Positions 1-64,000 of a stretch of DNA of 64,000 nt are shown piece by piece (position 1 is the stretch's first letter; each line of letters starts with the position of its first letter). This DNA is from Parahaliea maris (lineage in GTDB: Bacteria > Pseudomonadota > Gammaproteobacteria > Pseudomonadales > Halieaceae). The DNA lies in contig NZ_VRZA01000002.1 in NCBI RefSeq assembly GCF_008064665.1, forward strand, positions 310,001-374,000, given 5' to 3'. Made by a program: the position numbers and the translations under genes. Under the pieces are notes generated by a model. That model worked only from the letters and a program-made list of their open reading frames with translations, had not been told where the DNA came from and searched no databases.

Positions 1-435
1 CTTGCTGGCCAGATTCAGGCTTTCCAGCGGCAACACCACCTGTCCGAGCTCGTCGATCTGACCCTCCCTCAGGGCCTTGTCGTACTCCGCACGCAGCACC
101 AGAATGGCCGCCACTTCCTGCTGGGTGAGGCGCTGGCGCAAACCGCTGTTGAAGCTGTCATCTGTATCGGCCAGTCCAGGCACTTCTGCCCCGGGGGGGA
201 ACAGGCGCAGCGAGTGAAAGCGCGGTTCGTGCAGGATGCGGATGCGCAGTACCTGCAGGTAATCCTCCACCAGGTCCGCCACCTGCAGGTAGCGGTCGTA
301 GAATTCGGCCTCGCGCTTGCTCTCGTCGCGGCACAACACGCCGTTATCCAGCAGGCGGATCATGAGTTCGGAAAATTGCTCCGGGCTCAGGCCCCGGGTT
401 TCCAGGGTCTCCTCAATGATGTTGCTTATCGTCAT
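1..435 (-). CDS. jetB: JetB/MksE-like condensin subunit (DUF4194), 3' end cut by window edge
   Basis: I translated the reverse strand from an ATG at 435. The frame stays open to position 1, giving 145 residues of the N-terminal part. It opens [17 protein letters not shown] and continues as a helical, winged-helix-like protein with the segment [19 protein letters not shown], typical of the DUF4194 (JetB/MksE) family. This subunit normally binds the kleisin of an MksB/JetC SMC complex. Its start overlaps the end of the upstream jetA by 23 bases, so the two are translationally coupled, in the usual A-B order of Wadjet and MksFEB operons. The SMC ATPase and any JetD nuclease would lie outside the window. 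Family assignment rests on order plus sequence flavour. Confidence 0.72.
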
Positions 436-1855
436 CCTGTTCCAGTTCCAGCAGGAAGCCATCCCTGCGCGTGAAGTAGTGTTCGCCGGTGATCGGCTCG
501 TGGGTTTGCTCAACTTTCAGGTGGAAACCACCGCTGCGGTGCTCCGCACTGCCCAGCTCGATGACGTGGCTCAGCGCAAGCAGATCGGCGGCGCTGTCGA
601 TCGGCAGGTCGCGGCTGTCGATACGGCGGCTGGCACCGAGGGCATCCCGCAGGTAGTCGCGCAGGGCACCGCTGTTGATGTTGAAAGCTTTGTCCAGCAA
701 TTGCTGTGTCAGCAGCTCGCGCAGGGTGGCAGCGTCGGGTGATGCGATATCGTTGATGCGGCTCTGCACGACCCGCTGAGTGCGTCTTTCCCGCAGCCGG
801 TTTTGTGCGGGGTCCACCAGTCCAACACGAAGTTCGGCCATCAGTTCGCCGGCAGCATTGAGCCGCTGCTCGAACTCCCTGTCATCCAGGCCGGAGAGCT
901 CGCGGCACAGGCCGACGATGTCATTATGCTTCTGGCTGTGCAGGTAGTTGAGTTGGCGAATGATAATGTCGGCGCGCTTGGTGAAACCTTGCAGGGTGCG
1001 CCGCAGGGCCGGCAGCATGATTTCCGAGGCATTGCGCATGCGTGTTTCAATGCTGTCCAGCAGCTGCCACAGCACCGAGGCGTCCTCGTTGACCACCAGG
1101 TCCGGCGCCAGTCGCCTCAGTTCGCGCTCGGCGGCCTGTTTCCAGCTGTTGTGCTTGCGACGAATACTGGCGATGGTGTTCTGGATGCGATCGCGGTGCT
1201 TTTCCACGCTGTCGGCGGAGAGGCGAATCGCGACATCGGGCTGGAAGCGCTTTTCCATGAATTCGAAGAACTGGTCCGAGGCCTGCTGCACCAGCTGCTG
1301 GGCTTCCACTTCCCTGACCAGTTCCCGCTTGCGCTCCTCCAGTTCGGCGATGATGTCTGTAAAGTCGGCGATGATACGCTCCGAGTGTTCATGAGCGTCC
1401 AGCAGGTCGTAGACCTCACCGCGGTCGAGGAAGGCGGCCAGTGCATTGAGCGTATTGCGGGTGTTGCGGTGACGGGTGCGCACACTGCGCCCGTCCACCT
1501 CCGCCAGGGTCTGGGTAAACAGGCGCCCGGTACGGCTGAAGGGATAGGTGGATTGAAAGGAGGCCTCGTCCTTGTCCCGCTTGAGCCAGCCGTAATCCAC
1601 CAGCTGGTTCAGAATCCAGCTTGCCTGTTCCCGGCTACTGGTAAAGCGCCCCTCGTCCTCGCCCTCCAGCAGGGGCGCCCGTTCCAGCGCTTCGCTGAAT
1701 ATGTCCAGCACCTGCTCCCGGCGCAGGGATTCGCCATAGTCGGCGCGGGCGCTATAGAGTCGTTCGTGCAGCAGGCGCAGGCATTCGGCAATCTGTTCGC
1801 GGTACTTGCCGGTCAGGGGGCGAAAAAACTGGCTGCGCTCATCGGAGAAGAACAT
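413..1855 (-). CDS. jetA: JetA/MksF-like kleisin of a Wadjet/MksBEF condensin
   Basis: This is a 480-residue protein from the ATG at 1855 ([20 protein letters not shown]). The frame extends upstream to 1948, but those 31 residues are Pro/Arg-rich and look non-native. The size and the N-terminal winged-helix region match the JetA (Wadjet) / MksF kleisin family: a start of the form [10 protein letters not shown], then a long helical middle with repeated Glu/Arg heptads (about residues 140-400). The kleisin bridges the SMC heads. In Wadjet the complex extrudes and cleaves closed plasmid DNA. In MksBEF, which lacks JetD, it acts in chromosome organisation. Only the downstream genes, outside the window, can separate the two. 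It is divergent from the TPR gene at 2054 across about 200 bases. Confidence 0.75.
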
Positions 1856-2053
1856 GGTTGGTATCGGCCTGGTGGTGTTCTCGACAGGGCTTGAATCCGG
1901 CGTGCCTGAGGCGGGCGGCAGGCGCACCCGGAGCCAGCCGCACAACATAACAGAGTCGCCTCGCCTGGAGTAGTTTGTTCCCGCACTTAAGACTGCGGTA
2001 ACACAATCTCGCTAGTATGCCCCGCAAGTCAGGAGACTTCGGGAGACATCCGC

Positions 2054-2695
2054 ATGAATCGCAGCATATCGCAACTGCTCACCTGTCTGGCGCTGTGCCT
2101 GGGAACCACCGTAGCCGTGGCCCAGGACAATACCGTTTCGGCGGACGACATTCGCGCGCGCTGGGAACACGCCAATTTTGAGCTTTCCGGCGATGCCCGC
2201 GAACACGCGTTGGAGGAGGTGGCCGCGGCCTGTGAGCAAGCCACCGGCACCCACCGGGAAGACGCCGCACTGCTGACCTGGTGTGGCATTACCCACTCCA
2301 GCTACGCGGGAGCGAAGGGCGGCCTCGGAGCACTCGGTGAGGCCAAGCGCGCACGCGCTCTGCTGGAGCAGGCGGTGGAGGCGGATCGCAGCGTGCTCAA
2401 CGGCGCCGCCCTGTGCAGCCTGGGCACGCTCTACGCCAAGGTACCCGGCTGGCCGCTGGGTTTTGGCGATGATGAGAGAGCAGAAAAATACCTGCAGGAA
2501 GCCCTGACGGTGGCCCCGGACGATATCGACAATAACTATTTCATGGCAGACTTTCTGTACGGCGAGCATCGCCGGGAGGAGGCTCTCAAGTACCTGCAGC
2601 ACGCGCAGCAGGCCAGCCCAAGGCCCGGCAGGGAGGTCGCCGACCGCGGCCGCCAGGTGGAGATCAGCCAGCTGGCGACGCAACTTGCAAAATGA
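2054..2695 (+). CDS. Exported TPR-repeat protein
   Basis: The gene encodes 213 residues starting at an ATG behind a GGGAGA box. Residues 1-23 form a Sec signal peptide ending AVAQD, so the mature protein is periplasmic. The remainder is alpha-helical with TPR-like repeats: an ALLEQAVEADRSVLNGAALCSLGTLY segment split over about residues 100-130, then AEKYLQEALTVAPDD and ALKYLQHAQQASP. The WPLGFGDDERAEKYL stretch resembles the TatT/TRAP-associated TPR family, in which a G(W/F)PLxFG loop precedes a helix pair. Function is not known beyond protein-protein scaffolding. The cytochrome b561 gene follows 20 bases downstream and may be co-transcribed. Confidence 0.6.
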   Translation: MNRSISQLLTCLALCLGTTVAVAQDNTVSADDIRARWEHANFELSGDAREHALEEVAAACEQATGTHREDAALLTWCGITHSSYAGAKGGLGALGEAKRARALLEQAVEADRSVLNGAALCSLGTLYAKVPGWPLGFGDDERAEKYLQEALTVAPDDIDNNYFMADFLYGEHRREEALKYLQHAQQASPRPGREVADRGRQVEISQLATQLAK

Positions 2696-2715
2696 CCTGA
2701 CCCTGTGAGGCCTTG

Positions 2716-3261
2716 ATGAACAAGCCGTTGCCCCCGCGTTACAGCCCGAGCCTGGTGGCTCTGCACTGGTTGACCCTGCTGTTGATAATTGGCGCCTACG
2801 CCAGTATCGAGCTTCGGGAGTTGTTTGAACGCGGGACCCCCGAACGTGACTTCATGAAGTGGCTGCATTTCAACCTGGGCCTGACCGTATTCGCGGTGAC
2901 CGGCGCCCGTCTGGTGGCTCGCTGGTTTACACCGCTGCCGGCAGCGCTCGCCGGGACGCCTGGCTGGCAGGTCCTGTCTGCCCGCTTGCTGCACCTGGGT
3001 CTTTACCTGCTGCTGCTGGCCATACCCCTGCTGGGCTGGGCAATCCGCAGTGCCGAGGGTCATGAGGTCTCCCTGTGGGGGCTCGGGATTCCGGCGCTGC
3101 TGCCCGCCAACGAGGAGCGGGCAGAACTGCTCGAGGAGGTTCACGAGGTGCTGGGCACGGTGGGCTACTTCCTCATCGGGCTGCATGCACTGGCGGCGCT
3201 GGTGCATCACTATGTGCAGTCCGACGATACCCTGCGGCGGATGTTACCCGCGCGGCGCTAG
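2716..3261 (+). CDS. Cytochrome b561 family membrane protein (CybB-like)
   Basis: This 181-residue integral membrane protein starts at ATG 2716; a TTG sits directly before it. Four hydrophobic helices are visible, with histidines in the positions expected to ligate two b-type hemes: ALHWL in helix 1, KWLHF at the start of helix 2, LLHLGLY in helix 3, and EEVHEVLG plus GLHALAALVHHYV in helix 4. Members of this prokaryotic CybB/b561 family shuttle electrons between the quinone pool and periplasmic acceptors. The physiological partner is unknown. No partner such as a YceI protein lies next to it here. Confidence 0.85.
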   Translation: MNKPLPPRYSPSLVALHWLTLLLIIGAYASIELRELFERGTPERDFMKWLHFNLGLTVFAVTGARLVARWFTPLPAALAGTPGWQVLSARLLHLGLYLLLLAIPLLGWAIRSAEGHEVSLWGLGIPALLPANEERAELLEEVHEVLGTVGYFLIGLHALAALVHHYVQSDDTLRRMLPARR

Positions 3262-4559
3262 GAGGCGTTGCGTGACAGGGCGGCCGTCGCCACCAGCGCC
3301 ATTAGCGCCGCCGTTATGATGGCGGGAGCAATACCCCACAGGTCGGCGGCGGCGCCCATCACCAGGCTGCCCACGGCGGGCCCGCCCATGGCGAAGACGG
3401 TCCACAGGCTGAGGACCCGGCCGCGAAAACCCTCGTCCACGGCCAGTTGCGCCAGGGCCTGACTGCAGGTTCCCGTCATCGTGGTCAGGAGGCTCAGTGC
3501 GCCCACCACGATCGCGGTGGTGGCGAGGCTGGACAGCCAGGCCGCGGGCAACAATACCAGCGAGCTGCCCAGCAGGCAGGCCTTTATCAATCGCTGCAGC
3601 GCTTCCTCGCCACCGTGTTGGCGAGCCAGCAGCAGTCCGCCGATGACTGAGCCGGCGCCAGCGGAGCCGGTCAGTACCGCCAGGCTCGTAGCCGACCCGT
3701 CCAGCAACTTCCCCGATAGCGCCGGCAACAGTTCCAGCACGGTGCGACCGAGCAGCCCGTTGACCAGGGTCAACAGCAGCGCCAGGCGTATCGTGTCGTG
3801 CGCTCGCGCGTAGCGCATGCCCGCCGCCAACTGGGCGAGCATGGCGCCCTGCGACCGATGTTCCGGGGCTTCGATGCCGCGGATCGCCAGCAGTGGTAAA
3901 CAGGCGCCGGCGAAGAGGCAGGCGGCGATTGCAAACGCCAGGGACAGGGACGTATGCGCCAGCAGCCAGCCGGCCGCCGCCGGTCCGAGAATGCGCGACA
4001 CATTGAATACCACGGCGGTGATCCCGATCGCCCCCGGCAGTGTTTCGCGGGATACCAGGCGCGGTAACAGGGCCAGCCGCATCGGGTGATGCGCCGCGCT
4101 GATGGCGCCAATGCCCAGGGCCAGCAGTAACAGCCACTCGATGGAGAACCAGCCCAGCAAGATAGAAACAGCGGCCAGGGCTCCCAGTAGACCCTGGCTG
4201 CCAATGGTGCAGAGCAGGCCGCTGCGGGGGCTGACGCGGTCGGAGATGACGCCAAACAGCGGGGACAGGACGAACGTGGGCAGCAACATCAGGGCGCTGG
4301 TGATGCCCACCCAGAGTGCCGACTGGGTCAGTTCCCAGGCACTCCAGCCCAGCAGGAAGCGGCTGATCCAGGTCCCCATGTTGGACTGGCAGGAGGTGAA
4401 AAAGTAGCGCCGGAAGCCGGGCTCGGAAAATGCGGAAACCCGGGGTTGCGGGTCGCGGCCACCGTCGCCGGGTTGCTTGCTGTTGTCGTTACTGGTGGAG
4501 CGCAATGGCGTGTCGGGGAGTGGCCGCGGGGCTCGCCACTCTAGCGGTTGAGGGCACAT
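3258..4559 (-). CDS. MFS transporter (EntS/MFS_3-like exporter)
   Basis: The protein is about 433 residues from ATG 4559. The frame also permits a GTG at 4586, and the true start may be later, because the family usually begins a few residues before FRRYFFTSCQSNMGTWISRF. That opening (Phe-Arg-Arg-Tyr, then Asn-x-Gly-Thr-Trp) is characteristic of the EntS/MFS_3 group of drug and siderophore exporters. About twelve hydrophobic helices and the loop-2-like motif GVISDRVSPRSGLL are visible. The substrate cannot be inferred. Its stop overlaps the 3' end of the convergent cytochrome b561 gene by four bases. It is divergent from cbpA. Confidence 0.78.
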   Translation of the reverse strand: MCPQPLEWRAPRPLPDTPLRSTSNDNSKQPGDGGRDPQPRVSAFSEPGFRRYFFTSCQSNMGTWISRFLLGWSAWELTQSALWVGITSALMLLPTFVLSPLFGVISDRVSPRSGLLCTIGSQGLLGALAAVSILLGWFSIEWLLLLALGIGAISAAHHPMRLALLPRLVSRETLPGAIGITAVVFNVSRILGPAAAGWLLAHTSLSLAFAIAACLFAGACLPLLAIRGIEAPEHRSQGAMLAQLAAGMRYARAHDTIRLALLLTLVNGLLGRTVLELLPALSGKLLDGSATSLAVLTGSAGAGSVIGGLLLARQHGGEEALQRLIKACLLGSSLVLLPAAWLSSLATTAIVVGALSLLTTMTGTCSQALAQLAVDEGFRGRVLSLWTVFAMGGPAVGSLVMGAAADLWGIAPAIITAALMALVATAALSRNAS

Positions 4560-4679
4560 ACGGCAACGCCTGCATTGTGGCGACACTTGTAACTTTCACC
4601 GCAAGCACCATATTTAGGGTTTGGTAGCGCGAGTATTTCTCGCGCTGGGATACGGGCTAGTGAGGGCGCGGAAGGGCTT

Positions 4680-5624
4680 ATGGAATTCAAGGATTACTAT
4701 GCCATTCTCGGCGTTGAGCCGGATGCGGAAAAGGCGGACATCAAGACCGCCTATCGCAAGCTGGCGCGCAAATACCACCCGGACCTCAACCCGGGTGAGG
4801 AAGCCGAGGAAAAATTCAAGGAAGTGGCGGAAGCCTGGGAAGTTCTGGGCGACGATACCCGCCGTGCGGAATTCGATGAGCTGAGGCGCTACGGCGGCCG
4901 CAGGGCCGGTGGCTTTGAGCCGCCGCCCGGGTGGGAGTCGCGGGCTGCCGGGGGCAGCCATCACTTCAGCGGCGATTTCTCCGATTTCTTCAACAACATT
5001 TTTGGCGGTGGCTTCGACGCCGGCCCGGGTGAACAGGCTTTCCACCGCGGCCGCCCCGGGCGCGACGTGGAAATCGAGATGCCGGTCTTTCTCGAGGAGA
5101 CCCTCGCAGATACCCAAAAACCCGTGGAATATGAATTGCCGGTGATCGAGAACGGCCAGCGGGTCACCCGCCGCAAATCGCTGAAGGTCACGATTCCCGC
5201 GGGTGTAGGAGAGGGCGAGCGCATTCGCCTGCGCGGCCAGGGCGTGCCGGGCCAGGGCGGTGCCCCGGACGGTGATCTCTACCTGCACATCCGCCTGGTA
5301 CCCCACCCGCTATTCGATGTGCAGGGGCACGACCTGTTGGTGACCGTGCCGCTGGCCCCCTGGGAGGCGGCCCTTGGTGCCAAAGTGACGGTGCCGACGC
5401 TGGATGGCAAGGTGACCCTGACGGTAGCGCCGGACAGCCAGGCCGGTCGCAAGCTGCGGATCAAGGGCAAGGGGCTGGTCAGTAAGTCCGGCCGGGGTGA
5501 CCTCTATGCGCTGTTGAAAGTGGTCATGCCACCCAAGGCCGGCGACAGGGCCCGGGAACTGTGGCAGTCCCTGTCCGAGGAACAGGCTTTTGATCCGCGG
5601 GCCGAGTGGAGGGCGTCAGCATGA
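4680..5624 (+). CDS. cbpA: Curved-DNA-binding protein / DnaJ-class co-chaperone CbpA
   Basis: This 314-residue type II J-protein starts at the family start [18 protein letters not shown]. The N-terminal J domain (about residues 1-70) carries the HPD tripeptide in [11 protein letters not shown] that stimulates DnaK. A Gly/Phe-rich linker follows ([20 protein letters not shown], residues 98-117), then two C-terminal beta-sandwich substrate-binding domains ([17 protein letters not shown] and [17 protein letters not shown]). There is no zinc-finger domain, which separates CbpA from DnaJ. It is followed by its modulator cbpM with an ATGA overlap, the arrangement known in enterobacteria. Confidence 0.95.
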
Positions 5625-5929
5625 GCACCAGTATCCTGCGGATTACCGCGAGAGAATTCTGCGAGCGTGAAGGTGTCACCGAAGAACAGGTGGTGACGAT
5701 TGTGGAGCAGGGGATTGCCCGCCCGACGGCCGGGCAGCAGGCTCGCGACTGGGAGTTCGACACCACCTCGGCCCGGTGGATGCAGAAGGCGGTACGCCTG
5801 CATCGCGATTTCGACCTGGACTGGGTGGCCACGGCCATGTTGGTCGACCTGTTGCGTCAGCGCGACCGTCTCCACCGCGAGAACCGCAAGCTGCGGCAAC
5901 AGTTGCGGCGCTTTCTGCTGGAGGATTGA
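5621..5929 (+). CDS. cbpM: Chaperone modulator CbpM (MerR-like)
   Basis: The protein has 102 residues from the ATG at 5621, which overlaps the cbpA stop codon (ATGA). The open frame reaches an upstream GTG at 5606, but the overlap start is better supported. The fold is a MerR-type helix-turn-helix without a DNA-binding recognition context: [25 protein letters not shown], split as a helix pair in the first 35 residues, then [24 protein letters not shown] and a coiled tail. CbpM binds the J domain of CbpA and inhibits its co-chaperone activity. The pairing with cbpA makes the call firm. Confidence 0.88.
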
Positions 5930-6032
5930 CCACCCGTCTGGACTGTTATCATGCGGGGCTATACTGTGGTGAGGGACGCCCGGGGTCGGTCGATCGCCGC
6001 CGGGGGATGTGTCCCCTGGCAGAGGAGTGCGC

Positions 6033-7502
6033 GTGGGTAGCGATATCGACAGGACCGATTTTGACGACGGCGAGTTTGCCGCCTTCGGACAGCGTCTGGA
6101 GGACAACCTGCGCCAGTTGGAGGAGACCCTGGCGCAGCCGGGCTTCGGTGCCGGGAATGGTTCGCTCGGCTCGGAACTGGAGATGTATCTGGTCGACGCC
6201 GATGGCCTTCCCCTTCACGCCAACCAGGAGTTGCACGCCGATGCCAATGACCCCCAGCTGACGCTGGAGCTCAATCGCTACAACCTGGAGTACAACCTCT
6301 CACCCTGGCCGCTGGACGGACAGCCCTTCGCCAACACCGAGCGCGAAATACTGGACAAGCTGTCGGGCCTGCGGCAACTGGCAAAGGCCCGGGGCGGGCA
6401 AATTGTGCTCACCGGTATTCTGCCGACCCTGCGGCGAACCGACTTTGGCCCCCACTGCATTACCGACCGCAAGCGTTACCACGCCCTGGTCAAGCAGCTT
6501 ATCCGACGTCGCGGCCACGCCTTCAGTGTGGATATCAACGGGCCGGAACCCCTCAGGCTGCGCATGGCCGACATTACCCTGGAGGGCGCCAACACCTCCT
6601 TCCAGGTGCATTACCGGGTCCGCCAGGAGGACTTCGCCGACACCTTCAACGCTATCCAGCTGGTCACACCGCTGGTGCTGGCGGTCTCTGGCAATTCGCC
6701 CACCCTGTTTGGTCACTGCCTGTGGCACGAGACGCGGGTGCCCCTGTTCAAGCAATCCATCGATACCCGCATCCGGGACCGCTACGGCTGGAACGAGCCA
6801 GCCCGGGTCAACTACGGCCACGGCTGGGTTCGCCGCGGCGCGCTGGAACTGTTTGTCGAGGCGGTGCGCCTGTACGAGCCGTTGTTGCCGGTGTGCGCAG
6901 ACGCCCGCGAAGCGGAGCGCGAGCCACCGCCCCTGTCGGAGCTGCGCCTGCACCAGAGTACGGTCTGGTCCTGGAATCGCCCGGTCTACGACCCGGCGGA
7001 CGGCGGTCACCTGCGGATAGAAATGCGCGCGCTCCCGGCGGGGCCTACGCCGCTGGACATGGTGGCCAACGCCGCGCTGTTGATCGGCCTGGCGGAGGGG
7101 ATGCGTTCGCGGATACACACCCTGTTGCCGGGGCTGCCGTTCTACCTGGCCGAGCACAATTTTTACCGGGCTGCCCAGTACGGCCTGGCCGCGCCCCTGG
7201 TATGGCCGGAGACCGGCAGCAGCGGTTACCGCGAGCACCGCGCCCTGACTATCGTGCGCGAACTGTTGCCGCTGGCATACCGTGGGCTGGCTGAGCTCGG
7301 TATTGATAACGCCGAGGCGGAGCAGTACCTGGGGGTGATCGCCCAGCGCCTGTCCCGGGCCCAGACCGGGGCGTCCTGGCAGCTGATGCGCCTGGCGCGC
7401 CTGCGCTGTGAGCTGCCCCCGGAGGAAGTGAACAGCGCCTTGCTGAAGGAGTTTATCGGCCACAGCGTGAGTAATCGGCCAGTGGCGGAGTGGCCCTTGT
7501 GA
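6033..7502 (+). CDS. Glutamate-cysteine ligase family 2 (GCS2)-like enzyme
   Basis: The gene gives 489 residues from GTG 6033, chosen because AGAGGAG lies 5-6 bases upstream; GTGs at 6009 and 6027 are alternatives. It belongs to the GCS2/EgtA-like carboxylate-amine ligases: GSLGSELEMYLVD near residue 45 (Glu residues of the metal/ATP site), LELNRYNLEYNLSPWPL, and the later GNSPTLFGH and RIEMRALPAGPT segments are hallmarks. Such enzymes make an ATP-dependent gamma-glutamyl bond. The substrate is unknown, because the true GshA of gammaproteobacteria belongs to another subfamily. The stop overlaps the next gene, an AstE/AspA-type zinc hydrolase, suggesting the two act on related amide bonds. Confidence 0.8.
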   Translation: MGSDIDRTDFDDGEFAAFGQRLEDNLRQLEETLAQPGFGAGNGSLGSELEMYLVDADGLPLHANQELHADANDPQLTLELNRYNLEYNLSPWPLDGQPFANTEREILDKLSGLRQLAKARGGQIVLTGILPTLRRTDFGPHCITDRKRYHALVKQLIRRRGHAFSVDINGPEPLRLRMADITLEGANTSFQVHYRVRQEDFADTFNAIQLVTPLVLAVSGNSPTLFGHCLWHETRVPLFKQSIDTRIRDRYGWNEPARVNYGHGWVRRGALELFVEAVRLYEPLLPVCADAREAEREPPPLSELRLHQSTVWSWNRPVYDPADGGHLRIEMRALPAGPTPLDMVANAALLIGLAEGMRSRIHTLLPGLPFYLAEHNFYRAAQYGLAAPLVWPETGSSGYREHRALTIVRELLPLAYRGLAELGIDNAEAEQYLGVIAQRLSRAQTGASWQLMRLARLRCELPPEEVNSALLKEFIGHSVSNRPVAEWPL

Positions 7503-8512
7503 GGCGCTTCCGGTTTTTACGCAACCCTGACCCGGCGTCCCTCGGCAGCGACCTGGAATCGTTTCTGCGCGCTCTCGGTGGCCCTGCGTGCCTGTTCCTC
7601 GAAGGCGCCGACAGTTCTCGCACCCGGGCCTTTGTCACCCTCCTGCACGGCAATGAGCCCTCCGGCGCCCGGGCCCTGCTGCACTGGTTGCAACAGGGGC
7701 GGCAGAGCGCGGTGAACGTGGTGTGTATTGTCGCGTCGGTCAATGCCGCCCTGCAGCCCCCGCTCTACAGCCATCGTATGCTGCCGGGGGCACGGGATCT
7801 CAACCGCTGTTTCCGGCCTCCCTTTTCTGATGAGCAGGGACACCTGGCCGAAGAAATCCTGGAAATCCTGCGCCTGCACCACCCGGAAGCGGTAGTGGAC
7901 ATGCATAACACATCGGGCTCCGGCCCGGCTTTCGGTGTTTGTACCCACCGGGATCGTCACCACGACGCGCTGGTGTCGCTGTTTACCCGGCGCCTGGTGA
8001 TTACCGATATCGGCCTCGGTGCGCTGATGGAGATCACCGAGGAGAGCTGTCCCACGGTCACCGTGGAAGTCGGGGGGCGCCTGGATCGGGAGGCCCAGCT
8101 CACGGCCGACGCGGGGCTGGTGCGTTATTTTACCGCCGACAATGTACTGACACCCGTCGCCAACCCGGAGACGCTCGAGTACTTCGAGCACTCCATACGG
8201 CTGGAGCTGAACCCGGGCATGGCCCTGGCCTACGCCGACCAGCCGGTGCCGGAGGCCGACGTGACGCTGCTGCCGGATATCGAGCGGCACAATTTCCAGC
8301 CGGTAGACCCGGCTGTTGCCCTGGGCTGGGTCAAGGGCGATGCCAAGCGAGTCTTCCGAGCCCGAGATGGGGGCGGTCGTTGTGCGGTAGCCAGCCTGGT
8401 GCGGGTGGAGGAGGGCGCGCTGTTCCCGGCGCAGCGCCTCAAGCTGTTCATGGTGACCAACAACCCGGATATCGCCCAGTCGGACTGTATCTGCTACGCC
8501 GTCGAAGTCTAG
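7499..8512 (+). CDS. Succinylglutamate desuccinylase/aspartoacylase-family zinc hydrolase
   Basis: The gene gives 337 residues from GTG 7499, which is preceded by GGCGGAG and overlaps the stop of the ligase-like gene; GTG 7490 is an in-frame alternative. Zinc-carboxypeptidase-like motifs of the AstE/AspA family are present: LLHGNEPSGARALL (His and Glu zinc ligands, about residues 45-55), a later VVDMHNTSGSGPAFG (third ligand and substrate loop) and ITEESCPTVTVEVGG (catalytic Glu region). The family hydrolyses N-acyl amino acids. Context with a gamma-glutamyl ligase-like enzyme hints at a dedicated metabolite; that is inference. Its last codons abut a Pho-box-like repeat that drives the next operon. 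Confidence 0.8.
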   Translation: MRRFRFLRNPDPASLGSDLESFLRALGGPACLFLEGADSSRTRAFVTLLHGNEPSGARALLHWLQQGRQSAVNVVCIVASVNAALQPPLYSHRMLPGARDLNRCFRPPFSDEQGHLAEEILEILRLHHPEAVVDMHNTSGSGPAFGVCTHRDRHHDALVSLFTRRLVITDIGLGALMEITEESCPTVTVEVGGRLDREAQLTADAGLVRYFTADNVLTPVANPETLEYFEHSIRLELNPGMALAYADQPVPEADVTLLPDIERHNFQPVDPAVALGWVKGDAKRVFRARDGGGRCAVASLVRVEEGALFPAQRLKLFMVTNNPDIAQSDCICYAVEV

Positions 8513-8514
8513 GG

Positions 8515-8543
8515 CTGTCATCGGGCTGTCACAAAACTGACTT
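8515..8543 (+). promoter_or_regulatory. Triple Pho-box-like repeat upstream of the membrane sensor operon
   Basis: Three 7-bp units are set at an exact 11-bp period: CTGTCAT (8515-8521), CTGTCAC (8526-8532) and CTGACTT (8537-8543), separated by CGGG and AAAA. The PhoB box consists of direct CTGTCAT-like repeats with 4-bp AT-rich spacers, so the last two units form one box and the first two a second. The three match the unit in 7, 6 and 5 of 7 positions. A weak -10 (TTTTGT, 8554-8559) lies ten bases beyond. It would place the gene at 8579 under phosphate-starvation control; this is predicted, not shown. Confidence 0.6.
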
Positions 8544-8578
8544 ATCCTGCCGCTTTTGTCGCAAATGACCAGAGGCCG

Positions 8579-9430
8579 GTGCAACTCCCCCTTCCTGTAA
8601 ACAACAAGCTGCAGTACTTCCTGTTGCTGGCGCTACTGGCCCTGGGGCTGGCGGTACTGAGTGTAATCCTCAGCACGCCTCGGGTCGGGGCACTCGTCCT
8701 CAGCGAATACCAGTCCGTCTCCTGTACCACCGGCGCAGCCGCGGGCAAGGATAACCTGCAGATACTCACCCTGACTGACGCCTACGTCGAGGAACTGGCC
8801 ACTGCTACCTGTGCTGGCGAGGCGGTGGCGCGGGATTACAGCGACGTCACCATCAGCTGGCGCCCCCGTAGCTTCCTGTCTGGCAAGGACATCCTGGAGG
8901 GGCGCTACGACCTGTTCTGGAACCGCGAGCACCTGGTGCTGGGGATGGTGCCGGAGTTTTTTGACTACTATCAGCCGCTTCTGGAAACGCCCAGCTACGC
9001 GGTGTACTGGTTCAGCCGCGGCGGCCTCCCGGAAATGACCCGGGAGTACCTTGAGGGCAAGGTGGTGGGCCTGCTGGATGACCCCAGTAGCCAGACCTTC
9101 TACCAGCGACCCATGAATGCCCTCCACGAAGCCGGTATTGAGCTGACCGATCAGCAGTTGCGGTTATACCCCGATCCCCATGCCCTATATCGGGCATTCA
9201 CCACCGGAGAAGTCGATATCATCAGCGGGCCCATTTTTCTCGCCGAGCGCTTTCAGCTCGCCTACGAGCACCAGTTACTGATCGAGGACCGGGTCACTTC
9301 TGGCACCTGGTATGTGAACCGGCGCCTGGTGGGCAGCGGGGTCGAGTGCGACCTGCTGGCGGCGCTGGGGGTGACAAACCCCCTGTTGATTGGTGATCCT
9401 CTGGTCGCCGAGGGCATTCAATGCCCCTGA
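8579..9430 (+). CDS. Membrane-anchored periplasmic substrate-binding-like protein
   Basis: The protein has 283 residues from GTG 8579, with AGAGG just upstream. Residues 10-32 form one transmembrane helix. The remainder reads as a periplasmic type-2 solute-binding fold: DNLQILTLTDAYVEEL opening, YDLFWNREHLVLGM, an EYLEGKVVGLLDDPSSQTFY hinge region (about residues 160-179) and an FTTGEVDIISGPIF segment, the classic pattern of PhnD/SBP-like receptors. I do not recognise a named family. The anchor instead of a cleavable signal, no ABC permease nearby, and the 10-base overlap with the next gene suggest a sensor subunit rather than a transporter component. Pho-box-like repeats lie immediately upstream. 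Confidence 0.6.
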   Translation: MQLPLPVNNKLQYFLLLALLALGLAVLSVILSTPRVGALVLSEYQSVSCTTGAAAGKDNLQILTLTDAYVEELATATCAGEAVARDYSDVTISWRPRSFLSGKDILEGRYDLFWNREHLVLGMVPEFFDYYQPLLETPSYAVYWFSRGGLPEMTREYLEGKVVGLLDDPSSQTFYQRPMNALHEAGIELTDQQLRLYPDPHALYRAFTTGEVDIISGPIFLAERFQLAYEHQLLIEDRVTSGTWYVNRRLVGSGVECDLLAALGVTNPLLIGDPLVAEGIQCP

Positions 9431-10683
9431 CGCGGCGCCTGCGGGTCTGGCTCATCATCGCTATCGGGCTCTATGCACTACTGGTGGGTGTTGGTCAGAG
9501 TTATGCCGTGGACGTCTTCGTCCGGCAACTGCAGCAGGAACTGGCGGCATCGTTCCCGATCCGGCTCGCCTACATGATGCCGAGCTGGGAGGAGAGCTCC
9601 TTCTCCTGGACAGGGGTTGCCGAGGACGTCGACCGGGACCTGGCCGACCTGCCCCTGGCGCGTCCCGGGCCACTGGCACACTGCTCAGCGCGAGTTACGC
9701 GCGTGCAGGGGCAGGACACAGCGGAAGCGGCCGCTGGCGATCGTGTACTGTCGTTCGAGTGGCAGCAGGCAGACGAGACACGCTCGCTACAGGTGGCCGT
9801 GAGTTGCCAGCGCAACTGGCCTTTCCTGTTGCTGGGTCAGGGGGCTCTGGTGGCCCTGTTTACAGCATTTTGCCTGGCACTGCCACGGCCGCCCTCGACA
9901 CGCCAGCGCCGGTACCGGAAAAGCTTGATGCAGCTGGGCATCCCGCGGGGACAGGCCACGCGCTGTGTGCGTGGGGTCGATGCGCTGTCGGACCTGCAAG
10001 TGAGTGTGTTGAACAGCCTGTTGGGGCGCGTACAGACGGCGGAATTCGGCCTCCTGTCCGCGATGTTTGACTGGGTTGGCAGTGCAAAGGTTGCCGCGCT
10101 TGAGCCGGGAGACCTGCGCTGGTTCGAGCTGGCCCTCGAGCAGGACGAAGGGGAAGGTCTGGCCGCGTGGGAGAGCGCGCTGCAAGTGGCCCGCTCACCG
10201 GCCGAACTGGTGTTCTGCCCGGCGGAGTCAACAGTCCGTATCCACGGCCTGGCCGTGAAGCTTCCGGTAACTCCCTTCATCTATTACTACTGGTACGCCA
10301 TGCGCCGCCTGCGGGACGGGGCCGGAGAGGGGGGAGGCTGGTTTACCAACCCCGCTTCCAATCGCAGCGACCGCGAGCACGCCGGTGAACTGGTGGAATT
10401 GATGGAAGCCCACCAGGGGCACGGTAAGGCGACCCGCGACCTGCGCGAGAAAGGCCTGCGCTCCAAGATCCTCGACCAGAACCGCAGCAAGGTGAAAGAG
10501 CACCTGGCGAGCCTGCTCGGTGAGGCCCTGGCCGGCGATTACCTGTTCGAGATGGAGCGTGACCCGCGCACGGCGAGGTTCCGCTACCGGATCGCTACCG
10601 ATCCCCGTCATATTCGGGTGGAATCAACCCCGGAATGCACCCCGGAAGGGCTTGGAGAGATTGGAGAAACCGATTTGGAATGA
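9421..10683 (+). CDS. Transmembrane protein with C-terminal winged-helix-like domain (possible membrane regulator)
   Basis: The protein has 420 residues; its ATG overlaps the preceding gene by ten bases. Visible layout: TM helix 1 (residues 8-29), a periplasmic region of about 100 residues, TM helix 2 (about 131-153), then a large cytoplasmic part. From about residue 270 the pattern resembles an OmpR-type winged helix: strands VRIHGLAVKLP, then helix FIYYYWYAMRRLRDG, a helix with RSKILDQNRSKVKEHLASLL, and a hairpin ending FRYRIATDPRHIRVE. This would be a ToxR/CadC-like membrane regulator, but with the DNA-binding domain at the C-terminus. No named family is recognised. Its partner is most likely the substrate-binding-like protein encoded just before it. 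Confidence 0.5.
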   Translation: MPLTRRLRVWLIIAIGLYALLVGVGQSYAVDVFVRQLQQELAASFPIRLAYMMPSWEESSFSWTGVAEDVDRDLADLPLARPGPLAHCSARVTRVQGQDTAEAAAGDRVLSFEWQQADETRSLQVAVSCQRNWPFLLLGQGALVALFTAFCLALPRPPSTRQRRYRKSLMQLGIPRGQATRCVRGVDALSDLQVSVLNSLLGRVQTAEFGLLSAMFDWVGSAKVAALEPGDLRWFELALEQDEGEGLAAWESALQVARSPAELVFCPAESTVRIHGLAVKLPVTPFIYYYWYAMRRLRDGAGEGGGWFTNPASNRSDREHAGELVELMEAHQGHGKATRDLREKGLRSKILDQNRSKVKEHLASLLGEALAGDYLFEMERDPRTARFRYRIATDPRHIRVESTPECTPEGLGEIGETDLE

Positions 10684-10859
10684 CTGTAACTACCTGAAAT
10701 AAAGGGAAAACTAGTTTAGAGATGTCTCTCTGGCCGGTTTCGGCCCCCGTGTAACAAAACGCTCATATTCCATCCCGATACTGCTGCCCCAGCAACGCGC
10801 TGATGCGCACTTTCACCACCCATGTACGACACACAACAGATGTTTCTGGGGAGATACAG
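10684..10859 (+). promoter_or_regulatory. Upstream region of the TonB receptor with a degenerate Pho box
   Basis: Within this gap, GTGTAAC (10749-10755), AAAA, and CGCTCAT (10760-10766) form two 7-bp Pho-box-like half units at an 11-bp period, each matching CTGTCAT/C in five of seven positions. Exactly ten bases later is a -10-like GATACT (10777-10782), the spacing typical of PhoB-dependent promoters. A short GGCCG/CGGCC hairpin (10732-10745) precedes it without a T tract. Taken with the stronger repeat at 8515, this suggests shared phosphate control. Confidence 0.4.
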
Positions 10860-13316
10860 ATGACAGTTTTCCGCAAGTTTCCGCTGGCCGTCGCCGTAGG
10901 CGCAGCCCTCGGCATTCCGACCGTTCAGGCCCAACAGCTCGAAGAGGTAGTCGTTACCGCTACCCCGATTCGTGACAGCCAGCAGGCCTCCATCGACGCC
11001 AAACGCTTTGCCGACAACTACGTGGATATCGTTTCCGCCGATACCATCGGCCAGTTCCCGGACCAGAACCTGGCGGATTCGCTGGGCCGCCTGCCGGGCC
11101 TTGCCATCGAGCGCGACCAAGGCCAGGCCCGCTACATCAACCTGCGCGGTGCGCCCTTCCGGTACACCACCATCGCCTTCGATGGGATCGACGTGCCGGG
11201 GGCAGAGAATGGTCGTATCCCGCGTTTCGACAGCTTCCCCTCGGTGATCACCAGCCGCATCGAGGCCAACAAGGCCATCCTGCCCAACATGCCCGGTGAG
11301 TCTGTGGCGGGCTTTATCAACATCCATACCTTCAGCCCCTTCGACAAGGAAGGTTTCTCCATGGCGGCTGATGTGGGCACCGGCAAGCAGGACCTGGGCG
11401 ACGGCGATATCGAGAAGTATGGCCTGCGGGGTTCCTGGTCCAATGACAATTTCGGCCTGATGCTGTTTGGCTCCGAGAACAGCCGCGAACAGATTACCGA
11501 CAACCGCGAATATGAACTGGAGCCTGGCGAGAATGGTGAACTCACCGTGCACGACCTGGACTTCCGCAGCTACAAGGTGAAGCGTGAAGACCAGGCCTAC
11601 GGCGGCCATCTGGAGTACCGTGGCGACGGCGCCCTGCAGCGGGTTTATGCCTCCAAGCTCTACAGTGAGTTCCAGGATCACGAAGAGCGCAACCAGTGGG
11701 CGTTTTCGTCTGCGGCGCCGGTGGCCGGTGTGACAGCGGAAAATGTGCCGATGATCGTGTCGCGCAACCTGGAGCAGGGTCTGTACGAAAACTCCACCGA
11801 CACCACCACCCTGGGCGTCGACGTTCAGGCGGGTGAATGGTTTGTGGAAGGCAGTGTCAACTACACTGAGACCGAGTTCGGTATGGACCTGCCCATTCCC
11901 TACAGCGTGGGCGGCTTCACCATGGCGGACTACGACCTCAGCGACATCGAGGACCCGAAACTCTACCTGGCCACTGACCTGGCCGACATCGAGTACGCCA
12001 TGACCCTGGGCCTGCACTACGTGCAGCAACTCGATATCGAGGCCACCAAGTACAAGCTCGATGCAAGCCGCGATCTGGACCTGTTCGGCCAGGCTTCAAC
12101 CCTGTCCCTGGGCACCCAGTGGGACCAGCGCGAAGCCGGCGGTTTTGTCGCGACGCCGGTAATCGGTGCCTTCCCGGCGGAGATCGATATCGCCGACTAC
12201 GACACGGGCAAGGCCTGGGACGCCAATACCACCAATACTATCGGCGGCACCTACTTCAATAATGCCGGCCTCTACAATGCCTGGGCCAACGCAGCAGACC
12301 TGTCGGTCAACGGGCTGATTGGTGAATCCAACCTCATTGCCATCGAGGAAGACATCATCGCCGCCTATGCCATGCTTCGCACCGAGTTCAGCTGGGGTAA
12401 CGTGGTGGGCGGCGTGCGCGTCGAGCAGACCGACTACACCAGCCAGGGCACTCTCAACGATACCTCGGTGTCGGTGGACGACAGCTTCACCAATGTGTTG
12501 CCCAGCCTGCACTTCAACTTCGACCTGACCGAAGAGCTGAAGTGGCGGGTGTCTGCCTCCACCGGCGTCAACCGCCCCACCTACAACGAGTGGCGTGCGG
12601 CGGCGAGTGTCGATGTCACCGAGCAGACCGTCACCGGCGGTAACCCCACCCTGGAAGCGGAAGAGGCCATTGGAGTCGATACTTCCCTGGAGTGGTACTT
12701 CGCCCCGGCCAGCATCCTCTCCGTGGGTGCCTTCTACCGCGAGATCGACAACGTCATCTACACCGACGTTTCCACCATCGACGGCGGCATTTACTTCCCG
12801 CCCGCCGCCGGCGAATCCTGGGAATTCCAGGGTGCGGTCAATGGCAAGGACGGTATGATGCAGGGCCTGGAATTCAACGCCATCGCCCTCGCGGAAGACG
12901 TGCTGCCGGCGCCCTTCGACGGCCTCGGCATCAGCGCCAACCTGACCCTGATCGACTCGGAGTTCAAGTCGCTCGACGGCCGTACACTGGACCTGCCGGG
13001 CACCTCGGACATGGTCTACAACATCTCCCTGTTCTACGAGAAGTACGACCTGTCGGTACGCCTGAACTACCAGTACCGCGACGAATGGATCTCCCCGATC
13101 GAGGACCCGAGCGAGTACTGGGGTGAGCAGGAACGTGTCGACCTCTCCGTGGTGTACACCCTGCCCTTCGACTGGGAGGAGACCGCCGTGTCCCTGTACG
13201 CCAACGCCAACAACCTGACCGATGAGACCGATGTGCGCTACAGCGGCAACGGCACCATCAACCAGGCGGAGAGCTACGGTCGTCGCTACCTGGTGGGTGT
13301 GCGCGTCAACTTCTGA
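10860..13316 (+). CDS. TonB-dependent outer-membrane receptor
   Basis: The protein has 818 residues from the ATG at 10860, placed behind GGGGAG; an upstream in-frame ATG at 10803 has no ribosome binding site and would spoil the signal peptide. Signal peptide: residues 1-25, cleaved near VQA-QQ. The TonB box EEVVVTAT follows at once, then the plug domain (VSADTIGQFPDQNLADSLGRL; later RGAPFRYTTIAFDGI) and a long 22-strand barrel ending in the aromatic terminus YGRRYLVGVRVNF. The plug resembles the large group of TonB receptors that take up organic nutrients rather than siderophores. The neighbouring secreted phosphatase and Pho-box-like site suggest an organic phosphate ligand; this is inference. 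Confidence 0.93.
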   Translation: MTVFRKFPLAVAVGAALGIPTVQAQQLEEVVVTATPIRDSQQASIDAKRFADNYVDIVSADTIGQFPDQNLADSLGRLPGLAIERDQGQARYINLRGAPFRYTTIAFDGIDVPGAENGRIPRFDSFPSVITSRIEANKAILPNMPGESVAGFINIHTFSPFDKEGFSMAADVGTGKQDLGDGDIEKYGLRGSWSNDNFGLMLFGSENSREQITDNREYELEPGENGELTVHDLDFRSYKVKREDQAYGGHLEYRGDGALQRVYASKLYSEFQDHEERNQWAFSSAAPVAGVTAENVPMIVSRNLEQGLYENSTDTTTLGVDVQAGEWFVEGSVNYTETEFGMDLPIPYSVGGFTMADYDLSDIEDPKLYLATDLADIEYAMTLGLHYVQQLDIEATKYKLDASRDLDLFGQASTLSLGTQWDQREAGGFVATPVIGAFPAEIDIADYDTGKAWDANTTNTIGGTYFNNAGLYNAWANAADLSVNGLIGESNLIAIEEDIIAAYAMLRTEFSWGNVVGGVRVEQTDYTSQGTLNDTSVSVDDSFTNVLPSLHFNFDLTEELKWRVSASTGVNRPTYNEWRAAASVDVTEQTVTGGNPTLEAEEAIGVDTSLEWYFAPASILSVGAFYREIDNVIYTDVSTIDGGIYFPPAAGESWEFQGAVNGKDGMMQGLEFNAIALAEDVLPAPFDGLGISANLTLIDSEFKSLDGRTLDLPGTSDMVYNISLFYEKYDLSVRLNYQYRDEWISPIEDPSEYWGEQERVDLSVVYTLPFDWEETAVSLYANANNLTDETDVRYSGNGTINQAESYGRRYLVGVRVNF

Positions 13317-13343
13317 TCGGGGCTGATGTCTGCCCTGAACCCA

Positions 13344-13364
13344 CGCGCCGGCGCTGCCGGCGCG
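13344..13364 (+). terminator. Intergenic hairpin between receptor and phosphatase genes
   Basis: A perfect 9-bp stem, CGCGCCGGC with GCCGGCGCG, encloses a 3-base loop (GCT) and is followed only by CTTTCCC. The short T tract makes it a weak terminator, or an mRNA-stabilising/attenuating hairpin that lets the downstream phosphatase be made at a lower level than the receptor. Confidence 0.45.
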
Positions 13365-13390
13365 CTTTCCCAAATTCCAAGGATCACGCA

Positions 13391-14296
13391 ATGAAATCCC
13401 TTAAATACCTTGCCCTGGCCGTCAGCTTGGCCGGGCCCCTCTTCGCACCGATGGTCAATGCCGATATCGCAACCGCGGAAGCCCTGCAGCAGAAAACCGG
13501 TGCGCTCGACACCTATCGCAACGTGCTGCCGCTGGAAGGCGGCTCCAACTTCCGTGACCTCGGCGGCTACGTTACCGAGGACGGCAAAACCGTACGCAAG
13601 GGCCTGCTTTATCGCTCCGGTGTAATGACCAACCTTACCGATAAGGACGAGGACTACCTGTCCGGCATCGGTTTCGAGGCGGTGGTGGACCTGCGCAGTG
13701 CCGAAGAGCGCGAGCTCTACCCCAACCACTGGGTGAAAGACGCCAGCATCGACTACGTGGCGGTGGACTACCACTTCATGGATATGATGAAAGGCGGCGC
13801 CCGGAAGGAAATTTCTGTCACCCACGACATGGGCCAGATGTACCGGGGCATGCCCGTCAGCCTCAAGCCCCAGCTGACCGCCTACTTCGAGCAGGCCGTG
13901 GCCGGCCACGCGCCGCTGGTGGTCAATTGCTCCGCGGGCCAGGACCGCACCGGCATCGCTTCCGCCCTGATGTTGACCGCCCTGGGTGTGCCGCGCCCGC
14001 AGGTGATGCAGGACTATGTACTGTCCACTGAATACCGCCGGCCGCTGGTGGAGAAGGGCGGTGTCGACCTGGCCAGTGCCGCCAAAACCAACCCCTTCGC
14101 CGCGCTGATGCTGCGTTACTCGGACAAGGAGTCCACCCGCGCTGCGCCGCTGATCACCGCCGAGGGTATTCCCTACCTGTACTATGCCCTGCAACAGATC
14201 GAGGCGGACTACGGCTCGGTGCTGGCCTACATGGACAGGGAACTGGGAGTGGATGCAGCGGACGTTGCGCGCCTGAAAGAGCTGTACCTGATGTAA
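13391..14296 (+). CDS. Exported tyrosine-type protein/phytate-like phosphatase
   Basis: The protein has 301 residues, starting ATG at 13391 after an AAGGATC box. Residues 1-25 are a Sec signal peptide (cut after VNA). The catalytic P-loop VVNCSAGQDRTGIASALM carries the Cys-x5-Arg signature of cysteine-dependent phosphatases (about residues 176-193). Upstream, NFRDLGGYVTEDGKTVRKGLLYRSG (read in two halves near residues 54-78) is the hallmark of the Y_phosphatase3/tyrosine-serine phosphatase family. Export to the periplasm argues against a signalling role and for release of phosphate from organic esters, consistent with the preceding TonB receptor. The substrate is not known. Confidence 0.85.
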   Translation: MKSLKYLALAVSLAGPLFAPMVNADIATAEALQQKTGALDTYRNVLPLEGGSNFRDLGGYVTEDGKTVRKGLLYRSGVMTNLTDKDEDYLSGIGFEAVVDLRSAEERELYPNHWVKDASIDYVAVDYHFMDMMKGGARKEISVTHDMGQMYRGMPVSLKPQLTAYFEQAVAGHAPLVVNCSAGQDRTGIASALMLTALGVPRPQVMQDYVLSTEYRRPLVEKGGVDLASAAKTNPFAALMLRYSDKESTRAAPLITAEGIPYLYYALQQIEADYGSVLAYMDRELGVDAADVARLKELYLM

Positions 14297-14321
14297 CCTC
14301 CTGCGAATCCACTACTCTTCA

Positions 14322-14369
14322 GGGCCCGGCTGCGAACCTGTCCGCTTTTCAGGCAGGTTCTCCGGGCCC
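14322..14369. other. Two-tier hairpin between the phosphatase gene and recA
   Basis: The outer stem GGGCCCGG/CCGGGCCC (8 bp) and inner stem AACCTG/CAGGTT (6 bp) are separated by short internal loops, with a 13-base apex. No T tract follows on either strand. It may end phosphatase transcripts with help from Rho or protect their 3' end. It is a clear structure, but its role is only inferred. Confidence 0.5.
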
Positions 14370-14425
14370 GCTCGCATCTGGTGGAAAATTCCGCCGCTCC
14401 GGGGTTGCTTTTCAGATTCAAAGCA

Positions 14426-14441
14426 CTGAGTATATATACAG
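14426..14441 (+). promoter_or_regulatory. LexA (SOS) operator of recA
   Basis: The sequence has the CTG-N10-CAG form with an alternating AT core (CTGAGTATATATACAG), one of the best possible matches to the gammaproteobacterial LexA box (CTGTATATATATACAG). It lies 42 bases upstream of the recA start codon and would overlap the promoter. LexA repression relieved by DNA damage is the expected control. Confidence 0.92.
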
Positions 14442-14483
14442 TAGTTTTACTGTATGGCGTACTGGATACCCCGGAGGCAAATC

Positions 14484-15524
14484 ATGGACGCGAATAAAGA
14501 AAAAGCACTGGCGGCAGCCCTGACCCAGATCGAGCGGCAGTTCGGCAAGGGCACGGTCATGCGCATGGGCGACAACGAGCGCGTGGCAATTCCCGCCATC
14601 TCCACCGGCTCCCTGGGTCTGGACATCGCCCTCGGCATCGGCGGGTTGCCCAAGGGCCGTATCTGCGAAATCTATGGTCCGGAGTCCTCCGGTAAAACCA
14701 CCCTGACCCTGCAGGTGATCGCCGAGGCCCAGAAAGCCGGCGGCACCGCTGCCTTTATCGACGCCGAGCACGCCCTGGACCCGATCTACGCCGAAAAGCT
14801 GGGTGTACAGGTGGACGACCTGATCCTGTCCCAGCCCGATACTGGCGAACAGGCCCTGGAAGTGGCGGAAATGCTGGTGCGTTCCGGCGCGGTCGATGTG
14901 CTGGTAGTGGACTCCGTGGCGGCGCTGACGCCGAAAGCTGAAATCGAGGGCGAGATGGGCGATTCCCATGTCGGCCTGCAGGCCCGTCTGCTGAGCCAGG
15001 CCATGCGCAAACTCACCGGTACCATCAAGCAGACCAACTGCCTGGTGATCTTCATCAACCAGATCCGCATGAAGATCGGCGTGATGTTCGGTAACCCCGA
15101 AACCACCACCGGGGGTAACGCTCTCAAGTTCTATTCCTCCGTACGTCTCGACATCCGCCGTATCGGTGCGGTGAAAGACGGCGATGAGGTGGTCGGCAAC
15201 GAGACCCGGGTGAAAGTGGTCAAGAACAAGGTCTCGCCGCCCTTCAAGCAGGCGGAGTTCCAGATCATGTACGGCAAGGGCATCTACCACATGGGCGAGG
15301 TCATCGACTGGGGTGTGAAACTCAATCTGGTGGACAAGGCCGGCGCCTGGTACTCCTACAAGGGTGACAAGATCGGCCAGGGCAAGGCCAATGCCGCCAA
15401 GTTCCTGGAGGACAACCCGGCCGTCGCCAACGAGATTGAAACGGCCATTCGCAGCCAGACCATGGCGAGCGCTGTTCCCGCCAAGGCTGCCGAGGCGGAA
15501 GCCGAGGAATCCGCTGCGGAGTGA
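14484..15524 (+). CDS. recA: Recombinase RecA
   Basis: The gene gives 346 residues from ATG 14484, which sits seven bases after GGAGG. All landmarks are present: N-terminal [11 protein letters not shown]-type helix ([20 protein letters not shown]), Walker [10 protein letters not shown] (about residues 66-74), Walker [11 protein letters not shown], loop L1 [16 protein letters not shown], and loop L2 [20 protein letters not shown]. The acidic, Ala-rich C-terminal tail ([10 protein letters not shown]) modulates DNA binding. It catalyses strand exchange and LexA self-cleavage. Next to recX and under a LexA box, this is the normal gammaproteobacterial layout. Confidence 0.99.
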
Positions 15525-15603
15525 CGGGATGCCCGCGCACTTTTCGGGGTCGCGGGCCGTTCGCACTTCCATGAAGAATCTGTGAAGAGTTCGCTTTCCC
15601 CCT

Positions 15604-15649
15604 CGGCGTCGGGTCCACTGAACCCACTCTCGCTCCCGACGCCGTTTTT
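15604..15649 (+). terminator. Rho-independent terminator/attenuator after recA
   Basis: A 10-bp stem CGGCGTCGGG/CCCGACGCCG encloses a 21-base loop and is followed by five T. It lies between recA and recX, where many gammaproteobacteria have a leaky terminator that limits RecX to a few percent of RecA. Confidence 0.85.
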
Positions 15650-15674
15650 ATGCCTATAGTTATGGGCTCCCCTG

Positions 15675-16160
15675 ATGCTGCCTGATCACCCCGATTCCGC
15701 TGACTCCCCGATGGAGACCGCAGACCTGCGCCCGGCAATTCGCCTTGCGGCGATGGACCTGCTGGCCCGCCGCGAACATTCCCGCACTGAACTACTGCAG
15801 AAACTGGGCCGGCGGTTTGAGGACCGGGAGACCATTGCCGAGGTGCTGGATGGACTGGCGCAAGACAAACTTCAGAGCGACAGCCGTTACGCGGAGAGTT
15901 TTGCGCGGCAGCGGGTGTTGCGTGGCCACGGGCCCCTGCGCCTGCGCCAGGAAATGCGACAGAAAGGGATTCCGGATGATGACGCCAGTGTTGCCCTGGA
16001 GTCCCTCGATGTGGACTGGGAGCAACTCGCCCGGGAAGTGTGCCAGAAGAAGTTTGGCTTTGGGGCGCCGGCTGATTTCCGGGAAAAGGCCCGCCGCCAG
16101 CGTTTTCTCCAGTATCGGGGGTTTTCCGCCGACCAGATTGCCGCCTGCCTGCCCTGGTAA
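15675..16160 (+). CDS. recX: Regulatory protein RecX
   Basis: The gene gives 161 residues from ATG 15675; ATG 15711 is a later candidate start. RecX is built of three-helix repeats. Here the first contains AAMDLLARREHSRTELLQKL, the second DGLAQDKLQSDSRYAESFAR, followed by RGHGPLRLRQEMRQKGIP, and the end is the family-typical RRQRFLQYRGFSADQI. RecX caps or inhibits RecA filaments. Position directly after recA and its attenuator supports the call fully. Confidence 0.95.
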   Translation: MLPDHPDSADSPMETADLRPAIRLAAMDLLARREHSRTELLQKLGRRFEDRETIAEVLDGLAQDKLQSDSRYAESFARQRVLRGHGPLRLRQEMRQKGIPDDDASVALESLDVDWEQLAREVCQKKFGFGAPADFREKARRQRFLQYRGFSADQIAACLPW

Positions 16161-16252
16161 CCGTGATTTGCTAAGCTTGTGACCGTATCCGGCCCAGAGG
16201 GCTGCTCCACCGCCGGATGAATCGCCAGCGGGTAACCAAAAAGGGAAGAACC

Positions 16253-16702
16253 ATGTCGATACTCTCTGATTCACGCCGCACCAGTGCGCCCTGGCATCTG
16301 TGGGTAGTTGGCGTGTTGTCCCTGCTGTGGAACGCCATGGGCGCCCTGGACTATGTGATGACTCAGACGCGCAACGAGCAGTATATGAGTGCCTTCAGTG
16401 AGGAACAGCTGGCCTTTTTCTACGGCTTGCCTGTCTGGGTGGTCGCGTGCTGGGCGATTGCCGTCTGGGGCGGTGTGCTGGGCTCGCTCCTGCTGTTGTT
16501 TCGACGCAGGCTGGCGGTAGTGGTGTTCCTGGTTTCCCTGGTCACCATGGTAGCGACGACGGTACACAATTACCTGCTTTCCAATGGCCTCGAAGTCATG
16601 AACGACCCCTTCACCCTGTGGTTCTCGGGGGCGATTTTTGTGATCGCCGTGTTCCTGTTCTTCTATGCGGGTATCCAGAGCCAGCGCAACATCCTGCGCT
16701 AG
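16253..16702 (+). CDS. Small four-helix membrane protein
   Basis: The protein has 149 residues from ATG 16253, which follows AAGGGAAGAA; the frame extends upstream to 16217 without a binding site. Four hydrophobic segments are seen: LWVVGVLSLLWNAMGALDYV, LPVWVVACWAIAVWGGVLGS, LAVVVFLVSLVTMVATTVH and WFSGAIFVIAVFLFFYAG. The WNAMGALDYVMTQ motif near the first helix recurs in many uncharacterised marine proteobacterial proteins sometimes named sugar transporter-like. I assign no function. It lies between recX and the nitrate island, on the same strand. Confidence 0.6.
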   Translation: MSILSDSRRTSAPWHLWVVGVLSLLWNAMGALDYVMTQTRNEQYMSAFSEEQLAFFYGLPVWVVACWAIAVWGGVLGSLLLLFRRRLAVVVFLVSLVTMVATTVHNYLLSNGLEVMNDPFTLWFSGAIFVIAVFLFFYAGIQSQRNILR

Positions 16703-16728
16703 CTTCATCCGGTAACACTCCCCCTTTC

Positions 16729-16746
16729 GGTGCGCTCTGCGCACCA
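16729..16746 (+). promoter_or_regulatory. Palindromic GCGCACC site upstream of the porin sigma54 promoter
   Basis: A perfect inverted repeat GGTGCGC-TCT-GCGCACC (16729-16745) is extended by A to GCGCACCA. The same octamer occurs upstream of the narK, nirB and nrtA promoters. It is about 115 bases before the predicted transcription start, as expected of a sigma54 enhancer site. NtrC, whose half site is GCACCA, is the most likely binder. Confidence 0.45.
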
Positions 16747-16830
16747 TGCTGACGCCCACAACGGTGCATGGCCACCGGTGGAACTGGCCTGATACCTACT
16801 CAAGCCAGTAAATCTGCGGGCTCTGAAAAG

Positions 16831-16847
16831 TTGGCCCGATGCTTGCT
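16831..16847 (+). promoter_or_regulatory. Sigma54 (RpoN) promoter of the nitrate-island porin
   Basis: TTGGCCCG-ATGC-TTGCT matches the -24/-12 consensus (TGGCACG-N4-TTGCA), with GG and GC separated by the required ten bases. The predicted start is near 16858, placing the NasT hairpin and terminator inside the leader of the porin mRNA. Confidence 0.7.
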
Positions 16848-16883
16848 TTGTTACGGGCAGTAACACCAGGTCTTAAATTTTTC

Positions 16884-16942
16884 GGCAACGAAGCCTGCAC
16901 TTTGGTGCGCCAATCGGCGCAGCGGAGTGCAGGTTTTTTTTT
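16884..16942 (+). promoter_or_regulatory. NasT (ANTAR) antiterminator hairpin overlapping an intrinsic terminator
   Basis: The hairpin GGC-AACGAA-GCC (16884-16895) shows a hexaloop with A at position 1 and G at position 4, the signature recognised by ANTAR-domain antiterminators. Its last two bases are also the first two of a terminator: an 8-bp outer stem CCTGCACT/AGTGCAGG (16894-16901 with 16926-16933), an inner GCGCC/GGCGC stem, then nine T (16934-16942). The two structures are mutually exclusive at the overlap. The layout predicts that NasT, freed from NasS by nitrate, holds the first hairpin and lets polymerase read through into the porin gene. Confidence 0.75.
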
Positions 16943-16958
16943 GGACAGGAGAAAGGTC

Positions 16959-18212
16959 ATGGCAATAAAAACTGGGGTTGGGATTATGAAAACTACGGCA
17001 GTTCTCGGTGCTGCGGTGTTGGCAGCTACGGCGGCAATGGCAGAGGAAAAGGCGCTGGACGGCGCCGATTCCCCGTTGGAGATGCTGACAGAGGGCAAGT
17101 TCGCAGCCGACCTGCGCTACCGCTTCGAGCACGTGGATATGGAGAACTTCGACAAGAATGCCGATGCCTCCACCCTGCGTACGCGGGTCAACTTTACCAC
17201 CGCCAACTGGAAGGGACTCACCCTGATGGGCGAGGTGGACAACGTTACCTCGATCGGTGACGACCGCTACAACTCCACCGAGAATGGCCAGGGCCAGTAT
17301 CCGGTGGTAGCGGACCCCGAGGGCACAGACATCAACCAGGCGTGGGTGAAATACAGCGGCGAGTCCGCTTCAGGCGCCTACGGCCGCCAGCGGATCGTGC
17401 ATGGCAGCCAGCGCTTTGTCGGTGGGGTGGCCTGGCGCCAGAACGAGCAGACCTACGACGGCGTGCGCTTGCAGTGGGGCGCGGATGCCCTGGCGCTCGA
17501 CTACGCCTATGTCTACAACATCAACCGGATCTTCGGCCCCGACGATGGCGCCCAGCCGGCTGACTGGCACGGTGAGAACCACCTCCTGCGCGTGAACTTC
17601 ACGCCCTGGGAAGGTCACCAGTTCACGGCTTTCGGCTATCTGCTCGACATCGACCCCCAGAGCGGTTACCCGGCGGGCCGGGCAGAGGGCAATGGTTCCG
17701 ACACCTGGGGCCTCGAGTATGGCGGCAAACTGGGCCCGGTGGGCGTACGCGCCGCCTTTGCCCGGCAGTCCGACGGCGGACAGAGCCCGCTCGATTACAG
17801 CGCCAACTATTACATGGTCGAGGGTGACATTGCCCTGGGCCCGGTAAAAGCGCTGGCGGGCTACGAGGTGTTGGGCGCCGGAGATGGCGTGGGCTTCAAG
17901 ACACCGCTGGCCACTCTGCACAAATTCCAGGGTTGGGCGGACATGTTCCTGGTGACACCCGGTGACGGCATCGAGGACATGTACCTCGGTCTGAGCGGAA
18001 AACTGGGACCGGTGAAACTGGCTGGCACCTGGCATGACTTCCAGGCAGAGGACAGCAGTGCCGATTTCGGCACCGAACTGGACCTGGTAGCCACCTGGCC
18101 CATCAATCCGAAGTTGAGTTTGCAGCTGAAGTATGCAAATTTCTCTTCTGACGACAGCAGCCGTTACGCCGACACTGAAAAGGCGTGGATGACGGTTCAG
18201 TTCAAGATCTGA
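16959..18212 (+). CDS. Outer-membrane porin-like beta-barrel (alginate-export family type)
   Basis: The protein has 417 residues from ATG 16959, with AGGAG well placed; a second ATG at 16986 begins the signal peptide proper (MKTTAVLGAAVLAATAAMAEE). The mature part shows alternating beta strands and the opening FAADLRYRFEHVDMENFDKNADASTLRTR... of the alginate-export/porin superfamily, ending with strand KAWMTVQFKI and a near-terminal aromatic. Its leader carries the same sigma54 plus NasT control elements as the nitrate genes, so it is probably the outer-membrane entry route for nitrate or nitrite. That role is inferred from control and position, not from the protein. Confidence 0.8.
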   Translation: MAIKTGVGIMKTTAVLGAAVLAATAAMAEEKALDGADSPLEMLTEGKFAADLRYRFEHVDMENFDKNADASTLRTRVNFTTANWKGLTLMGEVDNVTSIGDDRYNSTENGQGQYPVVADPEGTDINQAWVKYSGESASGAYGRQRIVHGSQRFVGGVAWRQNEQTYDGVRLQWGADALALDYAYVYNINRIFGPDDGAQPADWHGENHLLRVNFTPWEGHQFTAFGYLLDIDPQSGYPAGRAEGNGSDTWGLEYGGKLGPVGVRAAFARQSDGGQSPLDYSANYYMVEGDIALGPVKALAGYEVLGAGDGVGFKTPLATLHKFQGWADMFLVTPGDGIEDMYLGLSGKLGPVKLAGTWHDFQAEDSSADFGTELDLVATWPINPKLSLQLKYANFSSDDSSRYADTEKAWMTVQFKI

Positions 18213-18259
18213 TGTAGAGGACGCGCAACGGCCGGGGGCCTGCCCGCTGCGCCCCCGGG

Positions 18260-18883
18260 GTGATCACTATCGACGACTCTTCTTCAGCGCCGCTGCGAGT
18301 GATCCTCGTAGACGACAACCCTGCCCGTGCCAACGCCGTGGCGGAGGGGCTGGCGCGGCCTGGCCTCGAGATTCTCTCGGTCATTCCCACCGCGTCCGGC
18401 CTGCTGTACCAGATGGCCCAGCAGGAACCGGATGTGGTGGTAATCGCCCTGGACTCGCCGGACCGGGACGTACTGGAGAGTCTGTCCATTGCCTCCACCC
18501 ACAATCCGCGGCCGGTGGTGATGTTTTCCGGTAGCGGTGATTCGGGCTTCATCGGTGAGGCGATCCGGGCGGGTGTCACTGCCTACCAGGCTGAGGACAT
18601 CAATCCAGAGCGGGTCCAGGCGGTGATCGACGTCGCCATGGCCCAGTTCTCCGCCTTTAACGACCTGCGCCTGGAACTGGACCGGACCCGGCAACAACTG
18701 GCCGATCGCAAGCTGGTGGAGAAGGCCAAGGGGCTGATCTGCGCCATTCACGGCGTCGACGAAGAGGAAGCCTTCAGTACCCTGCGGAAACTGGCGATGG
18801 ACCAGAACCAGACCCTGGGAGAGGTGGCGGGCAATGTCATTGCCGTGCTGGAAAAATCGCGACCGGAGCGAAAACCACGATGA
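18260..18883 (+). CDS. nasT: NasT nitrate-responsive ANTAR antiterminator
   Basis: The gene gives 207 residues from GTG 18260; no strong binding site supports this exact start. The N-terminal receiver-like domain (residues 10-125) opens LRVILVDDNPARANAVAEGL and has VIALDSPDRD near the usual phospho-acceptor position. A coiled linker follows (FNDLRLELDRTRQQLADRK), then the ANTAR RNA-binding domain (LVEKAKGLICAIHGVDEEEAF, read as two helices, and LGEVAGNVIAVLEK). NasT binds hexaloop hairpins in leader RNAs and prevents termination. Without nitrate it is held by NasS, encoded next with an ATGA overlap. Confidence 0.95.
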   Translation: MITIDDSSSAPLRVILVDDNPARANAVAEGLARPGLEILSVIPTASGLLYQMAQQEPDVVVIALDSPDRDVLESLSIASTHNPRPVVMFSGSGDSGFIGEAIRAGVTAYQAEDINPERVQAVIDVAMAQFSAFNDLRLELDRTRQQLADRKLVEKAKGLICAIHGVDEEEAFSTLRKLAMDQNQTLGEVAGNVIAVLEKSRPERKPR

Positions 18884-20088
18884 GTGAAGGACTACGCCTG
18901 CCGGCGGCAGAGAAACGGGAATTACGCCTTGGCTACCTGCGGCTGAACGACAGTGCGCCACTGGTGATGGCACAGGAACTGGGCTTCTACGAACGCTACG
19001 GCCTGGACGTTACCCTGGAACGCGAGATTTCCTGGGCCAACCTGCGGGACAAGCTGGTGATTGCCGACCTCGACGCGGCCCAGATGCTGGCGCCCCTGCC
19101 CATAGCCACCTCGCTGGGTGTAGGCGGTATGCGCGCCGATGTCATTACCGGCCTGGCCCTCAGCCTCAACGGCAACGCGATCACCGTAAGCCGGGAACTG
19201 GCCACAATCCTGGAACAGCATGGCGGCAGCGCGGAGCAGGGAGCCCGCAGTACCGCCCTGGCACTGGGGCGTTACCTCAGTGCATCAGGTACCGGTGAGC
19301 CCGGCAGCAAACCGGAGCTGACCTTCGCCTCGGCCCACACCTTTTCCTGCCATACCTTCTTCCTGCGGCTCTGGTTGCAGAGCGGGGGTGTCGACCCGGA
19401 ACACGATGTCCGTATCATCGTACTGCCTCCGGAGCAGATGGTGGACAGCCTCGCCCGGGGCATTATCGACGGTTACTGCGTGGGCGAGCCCTGGAGTACG
19501 GTCGCGGTACAGCAGGGCATCGGCGCCATTCAGGCCACGGGGTACGAACTGTGGAACAACAGCCCGGAAAAAGTGCTGGCGGTGACCGAGTCCTGGCACC
19601 GGCAGCACACCGCCACCCACTTACGCCTGCGCCTGGCCCTGATGGAAACCTGTCGCTGGCTGTCGGACCCCGTACATCGCCTCGAGGCGGCAGAAGTGTT
19701 GGCCCGCCCGGAATATCTCGACCTGCCTGTCGAAACCCTGCGGCCTGCGCTGGCCGGAGCGCTGGTGTTCTCGCGCGGTGGTGCGGCCCACGAGATGCCT
19801 GATTTCCACGTGTTTGGACGTTACCAGGCGGGTTTCCCCTGGCGTTCCGACGGCGAGTGGCTGGCTGCCCAGAGCAGTGCGCTACTGGGCAAAACCCTGA
19901 GCGAGGAGCGCTGCAAGTCGCTGGTACAGCAGACCTGCCGCACCGATCTCTACCGTGAGGCGGCGCGTTACCTGTCGCTACCGGCTCCGGCGACCGACTA
20001 CCGGCCCGTCAATGCCCACAGCGAGAGTTGGGAACAGGCTCCGGGCATTACCCTCGGCGCAGACCACCGGTTCGAACCTCCCTTCTGA
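18880..20088 (+). CDS. nasS: NasS nitrate sensor (NrtA-like, cytoplasmic)
   Basis: The protein has 402 residues and starts at ATG 18880, overlapping the nasT stop. It belongs to the NrtA/CmpA/NasS solute-binding family: ELRLGYLRLNDSAPLVMAQE opening, LDAAQMLAPLPIATSLGVGG, FASAHTFSCHTFFLRLWLQSGG and the ligand-site segment [17 protein letters not shown]. Unlike the NrtA at 31467 it has no signal peptide, as expected for the cytoplasmic sensor that sequesters NasT and releases it when nitrate or nitrite binds. Co-transcription with the porin and nasT would make the pair subject to its own antitermination. Confidence 0.93.
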   Translation: MSEGLRLPAAEKRELRLGYLRLNDSAPLVMAQELGFYERYGLDVTLEREISWANLRDKLVIADLDAAQMLAPLPIATSLGVGGMRADVITGLALSLNGNAITVSRELATILEQHGGSAEQGARSTALALGRYLSASGTGEPGSKPELTFASAHTFSCHTFFLRLWLQSGGVDPEHDVRIIVLPPEQMVDSLARGIIDGYCVGEPWSTVAVQQGIGAIQATGYELWNNSPEKVLAVTESWHRQHTATHLRLRLALMETCRWLSDPVHRLEAAEVLARPEYLDLPVETLRPALAGALVFSRGGAAHEMPDFHVFGRYQAGFPWRSDGEWLAAQSSALLGKTLSEERCKSLVQQTCRTDLYREAARYLSLPAPATDYRPVNAHSESWEQAPGITLGADHRFEPPF

Positions 20089-20121
20089 GTGCGGTTTCCA
20101 GGGAGGCCGCGACGATCCCTG

Positions 20122-21879
20122 TCAGTCCAGCAACAGCACCAGGGTCAGCAGCTCCAGCAGCCCCAGGCCGATGGCAATCAGCTTCCAGGTTCGCACCGGG
20201 TCGCGCTCCAGCAGCGGCCGCTGGTGAAAGGCGAGGTAGCCCGGGTTGGGTTTGTGCAATTCGTGAACGAATTCCGCAACATCCCCATGGCGCCGTTCCG
20301 GGTGGAATCTCATGGCCTTGCGCAATGCGCCATCTATCCACTGCGGCACCAGGGGATTGATCTGGTAGCTGGGGGTGTAGGTGGTAGAGAGGAACTCGCG
20401 GGCATTGCGGCAGTGCTCCAGGCGGCCCTGGAAGGGGAGGGTGCCCGTCAGCATCTCAAAGCAGATGACCGCAAGCGAAAACAGGTCGGCGCGGGCGTCA
20501 ATGCCCGCCCCGACATGGTACTCCGGCGCTGCGTAGGTCGCCGTGCCCAGTACGTGGTCTCGTTGCAGGGGAGTGGCGATCTCGTCGATACCGGCCACCC
20601 TGCAGGATCCGAAGTCGATCAGCTTCACCTGGCCCTGGCGGTCGATCAGGATATTGTCGGGCTTTAAATCCTGGTGCAGGGTTTCGCGCCGGTGCATGGC
20701 CCGCAGCCCCTTGGCGACCTGGTCTGCCAGGTAGACCACCTCTTCCACCGCCGGGCGTGGGTGCTCGCGCATCCACTGCGCCAGTGACATGCCGGCTACG
20801 TACTCCGTGAGATAGTACAGGCAACTGCGTGGACGGGGTGGCTCGAGGACCCGCACCACGTAGGGGCTGTGAATCCGCGAGCCAATCCAGCTCTCCATGA
20901 CAAAGCGTTCGATGTAGGCCGGGTCGTCCTCGAAATTGACCGAGGGCGTTTTCATGCAGTACTGCTGGCTGCTGTCGACGTCGCGCACCAGATACACCTG
21001 GCTGCGATTGCTGGCGTGCAGCTCGCGCTCGATGCGCAGGCCGTCCAGCACGTCCCCCTCGTTGAGAAAGGGGGGGAAGCGCAATTCGGTGAGCTTCTCC
21101 ACCACCTCGTCCATTTCCGGGCGGGGCAGGCTGACAATGCGCAGCATCTGGCTGCTGAGGTTGTCCTGGCTGCCGGCAGCCAGAGCCGCTGCGTTGAGTT
21201 GCTCGCAGCGCGCCTCCAGCGTAAGGTCCTCTCGCTTCGCCCACTGCACCAGCTCCTGGTGCGTCAGCGGATCGTGCACGCCATCGGTGGTGAGCAGGAA
21301 CAGGTCGCCCTGTTCCAGTGGCAGGCGCTGGTAATCCACATCCAGTCGCACATCCAGCCCCAGTGCCCGGGAAAGGTAGGTCTGGCCGTTGCCCACGGGG
21401 ACCGCGTGGTCCTGGGTCAGTTGCTCCAGCTGGCCCTCACGGAACCGGTAAATGCGGCTGTCACCGACATGGAAGAGATGGGCGTGCTGGCTTTTGAATA
21501 CGACGGCGCTGAAGGTGGTGAGGAAGCCCTTGCCGCTGTCCGGCAGGTGTTGGCCATTGCGATACAGCCAGCGGTTGAGGGCGGTCAGCACCTGTTGCAC
21601 CGAGTGGCGGACACTCCAGGCTTCCGGGGTGGAAAAGTAATCCGAAAGGAAGCTGGTCACGCTGCTCTGGCTGGCTTCCTGCCCCGCTTCTGCGGCGCTG
21701 ACCCCGTCGGCGATGACGGCCGCGGCACCCTTGGTGGTGAGCAGGCTATCGACGGGAATGCGGATGCCAATGGCATCCTCGTTGACGGATTTGACCCCGG
21801 CGCAACTGTGCTGGCCCACCTCGAACAGCAGGCGCTGCTCCAGGTGGGCGGCCGTGCTTGCTGCCGGCTGTGCAGTCAT
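20122..21879 (-). CDS. PP2C phosphatase-Ser/Thr protein kinase fusion of the nitrate cluster
   Basis: The protein has 585 residues from ATG 21879, which shares one base with the narK stop; the frame runs further upstream into narK. The N-terminal half is a PP2C phosphatase (AAAVIADGVSAAEAGQEAS, HVGDSRIYRF, FLLTTDGVHDPLT). The C-terminal half is a protein kinase with the catalytic loop HQDLKPDNIL, the metal-binding IDFGSC (DFG) and the activation-segment end YAAPEY. The last 20 residues form a transmembrane helix. Such fusions recur beside narK-nirB in pseudomonads. The target is unknown; regulation of nitrate uptake or reduction is an inference from position. Confidence 0.88.
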   Translation of the reverse strand: MTAQPAASTAAHLEQRLLFEVGQHSCAGVKSVNEDAIGIRIPVDSLLTTKGAAAVIADGVSAAEAGQEASQSSVTSFLSDYFSTPEAWSVRHSVQQVLTALNRWLYRNGQHLPDSGKGFLTTFSAVVFKSQHAHLFHVGDSRIYRFREGQLEQLTQDHAVPVGNGQTYLSRALGLDVRLDVDYQRLPLEQGDLFLLTTDGVHDPLTHQELVQWAKREDLTLEARCEQLNAAALAAGSQDNLSSQMLRIVSLPRPEMDEVVEKLTELRFPPFLNEGDVLDGLRIERELHASNRSQVYLVRDVDSSQQYCMKTPSVNFEDDPAYIERFVMESWIGSRIHSPYVVRVLEPPRPRSCLYYLTEYVAGMSLAQWMREHPRPAVEEVVYLADQVAKGLRAMHRRETLHQDLKPDNILIDRQGQVKLIDFGSCRVAGIDEIATPLQRDHVLGTATYAAPEYHVGAGIDARADLFSLAVICFEMLTGTLPFQGRLEHCRNAREFLSTTYTPSYQINPLVPQWIDGALRKAMRFHPERRHGDVAEFVHELHKPNPGYLAFHQRPLLERDPVRTWKLIAIGLGLLELLTLVLLLD

Positions 21880-23345
21880 CAGGCCACGTCGATCAGTTGT
21901 ACGCTGCCGTCGGGAAGCACTTCCTGCATTTGGCCCTCGGGTTCTTCGACAAACTGCACGATAAGAAAGCACACACCCGCGCTGGCGGCAATGATCATGA
22001 AGAAGGTGGAGGCGTCGACAAAGGTCAGGGCGGTCAGGTATACCACCGCGCCCACGTTGCCGAAGGCGCCCACCATTCCGGCGATCTGGCCCGTCATCCG
22101 GCGTTTGATCAAAGGGACCATGGCGAACACCGCGCCTTCACCGGCCTGCACAAAGAAGGAGCAGGCCATGGTCGCGATCACCGCGGCCGGCAGCCACCAG
22201 CCGCTGTCGACCTGTGCCAGAACCAGGTAGCCCACCGCCAGGCCGGCAATCAGAACCGAGAGAGAACGCTTGCGGCCAAAGGTATCGCTGAAGTAGCCGC
22301 CGGAGGGGCGCGCTACCAGGTTCATGAAGGCGAAGCCGGAAGCCAGCAGTCCGGCAGTCACGGCATTCAGTTCGAAGGTTTCCATGAAGAAAAGTGGCAG
22401 CATGGAGACCACAGCGAGCTCCGAGCCAAAGGTCACGAAGTAGGCCCAGTCCAGCGCGGCCACCTGCTTGAATTTGTAGCGGTCGATGTCTGGCACGCCG
22501 TTTTTAAGGTGGTCGCGATTGACCCGCCAAATCTGGCTGACCTGAAATACGAACATCACGAAGAGTACGACGTACATGCTTTGGGTTGCCGTGTCGCTCA
22601 GCAGGGCGAGGTTGGCCGGTGACAGGCGCCAGCTGGTGACGGCCAGGGCAATGTACAGGGGCAGCGTCATGGCGATGTAGAAGTAGAAGTCGCGCCAGCT
22701 GCTCACTTCCAGGCCGCCGTGACGTTTGGGCTTGAAATAGGTAGAGCCCTTGGGCGTATTGCGTGCCCGGATGTAGAAAAAGATGCCGTAAGCCAGGGAC
22801 AGCAGGCCGGTGCTGGCGATCGCGTAGCGCCAGCCGTCGTCACCGCCGTACAGCAGCGCGAGGGTGGGCAGGGTCATTGCCGCAGCGGCGGAGCCAAAGT
22901 TACCCCAGCCGCCATAGATGCCCTGGGCCATGCCGACCTGGCGCGCCGGGAACCACTCGCCGATCAGGCGGATACCGATCACGAATCCCGCGCCGACAAA
23001 GCCGCCGAGAAAGCGGAACAGGGCGAGCATTTCGTAGCTGGTGGCAAAAGCAAAACCCCAGCAGAAAAAGGAACTGAGGATCAGCAGCAGGCTGAACACA
23101 AGGCGTGGGCCAAAACGGTCCACCAGCATACCCACCACGATCCTCGCGGGGATGGTCAGTGCGACATTCAGGATCAGCAATGCCTTGAGCTGCGGGGTCG
23201 TCAGATCAAAGGCCTCACGGATGTGGGACATCAGGGGCGCGTGGCTGAACCACACCACGAAGGTAATAAAGAAAGCCACCCACGTGAGGTGGAGGGTACG
23301 GACAGGCGCGCGCGACAAGTCCAGTACGTTAACCGGGCTACTCAT
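21879..23345 (-). CDS. narK: Nitrate/nitrite transporter of the NNP family (NarK/NasA type)
   Basis: The protein has 488 residues from ATG 23345. It is a 12-helix MFS protein with the nitrate signature motif in helix 5, [16 protein letters not shown], and the conserved Arg in [12 protein letters not shown]; it opens with [20 protein letters not shown], typical of the assimilatory NNP group. It imports nitrate (and probably exchanges nitrite) for the NasA/NirBD enzymes encoded divergently. Its leader carries a sigma54 promoter and a NasT-type hairpin. The kinase/phosphatase gene is coupled downstream. Confidence 0.95.
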
Positions 23346-23379
23346 GATAAAACTCTCATGGAAGATAACGGGAAGGACC

Positions 23380-23397
23380 GAGCGCGCCGTTACGCTC
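23380..23397 (-). promoter_or_regulatory. NasT-type hexaloop hairpin in the narK leader
   Basis: Read on the minus strand this is GAGCGT-AACGGC-GCGCTC: six pairs, including one U-G, closing a hexaloop with A1 and G4. It starts only a few bases after the predicted transcription start. A competing stem, TAACGG with CCGTTA 15 bases further down, would bury the loop bases, which suggests a switch, though no long T tract follows. Confidence 0.6.
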
Positions 23398-23410
23398 GCG
23401 TTTGGATTAG

Positions 23411-23427
23411 TGCAAAGTGTGTGCCAG
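23411..23427 (-). promoter_or_regulatory. Sigma54 promoter of narK
   Basis: On the minus strand, CTGGCACACACTTTGCA matches the -24 (TGGCAC) and -12 (TTGCA) elements with the exact ten-base GG-to-GC spacing. It is the best sigma54 match in the island. The predicted start is near 23400, giving a leader of about 55 bases. Confidence 0.75.
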
Positions 23428-23803
23428 AGAGGTCGGGAGGTGAAGGCCCCGGAATTAGTGGGTTTCGCCGGGGTGGCACAGTCTTCCTTGTGCCTTCATG
23501 ACCTTATGTGGTGCGCAAATGAATTAAAATGAGGCGCTGTTTGCCGGGAGGCGCACCAATGTTGACGCGCGAGTTCGGCTGGCCAATTTCGCTTGGTACG
23601 CTGTTTTGAGGGGCTCGAGGGGGCGGCTGTCCTACTGGCTCATCACCTGGCCGGACTGGAGCCGGGGTGCCAACAGATCGCGCACCAAATCAGTTCGAAA
23701 TCGGCCGGAACGCACTGTACTGAGCCGAAAATGTCTCTCTTTTCCCGGGCGCCGGAGTAGTAATAATCCACTAACTCTCTGAAAAATAAATAAAAGCCGT
23801 TTT
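23428..23803. promoter_or_regulatory. Divergent narK-nirB control region with GCGCACCA sites
   Basis: No gene is present. GCGCACCA occurs on the minus strand at 23509-23516, on the plus strand at 23551-23558 (within the imperfect palindrome GCGCACCAA-TG-TTGACGCGC, 23551-23570) and at 23680-23687. These lie about 110 bases from the narK start and 150 from the nirB start, as for NtrC-type enhancers. The AT-rich run before 23800 suits DNA bending between enhancer and promoter. Confidence 0.45.
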
Positions 23804-23820
23804 CTGGCATAGACATTGTA
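23804..23820 (+). promoter_or_regulatory. Sigma54-like promoter of the nirB operon
   Basis: CTGGCATAGACATTGTA keeps the -24 GG, the ten-base spacing and the TTG of the -12 box, but has GT in place of the invariant GC, so it is weaker than the narK and porin promoters. The predicted start is near 23831. Confidence 0.55.
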
Positions 23821-23830
23821 TTTTTTTACC

Positions 23831-23975
23831 CGCACGTCCCCACATCGCTGTCCTATTTCCACGAGCAACGTCGCTCCCGCTCCCCGTCACCCCGTGTCGG
23901 CCGCGGAGGCAACGGTGTGCGTGGACTCAAAAGACTTGCGCCATCGGCGCGAACTGAATTGCGGAGTAGGAAGTG
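23831..23975 (+). promoter_or_regulatory. nirB leader RNA with NasT-type hairpin
   Basis: The hairpin GAGC-AACGTC-GCTC (23863-23876) has the A1/G4 hexaloop. The leader shares blocks with the nrtA leader 7.5 kb away: CACATCGCT (23841-23849), CACGAGCAACG, GGAGG, TGTGCGTG and ACTCAAA, in the same order. CACATCG can pair with CGGTGTG downstream, seven pairs, enclosing the hexaloop hairpin. A GCGCC/GGCGC hairpin follows near the start codon. No T-tract terminator is visible, so the mechanism may differ from the porin leader. Confidence 0.65.
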
Positions 23976-26501
23976 ATGAGCACGCGCAAAATCCTCGTAG
24001 TTGGCAACGGCATGGTCGGGCACCACTTTGTGGAAAGCCTTGTCGGTCTGAAGACAGCGGACGACATTACCGTCATCGGCGAAGAACCCCGTCCGGCATA
24101 CGACCGCGTTCACCTGTCTGAAGTCTTCTCCGGACGCGAGCCCTCCGATCTCGCCCTGGCCACCCGGGAAACCTATGAAAACTGGGGTGTGACAGCACAC
24201 TTTGGCGATCCGGTTGTGCGCATCGAGCGTGCCAGGCGCGAGGTCGTCACCAAAGGCGGTCGCCGCTTCAGCTATGACAAGCTGGTGCTGGCCACTGGCT
24301 CCTTCCCCTTTGTGCCGCCCGTCAAAGGCGCTGATAACAAGCGCTGTCTGGTTTATCGGACCATCGACGACCTGGGCCAGATCAAGGCCACCGCCAAGGA
24401 CAGCACCCGCGGCGTGGTCGTGGGCGGGGGGCTGCTCGGCCTGGAATGCGGCAACGCGCTGCGCAATCTCGGGCTGGAAACCCATGTGGTGGAATTCGCT
24501 CCCGGTCTGATGGGCGTGCAGCTCGACGAGGGTGGCTCCAATATGTTGCGCCGCAAGATCGAAGCCCTGGGCGTGCGGGTCCACACCAGCAAGAACACCC
24601 AGCAGATCGTCGAGGGCGAGAGCAGTGCCCTGAGCATGGAGTTTTCCGACGACACTGCCCTGGACACCGACATGATCGTCTTTTCGGCCGGTATTCGCCC
24701 CCGGGACCAGCTGGCCCGTGAGAGCGAGCTGGCTGTCGGCGAGCGCGGCGGCATCGTCATCGACTACAAGTGTAAAACCTCGGACTCGGATATTTTCGCC
24801 ATTGGCGAGTGCGCCCTGTTTGGCGGCCGCATCTACGGCCTGGTGGCCCCCGGTTATCGTATGGCCGAGGTTGTCGCCAACCAGCTGGCCGGTGAACAGG
24901 AGGCCAGCTTCCAGGGCGCGGACATGAGCACCAAGCTGAAGCTGCTGGGAGTCGATGTCGGGTCCATCGGCGACGCCCACGGCCGCACCGAGGGCAGTAT
25001 CTCCTATGTATTCAGTGACGAACGCGCCGAGGTGTACAAGCGCATCGTGACCAGCGGCGACGGCAAGCTGCTGCTGGGCGCCGTGCTGGTGGGTGACTGT
25101 GAAGACTACGACACCCTGCTGCAGTACTTCCTGAATGAAATCGAGCTGCCGGCCGAGCCGGAAAGCCTGATTGTTCCCGCGGCGGGCGACAAACCCCTGC
25201 TGGGCGCTGCCGCGCTGCCCATGACCGCTACCGTGTGTTCCTGCCACAACGTGACCAAGGGTTGCATCATCGAGGCACTCGATAGCGGTTGTTGCAGTCT
25301 CGGTGAGGTGAAGTCGGAGACCAAAGCCAGCACCGGTTGCGGCGGTTGCGCCGCCATGCTCAAGAACGTGGTGGAAGACGAGCTCTCCGCCCGCGGCGTG
25401 GTCGTCGACAAGAGCATCTGCGAGCACTTCCCCTATACCCGCCAGGAACTGTTTCACCTGGCCAAGGTGGGCGAGGTGAAAACCTTCCAGGACATGATCG
25501 ATGGCCACGGCAAGGGCCGCGGTTGCGATATCTGCAAGCCGGCCATCGCCTCCATCATGGCTTCCCTGTGGAACGATCACGTCCTGGAGCTGCCCCATGT
25601 CGGCCTGCAGGACACCAACGATACCTTCCTGGCCAACATGCAGAAGGATGGCACCTACTCCATCGTGCCGCGTATCGCCGGCGGCGAGATTACCCCGGAG
25701 AAACTCATCGTGCTCGGCGAAGTGGCGAAGGAGTACGGCCTGTACACCAAGATTACCGGTGGCCAGCGTATCGACCTGTTTGGCGCCCGCCAGAACCAGC
25801 TGCCGGAAATCTGGCGCAAGCTGGTGGACGCTGGGTTTGAAACCGGCCATGCCTATGGCAAGGCCCTGCGCACCGTGAAATCCTGTGTGGGTAGCACCTG
25901 GTGCCGCTATGGCGTGCAGGACAGCGTCGGCATGGCGATCTTTATCGAGAATCGCTACAAGGGCCTGCGTTCCCCGCACAAACTGAAGAGCGCGGTATCC
26001 GGTTGCACCCGCGAGTGTGCCGAGGCCCAGTCGAAAGACTTTGGCGTTATTGCGACAGAGAATGGCTGGAACCTTTACCTCTGTGGTAACGGGGGCATGA
26101 AGCCCCGGCACGCCGACCTGTTCGCCACCGATCTCGATGACGAAACCCTGATCAAGTACATCGATCGCTTCCTGATGTTCTACGTCCGCACTGCGGACCG
26201 CCTGCAGCGCACCTCCGTGTGGATGGATAATCTCGAGGGCGGCCTGGATTACCTGCGGGAAGTCATCATCGAGGACAGCCTGGGCATCTGCGCTGAACTG
26301 GAAGCCCAGATGGCAGCGGTGGTCGGCACCTACCAGTGCGAGTGGACCACCACCATTAACGATCCGGAAAAACTCAAGCGCTTCCGCCAATTCGTGAACT
26401 CTGACGAGGAGGACAGTGGCGTGGTGTTTGTGCAGGAGCGGGGCCAGATCCGGCCGGCGCAGCCCGAGGAAAAAATCCGCCTGGTGGCCAGCAGCAAATA
26501 A
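23976..26501 (+). CDS. nirB: NADH-dependent assimilatory nitrite reductase, large subunit
   Basis: The protein has 841 residues from ATG 23976, behind GGAGTAGG. Order of domains: FAD/NADH oxidoreductase (residues 1-400; KILVVGNGMVGHHF and GVVVGGGLLGLECG dinucleotide folds); BFD-like [2Fe-2S] domain (CSCHNVTKGC ... CGGC, about 419-455) and a second Cys pair CDIC near 514; then the nitrite/sulfite reductase half with the siroheme-[4Fe-4S] ligands CVGSTWC (about 637-643) and CTRECAEA (about 677-684). It reduces nitrite to ammonium in the cytoplasm with NirD. It is first in an operon with nirD, nasA and the ferredoxin-DmsC fusion. Confidence 0.98.
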   Translation: MSTRKILVVGNGMVGHHFVESLVGLKTADDITVIGEEPRPAYDRVHLSEVFSGREPSDLALATRETYENWGVTAHFGDPVVRIERARREVVTKGGRRFSYDKLVLATGSFPFVPPVKGADNKRCLVYRTIDDLGQIKATAKDSTRGVVVGGGLLGLECGNALRNLGLETHVVEFAPGLMGVQLDEGGSNMLRRKIEALGVRVHTSKNTQQIVEGESSALSMEFSDDTALDTDMIVFSAGIRPRDQLARESELAVGERGGIVIDYKCKTSDSDIFAIGECALFGGRIYGLVAPGYRMAEVVANQLAGEQEASFQGADMSTKLKLLGVDVGSIGDAHGRTEGSISYVFSDERAEVYKRIVTSGDGKLLLGAVLVGDCEDYDTLLQYFLNEIELPAEPESLIVPAAGDKPLLGAAALPMTATVCSCHNVTKGCIIEALDSGCCSLGEVKSETKASTGCGGCAAMLKNVVEDELSARGVVVDKSICEHFPYTRQELFHLAKVGEVKTFQDMIDGHGKGRGCDICKPAIASIMASLWNDHVLELPHVGLQDTNDTFLANMQKDGTYSIVPRIAGGEITPEKLIVLGEVAKEYGLYTKITGGQRIDLFGARQNQLPEIWRKLVDAGFETGHAYGKALRTVKSCVGSTWCRYGVQDSVGMAIFIENRYKGLRSPHKLKSAVSGCTRECAEAQSKDFGVIATENGWNLYLCGNGGMKPRHADLFATDLDDETLIKYIDRFLMFYVRTADRLQRTSVWMDNLEGGLDYLREVIIEDSLGICAELEAQMAAVVGTYQCEWTTTINDPEKLKRFRQFVNSDEEDSGVVFVQERGQIRPAQPEEKIRLVASSK

Positions 26502-26590
26502 GCGGCGGGCCATAGCGTAGCAGACACGCATTTGAAAAAGGCCCCGGCGGCCACGGTGTCGCCAGGGCAGTGAACGACAGGAGTAAAGGG

Positions 26591-26941
26591 ATGGAAGCGG
26601 TGAAGCAGGACGATTGGCAAACAGTATGCACCCGGGACGACCTGGTGCTGAACTCCGGCGTCTGTGCGCTGGTCGGAGGCGAGCAGGTTGCCATATTCTA
26701 CCTGCCGGATACCGACAGGCAGGTATTCGCACTGGGGAACAGGGATCCCATCGGCAAGGCCAATGTCATGTCCCGGGGTATCGTCGGCGACCTGCAGGGC
26801 CAGGTGGTGGTGGCGTCCCCGCTCTACAAACAGCACTTCAACCTCGAAACAGGCGCCTGCCTGGAAGAGGAGGGGGTGTTCCTGCCGGTTTACGATATCC
26901 AGCTGGATGGTGATGCCGTCAACGTGAAAGTGGCAGGCTGA
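26591..26941 (+). CDS. nirD: Nitrite reductase small subunit NirD
   Basis: The protein has 116 residues from ATG 26591, after GGAGTAAAGGG; the upstream GTG at 26570 is not needed. It has the Rieske-like beta fold of NirD (WQTVCTRDDLVLNSGVCALV, VFALGNRDPIGKANVMSRGI, VASPLYKQHFNLETGACLEE). The usual Rieske Cys/His cluster ligands are absent, as in all NirD proteins, so it has no iron-sulfur centre. It partners NirB. It sits 89 bases after nirB and 13 bases before nasA. Confidence 0.97.
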   Translation: MEAVKQDDWQTVCTRDDLVLNSGVCALVGGEQVAIFYLPDTDRQVFALGNRDPIGKANVMSRGIVGDLQGQVVVASPLYKQHFNLETGACLEEEGVFLPVYDIQLDGDAVNVKVAG

Positions 26942-26954
26942 CAGGACGCATTCG

Positions 26955-29153
26955 ATGCTCTTTGGACGACGCAAAAAGAACCCGATCATCCTGCGCGACA
27001 AGGGGGTGGTGGAGTGGAAGTACGCGACCTGCGGCTATTGCTCCACTGGCTGCTCCATTGAAGTGGGGCTGGATGCTGCGGGCAAGGCGGTGACGACTCG
27101 CGGCGTGGCCGACGCGCCGGTCAATCGGGGCAAACTGTGCATCAAGGGTATTACCGAGGCCGGCATCCTGAATGCCAGCGGCCGCGGCACTGAACCGCTT
27201 CTGCGCGATCACACCTATGAGCCTTGGCAGGCCGTGAGCTGGGATGACGCGCTGGACAAGACCGCCGCGGAATTCCGTCGCATCCAGGAGAAGTACGGCC
27301 GGGATGCCGTGGCGGTGGTGTCCACCGGCCAGATTCTCACCGAAGAGTTCTACACCCTCGGCAAGCTGGTGCGCGGCGTGATTGGCACCAATAACTACGA
27401 CGGTAATACCACGCTGTGCATGGCCTCCGCGGTGTCGGGTTACAAGCGCTCTTTTGGCAGCGATGGCCCGCCCGGATGCTACGACGATTTTTCCCATACC
27501 GATTGTCTGCTGGCGTTTGGCTCCAACCTGCCCGAGCAGCACCCGGTGATTTACTGGCGCCTGAAAGAGGCGCTGGAGCGCAAGCGTTTCCCGATCATCG
27601 TTGTGGATCCGCGGGTGACCATGTTCGCCCAGTTCGCCGACATCCACCTGCCCATTACACCCGGCACCGACCTGGTCCTGCTCAACAGCCTGTGCCATGT
27701 CATCCTCAAGGAGGGCCTGGCGGACGAGGGCTACATTGCGGCTCATACCAATGGCCGCGAGGAATTCGCTGCCCTGGTCGAACAGTATGACCCGGGGATG
27801 GCCGCCAAGATCACCGGTATCGACGAAGACACCATCCGTCACGTAGCGCGACTCTATGCCGGCGCCGGCGCCGCCATGAGCATCTGGACCATGGGGATCA
27901 ACCAGAGTACCCACGGTTCCGATGGCGTCGCCGCCATCAACAATCTCAACCTTATCACTGGCAATATCGGCAAGCCGGGGGGCACTTCGCTCTCCATCAC
28001 CGGGCAGTGCAATGCCATGGGCACCCGCGAATGGTCGTCCTGTTCCGGCCTGCCGGGCTATCGAGTGCTGGAAAACCAGGCCCACCGTGAGGAGGTTGGC
28101 AAGTTCTGGGGAGTGGACCCGGAGTTCTTCCCGGAGAAACGCGGGCGTTTCATGACCGACATCTTCCCGGCTATCGAGACCGGTGAGATCAAGGCCCTGT
28201 GGCTGGTGGCCACCAACCCCATGACCTCTATGCCCAATACCGGCAGGATGCGCAAGATACTGGAGAAGCTGGAGTTCTGTGTGGTGCAGGATTCCTACGT
28301 GGACGTCGAGGCCAACCAGTACGCCCACGCCTATTTTCCCGCCAGTGTCTGGGCGGAGAAGGACGGCTGCTTTACCAACACCGAGCGCCGGGTAAACCGG
28401 GTAACCCCGGTGACCGCGCCGCACGCCAACTCCAAACCCGACCTGTGGATTTTCAGTGAACTGGCCAAGCGCTGGGAGCAGGGGCGGAAAATGGCCTTTC
28501 CCGAGGCGGCCTCGGATGTATTCGAGGAGATGAAAGCCCTCTCGGTGGGCACCGGGGCCAATGGCGCGCCACGTAACCTCGACATTTCGGGAATGAGCTA
28601 CGACCTCATCCTTGAGCAGCGTGGCATTCAATGGCCCATGCGGGAAGGCGATGCAACAGGGAGTGCCCGACTCTACACCGACGGCGTGTTTCCCTATCCG
28701 GACGGCAAGGCAAAGTTGCTGGCGCTGCCCTGGACAGACAACAACGAGAATCCCGATCCGGACTTCCCCTTCTGGTTGAACAGCGGCCGGGTGGTAGAGC
28801 ACTTCCACACCCGCACCCGCACCGGCAAGGTGGGTAACTGCAACAAGTTCAGCCCCACTGCCTACATGGAGATGAACCCGGATGCAGCGCGGGAGCTCGG
28901 TATCGAGAACATGCAGTACGTTCGCCTGGTATCCCGTCGCGGTGACGCCATCGTGCTGGCCCAGCTCACCCAGCGAGTGCCGCGCAACATGGTGTTCGTG
29001 CCATTCCACTTCCACGATTGCGTCAATCGCGTCTCCCTGGGACTGCTCGACCCGCATTCGCGACAGCCGGCTTTCAAGCAGGCCGCGGTGCGCATAGAGC
29101 ACGTGGACCAGGCCGAGGCGGCCCGCCTGAATCGCGAAATGAGAACGTTCTAG
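26955..29153 (+). CDS. nasA: Assimilatory nitrate reductase catalytic subunit (NarB/NasA type)
   Basis: The protein has 732 residues, short like cyanobacterial NarB and lacking the C-terminal extension of longer NasA proteins. The N-terminal [4Fe-4S] motif is CGYCSTGC...KLC (residues 25-60). The molybdenum ligand Cys lies in NTTLCMASAVSGYK, followed by SFGSDGPPGCYDDF. Bis-MGD contacts include LAFGSNLPEQHPV and VVDPRVTMFAQFAD. There is no twin-arginine signal, so it acts in the cytoplasm, reducing nitrate to nitrite for NirBD. No NADH-using NasC reductase is nearby. Instead the stop is directly followed, after one base, by a membrane ferredoxin fusion, the probable electron donor. Confidence 0.95.
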   Translation: MLFGRRKKNPIILRDKGVVEWKYATCGYCSTGCSIEVGLDAAGKAVTTRGVADAPVNRGKLCIKGITEAGILNASGRGTEPLLRDHTYEPWQAVSWDDALDKTAAEFRRIQEKYGRDAVAVVSTGQILTEEFYTLGKLVRGVIGTNNYDGNTTLCMASAVSGYKRSFGSDGPPGCYDDFSHTDCLLAFGSNLPEQHPVIYWRLKEALERKRFPIIVVDPRVTMFAQFADIHLPITPGTDLVLLNSLCHVILKEGLADEGYIAAHTNGREEFAALVEQYDPGMAAKITGIDEDTIRHVARLYAGAGAAMSIWTMGINQSTHGSDGVAAINNLNLITGNIGKPGGTSLSITGQCNAMGTREWSSCSGLPGYRVLENQAHREEVGKFWGVDPEFFPEKRGRFMTDIFPAIETGEIKALWLVATNPMTSMPNTGRMRKILEKLEFCVVQDSYVDVEANQYAHAYFPASVWAEKDGCFTNTERRVNRVTPVTAPHANSKPDLWIFSELAKRWEQGRKMAFPEAASDVFEEMKALSVGTGANGAPRNLDISGMSYDLILEQRGIQWPMREGDATGSARLYTDGVFPYPDGKAKLLALPWTDNNENPDPDFPFWLNSGRVVEHFHTRTRTGKVGNCNKFSPTAYMEMNPDAARELGIENMQYVRLVSRRGDAIVLAQLTQRVPRNMVFVPFHFHDCVNRVSLGLLDPHSRQPAFKQAAVRIEHVDQAEAARLNREMRTF

Positions 29154-29154
29154 T

Positions 29155-31056
29155 ATGTCGGTAAAACTGTTCGAACCCATTGCCAGTACCCGGCCTTCCC
29201 AGTCGCTGTTCCCCCTGCGGGACGACGAGCCGGAATACGCCCTGCTGAATGACCCGGAGAGTGCCGAGGTCAATCGCTATGGCAATCGCATTGCCCTCAA
29301 GGAACTGGTCGACGAGGCGACCTCGCTGAACATCAACGGTGTTCGTGAGGTCGGCTTCAACCCCAACCGCAACAAGCAGCACGCGTTCCATTTCACCGCG
29401 GATAACTGCATTGGCTGTCACGCCTGTGAGTCCGCCTGCAGTGAGAAGAACGACCTGCCGCCTCACCTGAGCTTCCGCAGCGTGGGGTACGTGGAGGGCG
29501 GCACCTATCCCAACTTTGTGCGCATGAATATTTCCATGGCGTGCAATCACTGCGACGACCCTGTGTGCCTGAAGGGCTGCCCGACCCGCGCCTACACCAA
29601 GCATCCGGAATACGGCGCGGTGATCCAGGACCCGGATATCTGCTTTGGCTGCGGCTATTGCACCTGGGTTTGCCCCTATAACGCGCCGCAGCTCGATCCG
29701 GTGGCGGGGCAGGTGGAAAAATGCAACATGTGCGTGGACCGGCTGGAAGTGGGGCTCAAACCCGCCTGCGTCTCGGCCTGCCTCGGCAATGCCCTGAACT
29801 TCGGTGTGGTGGAAAACACCCCGGACCGCCGGGAGCAGATCGACACCCGCATTCCCGGTTTCCCGGATCCGGAAATCAGCAAGCCCAATATCCGCTTCCA
29901 GCAGACCCGTTCCATGCCCCGCGAGCTGACCCGCACCGATTCGGCGCCGGTCAAGTACCGCCGTGACGACGAGGCCGGGCACTATCGCCCGGCGGTCGAT
30001 AAAAAAACGGGTACCGCCCGCCACTGGAGTCTCTCCCGTCTTTCCAGCCGTGAAAATCCGCTGGTGTTGTTCACCCTCGCGGCGCAGGCGGCCATCGGCC
30101 TGTTTGCCATGCTGCTGCTGGGTACCCTGGCGGGTAACGAAGTGGTCGGCACGGTCAGCCGTTCAGTGGTTTACCCGGGCGCGGTGGCCCTGTGCCTGGG
30201 ACTGGTCGCCTTTGGCCTGTTCATGTCAACGGTCCACCTTGGCAAGCCGATTCGCTTTTATCGCGGCTTCAACAATTTGCGCCATTCGCCGGTGGCGCGT
30301 GAAGGGGCGGGCGTCGCCGGCTTCATGGCCTTTGCGGGGCTGCACATGCTCGCGATACTGGGGCAGCAGGAATGGCTACAGTCCTTCCTGCCAGGCCTAA
30401 CCGGGTTCGCCGGCGTATTTGAAACGACCGCTGTGGTGACCGGTTTGCTGGCCATCGCCAGCTCGGCCATCGGCCTGTACTACATGTACCGCTGCTACCG
30501 CATCAAGGCGCGGCCGTTCTGGGACCACAAGCAGACGGGCTTCGCCTTCGTCGGCTGTAGCCTGTACCTCGGCGCCCTGTGCCTGGCGGCAACGGGCAGC
30601 GTGGCGATGCTGTTGGCGGGGATGCCGCTGTCGCCGCTGCTGGGGCTGTGTGGCTCATTGATGGCGCTCGGACTGGCGCTGGAAGCGATTGGGCTCTACC
30701 TGCACGCCAGGGATATGAACGCCGCCGGCAACGAGGGCGCAGTGTCCCACTACGTGCAGTGCACCACCTTTGGCAAGACCTACCTGTTGCGCAACGCTTT
30801 ACTGATAGTGGCCCTGGCGGGGCTGGCGACAGCGCCCCTGTATGTGTCGTCAACGGTGGGTATGGTGCTGTGGTTCGTACTGGCGCTGGCCGCGGTTGGC
30901 GTTGCCGTCATCGGACGCGCGCTGTTCTATGTGCTGGTGGTGCCGACCACCATGCCCGGTGCCTTCTTCTGGAAAAACAAGGGTTTTGAGCAACACGCGC
31001 GGGATATCGGCCTGGCCGCCATGCCCCAGGTAGGGGTGGTACCCGACCTCCACTGA
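29155..31056 (+). CDS. Fused DmsB-like ferredoxin and DmsC-like membrane anchor (predicted quinol-to-nitrate-reductase electron donor)
   Basis: The protein has 633 residues. Residues 80-215 carry four cysteine clusters of a DmsB/NrfC-type ferredoxin: CIGCHACESAC, CNHCDDPVCLKGC, CFGCGYCTWVC and CNMCVDRLEVGLKPACVSAC. From about residue 300 onward there are eight hydrophobic helices of DmsC type (starting NPLVLFTLAAQAAIGLFAML; GKTYLLRNALLIVALAG later). DmsB and DmsC are normally separate proteins; here they are one chain. No export signal is present, so the iron-sulfur domain faces the cytoplasm next to NasA. The expected role is oxidation of quinol and delivery of electrons to nitrate. Only one base separates it from nasA. 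Confidence 0.85.
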   Translation: MSVKLFEPIASTRPSQSLFPLRDDEPEYALLNDPESAEVNRYGNRIALKELVDEATSLNINGVREVGFNPNRNKQHAFHFTADNCIGCHACESACSEKNDLPPHLSFRSVGYVEGGTYPNFVRMNISMACNHCDDPVCLKGCPTRAYTKHPEYGAVIQDPDICFGCGYCTWVCPYNAPQLDPVAGQVEKCNMCVDRLEVGLKPACVSACLGNALNFGVVENTPDRREQIDTRIPGFPDPEISKPNIRFQQTRSMPRELTRTDSAPVKYRRDDEAGHYRPAVDKKTGTARHWSLSRLSSRENPLVLFTLAAQAAIGLFAMLLLGTLAGNEVVGTVSRSVVYPGAVALCLGLVAFGLFMSTVHLGKPIRFYRGFNNLRHSPVAREGAGVAGFMAFAGLHMLAILGQQEWLQSFLPGLTGFAGVFETTAVVTGLLAIASSAIGLYYMYRCYRIKARPFWDHKQTGFAFVGCSLYLGALCLAATGSVAMLLAGMPLSPLLGLCGSLMALGLALEAIGLYLHARDMNAAGNEGAVSHYVQCTTFGKTYLLRNALLIVALAGLATAPLYVSSTVGMVLWFVLALAAVGVAVIGRALFYVLVVPTTMPGAFFWKNKGFEQHARDIGLAAMPQVGVVPDLH

Positions 31057-31074
31057 CTGTCTGTTCTCCTTGTA

Positions 31075-31114
31075 ACGCGCCGTGGGACATACCTGCCCAC
31101 GGCGCGTTTTTTTT
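31075..31114 (+). terminator. Rho-independent terminator of the nirB-nirD-nasA operon
   Basis: A 12-bp perfect stem, ACGCGCCGTGGG with CCCACGGCGCGT, closes a 9-base loop and runs into eight T. It lies 18 bases after the fusion gene stop, so it ends the operon and isolates the nrt transporter transcript that follows. Confidence 0.95.
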
Positions 31115-31156
31115 GCCCACTCGATTCTGTCGGCACCCTTTGATTCCGCGCTACGG

Positions 31157-31205
31157 GTGATTGCGCACTGTTCGTGATTGCGCACTACTGGTGCCCGCGC
31201 ACCAA
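31157..31205 (+). promoter_or_regulatory. Candidate activator (NtrC-type) sites upstream of nrtA
   Basis: GTGATTGCGCACT occurs twice (31157-31169 and 31174-31186), at a 17-bp period, followed by GCGCACCAA (31197-31205), the motif shared with the other three nitrate promoters. The cluster is about 140 bases before the predicted start. I see nothing else between it and the terminator. Confidence 0.45.
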
Positions 31206-31311
31206 GACGTGACAGCTCATGCACCGTTGCAGAGTTCAACTCCGGGCGCAGGGGCCGCTTCACTGTGATGAAGTGTTTATAAGTATATGAAAATAAATAG
31301 TTTTCGCTTTT

Positions 31312-31328
31312 CTGGCACGCCACTTGAT
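31312..31328 (+). promoter_or_regulatory. Sigma54 promoter of the nrtABD operon
   Basis: CTGGCACGCCACTTGAT carries a perfect -24 element (TGGCACG), correct spacing and TTG of the -12 box, with GA replacing GC. An AT-rich upstream tract precedes it. The predicted start is near 31339. Confidence 0.6.
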
Positions 31329-31338
31329 AATAATATTA

Positions 31339-31466
31339 CGCAGTTTCATCACATCGCTACTCCTCTTATTCACGAGCAACGACGCTCTTGCCCATCGCTG
31401 ACTTCAGCTGATGGCAGGAGGAGTCGCCTGTGCGTGATCCACTCAAACTTGAAGGGGAAGAGAACA
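31339..31466 (+). promoter_or_regulatory. nrtA leader RNA with NasT-type hairpin
   Basis: GAGC-AACGAC-GCTC (31374-31387) is a 4-bp stem with the A1/G4 hexaloop. Conserved blocks shared with the nirB leader surround it (CACATCGCT before; GGAGG, TGTGCGTG, ACTCAAA after). ACTCCTC before the hairpin can pair with GAGGAGT after it, and CACA with TGTG, again enclosing the hexaloop. A bulged hairpin (GCC..ATC.GCTGA/TCAGC.GAT.GGC, 31390-31415) lies between. No T tract is visible. Confidence 0.65.
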
Positions 31467-32855
31467 ATGCAGCGCAGATGGACATCTTTTGCAGGTTGGC
31501 GCAAGTTGCCGCAGGTACTGGTTACTGCCGGTGCACTGCTACTGGGTCATACGGTGAGCGCCGAAATCGGCGAGCCGGAAAAAGACGAACTCAAGTTCGG
31601 CTTCATTAAACTGACCGACATGGCGCCGCTTGCCATTGCTTATGAAAAAGGCTTCTTCGAAGACGAGGGCCTCTACGTCACCCTGGAAGCCCAGGCCAAC
31701 TGGAAAGTTCTGCTGGACGGCGTGATCGACGGCCAGCTCGATGGCGCGCACATGCTGGCCGGTCAGCCGCTGGCGGCAACCATCGGTTTTGGCACCAAGG
31801 CGCATATCGTCACCCCGTTCTCCATGGACCTGAACGGCAACGGTATTACCGTTTCCAATTCCGTCTGGAATGAGATGAAAGCGAACCTGCCGATGATGGA
31901 CGACGGCAAGCCCGTGCATCCCATCAAGGCAGATGCCCTCAAGCCCGTCGTCGAGAAATACACTGCCGAGGGCAAGCCCTTCAATATGGGCATGGTGTTC
32001 CCGGTTTCCACCCACAACTACGAGCTGCGTTACTGGCTGGCCGCTGGCGGCATTCACCCGGGCTACTACGCACCGCACAAGGGCGACATCTCCGGGCAGA
32101 TCAGCGCCGAGGCCCTGCTGTCGGTAACCCCGCCCCCGCAAATGCCTGCAACTCTCGAGGCCGGCACCATCTACGGTTACTGTGTGGGTGAACCCTGGAA
32201 CCAGCAGGCGGTGTTCAAGGGAATAGGCGTGCCGGTCATCACCGACTACGAGATCTGGAAGAACAACCCGGAAAAAGTGTTCGGCCTGACCCAGGAGTTC
32301 ACCGAGAAGTATCCCAACACCTCGGTGAGGGTGGTGAAGGCCTTGCTGCGCGCGGCCAAATGGCTCGACGACAAGGACAATGCCAACCGGCCCGAGGCGG
32401 TGGATATCCTGTCCTGGCCGGAGTACGTGGGCGCCGATGCCGAGGTGATCGCCAATTCCATGACCGGTACCTTCGAGTACGAGAAGGGTGACAAGCGCGA
32501 GGTTCCCGACTTCAACGTGTTCTTCCGCTACAACGCAACCTATCCCTACTACTCCGACGCCATCTGGTACCTGACCCAGATGCGTCGCTGGGGCCAGATT
32601 GCCGAGCCCAAGTCCGACGACTGGTACAAGCAGGTGGCACAGAGCGTGTACCGCCCGGACATCTACCGCCAGGCGGCTGAAGAGCTGATTGCCGAAGGCG
32701 AGATGGCGGCTGGCGACTTCCCCAACTTCGACTCGGAGTCGGGTTACAAACCGGCGCAGCATGCGTTCATCGACGAAATCACCTACGACGGTCGCTCGCC
32801 CAACGCCTATCTCGAGAAATTCACCATCGGTCTGAAAGGTGCGGAAGTCCTGTAA
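31467..32855 (+). CDS. nrtA: Nitrate ABC transporter substrate-binding protein NrtA
   Basis: The protein has 462 residues from ATG 31467, behind AAGGGGAAGAG; the open frame reaches 31287, inside the leader RNA, and that part is not coding. A Sec signal peptide ends near HTVSAEIG. The mature protein matches Nrt[57 protein letters not shown] and [16 protein letters not shown]. It is a paralogue of NasS at 18880 with an export signal and a longer middle. It captures nitrate in the periplasm for the NrtB/ATPase importer encoded next. Confidence 0.97.
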
Positions 32856-32900
32856 GGGGCTTTCGCAACGACCGTTCAATCTGCCTTGCGGAGGTGTGTC

Positions 32901-33902
32901 ATGGCTGAATCAGTAGTGGCGGAAGCGCAACCCGTCATGGACCAGCGCTTCGAACAGATCATGGAGCGAATCAATCCCCAGCGCCTGCTGAAAGTGGTGC
33001 TGCCCCCCCTGCTGGGAATCATCGTATTCCTGGGGGTGTGGCAGGCCGCCGCCGAACGGATCGACACCTCGCTGGGGCAGTTCCCGGGCCCGGTGCAGGT
33101 GTGGGAGCAGGTTGAAAACCTCGCCGGGGAACATGTGCGGGCACGGGAAAAAGAGGCTGCCTTCTATGAACGCCAGGAGGCACGCAATGCAAAAAAGCTG
33201 GCGGCGAACCCGGACGCAGAGGTGAAGTGGCGGGACTATACCGGCAAACCCGTGTTCCTGGACCAGATCTGGACCAGCCTGGTGACCGTCGCGGCCGGCT
33301 TCGTACTGGCCAACCTGGTCGCCATTCCACTGGGCATCGTGTGCGGCCTGTCGAGCGGTATCTACAAGGCGGTCAACCCGATCATCCAGGTGTTCAAGCC
33401 GGTTTCGCCCCTGGCCTGGCTACCGCTGGTGACGATGGTCGTCAGTGCTACCTATACCAGCGAAGATCCCATGTTCGACAAGTCCTTTCTGAACTCGGCG
33501 ATCACCGTTGCCCTGTGCTGCTTGTGGCCGACCTTGATCAATACCACGGTAGGAGTCGCGGGGATCGACCGGGACCTGGTGAACGCCAGTCGCGTTATGT
33601 CCCTGTCGCCGACACTGCACGTGCGTAAGATCGTACTGCCGGCCTCCATGCCGATGATTTTCACCGGCCTGCGCCTGTCGCTGGCGACCGGCTGGATGGT
33701 GTTGATCGCGGCGGAGATGCTGGCCCAGAACCCGGGGCTCGGCAAGTTTGTCTGGGACGAGTTCCAGAACGGTAGTTCCGATTCACTCGGCCGCATCATG
33801 GTCGCCGTGCTGGCCATTGGCTTCATCGGTTTTGCGCTCGACCGCACCATGCTGGCCCTGCAGGGCCGATTCAACTGGGATAAACAGGCGGTGCTGCGCT
33901 AG
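32901..33902 (+). CDS. nrtB: Nitrate ABC transporter permease NrtB
   Basis: The protein has 333 residues from ATG 32901, with GGAGG nine bases before; an upstream frame start at 32886 lacks support. The SsuC/NrtB-type permease has about six helices and the ABC-coupling EAA-like loop (NASRVMSLSPTLHVRKIVLPASMPMIFTGLRLSL, read in halves). A charged insert between helices 1 and 2 (AREKEAAFYERQEARNAKKL) is typical of NrtB of this group. It forms the channel of the nitrate importer. Confidence 0.95.
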   Translation: MAESVVAEAQPVMDQRFEQIMERINPQRLLKVVLPPLLGIIVFLGVWQAAAERIDTSLGQFPGPVQVWEQVENLAGEHVRAREKEAAFYERQEARNAKKLAANPDAEVKWRDYTGKPVFLDQIWTSLVTVAAGFVLANLVAIPLGIVCGLSSGIYKAVNPIIQVFKPVSPLAWLPLVTMVVSATYTSEDPMFDKSFLNSAITVALCCLWPTLINTTVGVAGIDRDLVNASRVMSLSPTLHVRKIVLPASMPMIFTGLRLSLATGWMVLIAAEMLAQNPGLGKFVWDEFQNGSSDSLGRIMVAVLAIGFIGFALDRTMLALQGRFNWDKQAVLR

Positions 33903-33922
33903 CAGTGCCGGGGGAGACGACT

Positions 33923-34834
33923 ATGAACGCGAACTATCTGGAACTGACCGGTGTGGGTATCGAGTTCGATACCGGGGGCAAAACGCCCTTCCGCGCCCTG
34001 CAGAATGTAAACCTGAAAATCGCCGAAGGGGAGTTTGTCTCCCTGATCGGTCACTCCGGCTGCGGTAAATCGACGGTGCTGAATATCATCGCCGGCCTGC
34101 ACCAGGCCACCGAGGGCGGCGTGATCCTGGAGGGCAGGGAGGTGGTCCGGCCGGGCCCCGACCGCGCCGTGGTGTTCCAGAATCACTCGCTGATGCCCTG
34201 GCTCACCGTGTACGACAACGTGGCCCTTGCAGTGGACCAGGTGTTTCGCAAATCCAAGACCCGCGCCGAGCGCCGGGAATGGATCGAGCACAACCTGGAG
34301 CTGGTCAATATGAGCCACGCCCTGCACAAGTTGCCGGCGGAGATTTCCGGCGGTATGAAGCAGCGGGTCGGCATTGCGCGCTGCCTTGCCATGCAGCCCA
34401 AGGTCGTGTTGATGGACGAGCCTTTCGGCGCCCTCGACGCCCTGACGCGGGCCCAGTTGCAGGATTCCCTGATGCAGATCCAGGCTGACCTGGGCAATAC
34501 GGTGGTGATGATCACCCACGACGTGGATGAGGCCGTGCTGCTGTCGGACCGGATCGTCATGATGAGCAATGGCCCCGCGGCCACCATCGGCGAAATCCTC
34601 ACCATCGATCTGCCTCGTCCCCGGGACCGTCTGGGCCTGGCGGAAGACCCTCATTTCGTGCACCTGCGTCACCAGGTACTGGAGTTCCTCTACGCCCGCC
34701 ACGGCACACCCACGGCCCAGGAGTCAGCGGCGCCCGTCGGCGGCCCCACCCCGGTCACCGATGTGTCACCGGTCGCGGCCCCGGCCAGGCAGGAGAGCAC
34801 TGGCAGCGCAGAGGGAGGAAGCGAAGCAGCCTGA
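33923..34834 (+). CDS. nrtD: Nitrate ABC transporter ATPase (NrtD/NrtC type)
   Basis: The protein has 303 residues from ATG 33923, behind GGGGAGA. Walker A is GHSGCGKST, the Q-loop QNHSLMPW, the signature ISGGMKQRVGIARC and Walker B VVLMDEPFGALD, with the H-loop MITHDVDEA. The last 40 residues are a Pro/Ala-rich tail without the NrtA-like regulatory domain of NrtC, so NrtD fits better. It powers nitrate import. It is last in the nrtABD transcript; no clear terminator follows in the 70 bases before the next gene. Confidence 0.95.
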   Translation: MNANYLELTGVGIEFDTGGKTPFRALQNVNLKIAEGEFVSLIGHSGCGKSTVLNIIAGLHQATEGGVILEGREVVRPGPDRAVVFQNHSLMPWLTVYDNVALAVDQVFRKSKTRAERREWIEHNLELVNMSHALHKLPAEISGGMKQRVGIARCLAMQPKVVLMDEPFGALDALTRAQLQDSLMQIQADLGNTVVMITHDVDEAVLLSDRIVMMSNGPAATIGEILTIDLPRPRDRLGLAEDPHFVHLRHQVLEFLYARHGTPTAQESAAPVGGPTPVTDVSPVAAPARQESTGSAEGGSEAA

Positions 34835-34906
34835 AAGGGCTGAGGGTGCGGTACCCCGGAGAAGGCTGTGCTAGGCTGAAGGCAGTGAGGTCATTGGAAC
34901 GCAGCC

Positions 34907-36103
34907 TTGACGCCCACGCACCGATACAGCCAGGTTCTTATATTGCCGGCCCTCGCGTGCCTCAGCGCACTGGCCGGCGCGGCCCCGGAGGGCCAGAACC
35001 GCTGGACTGAAGACGCCGTGCGACGTGCCGAGCACGCCAGGGGTGCCTATGCGCCCGATCTGATCGAGCCACTCAGCGACAGTGCCCGCTTTCACAGCGA
35101 AGCCGGTAAGCACAGCGATGCCATCAGCGATTACCAGCGAGCCCTGCACCTGACCCGCATCAACGGCGGGCTCTACAATGCCGGCCAGATCCCCCTGTTG
35201 CAGCAGCTGGCGGTGAGCCAGGAATCCCTCGGCCAGCTGCTGGAGGCCGACAGCACCCGGGATTACCTGTACCGGGTGCAACGCAATGTGTTGTCAGCCG
35301 ACCCTGCCGAAAGTGCCCGCGCCGCGCTGGTCCGGGCGCGCTGGAAGCGGAACCTGTACCGCGCCGGCGTTGGTCACGAGCCCTACCTGTGGCTGTTGCA
35401 GAGTCACCGCGCCCACGCTGAGGCCCTGGAGCTGCTGGGGCCGGATAATCCGGATTTCAGCGCGCGACTGGAGCACGTTTATGGCCGCATGGAAACCGAG
35501 TACCTGATTTCCCACTACCGGAATCCCCAGCAACGCGGCCTCAGTTTTTCCTCCCCCGGGTTTGCGGGAAGGGTAAGCCTCGACGCCGATGCCTTCCGCC
35601 TGCTCAAAAAGCACAACTACCGCAACGGGCGCAAGACGCTGCAGCAGGCCATCGATCTGTTGCAGAGTATCGACCCCTTGCCCCTCGAGGAACTGGCCCG
35701 GGTGCACATTGCCCTGGGCGACTGGCACCTCTGGTGGTTCCAGCACTCGAGCGCCCAGCACAGCTACCGCGATGCCTGGCGGCTGTGGGAAGGCGAGCGG
35801 GGTGCCGGCACCGCCGCCAGTGCGCTGTTTCCCGAGCCACGACTGCTGCCGGACGGACAGAAACTCGGCAGCGGCAGTGTGGGCGGGGAGGCCGGAGCTC
35901 ATGTGCGCTTCCGGGTTTCAAAGAAGGGAGAAGCCAGGGACATCGAAGTGCTGGAGCTTGCGGCGCCACCCGGCAGGGATAGCGATTTCGCCCGGGTGGT
36001 CGTGTTTAACCTGCTCAAGGAGTACCGCTTCCGGCCAGTGGTGCGCGCCGGTGAGGTGGTGACGGGCGAGCCGGTTGAACGTCGGTTTCGCTTCGACTAC
36101 TGA
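34907..36103 (+). CDS. Exported TPR protein with TonB-C-like terminal domain (paralogue 1)
   Basis: The protein has 398 residues with a TTG start at 34907 giving a signal peptide (residues 1-25, LSALAGAAPEG); the start is uncertain. The middle is TPR-like helical (AISDYQRALHLTRINGGLYN; LAVSQESLGQLLEADST). The C-terminal 80 residues (VRFRVSKKGEARDIEVLE; LLKEYRFRPVVRAGEVV) resemble the TonB C-terminal/energy-transducer fold. The protein aligns along most of its length with the gene at 40460 (KKHNYRNGRKTLQQAIDLLQ versus KKHNFRNGRMTMEQIIDVLE), so the two are paralogues flanking the phospholipase D and LssY_C genes. Function unknown; an envelope assembly role is plausible. Confidence 0.65.
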   Translation: MTPTHRYSQVLILPALACLSALAGAAPEGQNRWTEDAVRRAEHARGAYAPDLIEPLSDSARFHSEAGKHSDAISDYQRALHLTRINGGLYNAGQIPLLQQLAVSQESLGQLLEADSTRDYLYRVQRNVLSADPAESARAALVRARWKRNLYRAGVGHEPYLWLLQSHRAHAEALELLGPDNPDFSARLEHVYGRMETEYLISHYRNPQQRGLSFSSPGFAGRVSLDADAFRLLKKHNYRNGRKTLQQAIDLLQSIDPLPLEELARVHIALGDWHLWWFQHSSAQHSYRDAWRLWEGERGAGTAASALFPEPRLLPDGQKLGSGSVGGEAGAHVRFRVSKKGEARDIEVLELAAPPGRDSDFARVVVFNLLKEYRFRPVVRAGEVVTGEPVERRFRFDY

Positions 36104-36316
36104 GGGGAAGGGTGCGCGCGGGGTTTCCTTTGCAGATACTGCGATCCGGTCATAGGCAGGCCATGGAATCTGGTCTAGTCTGAGGGCTGGCTGGATCAGT
36201 ACCATCCGGCTGGCACGCAACCGCGGACCCTGTGTGAGGTGAGACTGTCGCCAGGAGATACCCCACGACGCTGCCGGGTTGCCGATGGACCGTGACAAAA
36301 CGCGCGAGGAGTGGCT
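36104..36316. other. Intergenic region before the phospholipase D gene
   Basis: About 210 bases with no credible gene, terminator or recognisable operator. It presumably holds the promoter of the phospholipase D-like gene, but I cannot point to boxes. Confidence 0.4.
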
Positions 36317-37909
36317 GTGAACAACAGTGGAAAGTACCGGGCAGGGTGGGCGACACGGAGTTTCATGAAGAGCTCCCACGGACGTGGACGGTTGCTGCTG
36401 GGATTGCTGCTCATTGGATTGCTGGGGGCCTGCACGCAGGCTACGATCGAGGTTGAAGGCGAACGTCCCCCCGCCAGCTTTGCCCTGGAGCCGGCAAGCA
36501 CCGGGCTGCTGGCCGAAATTGCCGAGGGCATCACCGCCGGGCACGGCGAGGAGGCGTCCGGTTTTCGCATTCTGGACTCCAGCCACTCGGGACTCTACTG
36601 GCGCCTGGCCCTGATCGACTCCGCAACCACCTCGCTGGAGATACAGACCTATCTCTGGTACCCCGATGCCAGTGGCCGCCTGTTGCTGGAGCGGGTGGTG
36701 GCCGCTGCCCGCAGGGGGGTGCGGGTTCGCCTGATCCTCGACGATCTCCTGTTGCAGGGGCAGGACCAGCTGATCGCCAACCTGCAGGCGCAGGACAATA
36801 TCGAGTTTCGCATTTTCAATCCCTGGAGCCAGCGCGACAGCCTGCTGGATCGGGCCGGCGAGATGATCGCCGAATTGGAGCGGCTCAATACCCGCATGCA
36901 CGACAAGTTGCTGATCGCCGACGGGCGCGCGGCCGTGATCGGCGGCCGCAACGTGGGGGACCACTATTTTGGCCTCAACGAGATCTATAATTTCCACGAC
37001 ACGGACCTGTTGGGCATCGGTCATATCGGCGTGCAGGCCAACGCCATGTTCGACAAGTTCTGGAACAGTGACTGGGTGGTGTCAGCCGGTAACCTGTCAA
37101 CTGCTCCGGACCCGGAGGTCGCGTATGAGCAATGGCAGGACCTCGTTGCCCGGAACGTCACATCGCCCGTGCTGGAAGCCTTTCCGCGACGGGTGAAGGA
37201 CTGGTCCGGCGAGTTGCGCAGGGAGGCCAAAGACCTGCGGATCGGCCGCAGTAAACTGGTCTACGACGAGACGGCCACCGAGCAGATCAGCCAGAATGTG
37301 CTGTCCCAGATATTCAACTTTTTCAGCCTGGCCCAGCGCGAGCTGCTGATCATGAACGCCTACGTGATTCCGTCCGAGAAGGTCATCACCTTTATGCAGG
37401 AGCTCACTGACCGCGGCGTCAAAACGCGGCTGCTGACCAATTCCCTGGCCTCCCACGATGTACCGGCCGTTAACAGCCACTACGAACCCTGGCGGGATGA
37501 TTTCCTCGAAGCCGGCATCGACCTGTACGAGCTGCGCTCGGACCCGGCCATCGCCGCCACCGTGGTTGATGTGGCGCCGGTGCAGGCGGAATTCACTGGC
37601 CTGCACAGCAAGACGGCGGTGGTGGACCGACGTTATGTGTTCATTGGCTCGATGAACTTTGATCCGCGCTCGGCCAGGATCAATACCGAGATGGGCGCCT
37701 TCGTTGATTCGCCCGCATTGGCGGAGGATATGGCGGCCATCATCGAGCGGGACATGGCGCCGGAAAATGCCTGGCGAGTGCAACTGGATGCTGAAGGTGA
37801 GCTGTACTGGCAAAACAGCGAGGAGACGGTGACCCGGCAACCGGCGCGCAATGGCATGCAGCGGGTGATGAACCTGTTGATGAAACTCGGACCAGAGGAT
37901 CAGTACTGA
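36317..37909 (+). CDS. Phospholipase D-family lipoprotein (cardiolipin-synthase-like)
   Basis: The protein has about 530 residues from GTG 36317, which lies six bases after GAGGA; ATG 36365 is an alternative start that also gives a good signal peptide. The lipobox LLGAC ends the hydrophobic segment, so it is a lipoprotein. Two HKD motifs of the PLD superfamily are intact: RMHDKLLIADGRAAVIGGRN and LHSKTAVVDRRYVFIGSMNF. Such proteins hydrolyse or transfer phosphatidyl groups. A toxin/nuclease function cannot be excluded by sequence, but the membrane location fits a lipid role. The LssY_C gene follows after six bases. Confidence 0.85.
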   Translation: MNNSGKYRAGWATRSFMKSSHGRGRLLLGLLLIGLLGACTQATIEVEGERPPASFALEPASTGLLAEIAEGITAGHGEEASGFRILDSSHSGLYWRLALIDSATTSLEIQTYLWYPDASGRLLLERVVAAARRGVRVRLILDDLLLQGQDQLIANLQAQDNIEFRIFNPWSQRDSLLDRAGEMIAELERLNTRMHDKLLIADGRAAVIGGRNVGDHYFGLNEIYNFHDTDLLGIGHIGVQANAMFDKFWNSDWVVSAGNLSTAPDPEVAYEQWQDLVARNVTSPVLEAFPRRVKDWSGELRREAKDLRIGRSKLVYDETATEQISQNVLSQIFNFFSLAQRELLIMNAYVIPSEKVITFMQELTDRGVKTRLLTNSLASHDVPAVNSHYEPWRDDFLEAGIDLYELRSDPAIAATVVDVAPVQAEFTGLHSKTAVVDRRYVFIGSMNFDPRSARINTEMGAFVDSPALAEDMAAIIERDMAPENAWRVQLDAEGELYWQNSEETVTRQPARNGMQRVMNLLMKLGPEDQY

Positions 37910-37914
37910 GCGCT

Positions 37915-40401
37915 ATGGGCGGCCATGCCGGAGGGCGGTACCTGTCGCTTGGCAAACCGCTGTTGTCCCGAGTGCTCCTGGTACTGCTGGCCCTGGGGTT
38001 GGCCGCCTGTGGCACCCAGTCCTACATTCCCAGGTCACTGGATAACGCGGATTTCCTGCAGCGTGGCCTGAGTCAGAATGACGGCCCGGTGCGGGTCGGG
38101 GCCGCGGTTCCCGACGCCGAAGAAACCCTGCAACTGACGGGCCTGGATCTCTACGACCAGGGTATACAGCCGGTCTGGCTGCGGGTGGAGAATACGGGAA
38201 CGGAGCCCCTGCGGATCGCCCTGAGCAGCATCGACCGGGAGTATTTCTCCCCCATCGAAGTAGCCTACATGAACCGTGGCGCCTACAGTAGCAAGGGCTA
38301 TACCGCCATGGAAAGGTGGTTTCATGAGCACGGGCTTGAGCGTACGGTGCCACCGGGACAGTCCCGGGAGGGGTTCGTGTTCACCCACCGGATGCCCGGT
38401 ACCAAGGCTTTCAACCTGGATATCTACGGTAATCAGCAAGCCTATAACTTCACGTTTTTCCTGCCGCTGCCGGGGTTCGCCGCCGACTACACCGAAGTCG
38501 ATTTCACGACACTCTATGCCCCGGACTCCATCCGGCAGCTTGATCGTTCAAGCCTGAGACACTGGCTCGAGAATGAGCTGTCCTGTTGCGCGACGGGGCC
38601 TGAAGGCGTTGGCGATGGCGGGCCCTTGAATGTGGCCCTGGTGGCGAGCCCGCTGGCGCTGCGCAGGGCACTGTTTCGCGGTGGTTGGTGGGAGTCCCGG
38701 GCCGATGATCCGACTACCCGGCGGGCCCGCGAACACCACTACCGCGGCCGCCCCCCGGATGCCATTTTCACGCTGAACCGGATGGACAGCAACGAGCGGC
38801 TGCAGCTGCACCTGTGGCTCGCGCCATTAACGGTTGAGGGTGAACCTGGATGGGTGGGGCAGGTCCTGTACCGGCGGGTGCGCTCGGGGCTCGAGGCCCT
38901 GTCCGGGCTGGAGAACTACCTGGACAGCGGGTGGCGATTGCGTCTGTTTGCCAGGGAGAGCGTGGAATCCGACGTGGACAACGCCCATCGCTACCTGGTC
39001 CAGAACCTGTGGTACAACCAGAGCCTGCGCTCTATCGGCTTCCTCGGCGGGGCGGGGGAGTCCAGTTCCGAGGCGCCGCGAACTACCTTCGACGGCTTTC
39101 CCTACGTGACCGAGGGGTTTCGCGCGGTCATGTTTCTTTCCGAGCAACCGGTGGCGATGAGCGAAACGACCCTGATCTACCAATCCTCCCGGCGCCGTGA
39201 GTTGTTACAGGGTGACCCGGTGCCGCCGCCGAATGACCGCCTGCACCGCCTGCAACAGGGCAACCTGACCATTACCTCGGCGGTACCGAGCGCCCGGGAG
39301 GCAAAAGCGATCTTCGGTGTGGATCTCTACCGGCGCAACATCCAGCCGGTCTGGCTAAAGGTCGAAAGCAGCAGTGATCGCGACCTGGTGTTGACGCCCT
39401 ACGGCCTCGATCCGGCCTATTTCAGTCCGCGGGAATCGGCCCAACGATTGCGGGGCAACGCGGTGGACGACAGCTCTGTTTCCAGTACCGCATTCGAAAA
39501 ACGGGCGATCAACCACTTGCAACTGCCGCCCCACAGCAGCCACTCGGGCTATATTTTTACCCGCGTGGACGAGGGCACCAAATCCTTCAATGTCGACGTG
39601 GTGGGTGATGGCGAACCCTACCTGATGACCTTCGTGGTGCCGGTACCGGGACTCAAGCTGGACCATTACTCCCGCGACTTCGCCGGGCTGTACCCTGCGG
39701 AGGAGTTGCAGGATGTGGACTTACCGGGCCTGGCCGCAGCCCTCGACCAGTTGCCCTGCTGCGTTCGCGATGCCAGTGACAAGGATGACGGCGACCCGCT
39801 CAACCTGGTGCTTGTCGGCGGGATCGATGACCTGTATTACGCTTTCCTGCGCGCGGGCTGGGATGAAACCGAGACCATCTACGCCACGTCCCTGTGGAAG
39901 ACTGGCCTGTCGGCCCTGTCGGGTGGACGCTACCGCTATTCCCCGGTCAGCGCCCTCTACGTGTTTGGCCGGGCACAGGATGCGGCCTTCCAGCGCGCTC
40001 GCAGCAGTATTCACGAACGCAATCACTTTCGCATCTGGCTGACGCCCCTGAGAGTGGAGGGCAAGCCGGTGTGGATTGGCCAGATCAGTCGCGACATTGG
40101 CGTTCATTTCACCTGGCGTACCATCACCACCCACAAGATCGACCCGGATGTCGACGAGACCCGGGAGTACCTGCTGGAGAATCTGGCCTACGCCCAGGCC
40201 GTCAAGCGCTTCGGCTATGTGGAGGGCGTGGGGCGGGCGGACTACGGTGAGCCGCGGGGTAACCTCACCGGTGATCCCTACTTCACCGATGGCCGGCGGA
40301 TACTGCTCTGGCTCAGCCGCGAGCAGACGGCCATCGACAACATCGACGTACTCGGCTTCCTTCGCCCGGACGCTCCCCCCGCCTTGCCGCTTTCGCCTTA
40401 G
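37915..40401 (+). CDS. Lipoprotein with tandem LssY_C-like domains
   Basis: The protein has 828 residues. An N-terminal hydrophobic segment ends LGLAACGTQ, a lipobox. The chain consists of two homologous halves (about residues 60-410 and 430-820). Each half has an Ig-like part (LTGLDLYDQGIQPVWLRVEN; VDLYRRNIQPVWLKVES), then a TKxFN(L/V)D(I/V)xG segment, then the LssY C-terminal domain (GPLNVALVASPLALRRALFR; DPLNLVLVGGIDDLYYAFLR). Tandem LssY_C in one chain is not something I recall as usual. Function unknown. It is linked to the phospholipase D lipoprotein and the paralogous TPR proteins. Confidence 0.7.
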   Translation: MGGHAGGRYLSLGKPLLSRVLLVLLALGLAACGTQSYIPRSLDNADFLQRGLSQNDGPVRVGAAVPDAEETLQLTGLDLYDQGIQPVWLRVENTGTEPLRIALSSIDREYFSPIEVAYMNRGAYSSKGYTAMERWFHEHGLERTVPPGQSREGFVFTHRMPGTKAFNLDIYGNQQAYNFTFFLPLPGFAADYTEVDFTTLYAPDSIRQLDRSSLRHWLENELSCCATGPEGVGDGGPLNVALVASPLALRRALFRGGWWESRADDPTTRRAREHHYRGRPPDAIFTLNRMDSNERLQLHLWLAPLTVEGEPGWVGQVLYRRVRSGLEALSGLENYLDSGWRLRLFARESVESDVDNAHRYLVQNLWYNQSLRSIGFLGGAGESSSEAPRTTFDGFPYVTEGFRAVMFLSEQPVAMSETTLIYQSSRRRELLQGDPVPPPNDRLHRLQQGNLTITSAVPSAREAKAIFGVDLYRRNIQPVWLKVESSSDRDLVLTPYGLDPAYFSPRESAQRLRGNAVDDSSVSSTAFEKRAINHLQLPPHSSHSGYIFTRVDEGTKSFNVDVVGDGEPYLMTFVVPVPGLKLDHYSRDFAGLYPAEELQDVDLPGLAAALDQLPCCVRDASDKDDGDPLNLVLVGGIDDLYYAFLRAGWDETETIYATSLWKTGLSALSGGRYRYSPVSALYVFGRAQDAAFQRARSSIHERNHFRIWLTPLRVEGKPVWIGQISRDIGVHFTWRTITTHKIDPDVDETREYLLENLAYAQAVKRFGYVEGVGRADYGEPRGNLTGDPYFTDGRRILLWLSREQTAIDNIDVLGFLRPDAPPALPLSP

Positions 40402-40459
40402 CCCGGATTCTGGTCTACTCTAGTTCAGTGTCCGCGCGCCCGGGGGCGCAGGGGGAGCA

Positions 40460-41782
40460 TTGCGAGTCCGTGCCTATCTCATCCAGCTGAGTCTGCTGAC
40501 AGCGCTGCTGCCGGCCACGGTCACGCATGCCGCCCACCCCAATAATTCCATCGCCCCCAAACCCCCTCCGCCCACCCGTTACGGCCTGACCATCAAGCGC
40601 GCCGACGACGAGCGCTTCGCGCCCTTTGTTCCCGACCAGTCACTCAACCAGGCCCCTCGCGGCCCCTACCTCGCCATGGTCGAGTCGGCGGAACTGGCTG
40701 CCGGACCCTATTCCCCCGACCTGGTGGAGCCCCTGCACACCCTGGGGCAGAGCCTGCAGGCCGCCGGCCGCTACAACGAGGCCATTCGCCACTACCGGCG
40801 AGCGCTGCACCTGCTGCGGGTGAACCAGGGCCTGTACGACCCGGCACAGCTCCCCCTGCTGGAGGCTCTCGCCGAGAGCCTGGTGGCACTGGGTGACCTG
40901 CCCCAGGCCGACCGTACCCACGATTACCTGTTCCGGGTACAGCAGGCCACCTACGCCGCGGACAGCACCGAATTGCTGCAGGCGGCGTCCCGACATGCAG
41001 AGTGGAAGCGCTCGACCTACCTGGCCGGCTACGGCTTCGACACCTTCCGCCGCCTGGTGGAGATGCACCGCACCCATGACGACGTCGCCGATGCCCTGGC
41101 GGAAACCGACCCTTATGACGCCTCCCGCTTACCGCACCTGTATCGACGGATGCGCGCGGAATACCTGGTGTCGCGCTACGAGGGCGAGCAGGACCCGGTG
41201 TTCAGTGTGCGGGGGTCTGGTGTCAGTGGTGAGCGCTACGCTGTCAGCACGGACCTCGACTTCGAGGACTTCCGCCTGCTCAAGAAACACAACTTCCGCA
41301 ATGGCCGGATGACCATGGAGCAGATCATCGATGTGCTCGAGCACCGGCAGGACACGGCCCCGGAGGACCTGGTCAGAGCCCATGTGGCACTCGGCGACTG
41401 GTTCATGTGGTGGGACCAACCCGCCCGTGCCATCGGCTCCTACGAATCGGCCTGGGCCGCGATGGACCCCCATGGCGGCGGCGCTCCCGTGCTGTTTGAG
41501 GAGCCCGTCGAGTTGCCCGCCGACAAGGTGTTCCAGCCCACGCTGCCGGCGGTGGAAGGGGGCTTCAATGCCCGCGCCAGGGTTCGCTTCGATGTATCGC
41601 GCCTGGGCCAGGTACGTAACATCGAGTTCCTCGAGGTGGAAACGGAACAGGAAGAGAAGCGCGAAACCGCCCGACTCGCCCTCTATCGCCTGCTCCATGA
41701 TTTCCGCTTCCGTCCCATCCTGCGCGACGGCGAGGCGGTGGCCGCGCGGGGTATCGAACGCGAGTACCGGTTCGAGTACTGA
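40460..41782 (+). CDS. Exported TPR protein with TonB-C-like terminal domain (paralogue 2)
   Basis: The protein has 440 residues from TTG 40460, just after GGGGGAG; the start gives a signal peptide ending near THAAHP. It is a paralogue of the gene at 34907: matching segments are AIRHYRRALHLLRVNQGLYD, KKHNFRNGRMTMEQIIDVLE, VHLHVALGDW-type VRAHVALGDWFMWWDQ and the C-terminal VRFDVSRLGQVRNIEFLE ... LLHDFRFRPILRDGEAV. Same role as its partner is expected, with different partners or timing. It is the last gene of the surface cluster; the flavin oxidase follows 41 bases downstream. Confidence 0.65.
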   Translation: MRVRAYLIQLSLLTALLPATVTHAAHPNNSIAPKPPPPTRYGLTIKRADDERFAPFVPDQSLNQAPRGPYLAMVESAELAAGPYSPDLVEPLHTLGQSLQAAGRYNEAIRHYRRALHLLRVNQGLYDPAQLPLLEALAESLVALGDLPQADRTHDYLFRVQQATYAADSTELLQAASRHAEWKRSTYLAGYGFDTFRRLVEMHRTHDDVADALAETDPYDASRLPHLYRRMRAEYLVSRYEGEQDPVFSVRGSGVSGERYAVSTDLDFEDFRLLKKHNFRNGRMTMEQIIDVLEHRQDTAPEDLVRAHVALGDWFMWWDQPARAIGSYESAWAAMDPHGGGAPVLFEEPVELPADKVFQPTLPAVEGGFNARARVRFDVSRLGQVRNIEFLEVETEQEEKRETARLALYRLLHDFRFRPILRDGEAVAARGIEREYRFEY

Positions 41783-41823
41783 CCACAAAACGGATACCAC
41801 ACCAATATCAGGGAGAAGATTTA

Positions 41824-43332
41824 ATGCATCGTCGTCAATTTGTCGGGGCGGGCGTGGGCCTGCTGTTGGCCGGGTACACCTTGCCTTCAAGAGCACTTAC
41901 CGCAGTGTACGCCGGGCTACAATCGGTGGACTCAGATATCCAGGCCCTTACCCTGGACGACCGCCAACAGATTATTCCCAGAGCTGCCGTGCAGGAGTTG
42001 GCCGACAGCCTGCGCGGCCGTCTGCTGCTCCCCGGAAAGACTGGCTATGAACTCGCCCGCCAGGTGCTCAACCCCGCTATCGACAAACACCCGGCCCTGA
42101 TCGTCCAGCCAACCGGACCGGCCGACGTGCAGTCCGCCGTGCAGTTTGCCGGCGCCAACAACCTGGTGATCGCGGTCAAATGCGGCGGGCACAGTTTTTC
42201 CGGCAAATCCACCTGCGATGGCGGCCTGCTGATCGACCTTTCCCGTTACCGCAATGTGCACGTAGACAGCGAGCGCCGGCTGGCCTATGTCACCGGGGGG
42301 AGTCTGTTGGGCGCGCTGGACCACGAGACCCTGGCCCGCGGCCTGGTCACCACAGCAGGTACGGTCTCTCACACCGGAGTAGGGGGGCTGGCTACCGGCG
42401 GCGGATTTGGCCGGGTTGGGCGTCGATTCGGTCTGGCGCTGGACAACATCCACGCGGTGGACGTTGTTGGCGCCGACGGCCAGTTACGCCATGCCAGTGC
42501 CGAGGAAAACCCGGACCTGTACTGGGGAGTGCGCGGCGGCGGCGGCAACTTTGGTGTGGTGACCAACTTTGAATTTCACTTGCATCCGATGCAGCGCAAG
42601 GTCATCGGTGGAAAACTGATGTACAGCATGGACAAGGCCCGGGCCCTGCTGGAAACCTATGCCGAACATTCCCCGCGGATGCCGGACGAGATGTATATCG
42701 ATTGCGGTGTGGCCTACCCGCCCGGCGGCAGCGCGGGCTTTGCCAATCTGGATATCTGCTACAGCGGGCCGCCGGCGGACTATGAGAAGTACATGCGACC
42801 CTTTGCGTCGTTGGGCGAGCCACTGCAGAACGGCGTTCGCGAGGTTGACTACGTAGCCCTGCAGCGCAGCGGTGACTTCTCCGACCCGCGGGCGATGGTG
42901 TCCTATGTGAAGGACGGTTTCCTGGATGGTATTCCGCAAGCCATGGTGAACGATATTCTGGAAGGACTGGAAGCCGATCCAGGGCGCTTCACCCAGTTCT
43001 ATTTCCAGCACGCGGGTGGTGCTATCGGCCGGGTGGAGCCGGGCGATACTGCCTTCGTCCAGCGTTATGTGACCCACGACGCCATGGTCATTCTGGCCTG
43101 GCCCCCCACCGCTGATTCCGACAAACATGTCGCCTACATCCGCGACTACTGGGGCCAGTTGGAACCCTACACCCGCGGTTTCTACACCAACGTCGAAGAC
43201 AGTGCCCGGCTGGTGCAAATGCAGAGCAATTTCGAGGGCAACTTCCAGCGTCTGGTGTCGCTCAAGGATCGCTATGACCCCCGCAACCTGTTCCGCCTGA
43301 ACGCGAATATCAAGCCTTCGGCTATGGGTTGA
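41824..43332 (+). CDS. Tat-exported FAD-linked oxidase (berberine-bridge-like)
   Basis: The protein has 502 residues, starting MHRRQFVGAGVGLLLAG, a twin-arginine-type signal. FAD-binding PCMH domain: ALIVQPTGPADVQSAVQFAG, then CGGHSFSGKSTC with the His that would carry covalent FAD. The second attachment Cys of bicovalent BBE enzymes is replaced (GVGGLATGGGFGRVGRRFGL has Gly). The C-terminal berberine-bridge segment is RNLFRLNANIKP. It oxidises an alcohol, sugar or related substrate using oxygen, probably in the periplasm; the substrate is unknown. A GAATGCCTGC/GCAGGCATTC hairpin lies 11 bases after its stop. Confidence 0.87.
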   Translation: MHRRQFVGAGVGLLLAGYTLPSRALTAVYAGLQSVDSDIQALTLDDRQQIIPRAAVQELADSLRGRLLLPGKTGYELARQVLNPAIDKHPALIVQPTGPADVQSAVQFAGANNLVIAVKCGGHSFSGKSTCDGGLLIDLSRYRNVHVDSERRLAYVTGGSLLGALDHETLARGLVTTAGTVSHTGVGGLATGGGFGRVGRRFGLALDNIHAVDVVGADGQLRHASAEENPDLYWGVRGGGGNFGVVTNFEFHLHPMQRKVIGGKLMYSMDKARALLETYAEHSPRMPDEMYIDCGVAYPPGGSAGFANLDICYSGPPADYEKYMRPFASLGEPLQNGVREVDYVALQRSGDFSDPRAMVSYVKDGFLDGIPQAMVNDILEGLEADPGRFTQFYFQHAGGAIGRVEPGDTAFVQRYVTHDAMVILAWPPTADSDKHVAYIRDYWGQLEPYTRGFYTNVEDSARLVQMQSNFEGNFQRLVSLKDRYDPRNLFRLNANIKPSAMG

Positions 43333-43343
43333 AGCCTCCCCCT

Positions 43344-43371
43344 GAATGCCTGCTGTGAACGGCAGGCATTC
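43344..43371 (+). terminator. Hairpin after the flavin oxidase gene
   Basis: A perfect 10-bp stem GAATGCCTGC/GCAGGCATTC encloses an 8-base loop. No T run follows, so termination would need Rho, or the hairpin protects the 3' end. Confidence 0.5.
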
Positions 43372-43503
43372 GGCAGGTATGTGGTCACCGGTTCAGTTTG
43401 CTATACACTCGTACAGTCACTTTTTCGCCTCGCTTGTGGCGGGGCGGAACGTGGCCCATGCTGCCGAGCGAGTTCGACAATAACAATCAACCGGAGGCTG
43501 ACA

Positions 43504-44631
43504 ATGCTGACCCGCCTGGATGACTACCCGATTCACCAGACCGCCGAACCGATTGCCCGGACTGCCAGCAGTGACCGTTACACCTACGATCGCTACTGGT
43601 ACAACGGCCACGACCGGGAGGGCAGTTTCTACTTCGGTGTGGTGCTCTGCCGTTATCCCAACCTCGGCATCATGGATTGCAGCCTGAGTGTGGCGCTCGA
43701 CGGTCGGCAGTACGCGTTTCACGGTTCCCGTCGGGCGCCGGTAGAACCGACCGAGACTGAAGTGGGCCCCTTCAAGCTGGAAATCCTCGAGCCCATGGGG
43801 CGGCACCGGGTGACCATTACGGAAAACGATACCGGCATCTCCTGCGACCTGGTATTCACCCCGCGGACCGCCTGTATCGAGGAGGGGCGCCAGACCCTGC
43901 GCAATGAGCGTCACATGATCATGGACGCCACCCGCCTGGATCAGTTTGGCAAGTGGGAAGGCTGGATTCGTCTCGACGGTCGCGAGCTGGCCGTTGGCGG
44001 TGAGGCGACACTGGGTCTCAAGGATCGCTCCTGGGGTATTCGCCCGGTCGGGGAGGCCTATCCCGGAGGTGCTCCGATCTCCTCTTTCGAGGCCACCCAT
44101 TTCTGCTGGCTGCCCGTTCACTGGGAAAATCGTTGCACCCTGGCGAGCTGGTTCGAGGATGCCGCCGGGCACCAGTGGCACACGGACCAGTGCATCCTTC
44201 CCCGCTACGCCAGCATGAGTGACATTCCGGGAACCACCGACCCGGCTGCCTCGGTGTGGCACGGCAATGTCGGACACGCCCTGGAACTGATCCCCGGGAC
44301 CCGGCGGGCCAGCTCGGCCGTGGTAACGATGAACGACAGGGGCGGGGAGTCACTGGAGATAAAGGTCGAACCGCTACTGTTACACCGGATGAAAGGCCTG
44401 GGCTACCAGCACCCGGAGTGGGGCCACGGCAAGTGGCACGGGGAGCTGGTCATTGCCGGAGAGAGCTGGGATGAGGCCGACCTCGACCCGCTGGCACTGG
44501 AGAACATTCACGTGCAGCAGGTGATACGTGCCACCTGTAACGGCGAGGTGGGATACGGTGTGCTGGAGCAGCTGCACATCGGCGCCTCCGCCAGCTACGG
44601 CTTCAAGGACTGGTTCGACGGCGCCAGTTGA
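43504..44631 (+). CDS. Beta-rich protein of the DUF7064/7065-like type
   Basis: The protein has 375 residues from ATG 43504, after CCGGAGG; the frame extends to 43381 in the intergenic region. No signal peptide. It is beta-rich with many aromatic motifs (YDRYWYNGHDREGSFYFGVV; ATHFCWLPVHWENRCTLASW; GLGYQHPEWGHGKWHGELV), recalling the cytosolic proteins found beside steroid, terpene and aromatic degradation genes in actinobacteria and marine gammaproteobacteria, annotated only as DUF7064/7065. The enzymatic role is unknown. It may belong with the oxygenase-type genes further right. Confidence 0.5.
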   Translation: MLTRLDDYPIHQTAEPIARTASSDRYTYDRYWYNGHDREGSFYFGVVLCRYPNLGIMDCSLSVALDGRQYAFHGSRRAPVEPTETEVGPFKLEILEPMGRHRVTITENDTGISCDLVFTPRTACIEEGRQTLRNERHMIMDATRLDQFGKWEGWIRLDGRELAVGGEATLGLKDRSWGIRPVGEAYPGGAPISSFEATHFCWLPVHWENRCTLASWFEDAAGHQWHTDQCILPRYASMSDIPGTTDPAASVWHGNVGHALELIPGTRRASSAVVTMNDRGGESLEIKVEPLLLHRMKGLGYQHPEWGHGKWHGELVIAGESWDEADLDPLALENIHVQQVIRATCNGEVGYGVLEQLHIGASASYGFKDWFDGAS

Positions 44632-44664
44632 GGCGGGTTTGCACCCGCCCAATCCCTTCAGCGG

Positions 44665-45090
44665 TCAGTCGTCCACCCCAAAGGGCGGTCGCTGCCCACC
44701 ACAGAGTACGTCGGTGACGTGCTCAGTATCCATGTACTCCTTCAGCCGCAGCAGCTTGCCGTCACGAAACTCGAACAGGAAGTGGTAGTCGTTTTCGTAG
44801 CTCTGCCCCGATACGTGTTCACCCTGGCTCACGGCTTCAACCGCCACCTTGTCGCCCTCTGCCACCATGCCGTTGATGGTGAAACGCAGGCCGTCGGGAA
44901 ACACCGTAAAGATATTGTTGATCGCCCTGGGCAATTGGTCGTACTCCGCTTCTCCGGAGATCAGGGTACTGCCCATGGTTTGCACGCAACCGTCCGGTGA
45001 GTAGGCGGCAACCACCGCGTCGACATCGCCATTGTTCAGGGCGTCGAAAAATTGGGTGACGATGGTTTTGTTGGTCTCTTCGATGGTCAT
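44665..45090 (-). CDS. SnoaL/NTF2-like protein
   Basis: The protein has 141 residues from ATG 45090. It has the cone-shaped NTF2-like fold pattern: N-terminal helix TNKTIVTQFFDALNNGDVDA, AVVAAYSPDGCVQTMGSTLI, and strands FTINGMVAEGDKVAVEAVSQ and YHFLFEFRDGKLLRLKEYMD. The family includes ketosteroid isomerase-like enzymes, limonene epoxide hydrolases and binding proteins. The active-site residues cannot be fixed from sequence alone. It is convergent with the preceding gene. Confidence 0.75.
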   Translation of the reverse strand: MTIEETNKTIVTQFFDALNNGDVDAVVAAYSPDGCVQTMGSTLISGEAEYDQLPRAINNIFTVFPDGLRFTINGMVAEGDKVAVEAVSQGEHVSGQSYENDYHFLFEFRDGKLLRLKEYMDTEHVTDVLCGGQRPPFGVDD

Positions 45091-45205
45091 GCTGCACCAT
45101 TCCTGTTGCGTCGGCGTGATTGGCTGTCACCTGCATGATAGCCCCGCGGCGCGAGGGTGCCACGCCGGGGAGTTCAGCATTCTGTGCCGGGACGATGCTT
45201 GTTTT

Positions 45206-46390
45206 CTATCGATTGCGGCCGAGCCGCTCGTGGGCATCCACCCACTCATTGCGCCGGGTCGTCTTGTCCACCCGGCTGGCTGCGCCCAGTGACAGTTCCC
45301 CCGCTACCACCAGGGCTGCGGCAATCTCGGCGAGCTTGAGGGCCTTGCCCGGGCCGTAGCAGTCCATGATTTCCAGGCACTCACGTTGGGTAGGCAGGGC
45401 GGTGCCGCCGCCGTAGGTCGCGAGGATCAGCGCGGGCAGGGTGATGGAAAAGTGATAGTCGCCGTTGCGGGTCACCTTGTTGTAGGTGGTGCACTGGTTG
45501 GACTCGCCGATGTTGGCGATGTCCTGGCCGGTGGCCAGGTACAGTGCGGCCAGGCCATTGGCGGGGTGGGCCGCATTGTTCGAGGAGTCGGTGAGGAAAG
45601 CGCTGAGGGTACTGATGCCCTGGCCGTAGTGCATCTGCTCCGGGGTGATGCGCAGGTTGTCCATCAGCACCTGGCGTGGAATGGTGAGTTCGGCGGTTAC
45701 CCGGCGTCCGCGGCCTTTCAGCAGGTTCACTGAAGAGGTCTTCTTCTCGGTGTCGAAGTTGCCAGAGAGCAGGTAGTGCGACAGCGCAGGGAACTCACCG
45801 TTGATCCATTCACAGGCGGCGAAGGTCGCCTTGCTGGTCATGTTCTGGCCGGCGGCATCACCGGTGCTGTAGTCGAAGCGGGTGAACACCATGTTGTGGG
45901 CGATGTAATGCTCGATCTCGCGCAGCTTGCCGACGCTGGTGGTGCCCTCGGCAACTGCCCGGATACGCTGGGTGTTTTCCACCAGCCACAGTTCAAAGTC
46001 GCGGGCGTCACGGGCGTTGCGGAACACGAAGACCGGCGCCCGTTGCATGGCCTCGCCGCACACGGTGGTCATGACGCCACCGCTCTCGCGGATCACTTTC
46101 ATACCGCGGTTGTAGCTGGCCAGCATGGTGCCTTCCACGGTGGCCATGGGTACGTAGAATTCACCCTGGGCGTGCTCGCCGTTGACACTCAGCGGCCCGG
46201 CCAGGCCAATTGGCACCTGGGCAACCCCGAACAGGTTCTCGATATTGCCGGACATCTCTTCCGGCTTGAACGAAAACTGACGGGTGTGCTGCAGGCGGGC
46301 CGGGGTGTTGTCCTCGATAAACTGCTGGCGCTCGGCGACGACCTCCGGGCTGTAGTCATTGTCGCTGGAACGGGGGATTTTCTTGCTCAC
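45206..46390 (-). CDS. Hydroxymethylglutaryl-CoA reductase
   Basis: The protein has 394 residues from ATG 46390. HMG-CoA reductase landmarks: ENLFGVAQVPIGLAGPL (substrate loop), the catalytic Glu in MATVEGTMLASYNRG, GDAAGQNMTSKATF (NADPH loop, equivalent to DAMGMN in class I enzymes), the GQDIANIGESNQCTTY segment, and YGGGTALPTQRECLEI. It resembles the class I (eukaryote/archaeal-like) form without the membrane domain. It makes mevalonate from HMG-CoA. The mevalonate route is rare in gammaproteobacteria, which use the MEP route, and no other mevalonate gene is in the window, so a degradative or acquired role is open. Confidence 0.92.
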   Translation of the reverse strand: MSKKIPRSSDNDYSPEVVAERQQFIEDNTPARLQHTRQFSFKPEEMSGNIENLFGVAQVPIGLAGPLSVNGEHAQGEFYVPMATVEGTMLASYNRGMKVIRESGGVMTTVCGEAMQRAPVFVFRNARDARDFELWLVENTQRIRAVAEGTTSVGKLREIEHYIAHNMVFTRFDYSTGDAAGQNMTSKATFAACEWINGEFPALSHYLLSGNFDTEKKTSSVNLLKGRGRRVTAELTIPRQVLMDNLRITPEQMHYGQGISTLSAFLTDSSNNAAHPANGLAALYLATGQDIANIGESNQCTTYNKVTRNGDYHFSITLPALILATYGGGTALPTQRECLEIMDCYGPGKALKLAEIAAALVVAGELSLGAASRVDKTTRRNEWVDAHERLGRNR

Positions 46391-46455
46391 GGTACTGACT
46401 CCGGTTGTTATTGTGAAAGCCGGAAACGGTACGCGGTCGGCGGGTGGGGGTCAAT

Positions 46456-48285
46456 TCACGCTGACGTGGTACTGGCCGCCAGATGGCGCCGGATCACGTT
46501 CAGGAAGTCGGCCCCGTACTTGTCCAGTTTGCGCTCTCCCACGCCGTTGATATGCGCCATATCCGCCAGGCTCTCGGGCAGCGTGTCGCACATTTCCAGC
46601 AGGGTGCGGTCGTTGAAGATGATGTAGGGCGGTACCCCCTGGGCCTCCGCCAGTTCCCGCCTGCAGTTGCGCAGGGCCTCCCATAGCCCGACGTCGATGT
46701 CCTCCGGCAGCGCCCCCTTGGTCTGGCGTTTGGCCGCCTTCTGGGGCTGGTCCCGGCGCAGGTCCAGCTGCTCTTCCCCGCGCAGCAGGGGCCGGCATTT
46801 TTCCTGCAGGCGCAGGGCGCCGTGGCGTTCCATATCCACGCTCAGGTATCCCCGGGCCACCAGCTGGCGGAACACCGAGCGCCACTGGTTGCCGTCGAGG
46901 TCCTGGCCGACGCCGAAGGTGGGCAGTTCGTCATGGCGCAACTGGGTCACCCGCTCGGTGGCATTGCCCCGCAGGACATCCACCAGGTGGTTGACGCCAA
47001 AGCGCTGGCCGGTACGGTAGGTGGCCGACAGCGCTTTTTGCGCGGCCTCCGTGCCGTTCCAGGTGTCTACCGGGTTGAGACAGGTGTCGCAGTTGCCGCA
47101 GGCCCCGGGGAGGTGGTCGCCGAAGTAGTGCAGCAGGGCCTGGCGGCGGCAGCTGGTGATCTCGCACAGGCCGAGCATGGCATTCAGGCGCTGCTGTTCG
47201 GCGCGCTTGTGTTCCTCGCTGCCTTCGGAGCCCTCCATCATCTGCCGCAGCTTGATCACGTCCTGCAGGCCGTACACCATCCAGGCATCGGCGGGCTGGC
47301 CGTCGCGGCCGGCGCGGCCGGTTTCCTGGTAGTAGGCCTCGATGGTCTTGGGCATATCCAGGTGGGCGACAAAGCGCACGTCGGGCTTGTCGATGCCCAT
47401 GCCGAAGGCAATGGTGGCCACCATGACCAGTCCCTCCTCACGCAGGAAGCGGGACTGGTGGGTGGCCCTCAGGCGGGCGTCGAGGCCGGCGTGGTAGGGC
47501 AGGGCATTGAAACCCTGTTCGCACAGCCAGGCGGCGGTCTCCTCCACCTTGTTGCGCGACAGGCAGTACACGATGCCGGCATCCTCGGGGTGCTCGTCCC
47601 GCAGGAAGCGCAGTAACTGCTGCCGGGGGCTCTGCTTCAGGCTGATGCGGTAGCAGATGTTGGGGCGGTCGAAGCCGGCCACGAACTGGCGGGCCTGGCC
47701 CAGGTCCAGCCGCTGCACGATTTCCGCCCGGGTACGGGCGTCGGCGGTGGCGGTCAGGGCGATGCGCGGCACCGATGGAAAGCGCTCATGCAGCAGGCTC
47801 AGTTGCAGGTAGTCGGCGCGAAAGTCGTGGCCCCACTGAGACACACAGTGAGCCTCGTCGATGGCGAAGAGGGCGAGGTGGGCCCGCTCCAGCAGGGCCA
47901 GGCTACGCTCCTGGATCAGTCGCTCTGGCGCGATATAGAGCAGGTCGAGCTCGCCGGACAGCAGGGCCCGCTCCACGGCCACGACCTCCTCCATGGCGAG
48001 GCTCGAATTGAGGAAACTCGCCCGCACCCCGAGCTGGCGCAGGGTGTCTACCTGGTCCTGCATTAACGCAATGAGCGGCGAGATCACCACCGCACAGCCG
48101 GGGCGCACCAGGGCGGGAACCTGGTAGCACAGGGACTTGCCGCCCCCGGTGGGCATCAATACCAGGGCGTCGCCACCGGCAATAACGGTGTCGACAATAT
48201 CCTGCTGGTGGGCGCGAAACTGTTCGTAACCGAAAACGGTCTGGAGGGTGGTGAGGGCAGCGGTTGCAGTGCGGGTGTCAGTCAT
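46456..48285 (-). CDS. recQ: ATP-dependent DNA helicase RecQ
   Basis: The protein has 609 residues from ATG 48285. Helicase core: [20 protein letters not shown], Walker [11 protein letters not shown], motif [19 protein letters not shown], and motif [14 protein letters not shown]. The zinc-binding and winged-helix RQC region follows ([24 protein letters not shown]), then an HRDC domain near the C-terminus ([38 protein letters not shown]). Length is normal. It unwinds DNA in recombination and replication-fork repair. Confidence 0.97.
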
Positions 48286-48379
48286 GGCGCGCAGTATACC
48301 CGCCCCGGCCGGTGATGAAATGCGCGGCGCGCCAGACGGACGCTTTTGCCCTGTTTAAGCGCCTGTTTTGGCGCGTGTT

Positions 48380-49849
48380 TCAGGTCCTGAGCGCGTTGAG
48401 CACCTCGTTGCGTAGTTGCCGCGGGTCGATCACCCGGTCGAAGGCCATGGCGTCAGCCGGAATCCAGGCCCCGGATTGCAGGGCCGCCATGCGCTCTGCC
48501 TCGTCCTCTGCGGCACCGCTCGCTGCCGCGCCGCCCAGGGCGGGGACGCCGCCCAGGCTGACGCAGGGCAGGGCCAGGCTGACCACCTGGTGATCGAAGG
48601 GGTTCATGCCCATCACCGAGCTGCCGAAACCGAAGGCCTTGCGCAGGGTGATCACCACCTTGCGGCCGCGATGGGCGCGCTGGGCGCGGAACATGTGGCC
48701 CGCGGCGCGCAGTATGCCGGACTGCTCCGAGGCCGGGCCGGGCATGACCCCCGGGTTGTCCACGAGGCTGACCAGGGGCAGGTCGAAGGCACTGGCCATG
48801 TCCAGGAAGTGGGCGGCTTTTTCCGCCGCCTCGCTGGTGATGGCCCCGGCCTGGACAGCCGGCTGGTTGGCCAGCAGCAGGCACGGGGTGCCGCCAATGC
48901 GGGCGAGGGCGGTGATGATGTTCCTGCCGTAATCCGGCTGCAGTTCCAGCAGGCTGTCTTCATCCACCAGCAACTCGAGGACCCGCTGCATGTTGTAGGA
49001 CTGTTGCGGGGTTGGAGGGATGATGTCCAGCAAAGCCCCGAGGTCGGGCTCTTTGGTGTCCGGCCGCTCGCCGGTGAGGGGCAGCGATGCGCCGGCGCGC
49101 AGCGGCAGGTAAGACAGGAAACGCCGGGCCAGGGCCAGCGCGGCGGGGTCGTCGGCGCACAGGTTGTGGGCAACCCCGCTCTCCCGGGTGTGCATGCGGG
49201 CGTTGCCCAGCTCTTCGGGGGTCACTGTCCGGCCCAGGGCGGCCGCCACCAGCGGCGGTCCGGCGCTGAACAGGGTGGCGCCTTCGCTCATGATGATGAG
49301 GTCGGCGAACATGCCGGTGAGGGCGCCGTGGCCCGCAGAGCTGCCCAGCACCAGTGAGACCACCGGTACCTGGCCCTTGAGATCGGCCACCAGTTGCAGG
49401 TCACCCGGGGCATGGGGATAGCGCTCGGACTGGTTGGTTGCGCGCTCACCGGCGCCGTCCAGTATCAGCACCAGCGGCAGTTGCTGCTCCAGTGCCAGGC
49501 GCACCAGGCGGGCCCGCTTGGCCGCGTTGGGATGGCCGATGGAGCCGCCTTTGACCGTGAAGTCCTCGGCAATCACCACCACCGGGCGGCTGTCGATACG
49601 GCCGCTACCGCCAACCAGGGCGTCCGCGGGCACCGGGGGTTCGCCGCCCGGATGGCAGCCGCCGGCGAGTGCGCCGTATTCGCTGAAGCTGCCAGCATCC
49701 AGCAGCAGGTCGATACGCTCCCGGACCGTCAGGCGGCTGCGGCTGTGCTGGCGGGCGATTTTGTCTTCACCGCCCATGGCGCGGGCCCAGGCGTTTCGTT
49801 GTGCCAGCTGTTCCAGCAGCGCGTTCCAGAGATCACGGGAGTCTGACAT
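48380..49849 (-). CDS. Acyl-CoA carboxylase carboxyltransferase (beta) subunit-like protein
   Basis: The protein has 489 residues from ATG 49849. The two crotonase-fold halves typical of PccB/AccD5 proteins are seen: N-terminal RLTVRERIDLLLDAGSFSEYG, AEDFTVKGGSIGHPNAAKRA, and the CoA-binding loop GSSAGHGALTGMFADLIIM; the C-terminal half has PLVSLVDNPGVMPGPASEQS and RKAFGFGSSVMGMNPFDHQV. It would transfer a carboxyl group from biotin to an acyl-CoA. No biotin carboxylase subunit is adjacent, so its partner is elsewhere, or it acts on another substrate such as a CoA-ester decarboxylation. Confidence 0.85.
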   Translation of the reverse strand: MSDSRDLWNALLEQLAQRNAWARAMGGEDKIARQHSRSRLTVRERIDLLLDAGSFSEYGALAGGCHPGGEPPVPADALVGGSGRIDSRPVVVIAEDFTVKGGSIGHPNAAKRARLVRLALEQQLPLVLILDGAGERATNQSERYPHAPGDLQLVADLKGQVPVVSLVLGSSAGHGALTGMFADLIIMSEGATLFSAGPPLVAAALGRTVTPEELGNARMHTRESGVAHNLCADDPAALALARRFLSYLPLRAGASLPLTGERPDTKEPDLGALLDIIPPTPQQSYNMQRVLELLVDEDSLLELQPDYGRNIITALARIGGTPCLLLANQPAVQAGAITSEAAEKAAHFLDMASAFDLPLVSLVDNPGVMPGPASEQSGILRAAGHMFRAQRAHRGRKVVITLRKAFGFGSSVMGMNPFDHQVVSLALPCVSLGGVPALGGAAASGAAEDEAERMAALQSGAWIPADAMAFDRVIDPRQLRNEVLNALRT

Positions 49850-49906
49850 GACCGGGTCCGATGCGAAAATGAGGGCTAACGTTACGGTCCGGCACAGGGT
49901 GGGGCA

Positions 49907-49932
49907 ATCCCCGGGAGGACTTCCCCGGGGAT
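49907..49932. other. Perfect hairpin between the sulfotransferase and carboxyltransferase genes
   Basis: ATCCCCGGG/CCCGGGGAT, 9 bp, with an 8-base loop, lies 30 bases after the sulfotransferase stop on the minus strand. It has no T run. A Rho-aided or 3'-protecting role is possible. Confidence 0.4.
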
Positions 49933-49962
49933 CGGTTTAATCTGGTGGCATGCGCGCTGGCG

Positions 49963-51216
49963 TCAGGCCTCGTCGGGTACGTTGTAGTGGCGCTGGTAGC
50001 GGGCAAACAGTTTTCGCTCGGCAGCGCGTGAATCTTCGACGCTGTAGGCATGCTTGCCGAACTTGCCCCGGGGCTTGCCCGCCAGGTAGCTTGCCATGGC
50101 CGCGCGCGTGGCCTCTGCCAGCGGCATGTCGAAGTGTTGGTAAAGGGCTTCGATGCAGGCGAGGGGGTTATCCATGAGGTCCTGATAGCGGGAGTCGGCG
50201 ATGCTGTGTGAAGGAATGACGCCGGCCGCACGCTGGTCCATGACCTTTTCCAGACGGGCGGCAGTGGCCTCACCCATGATGATGTTCTCGAACAGCGCCG
50301 CATTGAAGGGCTGGTCCGAGCGCATGTGGTAGAGCGTGCCCATCAGGCTGGTGGCCGACGCCATGCACTTGATCGGGTCGCGGTGGGTCTGCACGATGCG
50401 CGCATCCGGGTATACCTGCAGCAGTACCTCCAGGTGCACCTGGTGTTCCGGTGCCTTCAACAGCCAGCGCTTGCGGGGGTTCTTCCACTGCAGGATCTGC
50501 AGGATGGTCTTGTGGTAGCGGTAGACCGGGGCGAAGTCCGCCTGTGCGAGCCAGGCGCCATAGCTGGGCGTCTGGTGCAGGGAGGCGATGTGGTCGCTGA
50601 TGAAACTCCCCGCCATCAGCAACCCGCACTCGGCGGGTATGTCCCCACGCATTTCGTGCATGCCGGCGAACTCGGGTGCCACCCGGTTCCACTGGGTAAA
50701 CAGCCTGTCGGCCCAGGCGATACGTGGATCATTGTGATAGCTCGCGGTTTCCGGCGGCGGACAGGGTCTGAGGGCTTCCCACATCTGCGGCACCCCGACG
50801 TCGGCATCCTGCGACAGCAGTTCGTAGAGAATGGAGGTACCCGAACGGGGCAGGCCCGCGATCACCATCGGTGCCGGTACTTCCTGTTCCAGGATTTCCG
50901 GGTGTGACGCCAACAGCGCCGTGACCTGCAGCCGGGTACACAGCCACAGGAAGATATCGTGGCGCGCCATCAGGCGCCCCATCAGGGTGAGCTCGGCTTC
51001 GGTCTCCAGCGCACGGATCAGGACCCGGAAGGGTTCACGCCAGCCGTCGTCACCAAAATCCGACAGGCCGGTGGCGCGGCCGGCCTGCGCGAGCAGGGAG
51101 GCCTCATCCAGTGGTACCACGGCCTGCAGGTCGAAGCAGGCACCTTCGGCGTTCATCGCCGAGAGCCAGTCCGGGTGGGGTGGGGCGGTGCACTGGGCGG
51201 TGGGTGCGGGTGCCAT
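49963..51216 (-). CDS. Sulfotransferase-family protein
   Basis: The protein has 417 residues from ATG 51216. The 5'-phosphosulfate loop of sulfotransferases is MVIAGLPRSGTSILYELLSQ (about residues 117-136). The 3'-phosphate region is ARIVQTHRDPIKCMASATSL, with the conserved Arg-Asp-Pro. KAPEHQVHLEVLLQVYPDAR is also typical of the sulfotransferase_3 family. It would move a sulfate group from PAPS to a hydroxylated acceptor. It lies in a same-strand group with the DUF1214-like protein and Baeyer-Villiger monooxygenase, so a steroid- or terpene-like acceptor is plausible, but that is inference. Confidence 0.85.
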   Translation of the reverse strand: MAPAPTAQCTAPPHPDWLSAMNAEGACFDLQAVVPLDEASLLAQAGRATGLSDFGDDGWREPFRVLIRALETEAELTLMGRLMARHDIFLWLCTRLQVTALLASHPEILEQEVPAPMVIAGLPRSGTSILYELLSQDADVGVPQMWEALRPCPPPETASYHNDPRIAWADRLFTQWNRVAPEFAGMHEMRGDIPAECGLLMAGSFISDHIASLHQTPSYGAWLAQADFAPVYRYHKTILQILQWKNPRKRWLLKAPEHQVHLEVLLQVYPDARIVQTHRDPIKCMASATSLMGTLYHMRSDQPFNAALFENIIMGEATAARLEKVMDQRAAGVIPSHSIADSRYQDLMDNPLACIEALYQHFDMPLAEATRAAMASYLAGKPRGKFGKHAYSVEDSRAAERKLFARYQRHYNVPDEA

Positions 51217-51241
51217 GGTCGTCTCCTTCCGCTAAGCCGAA

Positions 51242-52453
51242 TTACGCCCGAAAGCGCTTGCAGATCCCGCGCCGCCGCCCCGCCAGTTGTTGGCGCCGCT
51301 GCTCCGGGCTGATGCGCTGCACCGCGGCGGGCAGGTACCGTGCGAGTTCACTTGATTTTACCTGCTCGCACCGGGGGACCGGGCAGGAACTCGCGCCCAT
51401 CCAGCGGGTGGTGATGTAGCCCTCGACGTGCCCGGAAGGGTCCAGCCAGTTTGGCAGGCCCGGGTCGGTATGGGCGACCACCAGGATCAACTCGCCGCTG
51501 TCTTCGAGTACGGCGTGATGGCAGTTGGTGCTGCACAGGCGGTAGCGGTAGTCCATGGTTTCCCACCAGTAGTTACCGAACTCCACCGCCCAGTAGTCCG
51601 CTTGCGGTGGCGTGACCCGCACGATGAGGGCCTCGTCTTCGGGGACCTGCCAGTAACAGATCAGCGGCTCGCCGCCGGGAGTGGCGTCGATCCTGTTGTC
51701 GTCCAGCTGGCGGTAGGACAGGAAGCGGTTGGGCTGGCAGCGCCACTTGTCGATCATGTCGGCCCAGTAGCGGGTGGACGTGCGCACCCACTCAGCGCTG
51801 GCCATGAGGCCTCGCTGCAGGTCTGCGACCCCGAATACAGGGGCGGGAAGGTCGTCCCCGAGGCGGTCGATGCGGGCGTCCATGGGCGCCTCGTTTTCCC
51901 AGTCGGCAAAGAACTGGCGAACGGTGACCCGCCAGCTGCCGGGGGTGGTCCTGATCCAGTTGCCGTTGCCGTTGTCGTTGCTGGAGCCCGCGGGAGGCTC
52001 TGGCCCGAGGAAAATCTCGAAGTAGCCATCGTCATCGACATGGATGTCGCGGTCGATCAGGTTGCCGACCACCCCACCGCCCCAGGGCGTGGCGCCGTCC
52101 TCCAGTACGGTGACCGCAAAAAAACGCGCCTGGCCGCGGTAACCGCTGATGCGGTAGCTGTGTTCGCCGTTGACCGGGGCGCCCACGTAGAGGGCGTCGG
52201 TGTTGTCGCCGCCCTGTTTTCGCAGGGGGTCAAAATAGCGCAGCAGCTCCGGGAAGTCGGGGTTGTCGTTTTCCAGGTTGAACTGCAACGCCAGGGAAAT
52301 GTTGCGGGCCAGCAGGCGCAGGCCCTTGGCGCGGTCGATGTCGTGGTGGGGGGCCGTGTCGCGAAAGACCAGCTCCCCCGCCGATTTCAGCTCGTCGCAA
52401 AAGGCGTTCCAGCTTTGCCTGAGTGTCGCGTCATTGGGATTGTCGCCAAACAT
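51242..52453 (-). CDS. DUF1214-like protein next to the sulfotransferase
   Basis: The protein has 403 residues from ATG 52453; upstream frame to 52516 has no binding site, whereas AGGGGC lies just before 52453. Motifs seen: YVGAPVNGEHSYRISGYRGQ, FEIFLGPEPPAG, WIRTTPGSWRVTVRQFFADWE, YWAVEFGNYWWETMDYRYRL. This beta-rich repertoire with Trp-rich loops is characteristic of the DUF1214/DUF1254-like families seen beside steroid and aromatic catabolic genes. No catalytic residues are recognised. It sits 25 bases from the sulfotransferase. Confidence 0.55.
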   Translation of the reverse strand: MFGDNPNDATLRQSWNAFCDELKSAGELVFRDTAPHHDIDRAKGLRLLARNISLALQFNLENDNPDFPELLRYFDPLRKQGGDNTDALYVGAPVNGEHSYRISGYRGQARFFAVTVLEDGATPWGGGVVGNLIDRDIHVDDDGYFEIFLGPEPPAGSSNDNGNGNWIRTTPGSWRVTVRQFFADWENEAPMDARIDRLGDDLPAPVFGVADLQRGLMASAEWVRTSTRYWADMIDKWRCQPNRFLSYRQLDDNRIDATPGGEPLICYWQVPEDEALIVRVTPPQADYWAVEFGNYWWETMDYRYRLCSTNCHHAVLEDSGELILVVAHTDPGLPNWLDPSGHVEGYITTRWMGASSCPVPRCEQVKSSELARYLPAAVQRISPEQRRQQLAGRRRGICKRFRA

Positions 52454-52553
52454 GGTGTTGCCCCTGTCGGTGTGAGTCGCTATGACCTGTGCCGCATCAT
52501 ACCGGCCCGGGGGCAATGTCGGGGCGGGTTAACCGGCACGCCCGGGGCCTGGT

Positions 52554-54044
52554 TCAAGTATTCGTCGCAACCGGCTCTGGCAGGTCGTAGGCCGCCCAGT
52601 CCGGTTTTCGCATCAGTTCCACGAAGCGGTTGTAGTTCCACGGCCAGCTGGAGGGGACCCCGTCCTTGTCGAGGTACCAGCTGACGCAGCCGCCCTGGAA
52701 CCAGACGGTTTTCTTCGCCGCCTCGACCCGGGCCGCCTCGTAGGTGTCCAGGGCCTCCCGGGTGGGAGCGAGCTCGGGACACTCGCCGCTGCGGATCCGG
52801 TCCAGCAACTGTTCGATGTACACCCACTGGTTCTCGGCAATATCGATCAGGGAGAAATTGCCCACCGGGCCGGAGGGGCCATTGAGCATGAACAGATTGG
52901 GGAAGTCCGGCATGGAAATCGCGAGATAGGCCAGTGGCCGGTTTTTCCACAGGTCTTCGAGATCAGCGCCATTGCGCCCGGTGATGGTCATCGGCCGCAT
53001 GAAACAGTCCGCGTGGAATCCGGTAGCGAAGACGATGATGTCCAGCTCGTGCAGCACGCCGTCCCGGGTGCGGATGCCTTCGGGTTCGATGCACTCGATG
53101 CCCGCCGTCACCAGGGCGCACTGTGGATGCTGGATGGCCTGGTAGTAGTCGGGCGAAAAGATCAGGCGTTTACACAGGGGGGCGTGGTCCGGGCGCAACT
53201 GTTCCCTGAGTTCCGGGTCGGTGACGCTGTTTTCCAGGTTGGCCAGGCAGTAGTCTGCCATCTCCCTGGCGCCCTCGGACTCCATGTCGGTAATGGCCTG
53301 GGTGTAGCGTTCGACCCCCGCCATGTACTCCTCGGTGTTGAGCATCTCTTCCATCTTTGCCGGGTTGCTCATGGCCGCGCGGAAGGCGGCTCGCTCCTCC
53401 TCGCTGAAGTAGCCGTTCTCCACCGGCATGATCCACTGGGCAGTGCGCTGGTAGTGCTCCAACTTCGCCGCCTTGCCCGCCAGGGCGGAGATGATCTGCA
53501 CACCGGTCGATCCGTTGCCGATCACGCCGATGCGTTTGCCTTCCAGGGACACACTGTGATCCCAGCGCGCAGAGTGGAAGAGCTGGCCATTGAAGCTGTC
53601 GGCGCCCCGGATGTCGGGAAAGCGCGGCTTGTGCAGCACGCCGGTAGCGGCGATCAACACGTCTGCTACATCTTCGCGGCCGCTCTTGAATCCGAGGTGC
53701 CAGCGACCGTCGCGAAACTCGGCACGGCTGGCCTCTTCGTTGAAGCGAATCAGGTCGAACAGTCCGTATTTGGCCGTGGTGCGCTCGAAGTAGTCCTGGA
53801 TCTCCGCCCCCGGGGGCAGGTGGCGGGTCCAGTCCGGGTTGCGCTCGAAGGAGTAGGTGTAGTGATGGGAGGGTACGTCGCAGGTCAGCCCCGGATAGGT
53901 GTTCTCGCGCCAGGTGCCGCCGACACGGTCGGCCTTTTCGTACAGGGTAACGTCCCGGTAGCCGCGTTCCAGCAGCTTGATTCCTGCGAGGATGCCGGCC
54001 ATACCGGCCCCGAGGACGACGACGCGTAGATCTTGCTCTGCCAT
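52554..54044 (-). CDS. Baeyer-Villiger-type flavin monooxygenase
   Basis: The protein has 496 residues from ATG 54044; the frame extends to 54119 but lacks support, and VVVLGAGMAGILAG must be near the N-terminus. Two dinucleotide folds are visible: FAD GAGMAGILAG (about residue 12) and NADPH IGVIGNGSTGVQI. The Baeyer-Villiger fingerprint FNGQLFHSARWD (F-x-G-x3-H-x3-W) is present, so it inserts oxygen next to a ketone rather than only N/S-oxidising. Substrate may be a cyclic or steroid ketone. It is divergent from an AraC regulator, which probably controls it. Confidence 0.9.
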   Translation of the reverse strand: MAEQDLRVVVLGAGMAGILAGIKLLERGYRDVTLYEKADRVGGTWRENTYPGLTCDVPSHHYTYSFERNPDWTRHLPPGAEIQDYFERTTAKYGLFDLIRFNEEASRAEFRDGRWHLGFKSGREDVADVLIAATGVLHKPRFPDIRGADSFNGQLFHSARWDHSVSLEGKRIGVIGNGSTGVQIISALAGKAAKLEHYQRTAQWIMPVENGYFSEEERAAFRAAMSNPAKMEEMLNTEEYMAGVERYTQAITDMESEGAREMADYCLANLENSVTDPELREQLRPDHAPLCKRLIFSPDYYQAIQHPQCALVTAGIECIEPEGIRTRDGVLHELDIIVFATGFHADCFMRPMTITGRNGADLEDLWKNRPLAYLAISMPDFPNLFMLNGPSGPVGNFSLIDIAENQWVYIEQLLDRIRSGECPELAPTREALDTYEAARVEAAKKTVWFQGGCVSWYLDKDGVPSSWPWNYNRFVELMRKPDWAAYDLPEPVATNT

Positions 54045-54179
54045 GGTGATTACTCTCTGTTTCGCTGCTGCTTTGGATGGGTACAGCTTAGAGAGCTCTG
54101 GTTTAGCAGGGCATATCAAAAGTGATAATTCGACACTACATTATTGCTCGCATTTCCGGGGCGGGTGTAAGCTCGACCC

Positions 54180-55193
54180 ATGGCAAAACCAGTGCGGGAA
54201 AAACAAGTGCGCGAGCGGTCCTCTCTCGAGGCGGTGCGGGATTCCTTTATGCCGCTGGTCAGCCTATTGCAGGGCGAAGTGACGACCACGGCGGCCAGCG
54301 CCCGGCGGTCGCCGCGCAACCTGGGAGAATTTACCCGCTGGTACCTGGAGGTGGTGCAGCAACTCGAGGCCCAGGTGGCCGAGGAGTTCGAGCGCCCCTC
54401 AATGGCACGGGATGCTGTGGAGTTGATGTGCCGCAGCGCCCTGAGTGCCTCCGACCTGGCCGAGGCCATCGCCATCTGCTCTCGCTTTATGGCCCTGCTG
54501 CATCCCCGCGCCGGCCTGTTGACGCTGGTGGTCAAGGGCGAGACCGCTTCCCTGCAACTGGACTCCCTGCGCCCGCGTACGACAACCGCGAGCAGCCTGG
54601 TGGATATCACCGGCCTGTTTGCTTTTCGCCAGCTGTTGCAGTGGCTGTCCGGTCGCGAGTTGCCCCTGGCCCAGGTGCGCATCGGCCCGATCCAGCGCGA
54701 CGATGTGCTGCCCTTTCTCAAGCTGTTTCGCGCCCCGATACTGGCCGGGGGTGAGCATTACTCCCTCGACTTTCACGCCGATGCCCTGCACTGGCCCTGT
54801 GTACGTGGCCGCGCCGAGTTCGACAGTTTCTTCGACTGCTTCCCCTGTGCCGTCTTCGGCCTGCGGGCCCATGACCTGCGTGCCCAGGTCAGCGCCTTGA
54901 TGGTGGCGGCCCTGGAGCGTGGTGAGGGCATTCCCACCCAGGACCGTCTGGCGAGCATCCTGGAAATTCCCCTGTCTACCCTGCGCCGGCGGTTACGGGA
55001 TGCTGGCGCCGGATACCGGGAGTTGCGCGAGCAATGCCTGTCCGAAGTGGCGATCCGCCTGCTCCAGCGCGGTGATCTCAGCATTACCCAGGTCGCCGCA
55101 CGCCTGGGCTTCAGCGACGCGGGGGCGTTCCGGCGGGCCTTCCATCAGTGGTACGGCTGTTCGCCGAGAGCCTGGCTGGCGGCCCGGGAGTAG
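54180..55193 (+). CDS. AraC-family transcriptional regulator (arabinose-binding-like N domain)
   Basis: The protein has 337 residues from ATG 54180. The C-terminal 100 residues carry two AraC helix-turn-helix motifs: LASILEIPLSTLRRRLRDAG and ISITQVAARLGFSDAGAFRR-type (LSITQVAARLGFSDAGAFRR), followed by WYGCSPRAW. The N-terminal domain matches the Arabinose_bd/OruR group (YSLDFHADALHWPCVRGRAE). It is divergent from the Baeyer-Villiger monooxygenase; the 135-base gap between them is the likely operator region. The inducer is probably the monooxygenase substrate. Confidence 0.9.
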   Translation: MAKPVREKQVRERSSLEAVRDSFMPLVSLLQGEVTTTAASARRSPRNLGEFTRWYLEVVQQLEAQVAEEFERPSMARDAVELMCRSALSASDLAEAIAICSRFMALLHPRAGLLTLVVKGETASLQLDSLRPRTTTASSLVDITGLFAFRQLLQWLSGRELPLAQVRIGPIQRDDVLPFLKLFRAPILAGGEHYSLDFHADALHWPCVRGRAEFDSFFDCFPCAVFGLRAHDLRAQVSALMVAALERGEGIPTQDRLASILEIPLSTLRRRLRDAGAGYRELREQCLSEVAIRLLQRGDLSITQVAARLGFSDAGAFRRAFHQWYGCSPRAWLAARE

Positions 55194-55308
55194 CCTGCGT
55201 TCACGGCAGGCGAATCACTTCCGGTTGGCCGGATGGAATTGCCAATGCCGGCGTTAGCTAGTGTAATGCCCGGGGTTTCCCGCCTGCACATCACTCACTG
55301 GAGAAGGA

Positions 55309-56436
55309 ATGCCGCGTTTTATTCACACCGCCGACTGGCAGATGGGCCGTCAGTACAGCCGCTTTGAAAGCGATGATGCCGCGATGCTGGTGGAGGCCCG
55401 CTTTACTGCCATCGAACGGATTGCGGAGTTGGCCAATGAAACGGCTTGCGATGCGGTGCTGGTGGCCGGTGACGTGTTCGACAGCCAGACCGTAGCCGAT
55501 CGCACCCTGCTGCGGGTATTCAACGCCATGGCGGGCTTTGCCGGACCCTGGGTACTGCTGCCGGGCAACCACGATGCCGCCCTGAGCGAAAGCGTGTGGA
55601 CCCGTGCCCAGCGCCTGCAGGCCGTGCCGGACAACGTCATCCTGGCCCTGTCCCCCGGGGTGTATCCCCTCCCGGAGCAGGGACTGGCCATACTGGCCGC
55701 GCCGCTCCTGCAGCGCCATACCTACGATGACCTGACCGCGGCCTTCGATACGCTCGCAAGCGAGCCTGGTTTGCTGCGTATCGGGCTGGCCCATGGCGCC
55801 GTGCAGGGCCTGCTTGCCGAGGATATCGACTCGGCCAATCCCATTGCTCCCGACCGGGTGCAGCGAGCGCAACTGGATTACCTCGCGTTGGGTGACTGGC
55901 ACGGCATGAAATCCGTGAATGAGCGCTGCTGGTATAGCGGTACGCCCGAGCCGGAGCGCTTCCGCGACAATGACCCGGGATACGCCCTGGTAGTCGAGGT
56001 GTCGAGCCCCGGGGAGGTTCCCGACATTACCCCCCACGCCATCGGCCGTTATCAGTGGCAGCAGCGACGACAGGAATTTACCGTGGCTTCTGACCTCGAT
56101 GTGTTTATCGAGGCCTTGCAGCAGGTGTCGGAATACGCGGTCCTTGAGCTTACCCTGGCTGGGCAGATGAGCCTGGCCGACGAGGAGCGGCTGGCGCAGG
56201 CCCTGCGCCAGGCCCACGCCCGCTGTCGCAGCCTGCAATGGAATGACAGCGATCTCCGTCTGTTGCCCACAGAAGACGATATTGCCAATCTGCATGCCGA
56301 CGGCTACCTGGAGGACGTGATAGCGGAACTGAATGCACGCCAGGCCGCCGGCGAGGACGAGACGGCCCGGGATGCGCTGCTGATACTGGCCAGCCTGTTA
56401 CGTGAACGACAGCCAGTGGAAGGGGTGAAAGCGTGA
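55309..56436 (+). CDS. SbcD/YhaO-like metallophosphoesterase nuclease subunit
   Basis: The protein has 375 residues from ATG 55309, after GGAGAAGG. Calcineurin-type metal motifs: HTADWQMG (residues 6-13), LVAGDVFDSQ, LLPGNHDAAL, and LGDWHGMKSV near 200. The set matches the SbcD/Mre11 and YhaO families. The smaller size (375) and absence of a long C-terminal cap favour YhaO-like. It cleaves DNA ends as a complex with the SbcC-like ATPase whose start codon overlaps its stop (GTGA). Confidence 0.85.
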   Translation: MPRFIHTADWQMGRQYSRFESDDAAMLVEARFTAIERIAELANETACDAVLVAGDVFDSQTVADRTLLRVFNAMAGFAGPWVLLPGNHDAALSESVWTRAQRLQAVPDNVILALSPGVYPLPEQGLAILAAPLLQRHTYDDLTAAFDTLASEPGLLRIGLAHGAVQGLLAEDIDSANPIAPDRVQRAQLDYLALGDWHGMKSVNERCWYSGTPEPERFRDNDPGYALVVEVSSPGEVPDITPHAIGRYQWQQRRQEFTVASDLDVFIEALQQVSEYAVLELTLAGQMSLADEERLAQALRQAHARCRSLQWNDSDLRLLPTEDDIANLHADGYLEDVIAELNARQAAGEDETARDALLILASLLRERQPVEGVKA

Positions 56437-59081
56437 AGTTGCTTTCGCTCACCGTGGACCAGGTACGACAGTTCCGCGCCCCCTTTACCCTCGACGGACT
56501 GGCGCCCGGTATCAACCTGATCAGTGGCCCCAACGAATCGGGTAAAAGCACCCTGGTGCAGGCGATTCGCGCCGCCTTCTTCGAGCGCTACGCCTCGAGC
56601 AGCGTCGACTACCTGCAACCCTGGGGTGATAGTTCGGCGGCGCCCAGCGTCGAGTTGTTGTTCGAGGCCCAGGGCGCCCGCTGGCACCTGCGCAAGCGCT
56701 TCCTGAAAAAGAAACGCTGTGACCTGACCATAGATGGCCAGTCCTGCAGTAACGACGAGGCCGAGGAAAAACTGGCCGGGCTGCTGGGCTTCCAGTTCGC
56801 GAAAAAAGGCGCCAGCAAACCCGATCACTGGGGCATCCCGGGCCTGCTGTGGGTAGAGCAGGGGGGCGGTCAGTCCATCGAGGCGCCGGTATCCCACGCC
56901 AGCGAGCATTTGCAGTCTGCCCTGAACAGCCTGTTGGGAGAGGTGGCCTCCAGCAGCGGCGACGACCTGATCCAGCAGGTGGAGCAACAGCGCCAGCTGT
57001 TGCTGACCGCAGCCGGCAAGCCCCGTGGCGAATACGCAGAACTGGCTACGACCTGCAGCGCGCTGGAGGGGCAGCTTGATGACCTGGATACCCGCATACG
57101 GCACTACCGCGAGCGGGTGGACAGGCTGGCGCTGGTGCAAACCGAGCACCGCCGGGCGGAGCAGGAACGGCCCTGGGAGAGCCAGTTGCAGGAGGCCGAT
57201 AAAAGCGCCCGTCAGCTGGCGGCCATCGAGCAGGAGCAGCGGGAATTACAACGCGACGAGGACCAGCGCCGGCAGACCGAGGCCACCCTGCAGGCCTACC
57301 GGGACCAGCAGGCGCAGGCCCATCGACAGGCGCGGGAACTGCAGCAGCGCAAGGTTGCCGAGGCCGACGCCGAGGCCGCACTGGAAACTCTGCAGCAGGC
57401 GAGCGAACCTGTACAGGCCAACGTCGCTGCGGCCCAGCAGGCCTATGACAATGCGGCCCGTGAACTGCAACAGGCGCGGGAGTGGGAGCGTCGCGACGGC
57501 CTGGAGAAGGCCTTGCAACAGGCTACGGAACAGTTGGCCGAGGGACTTGATGCCCTGCAAAGGGCAGAGCAGTTGCAGCAGTCTCTGGCCGGGGTCCGGC
57601 AGGCCCTGGGTGAACTCCGTATCGATGAGGCTGTTGTCGAAGACCTGGAGCAATTGACCGCCGAACTCACCGATACCGGCATCCGCCTGGAGGCCATCGC
57701 GACGCGCGTCAGTTACCAACTCGATCCCGGTGTCAGCATCACGCTGGCGGGAGAGCAGGTAAGCGAAAGTGGCGAAACCCTGCTGACCGACGCGACCCGG
57801 ATGTCAGTCCCCGGTGTGGGCAGCTTTGAGATCACACCGGGCGGCACTGATATCAATGCCCTGCGGCGTACCCAGTCAGAGCAGCAGGCGGCAGTCGCGT
57901 CCCTGTTAGCGGAAACAGGCGTGTCGTCACTGGAGGAGGCCCGCAACCGCGCCCGGGAACAGCGCCGCCTGGCCGAGGACGCCAAACGTCTGGATGCCGA
58001 ATTGCGGGCAGTGGCTCCCGGCGGGCTGGATCTGCTGCGCGAGCGGCACGCTGAATGTGCGCGGCAATGCGACACCGCTCGCCAGCAATTGCAGGCCCTG
58101 CCCGCGGCCGCTGAGCGAACTGGCCCCTCGCCCGACGTCGAGGCGGCGCAACAGACGCAACAGGACGCCGCTGGCGCGCTGAAGGCGGTAGAGGCGAGGC
58201 GGGAAGCGCATCAACTGGAGTTATCCCGTGCAGAGGTGCGCCTGGATAGCGCCCGTACAGAGGTCAAGCAACTGGCCAATACCCTGGCAGCACCTGAGTT
58301 CAAGGCGCGTGAGAACGAGCTCGCCGATCAACTACTCCGCACGGAGCAGGCGCTGGCGGCCTGCCTGGAGCGTATCGAGCGGCGCCAGCGGGAGATCGAC
58401 GCGGCGCGTCCGGACCTGCTGCAGCAGGATATCGAGCGCCTGCGCAGCAGCGCGACTATCCTGCAGGAAACCCATCAGAAGCGGGCCGAGGAGTTGGCCA
58501 GCCTGCGCAGCGCCCTGCAGAGTGAGGGCGCCCATGGACTTGAAGAAGAAAGAGCCACGCTGGAGAACAACCTCCAGCATAACCGGCGGCGCCACGCCGA
58601 GTTGGAGCGTCGCGCCCGTGCCCTCGACCTGCTGCTGAGCCTGCTCACGGAGCGGCGCCAGGAGTTGACGCGGCGCCTGCAGGCACCACTACAGAAGCAC
58701 CTGGATCACTACCTGGGCATTCTGTTTCCGGACGCCGGCCTGCAGGTGAACGACGCCCTGGTCCCCGAGCAGTTCCAGCGCAAGGGCGAACTCGGTCGTT
58801 TTGCCGACCTCAGCTTCGGCGCCCGTGAGCAGACCGGCCTGATCGCCCGCCTGGCCTATGCCGACCTGCTGCAGGAGGCGGGCCGGCCCACCCTGATCAT
58901 TCTCGATGACTCCCTGGTGCACAGCGACCGCGAGCGCCAGGGGATCATGCAGCGCGTGCTCTTTGATGCGGCCCGCCGCCACCAGATACTGCTCTTCACC
59001 TGTCACCCTGAAAACTGGCAGGGTCTCGGTGTGGCGCCAAGAGACCTGCCTGCCCTCAAGTTGGGTACAGCCGGCGCTTGA
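56433..59081 (+). CDS. SbcC/YhaN-like SMC-type ATPase
   Basis: The protein has 882 residues from GTG 56433, overlapping the nuclease stop. Walker A is SGPNESGKSTLV (near residue 31). The C-terminal ABC half has LSFGAREQTGLIARLAYADL (signature region) and LIILDDSLVHSDRERQ (Walker B). Long coiled coils occupy about residues 180-420 and 480-750. No CxxC zinc hook occurs at the apex. Instead residues 425-470 are a short beta-rich insert (YQLDPGVSITLAGEQ ... GVGSFEITPGG). It bends with the nuclease to process DNA ends. Length is short for SbcC and nearer to YhaN. Confidence 0.85.
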   Translation: MKLLSLTVDQVRQFRAPFTLDGLAPGINLISGPNESGKSTLVQAIRAAFFERYASSSVDYLQPWGDSSAAPSVELLFEAQGARWHLRKRFLKKKRCDLTIDGQSCSNDEAEEKLAGLLGFQFAKKGASKPDHWGIPGLLWVEQGGGQSIEAPVSHASEHLQSALNSLLGEVASSSGDDLIQQVEQQRQLLLTAAGKPRGEYAELATTCSALEGQLDDLDTRIRHYRERVDRLALVQTEHRRAEQERPWESQLQEADKSARQLAAIEQEQRELQRDEDQRRQTEATLQAYRDQQAQAHRQARELQQRKVAEADAEAALETLQQASEPVQANVAAAQQAYDNAARELQQAREWERRDGLEKALQQATEQLAEGLDALQRAEQLQQSLAGVRQALGELRIDEAVVEDLEQLTAELTDTGIRLEAIATRVSYQLDPGVSITLAGEQVSESGETLLTDATRMSVPGVGSFEITPGGTDINALRRTQSEQQAAVASLLAETGVSSLEEARNRAREQRRLAEDAKRLDAELRAVAPGGLDLLRERHAECARQCDTARQQLQALPAAAERTGPSPDVEAAQQTQQDAAGALKAVEARREAHQLELSRAEVRLDSARTEVKQLANTLAAPEFKARENELADQLLRTEQALAACLERIERRQREIDAARPDLLQQDIERLRSSATILQETHQKRAEELASLRSALQSEGAHGLEEERATLENNLQHNRRRHAELERRARALDLLLSLLTERRQELTRRLQAPLQKHLDHYLGILFPDAGLQVNDALVPEQFQRKGELGRFADLSFGAREQTGLIARLAYADLLQEAGRPTLIILDDSLVHSDRERQGIMQRVLFDAARRHQILLFTCHPENWQGLGVAPRDLPALKLGTAGA

Positions 59082-59236
59082 ACGGTTTCCGCAGACCGGT
59101 GTGAGGCAGCGCTACCGCCCGTCGATTCAACAGGCTGAACCAGTTGCCTCCCTGGTGTTGCCTGCACTTTACGCCCTGCTGAATGGGGAGGCAGTATCGG
59201 TGGCAAATACCCCTGAGTGAGAGGAGATTTGCCCCG

Positions 59237-59728
59237 ATGATCGAAGGCCTGACGGTGAGTTCAGACGTGGTGGAAATCGAGGCGCCGGCTGCACTGGTGT
59301 GGGATGTGCTGGTGGACTTTGCCAATTACGGTAAGTGGAATACCTTCTGCCCGGTCGCCGAAGCAGAGCTGGTACTGGACACCCCGATCCGCATGCAGGT
59401 GGACCTGGGGTTTGGTCTGCAGGAGCAGGTCGAGTATATCTGCCTGATTGAACCCGGTTACCGGGTTGCCTGGCGGATGGAAAACCGTCCGGAAGATCCG
59501 ATTCACGCCGTTCGCACCCAGACCATCGAGCCGCTGGGCAAGAACTGCTGCAGTTACGTCTCGGTCGACGAGTTTGGTGGTCCGGGTGCGGAAGAGATGA
59601 TGGGCGCCCTGGGCAAACCGGTGGAAACCGGCTTCAACCGCTGTGCTTACGACTTGAAGGCTTACTGCGAAAAACGCTTCGCTGCGATGCGAATGCGCTG
59701 CTCAGGCCCTGACCGGGGCGTGATGTAA
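59237..59728 (+). CDS. SRPBCC-family protein
   Basis: The protein has 163 residues from ATG 59237, behind GAGGAGA; an in-frame start at 59183 lacks support. It shows the START/SRPBCC pattern: VEIEAPAALVWDVLVDFANY, GKWNTFCPVAEAEL, VEYICLIEPGYRVAWRMEN. This helix-grip fold binds small hydrophobic ligands (polyketide cyclase-like). No catalytic residues are fixed. A 200-base gap separates it from the HxlR gene. Confidence 0.8.
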   Translation: MIEGLTVSSDVVEIEAPAALVWDVLVDFANYGKWNTFCPVAEAELVLDTPIRMQVDLGFGLQEQVEYICLIEPGYRVAWRMENRPEDPIHAVRTQTIEPLGKNCCSYVSVDEFGGPGAEEMMGALGKPVETGFNRCAYDLKAYCEKRFAAMRMRCSGPDRGVM

Positions 59729-59944
59729 CAGCAGCGCTGGATGTGCCGCTGTACTGGCAGCGCGCAAGGGTGGCGAAGGCGCTGGTTGATGAGCTGTCGA
59801 ACACGGTGTTGGCCGCTGCCGCCGAGGTACTGGTTTCCGGCTAGCTGCTGCATTGGCCACGTCGCGCAACCACCAGCTGCCGGTTTGCGCCCGCCGCCGA
59901 CCGTTGCATAATAGCCACTGTCTGCAGGCTGCGACGGAAAGCAT

Positions 59945-60634
59945 ATGTACGACTACGGCGAAGCATGTCCCATCTCCATGGCGAGTACGGTGCTCTGCGA
60001 GCGCTGGACCCTGCAGATCGTCCGCGAACTGTTTTTCGGTTCCACCCGCTACTCCGAAATCCAGAAATACATCCCCAATATTTCACCGTCACTGCTGCGC
60101 GACAGGCTGCGCTTTCTCGAGGAGAAAGGTATTGTCCTGCGCAAACGCTGTGGCACGGGTAACCGCTACGAGTACCACCTGACTCCGTCGGGCAAGGCCC
60201 TGGCGCCGGTGCTGACCGAACTGGGGCGCTGGGGCTTCCAGTACGCCCGGGAGGGGATGACGGACAAGCTCAACACCGTATCCGGACTGGTACGCGACTA
60301 CGCCGGTGGCCTGAACGTGGATGAACTCCCCTCGGGAGATTTTGTGCTGCAGTTCCATCTCACCGATATCAAGCCTGACGGCAAGCGCTTCATCTACATC
60401 CGGGATGGCGTGGTGCAGGAATGTGCCCAGGACCTGGGTTTCGAGGTAGACGTGTATATCACTTCCACGGTGAAGACGCTGACCCGTGTCTGGTATGGCG
60501 AACTGGATATCCATGCCGCCATCGAGTCGGAGCTGGTGACCGTGGTCGCACCCCCGGTCTTCCTGAAAAACCTGAGTCGCTGGCTCGGTATCAGCTCCTT
60601 TACCACCGGTAATCCGCGGGTTGGGCCCGCCTGA
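59945..60634 (+). CDS. HxlR-family regulator with C-terminal ligand-type domain
   Basis: The protein has 229 residues from ATG 59945. The N-terminal 100 residues are an HxlR winged helix: CPISMASTVLCERWTLQIVR, GSTRYSEIQKYIPNISPSLL, RLRFLEEKGIVLRK, and GNRYEYHLTPSGKALAPVLT. The remaining 120 residues (DFVLQFHLTDIKPDGKRFIY, EVDVYITSTVKTLTRVWYGE) resemble the SCP2-like/sterol-carrier domain found in some HxlR proteins and would sense a ligand. A tandem repeat downstream of it, before dsrE-like, may be its operator. Confidence 0.88.
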   Translation: MYDYGEACPISMASTVLCERWTLQIVRELFFGSTRYSEIQKYIPNISPSLLRDRLRFLEEKGIVLRKRCGTGNRYEYHLTPSGKALAPVLTELGRWGFQYAREGMTDKLNTVSGLVRDYAGGLNVDELPSGDFVLQFHLTDIKPDGKRFIYIRDGVVQECAQDLGFEVDVYITSTVKTLTRVWYGELDIHAAIESELVTVVAPPVFLKNLSRWLGISSFTTGNPRVGPA

Positions 60635-60635
60635 T

Positions 60636-60669
60636 TTACTACAGATTTCATAGTGGCTTACTACAGATT
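60636..60669 (+). repeat. Tandem TTACTACAGATT repeat (candidate operator)
   Basis: The dodecamer TTACTACAGATT occurs at 60636-60647 and again at 60658-60669, identical in all twelve positions, with a 22-bp period (about two helical turns). It lies between the HxlR gene and the DsrE-like gene. A dimeric or cooperative regulator, most simply the HxlR protein encoded just upstream, could bind both copies on one DNA face. Confidence 0.55.
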
Positions 60670-60766
60670 CTGACCTGTGTTGCGCAGGGCAAACTGCCTA
60701 GACTTTTTATCAACCGGGGATGGCCCGGCGCGATAAAACAGACTGACAAAGTAGGGAGTTACCGAC

Positions 60767-61159
60767 ATGAGCAACGAAGCAAACATCGAGAACAGCACTC
60801 AAACCAACGACCTGATCATCGTCATGACCAAGGGCATCTATGACGAGGTGTCCTCAGTGGGCCTCACCATCGCCAACGGTGCCCTGACCTCAGGCAAAAC
60901 CGTGGGCCTGTTCCTGACCAGCAGCGCCATCGACCTGGTGCGCAAGGGCGGTGTCGACCACACCCACGTCCACCCCATGGAAAGCCTGAAGGGCTTGCTG
61001 GACTCGTTCATGGAGCGTGGCGGCGATGTCTGGGCCTGTCCGCCCTGCACCACGGCGCGTGGCTACGATGAGGACAGCCTGATCGATGGTGTGGTCATCC
61101 ATGGTGCCAGCGTGATCATGGAGCGTATTGGCAACGGTGCCGCGACGCTGACCTTTTGA
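60767..61159 (+). CDS. DsrE-family protein
   Basis: The protein has 130 residues from ATG 60767, after AAGTAGGGAG. The DsrE/YchN fold shows as DLIIVMTKGIYDEVSSVGLTIANGAL, read in halves, SGKTVGLFLTSSAIDLVRKG, and VWACPPCTTARGYDED with a Cys pair. Members of the family bind or transfer persulfide sulfur, but many stand-alone ones have unknown roles. The conserved Cys at the end of the second strand of true sulfur-relay proteins is not obvious; the CPPC pair may be functional. It may be controlled by the HxlR regulator upstream. Confidence 0.85.
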   Translation: MSNEANIENSTQTNDLIIVMTKGIYDEVSSVGLTIANGALTSGKTVGLFLTSSAIDLVRKGGVDHTHVHPMESLKGLLDSFMERGGDVWACPPCTTARGYDEDSLIDGVVIHGASVIMERIGNGAATLTF

Positions 61160-61178
61160 CAGCGGCCTGGGGGAATAG

Positions 61179-61706
61179 GTGAAAGTAGTGTTCAGTGGCG
61201 GCCCTGGCGCGGGTAAAACCAGCGTGCTGGAGGCACTCCAGCGGCTGGGATACCCGGTCGTTCATGAGTCGGCACGGGACGTCATTGCGGGAAGAAAGGC
61301 CAGAGGCCTGAGCCCGCGGCCGGCGCCAGAGGTCTTTGCCCGCGAGATTCTGGCGCTCGACAGGCAGCGTTACCGGGAGCCGCATCCGGAGGATGCCACG
61401 GTATTTTTTGATCGATCTCTCATCGATGCCCTGTGCCTGTTGGAGCAGGCAGGTAAGTTGCCAGTCGAAGAGAGGGGCGCACTACTGGAGGAGTACCGCT
61501 ATCACCCCACCGCATTCCTGTTCCCCCCGTGGCGGGAAATCTACTGCCAGGATGCCGAGCGTGACCAGGGTTTTGGTGAAGCGGTAGCCGTGTTTGAGCG
61601 TTTACACGACTGGTACCTTGCGTGCGGCTACGAAGTTGCCACAGTGCCCCTCCTGGCGGTGGAAGAGCGCTGTGCATTCATCCTCCGGCAACTTGGGCCG
61701 GGGTAG
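61179..61706 (+). CDS. P-loop AAA_28-type ATPase/kinase
   Basis: The protein has 175 residues from GTG 61179. Walker A is FSGGPGAGKTSVLEALQRLG; FFDRSLIDALCLLEQAGKLP holds the aspartate typical of nucleotide-kinase-like proteins of the AAA_28/NadR-C group, and YHPTAFLFPPWREIYCQDAE is a conserved stretch of that family. It likely phosphorylates a small substrate. Twenty bases separate it from the DsrE-like gene, so both may be one transcript. Confidence 0.8.
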   Translation: MKVVFSGGPGAGKTSVLEALQRLGYPVVHESARDVIAGRKARGLSPRPAPEVFAREILALDRQRYREPHPEDATVFFDRSLIDALCLLEQAGKLPVEERGALLEEYRYHPTAFLFPPWREIYCQDAERDQGFGEAVAVFERLHDWYLACGYEVATVPLLAVEERCAFILRQLGPG

Positions 61707-61856
61707 TACTCGCTCGCCAGGCGGGTACGACCGGCATCGAGTGCCAGTCTGATATCGCGTTCAGTAGCTGACCTCGATTGGTATTATCGCCGGGTAGGCA
61801 GTGCAGTTGATCTATATTGTCAGTTTTGGGCGTTAACCAATCCGGGATAAGTCGTC

Positions 61857-62609
61857 ATGAAAAAGATAACTATCGTAATAACCGGTGGAACCGCCGGCAT
61901 CGGCCTGGCGACAGCCAGGTATTTTTCCGATCGCGGACACCGGGTTTTCATTTCCGGGCGCGATAAACGGCGCCTTGATTCGGCTTTGGCTACGTTGTCT
62001 GATACTTGTGGCGGCGCTGTAGGCGACGTCAACGACACTGAGAGCCTGCAGCGCTTGTATGAAATGGCCGGCCCTATTGATGTTCTATTTGCCAACGCCG
62101 GTGTGTCCTACGCAGCCAAACCGCTCCACGAATTGTCGATTGAAGAAATTGAACGCATCGTCAACACGAACTTTATGGGGGTTATCCGCACCATTCACAC
62201 AGCCATTCCCAGTATGAACAATGCGTCATCACTGATCATCAATTCTTCCACGATCGGCAAGTACTCTTTCTCTGGACAATCCGTGTACGGTGCAACAAAG
62301 GCCGGAGTAGAAGGCCTGACCCGTGGTCTGGCGGGTGAACTCGCTCCTTTGGGAATCCGCGTTAATGCTATTCGAACGGGCTTCATCGACACCGAAATAA
62401 TCGAAAATTCCGGTGTGCCGACAGCCGAGGCAAATGCCATACGAGCCGGTGCTGTCAGCGCGATCCCCAGGCGAGAGATAGGAAAACCCGATGAGATTGC
62501 CGAGATCGTCGAATTTCTCGGTCTTGGGGCGTGCTTTGTCAATGGCGAGGTCATTACCGCTGACGGAGGGCAGACCGCCTGCTTTGTGCCCCCGCCTTAC
62601 GATGCGTAA
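61857..62609 (+). CDS. Short-chain dehydrogenase/reductase
   Basis: The protein has 250 residues from ATG 61857. Classical SDR motifs: cofactor TGGTAGIG (residues 9-16), NAG at about 80, catalytic Ser in SSLIINSSTIGKY, then Y-x3-K in YGATKAGVEG, and FIDTEI. NAD(P) preference and substrate are not clear. Its base composition looks lower in GC and its codon use different from its neighbours (more AAT, ATA, TTG), suggesting transfer. The gap before it (61707-61856) shows no clear element. Confidence 0.88.
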   Translation: MKKITIVITGGTAGIGLATARYFSDRGHRVFISGRDKRRLDSALATLSDTCGGAVGDVNDTESLQRLYEMAGPIDVLFANAGVSYAAKPLHELSIEEIERIVNTNFMGVIRTIHTAIPSMNNASSLIINSSTIGKYSFSGQSVYGATKAGVEGLTRGLAGELAPLGIRVNAIRTGFIDTEIIENSGVPTAEANAIRAGAVSAIPRREIGKPDEIAEIVEFLGLGACFVNGEVITADGGQTACFVPPPYDA

Positions 62610-62712
62610 AGGCAGTCAGCGTGCATGAACCCTGCGAGTTTGCTCACCCGGTATCAGCAGTGGATGAGTGATTGCGCAGACCATTGTCTGACGTGGCAGG
62701 GAAGTATCCCAT

Positions 62713-63435
62713 TCAATCGATTTGAAGCCAGAAGCTGGTCTGCAGCGTCAGGGCGAACCCCAGGATGGCTCCCAGTGGCGGTGCCCAGTGGTTTTTCAGC
62801 CGGGACTGGGGGGCGATGTCCTGGAATATGATGTACATAATGCCCCCGGCGCTCATCAACATGATGGAGCCGATGATCACGCCTTCATCGCGGATCAGAA
62901 AATGTGCTGCAACCGCCGCGATCGGGCCGATCGGTGTCAACAGCAGCATGAAGGCAAGGATGCCACGGGAGCGGTGTGATCGTTCCTTGTCCAGCTCCCG
63001 GTAGGCGTTGAAACCTTCGGGTATGTTCTGGGCGCCAATCACCAGGGCGAGGAGCAGTGCTGTTGATGGATTCGACACCGCCAGGGCACCCAGGGCGAGT
63101 GATTCCGGGAGGTAGTCGAGCAGCATTCCCATCAACTGAGGATTCTGGCGGTGACGCAAGCCCAGGGTACGTTCAATCGCAAAAAATGCGAAACCACCCA
63201 GCGCAAACACGAGAACGCCCAGCGGTTGGCTGTCGAACCTCGCCATGCCCTCCGGTAGCAGGACTTCGAATACTCCGCCGAGGAGCAGCCCTCCACCCAG
63301 GGCGATCATGAAGTGGCGAAATTCGTTTTCCAGCCACCTGGGTCGAACGCGCTCGATCCTGGCCACGGCGCCGCCCAGGGGCATGCACAGTCCAGCGGCA
63401 AAGGTCAGCAGTGAAATGTAGGCCAGGTCCGTCAT
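62713..63435 (-). CDS. ZIP-family metal transporter
   Basis: The protein has 240 residues from ATG 63435. About seven hydrophobic helices are seen. The HHxHE-like helix is replaced by the family form around RHFMIALGGGLLLGGVFEVL and ALVIGAQNIPEGFNAYRELD (the E of the metal-binding helix IPEGF is conserved in ZIP proteins). It would import divalent metal such as zinc or iron. It is transcribed against the SDR, with a 103-base gap. Confidence 0.82.
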   Translation of the reverse strand: MTDLAYISLLTFAAGLCMPLGGAVARIERVRPRWLENEFRHFMIALGGGLLLGGVFEVLLPEGMARFDSQPLGVLVFALGGFAFFAIERTLGLRHRQNPQLMGMLLDYLPESLALGALAVSNPSTALLLALVIGAQNIPEGFNAYRELDKERSHRSRGILAFMLLLTPIGPIAAVAAHFLIRDEGVIIGSIMLMSAGGIMYIIFQDIAPQSRLKNHWAPPLGAILGFALTLQTSFWLQID

Positions 63436-63492
63436 AACCTGGCGAGCTTATCAGTAAACCTGAAAGACGGTGAAGACGGTCCGCTGCTTCAC

Positions 63493-64000
63493 TTACCCGA
63501 CCGGCAGGTAAAATTGTTCATACCACCGCCGCAACTTGGTTATCGGCCCGTCCCCGTCACACAGGATGGGGTCTTCGCGGTACATCTTGTCCTGCCAGAT
63601 CAGCACATCCTGGCCAAAGGCGGCGTGGGCAGTGACCGGATAGAGTCGGGTGAATTCCTCCGGCAGGGGTTCGTCGGTCAGGCTGCTCATGATCACGGCC
63701 GAGCACAGGTCGACTTCATCGTCGTTTACAGGGGTGTGGTAGTTTACCCACCAACTCCTGAAGCTGATCTCCGGGCTGCGTGACTCGGTGTAGTAATACA
63801 TGATGGAGGGGCCGTGGTAGGTGGCGTCGCCCCAGGCGTCGGCATCCATTCCGGCTCCCTGGTTGCGGACGTCTACCAGGTCGAAATCGAGTCCGGGAGG
63901 GGTGATCATGCCGGCTTCAGGATCGCGTTTTACTTTTGATATCTGGGTAACGGTGTAGTCCCCGAAGCGGTTCTCGAAGGACTGTACATTGCCGCCGTGC
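63493..64000 (-). CDS. KshA-like Rieske oxygenase alpha subunit, C-terminal part (5' end beyond window)
   Basis: The frame is open from position 64000 to the stop at 63493 (169 residues); the ATG at 63909 is internal. The C-terminal sequence SWWVNYHTPVNDDEVDL and DVLIWQDKMYREDPILCDGD...LRRWYEQFY matches the end of 3-ketosteroid 9-alpha-hydroxylase oxygenases (KshA) and related Rieske monooxygenases, where PVLCDGDGP-x2-KLRRWY is a characteristic tail. The Rieske and mononuclear iron domains lie outside. It suggests steroid or terpene ring oxidation and fits the Baeyer-Villiger, sulfotransferase and DUF7064-like genes to its left. Confidence 0.85.
   Translation of the reverse strand, partial: HGGNVQSFENRFGDYTVTQISKVKRDPEAGMITPPGLDFDLVDVRNQGAGMDADAWGDATYHGPSIMYYYTESRSPEISFRSWWVNYHTPVNDDEVDLCSAVIMSSLTDEPLPEEFTRLYPVTAHAAFGQDVLIWQDKMYREDPILCDGDGPITKLRRWYEQFYLPVG

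Follow-up and report, generated by a model that had tools for sequence, protein, structure and literature searches.

What do a solute-binding-like protein and an overlapping membrane protein do together when they lie directly downstream of a Pho box and no matching permease is found near them? Two such genes, termed ORF A and ORF B here, are present in the window, a stretch of 64,000 nucleotides from Parahaliea maris. We consider it probable that they form a PhoB-induced, two-gene membrane sensor-regulator, which co-activates an adjoining phosphoesterase target together with PhoB. The computation behind this reading yielded the predicted folds, the co-occurrence of A and B, a conserved Pho box, a palindrome linked to the target promoter and a varied set of phosphoesterase targets. 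The survey for A and B drew on 390 genomes of the order and on named records. It left 66 distinct loci once duplicates between the two sources, recognised by the final 150 residues of A, had been combined. Outside these 66 loci stand L019, L104, L112 and L127, where A is not visible and B lies at a contig end, as well as L072, which encodes a CRISPR protein.

ORF A (8579-9430, + strand) begins with GTG and encodes 283 amino acids. Its structural model (mean pLDDT 82.6) is two-lobed and of the PhnD/PtxB/AioX type of solute-binding protein, and A is our proposed sensor. Foldseek matched the model to PtxB (5o2k, E 9.6e-10), and VIA gave Z 13.4 for XAC2383 and Z 13.3 for PtxB. A single hydropathy peak predicts a transmembrane anchor at residues 14-32 (8618-8674, +). 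The preliminary description had proposed a substrate-binding-like protein tethered by one helix, and both the model and the hydropathy profile agree with it. The A protein of the window matched no family in Pfam or NCBIfam, and a PF12974 search of its whole genome found two other places, A being absent from the matches. The Phosphonate-bd family PF12974 was matched by 15 of 29 A homologues (E<=0.1; best 2.3e-6), and via these relatives A appears to belong to the PF12974 superfamily.

In the predicted pocket of A, S171 is conserved in 65/66 loci and a serine or threonine at position 173 in 63/66. The S171/S173 positions align by HMMER with the S-T-S of PtxB (5jvb), at a whole-sequence E of only 0.97. 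By analogy, S171-x-S/T173 is taken to correspond to the Ser161/Ser163 pair that the available part of the AioX literature describes for the pocket of that protein (PMC5908839). Cys 49 and Cys 78 occur in all 66 loci, Cys 282 in 59 and Cys 257 in 57. Three loci deviate in the A frame: it is shortened by a stop near its end in L065 (genome G195), lacks the anchor in L017 and is split into two frames in L126.

A and B were carried by an identical set of 25 of the 390 genomes. Among 58 named loci A lies upstream of B in 55, and in a set of 30 loci it accompanies B in 29; in each of the four exceptions B borders on a contig end. The frames overlap by 10 bp in the window (9421-9430, +), just as first described, and they overlap or nearly touch in the orthologues, as counted from the longest frames. 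The pair is common to many marine bacteria. A scan of genome contigs for close relatives with B alone as the query gave none; one Vibrio furnissii B found no match in plasmid records, nor did the B of the window in phage records. The co-occurrence of A and B, the Pho box upstream of A and the palindrome downstream of B all exceed what chance would give.

The fold of A is that of transport proteins, and A could in principle be the ordinary binding protein of an ABC transporter whose permease is encoded elsewhere, with B as an unrelated neighbour. However, A and B are found only together, A carries one predicted helix in 59/66 loci (two in five, none in two, by the hydropathy filter), and no permease of the BPD type was found near the pair. 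The nearest BPD-type match (PF00528) is at window position 33321, about 23 kb from B, and seven occur in the genome. Same-strand frames with at least four predicted helices lie within 4 kb in 4/66 loci; this filter uses longest frames and is crude, and the PF00528 frame of the window passes it with four helices. Of these, two closely related Vibrio loci have an ABC permease of the FecCD type (L128 by Pfam, L129 by likeness). The pair is thus not consistently accompanied by an ABC permease, either in its own genome or, by this crude filter, across the 66 loci. A transport role of A was rejected on the co-occurrence and on the finding of no matching permease, and we regard it as extremely unlikely.

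ORF B (9421-10683, +) starts with ATG and encodes 420 amino acids; we propose that it is a transcription regulator. Hydropathy peaks at residues 7-25 and 136-154 delimit, together with the model and conservation, a putative periplasmic domain of residues 30-131 (9508-9813, +), in which C88 and C129 are present in 52/66 and 51/66 loci. The hydropathy filter predicts two helices for B in 48/66 loci, one in ten and three in eight. A helical segment (160-258) connects the second helix in the model with residues 261-401 (10201-10623, +), the most conserved part of B. For this part VIA gave BaeR with Z 9.8 over 99 residues at 2.7 Å, CadC with 8.4 and ToxR with 7.1; the best twelve matches (Z 9.8-8.0) were all response-regulator or CadC domains of the OmpR/PhoB fold. 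Foldseek matches were weak, the best having an E of 0.11 and none reaching 0.001. The C-terminal domain thus models as an OmpR/PhoB-type winged helix, in line with the two-helix protein with a cytoplasmic, C-terminal winged helix of the preliminary description. This anatomy also suits the proposal made there of a ToxR-like logic in which the DNA-binding domain is C-terminal. B as an ordinary member of the ToxR family was rejected because of its wrong polarity.

Sequence searches with B gave little. The protein of the window matched no family in Pfam or NCBIfam, and no Pfam DNA-binding match above chance level was obtained for 30 B members, a fold that HMMER may miss. Searches of PDB sequences returned nothing with early profiles and chance-like matches only with a 30-member B profile. 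Three weak and distant matches to the C-terminal domain were seen (L072, L147 and L148), of which L072 and L147 are Cas_NE0113 proteins (PF09623). These are CRISPR-associated by name, and the neighbours of L072 look like cas genes by eye; PF09623 itself maps to a different, N-terminal region. The periplasmic part of B gave VIA matches of Z 5.1-6.2 that include flagellar and ciliary proteins, and we claim no fold for it.

Upstream of ORF A, a Pho box (8515-8543, +) consists of the units CTGTCAT (8515-8521) and CTGTCAC (8526-8532) and the weaker CTGACTT (8537-8543), the three units at an 11-bp period that had been noted before. The PhoB box consensus is CTGTCAT-4-CTGTCAT. At up to two mismatches this two-unit consensus has four matches in the window, and zero mismatches occur only at 8515. 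TTATCC at 8542-8547 may serve as the -10 element of the A promoter. The box is conserved: a Pho-box score of at least 10/12 was found in 21/66 regions upstream of A vs 13/374 control regions (Fisher 5e-11), and a score of at least 9 in 50/66 vs 64/374. A chance origin was ruled out by the exact match in the window and by this conservation. Pho control of A and B is supported by these data, and PhoB is predicted to bind at the box.

The preliminary description had missed a palindrome behind B and the genes that follow it. The predicted B operator TTTAGAGATGTCTCT (10715-10729, no strand assigned) contains a 12-bp core at 10718-10729 with one mismatch to AGAGATATCTCT; the consensus of the loci is TTTAGAGATATCTCTAAA. 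It is followed by a weak, degenerate Pho-like box, GTGTAAC-nnnn-CGCTCAT (10749-10766, +), at the target promoter and by GATACT (10777-10782, +), a putative -10 element. With up to two mismatches, the core was found after B in 57/66 loci vs 2/366 control windows. Markov shuffles gave a mean of 0.57 and at most 4 of 66 loci, which rules out a chance palindrome. In the orthologues the best CTGTCA-like unit has a preferred distance of 41-42 nt downstream of the operator start (25/62). Within 320 nt of B and at this tolerance the palindrome is absent from 9/66 loci, and L017 and L087 have no candidate. In L061 an opposite ORF separates B from the receptor, and the palindrome lies at the 5' end of the receptor; in L119 a divergent TonB frame has a two-mismatch copy at its 5' end.

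Does B bind this palindrome? We infer that it does. B has no Pfam DNA-binding match and its binding to DNA is a prediction, so that a different regulator might occupy the palindrome while B acts elsewhere or without DNA binding. Against this, the 4.85-Mb genome of the window contains a single perfect match to the pattern TTTAGAGATRTCTCT, at 10715-10729. Among 24 carriers of A and B, 6 genomes have exact sites, and each of these sites lies at the module. Of 24 non-carriers, a single one shows an exact match, and its surroundings contain no relative of A, B or the target. Moreover, only the region downstream of B is enriched for the palindrome. We therefore consider a different regulator very unlikely.

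Behind the palindrome lie the proposed targets, a TonB-dependent receptor (10860-13316, +; PF00593 1.1e-30, TIGR01782 8e-148) and a tyrosine-phosphatase-like (Y_phosphatase3) protein with a signal-like N-terminus (13391-14296, +; PF13350 7.8e-59). A phosphoesterase gene follows A and B in 63/66 loci and comes from four Pfam families, PTP-like, SurE, PI-PLC and alkaline phosphatase. The gene next after B encodes a TonB receptor in 41 loci, with PTP behind it in 40 of these, SurE in 15, a SurE lipoprotein in three and PTP in one. Among the other six, L099 and L108 carry PI-PLC, L117 carries Y_phosphatase3 behind another receptor and L124 carries alkaline phosphatases; no target was seen in L032 and L087. 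A quick tree of B needs at least seven changes of target label, and its well-supported branches force fewer. Orthologues of the TonB receptor (E<=1e-100) were found in 13/293 genomes, all of them carriers of A and B, so this search offers no B-free control. SurE relatives were found in 0/274 other genomes at E<=1e-40, in a search without positive control.

The position of the palindrome bears on the sign of the regulation. Its best copy precedes both the Pho-like box and the -10 element, which is an activator-like position as judged from the sequence. In several loci a second, degenerate copy follows about 20 bp further on and abuts the Pho-like box. B could therefore hinder PhoB; as a repressor or anti-activator it would keep PhoB from acting at the target promoter for as long as A signals neither ligand nor the loss of phosphate. 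Repressor sites are less usual upstream of promoter elements, however, and repressor genes need no Pho induction alongside their target. Repression thus appears unlikely to us, and activation is the sign we infer.

In the mechanism that we favour, phosphate starvation would act through PhoB at the Pho box (8515-8543) to switch on A and B. A, held in the inner membrane by its one helix, would probe for a phosphorus oxyanion or an organophosphate in the periplasm, and its ligand state would be passed to the periplasmic domain of B by contact. B would stay in the membrane, while its cytoplasmic C-terminal winged helices may dimerise on the palindrome upstream of the target. Together with PhoB, presumed to bind just downstream, B would promote transcription of the TonB receptor and the phosphatase. 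The target promoter might then work as an AND gate, which opens when a shortage of phosphate coincides with the presence of a usable substrate. Alternatively, regulated proteolysis could free the winged helix of B, and the helical segment 160-258 offers a possible cleavage zone. We consider this quite unlikely: no pointer to a protease was noticed in passing, and CadC, a ToxR-like regulator, remains a full-length protein in the membrane when bound to its promoter, according to the available part of PMC5936718.

If true, a PhoB-induced sensor-regulator would explain how marine bacteria choose a secreted phosphatase or a TonB uptake system under phosphate shortage, a choice that the general PhoR-PhoB alarm alone does not settle. 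It would also be a compact sensor of two genes and one operator, for which the binding site is exactly predicted. Hence, a simple reporter could serve to test the hypothesis.

Among known systems, several share parts of this design. The preliminary description had seen no described system with this arrangement. The literature searched, with subscription papers mostly outside it, gave no description of the arrangement either, and among the papers listed for the letters of the palindrome none was on the subject by title or abstract. The preliminary claim overlooks a known class, however; the two-gene membrane-sensor logic itself is shared with the co-component systems VtrA/VtrC, ToxR/ToxS, TcpP/TcpH and PsaE/PsaF, whose genes are adjacent and often overlapping in the available parts of PMC9214523 and PMC4933562. 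As far as these sources describe them, both they and A-B comprise two adjoining genes (with a 10-bp overlap here), two membrane-tethered products, and a periplasmic sensor partner with a CadC/OmpR-type HTH regulator; most co-component regulators have a periplasmic Cys pair, as B does. In contrast, their regulator gene comes first, while B is second, and their regulators have an N-terminal HTH, one helix and a C-terminal periplasmic domain, while B combines two helices with a winged helix at its C-terminus. Their partners are lipocalin-like, with one half-barrel exception, whereas A is a PhnD-type binding protein; the phosphoesterase neighbours and the upstream Pho box also set A-B apart.

With PtxB, PhnD and HtxB of phosphite and phosphonate ABC transporters, A shares the fold and the phosphorus theme, but differs by its N-terminal helix anchor, its conserved cysteines and the finding of no permease beside it. 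The available text on AioX/ArrX (PMC5908839) describes a PhnD-fold protein used for sensing rather than transport, as proposed for A, with an S-x-S pocket vs the S-x-S/T of A. AioX is thought there to signal to the histidine kinase AioS and a response regulator, whereas the partner of A would be a membrane winged-helix protein; no histidine kinase or response regulator is found among the typed genes of the window (413-14296). The co-component idea would thereby be widened from virulence control and lipocalin-like sensors to nutrient control and solute-binding proteins, with the winged-helix output at the opposite end of the regulator. Tentatively, and with slightly less than even confidence, we suggest a separate signalling class, in which a membrane-anchored solute-binding protein directly switches a membrane transcription factor of reversed polarity at a palindrome side by side with PhoB, giving each exported phosphoesterase set a private substrate check, with the switch kept and the enzyme swapped (PTP, SurE, PI-PLC, PhoA).

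We found both reading frames where the preliminary description had placed them, the proposed sensor A at 8579-9430 and the proposed regulator B at 9421-10683, both on the + strand and sharing 10 bp. Hydropathy gives a single helix in A, close to the N-terminus, and two helices in B, as had been claimed, with several Arg/Lys residues on the presumed cytoplasmic sides of B. Among the 66 loci that carry both genes after duplicates were merged, the hydropathy filter counted one helix in 59 A proteins (two in 5, none in 2) and two helices in 48 B proteins (one in 10, three in 8).

The view of A as a substrate-binding-like protein was borne out by its structure model (7-sequence alignment, mean pLDDT 82.6). 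Foldseek returned 658 PDB matches at E<=0.001 with PtxB first and PhnD, AioX, XAC2383 and HtxB within the top 16; VIA aligned the model best with XAC2383 (Z 13.4) and PtxB (13.3). The Pfam Phosphonate-bd model matches 15 of 29 A homologues (best 2.3e-6) and does not match the window's own A. Judging from the alignments, the PhnD-family pocket Ser appears to be kept in A, with Ser at position 171 in 65/66 loci, Ser or Thr at position 173 in 63/66, and a weak alignment to PtxB at the pocket Ser (E 0.97). Two further Phosphonate-bd (PF12974) matches lie in the window's genome distant from A-B (G000:C11, 697751 and 742252), one of them within a long open frame.

In the structure model of B (8 sequences, mean pLDDT 84.4), helices 1 and 2 flank an alpha-beta domain in the periplasm, and a helical segment in the cytoplasm leads from helix 2 to a domain at residues 261-401. 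By VIA, this domain aligns with winged helices of the OmpR/PhoB type (BaeR Z 9.8, CadC 8.4, ToxR 7.1), which upholds the earlier proposal of a winged-helix-like cytoplasmic end. Because Foldseek alone was weak (best E 0.11) and no Pfam DNA-binding model matches B, the predicted assignment is based on the model, the agreement of the top structural matches and conservation: 15 winged-helix positions, chosen because they were invariant in an earlier alignment, are conserved in 56 to 66 of the 66 loci.

Three Pho-box units (predicted PhoB sites) at an 11-bp period had been described upstream of the pair. They were recovered as an exact two-unit box, CTGTCATCGGGCTGTCAC, upstream of A and a weaker third unit at the same period, while the remaining matches in the 64 kb have two mismatches each. 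The best two-unit score upstream of A was at least 10/12 in 21/66 loci, compared with 13/374 upstream regions of other genes from these loci (Fisher 5e-11); a score of at least 9 was reached in 50/66 compared with 64/374. A Gibbs search upstream of A, given no motif, yielded.tGTCATA.aa.TGTCAtAAAA.tGaCaTA, with a log-likelihood of 911 versus 469 for letter-shuffled input run with fewer restarts. A protein with an AstE/AspA-type catalytic domain (7490-8512, +) and a GCS2-like ligase (6009-7502, +) are encoded 5' of the Pho box and A; neither gene was seen among the frames adjoining A-B in L014 and L015.

The genes co-occur. The named-genome scan gave 58 B loci (Parahaliea, Zhongshania, Microbulbifer, Endozoicomonas, Pseudoalteromonas, Vibrio, Colwellia, Marinobacter and others). 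A stands immediately 5' of B in 55 of them, L126 included, where A is in two frames, and in 29 of 30 earlier loci; in all four loci without A before B, B lies at a contig end. Order-wide, the A and B profiles each match 26 of 390 genomes, 25 in common. Both unpaired matches are weak, that of B being a Cas_NE0113 CRISPR protein (G302, L072, E 2.6e-4) and that of A lying in G228 (E 3.6e-4). Since B was found in 7/140 genomes at the family level and matched 6/398 at the phylum level (two weakly, L148 and L147, the latter Cas_NE0113 again), with the order at 25/390, the pair is patchily spread. The Cas_NE0113 proteins (L072:7216-8340, -; L147:715-1998, +) are covered by PF09623 in their N-terminal part and weakly match the winged-helix region of B in their C-terminal part. 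This likeness suggests that a CRISPR accessory protein has a winged-helix domain in common with a membrane regulator linked to phosphate.

The gene following B, typed in the 66 loci by likeness to four representatives, encodes a TonB-dependent receptor in 41, SurE in 15, a SurE lipoprotein in 3 and a tyrosine-phosphatase-like protein (PTP) in 1. Behind 40 of these 41 receptors lies a PTP-like gene; the exception is L107, where the contig stops. In two of the remaining six loci, PI-PLC proteins, typed by Pfam in L099 and by likeness in L108, accompany another TonB receptor. L124 has two alkaline phosphatases and L117 another receptor with Y_phosphatase3, and no target was found in L032 and L087 on contigs of 3.1 and 3.8 kb. 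Overall, a phosphoesterase stands beside the pair in 63/66 loci, from four Pfam families (PF13350, PF01975, PF16670, PF00245) typed on representatives only. A hydrophobic N-terminal stretch, detected by a crude filter in 57 of 59 PTP, SurE or lipoprotein genes checked, is in keeping with export of the products. A quick tree of B requires a minimum of 7 changes of target label, but its well-supported (starred) branches force fewer, and several branches are long.

A palindrome, the candidate operator of B, follows the gene. Its core, AGAGATATCTCT, occurs with at most two mismatches within 320 nt after B in 57/66 loci, at 3.10 per kb versus 0.023 per kb in the rest of these loci. Of 366 upstream windows taken as controls, 2 contained it (Fisher 7e-59), and each shuffle gave it in 0.57 loci on average. 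Among the nine loci without it in this region, it lies at the end of B in L089 and L109, at the 5' end of a displaced receptor gene in L061, upstream of A in L032 and, at 3 mismatches, in L060, L076 and L120; no palindrome was found in L017 and L087. A second, degenerate copy about 20 bp further on is suggested by a mean of 3.29/8 matches, versus 1.34-2.92 at other offsets from 12 to 39. Five loci (L070, L071, L126, L128, L129) have an additional exact AGAGATATCTCT inside B, 726-741 nt before its end, which may serve looping or autoregulation. In L119, A-B is flanked by a divergent TonB-PTP pair on one side and a SurE gene downstream, and palindromes lie on both sides (6219, 8456-8549); one regulator may here control two phosphoesterase sets.

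In the window, the palindrome (10715-10729) is followed by a Pho-like box (10749-10766), GATACT (10777-10782) and the receptor start (10860). The palindrome centre would lie about 65 bp before the inferred start site, an activator-like place. Across 62 loci, the distance from the operator start to the best CTGTCA-like unit is 41-42 nt in 25, 30-31 nt in 10 and 62-70 nt in 18, the rest being scattered; the 30-31 and 41-42 nt peaks fit two Pho units 11 bp apart.

Without mismatch, TTTAGAGATRTCTCT has one site in the window's genome; at two mismatches there are three other sites versus two for a reversed control pattern. We compared 24 A-B carriers with 24 non-carriers drawn from earlier searches. 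Exact sites occur in 6 carriers, all at the module and nowhere else, and once in a non-carrier (G157), with no adjoining relative of A, B or a target; one-mismatch sites number 6 off-module in carriers and 10 in non-carriers. Since exact sites are confined to the module in carriers and occur once in the window's genome, B seems to regulate a single site or a handful.

The claim that no ABC permease accompanies the pair also held: the nearest of 7 BPD-type permease matches in the window's genome is ~23 kb from B. A crude filter for same-strand frames with at least 4 predicted helices within 4 kb picked out 4/66 loci. The proteins concerned are a sulfate permease in L087, MatE proteins in L126 (Pfam), L128 and L129 (both by likeness), and FecCD permeases in L128 (Pfam) and L129 (likeness).

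Elsewhere in the window, an ANTAR response regulator (18260-18883, +) overlaps an NMT1-like binding protein (18880-20088, +; PF13379), a layout that we take to be that of the NasT/NasS nitrate sensor; by analogy, this is perhaps a second binding protein used for sensing. Domains of the PP2C phosphatase and protein kinase types are joined in one protein (20122-21972, -), which adjoins an MFS transporter (21879-23345). Near the window start lies a JetA-like Wadjet/MksBEF-type component (413-1948, -; PF18982, 4e-27), and by eye a similar cluster adjoins A-B in L015.

The A-B arrangement was not found described in the literature searched. A protein of the PhnD fold can sense for a kinase, as AioX does. 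The ToxR-family layout is given in PMC5936718, and for VtrA/VtrC a 17-nt gene overlap and a heterodimer are described in PMC4933562. Co-component systems, as described in PMC9214523, have adjacent, often overlapping genes and a membrane-tethered regulator and sensor. However, their regulators have an N-terminal HTH and one helix, a layout different from that of B, and their partner is lipocalin-like, in contrast to A. For these two reasons we do not class A-B as a member, although the co-component system is the closest described kind and A-B would work like one.
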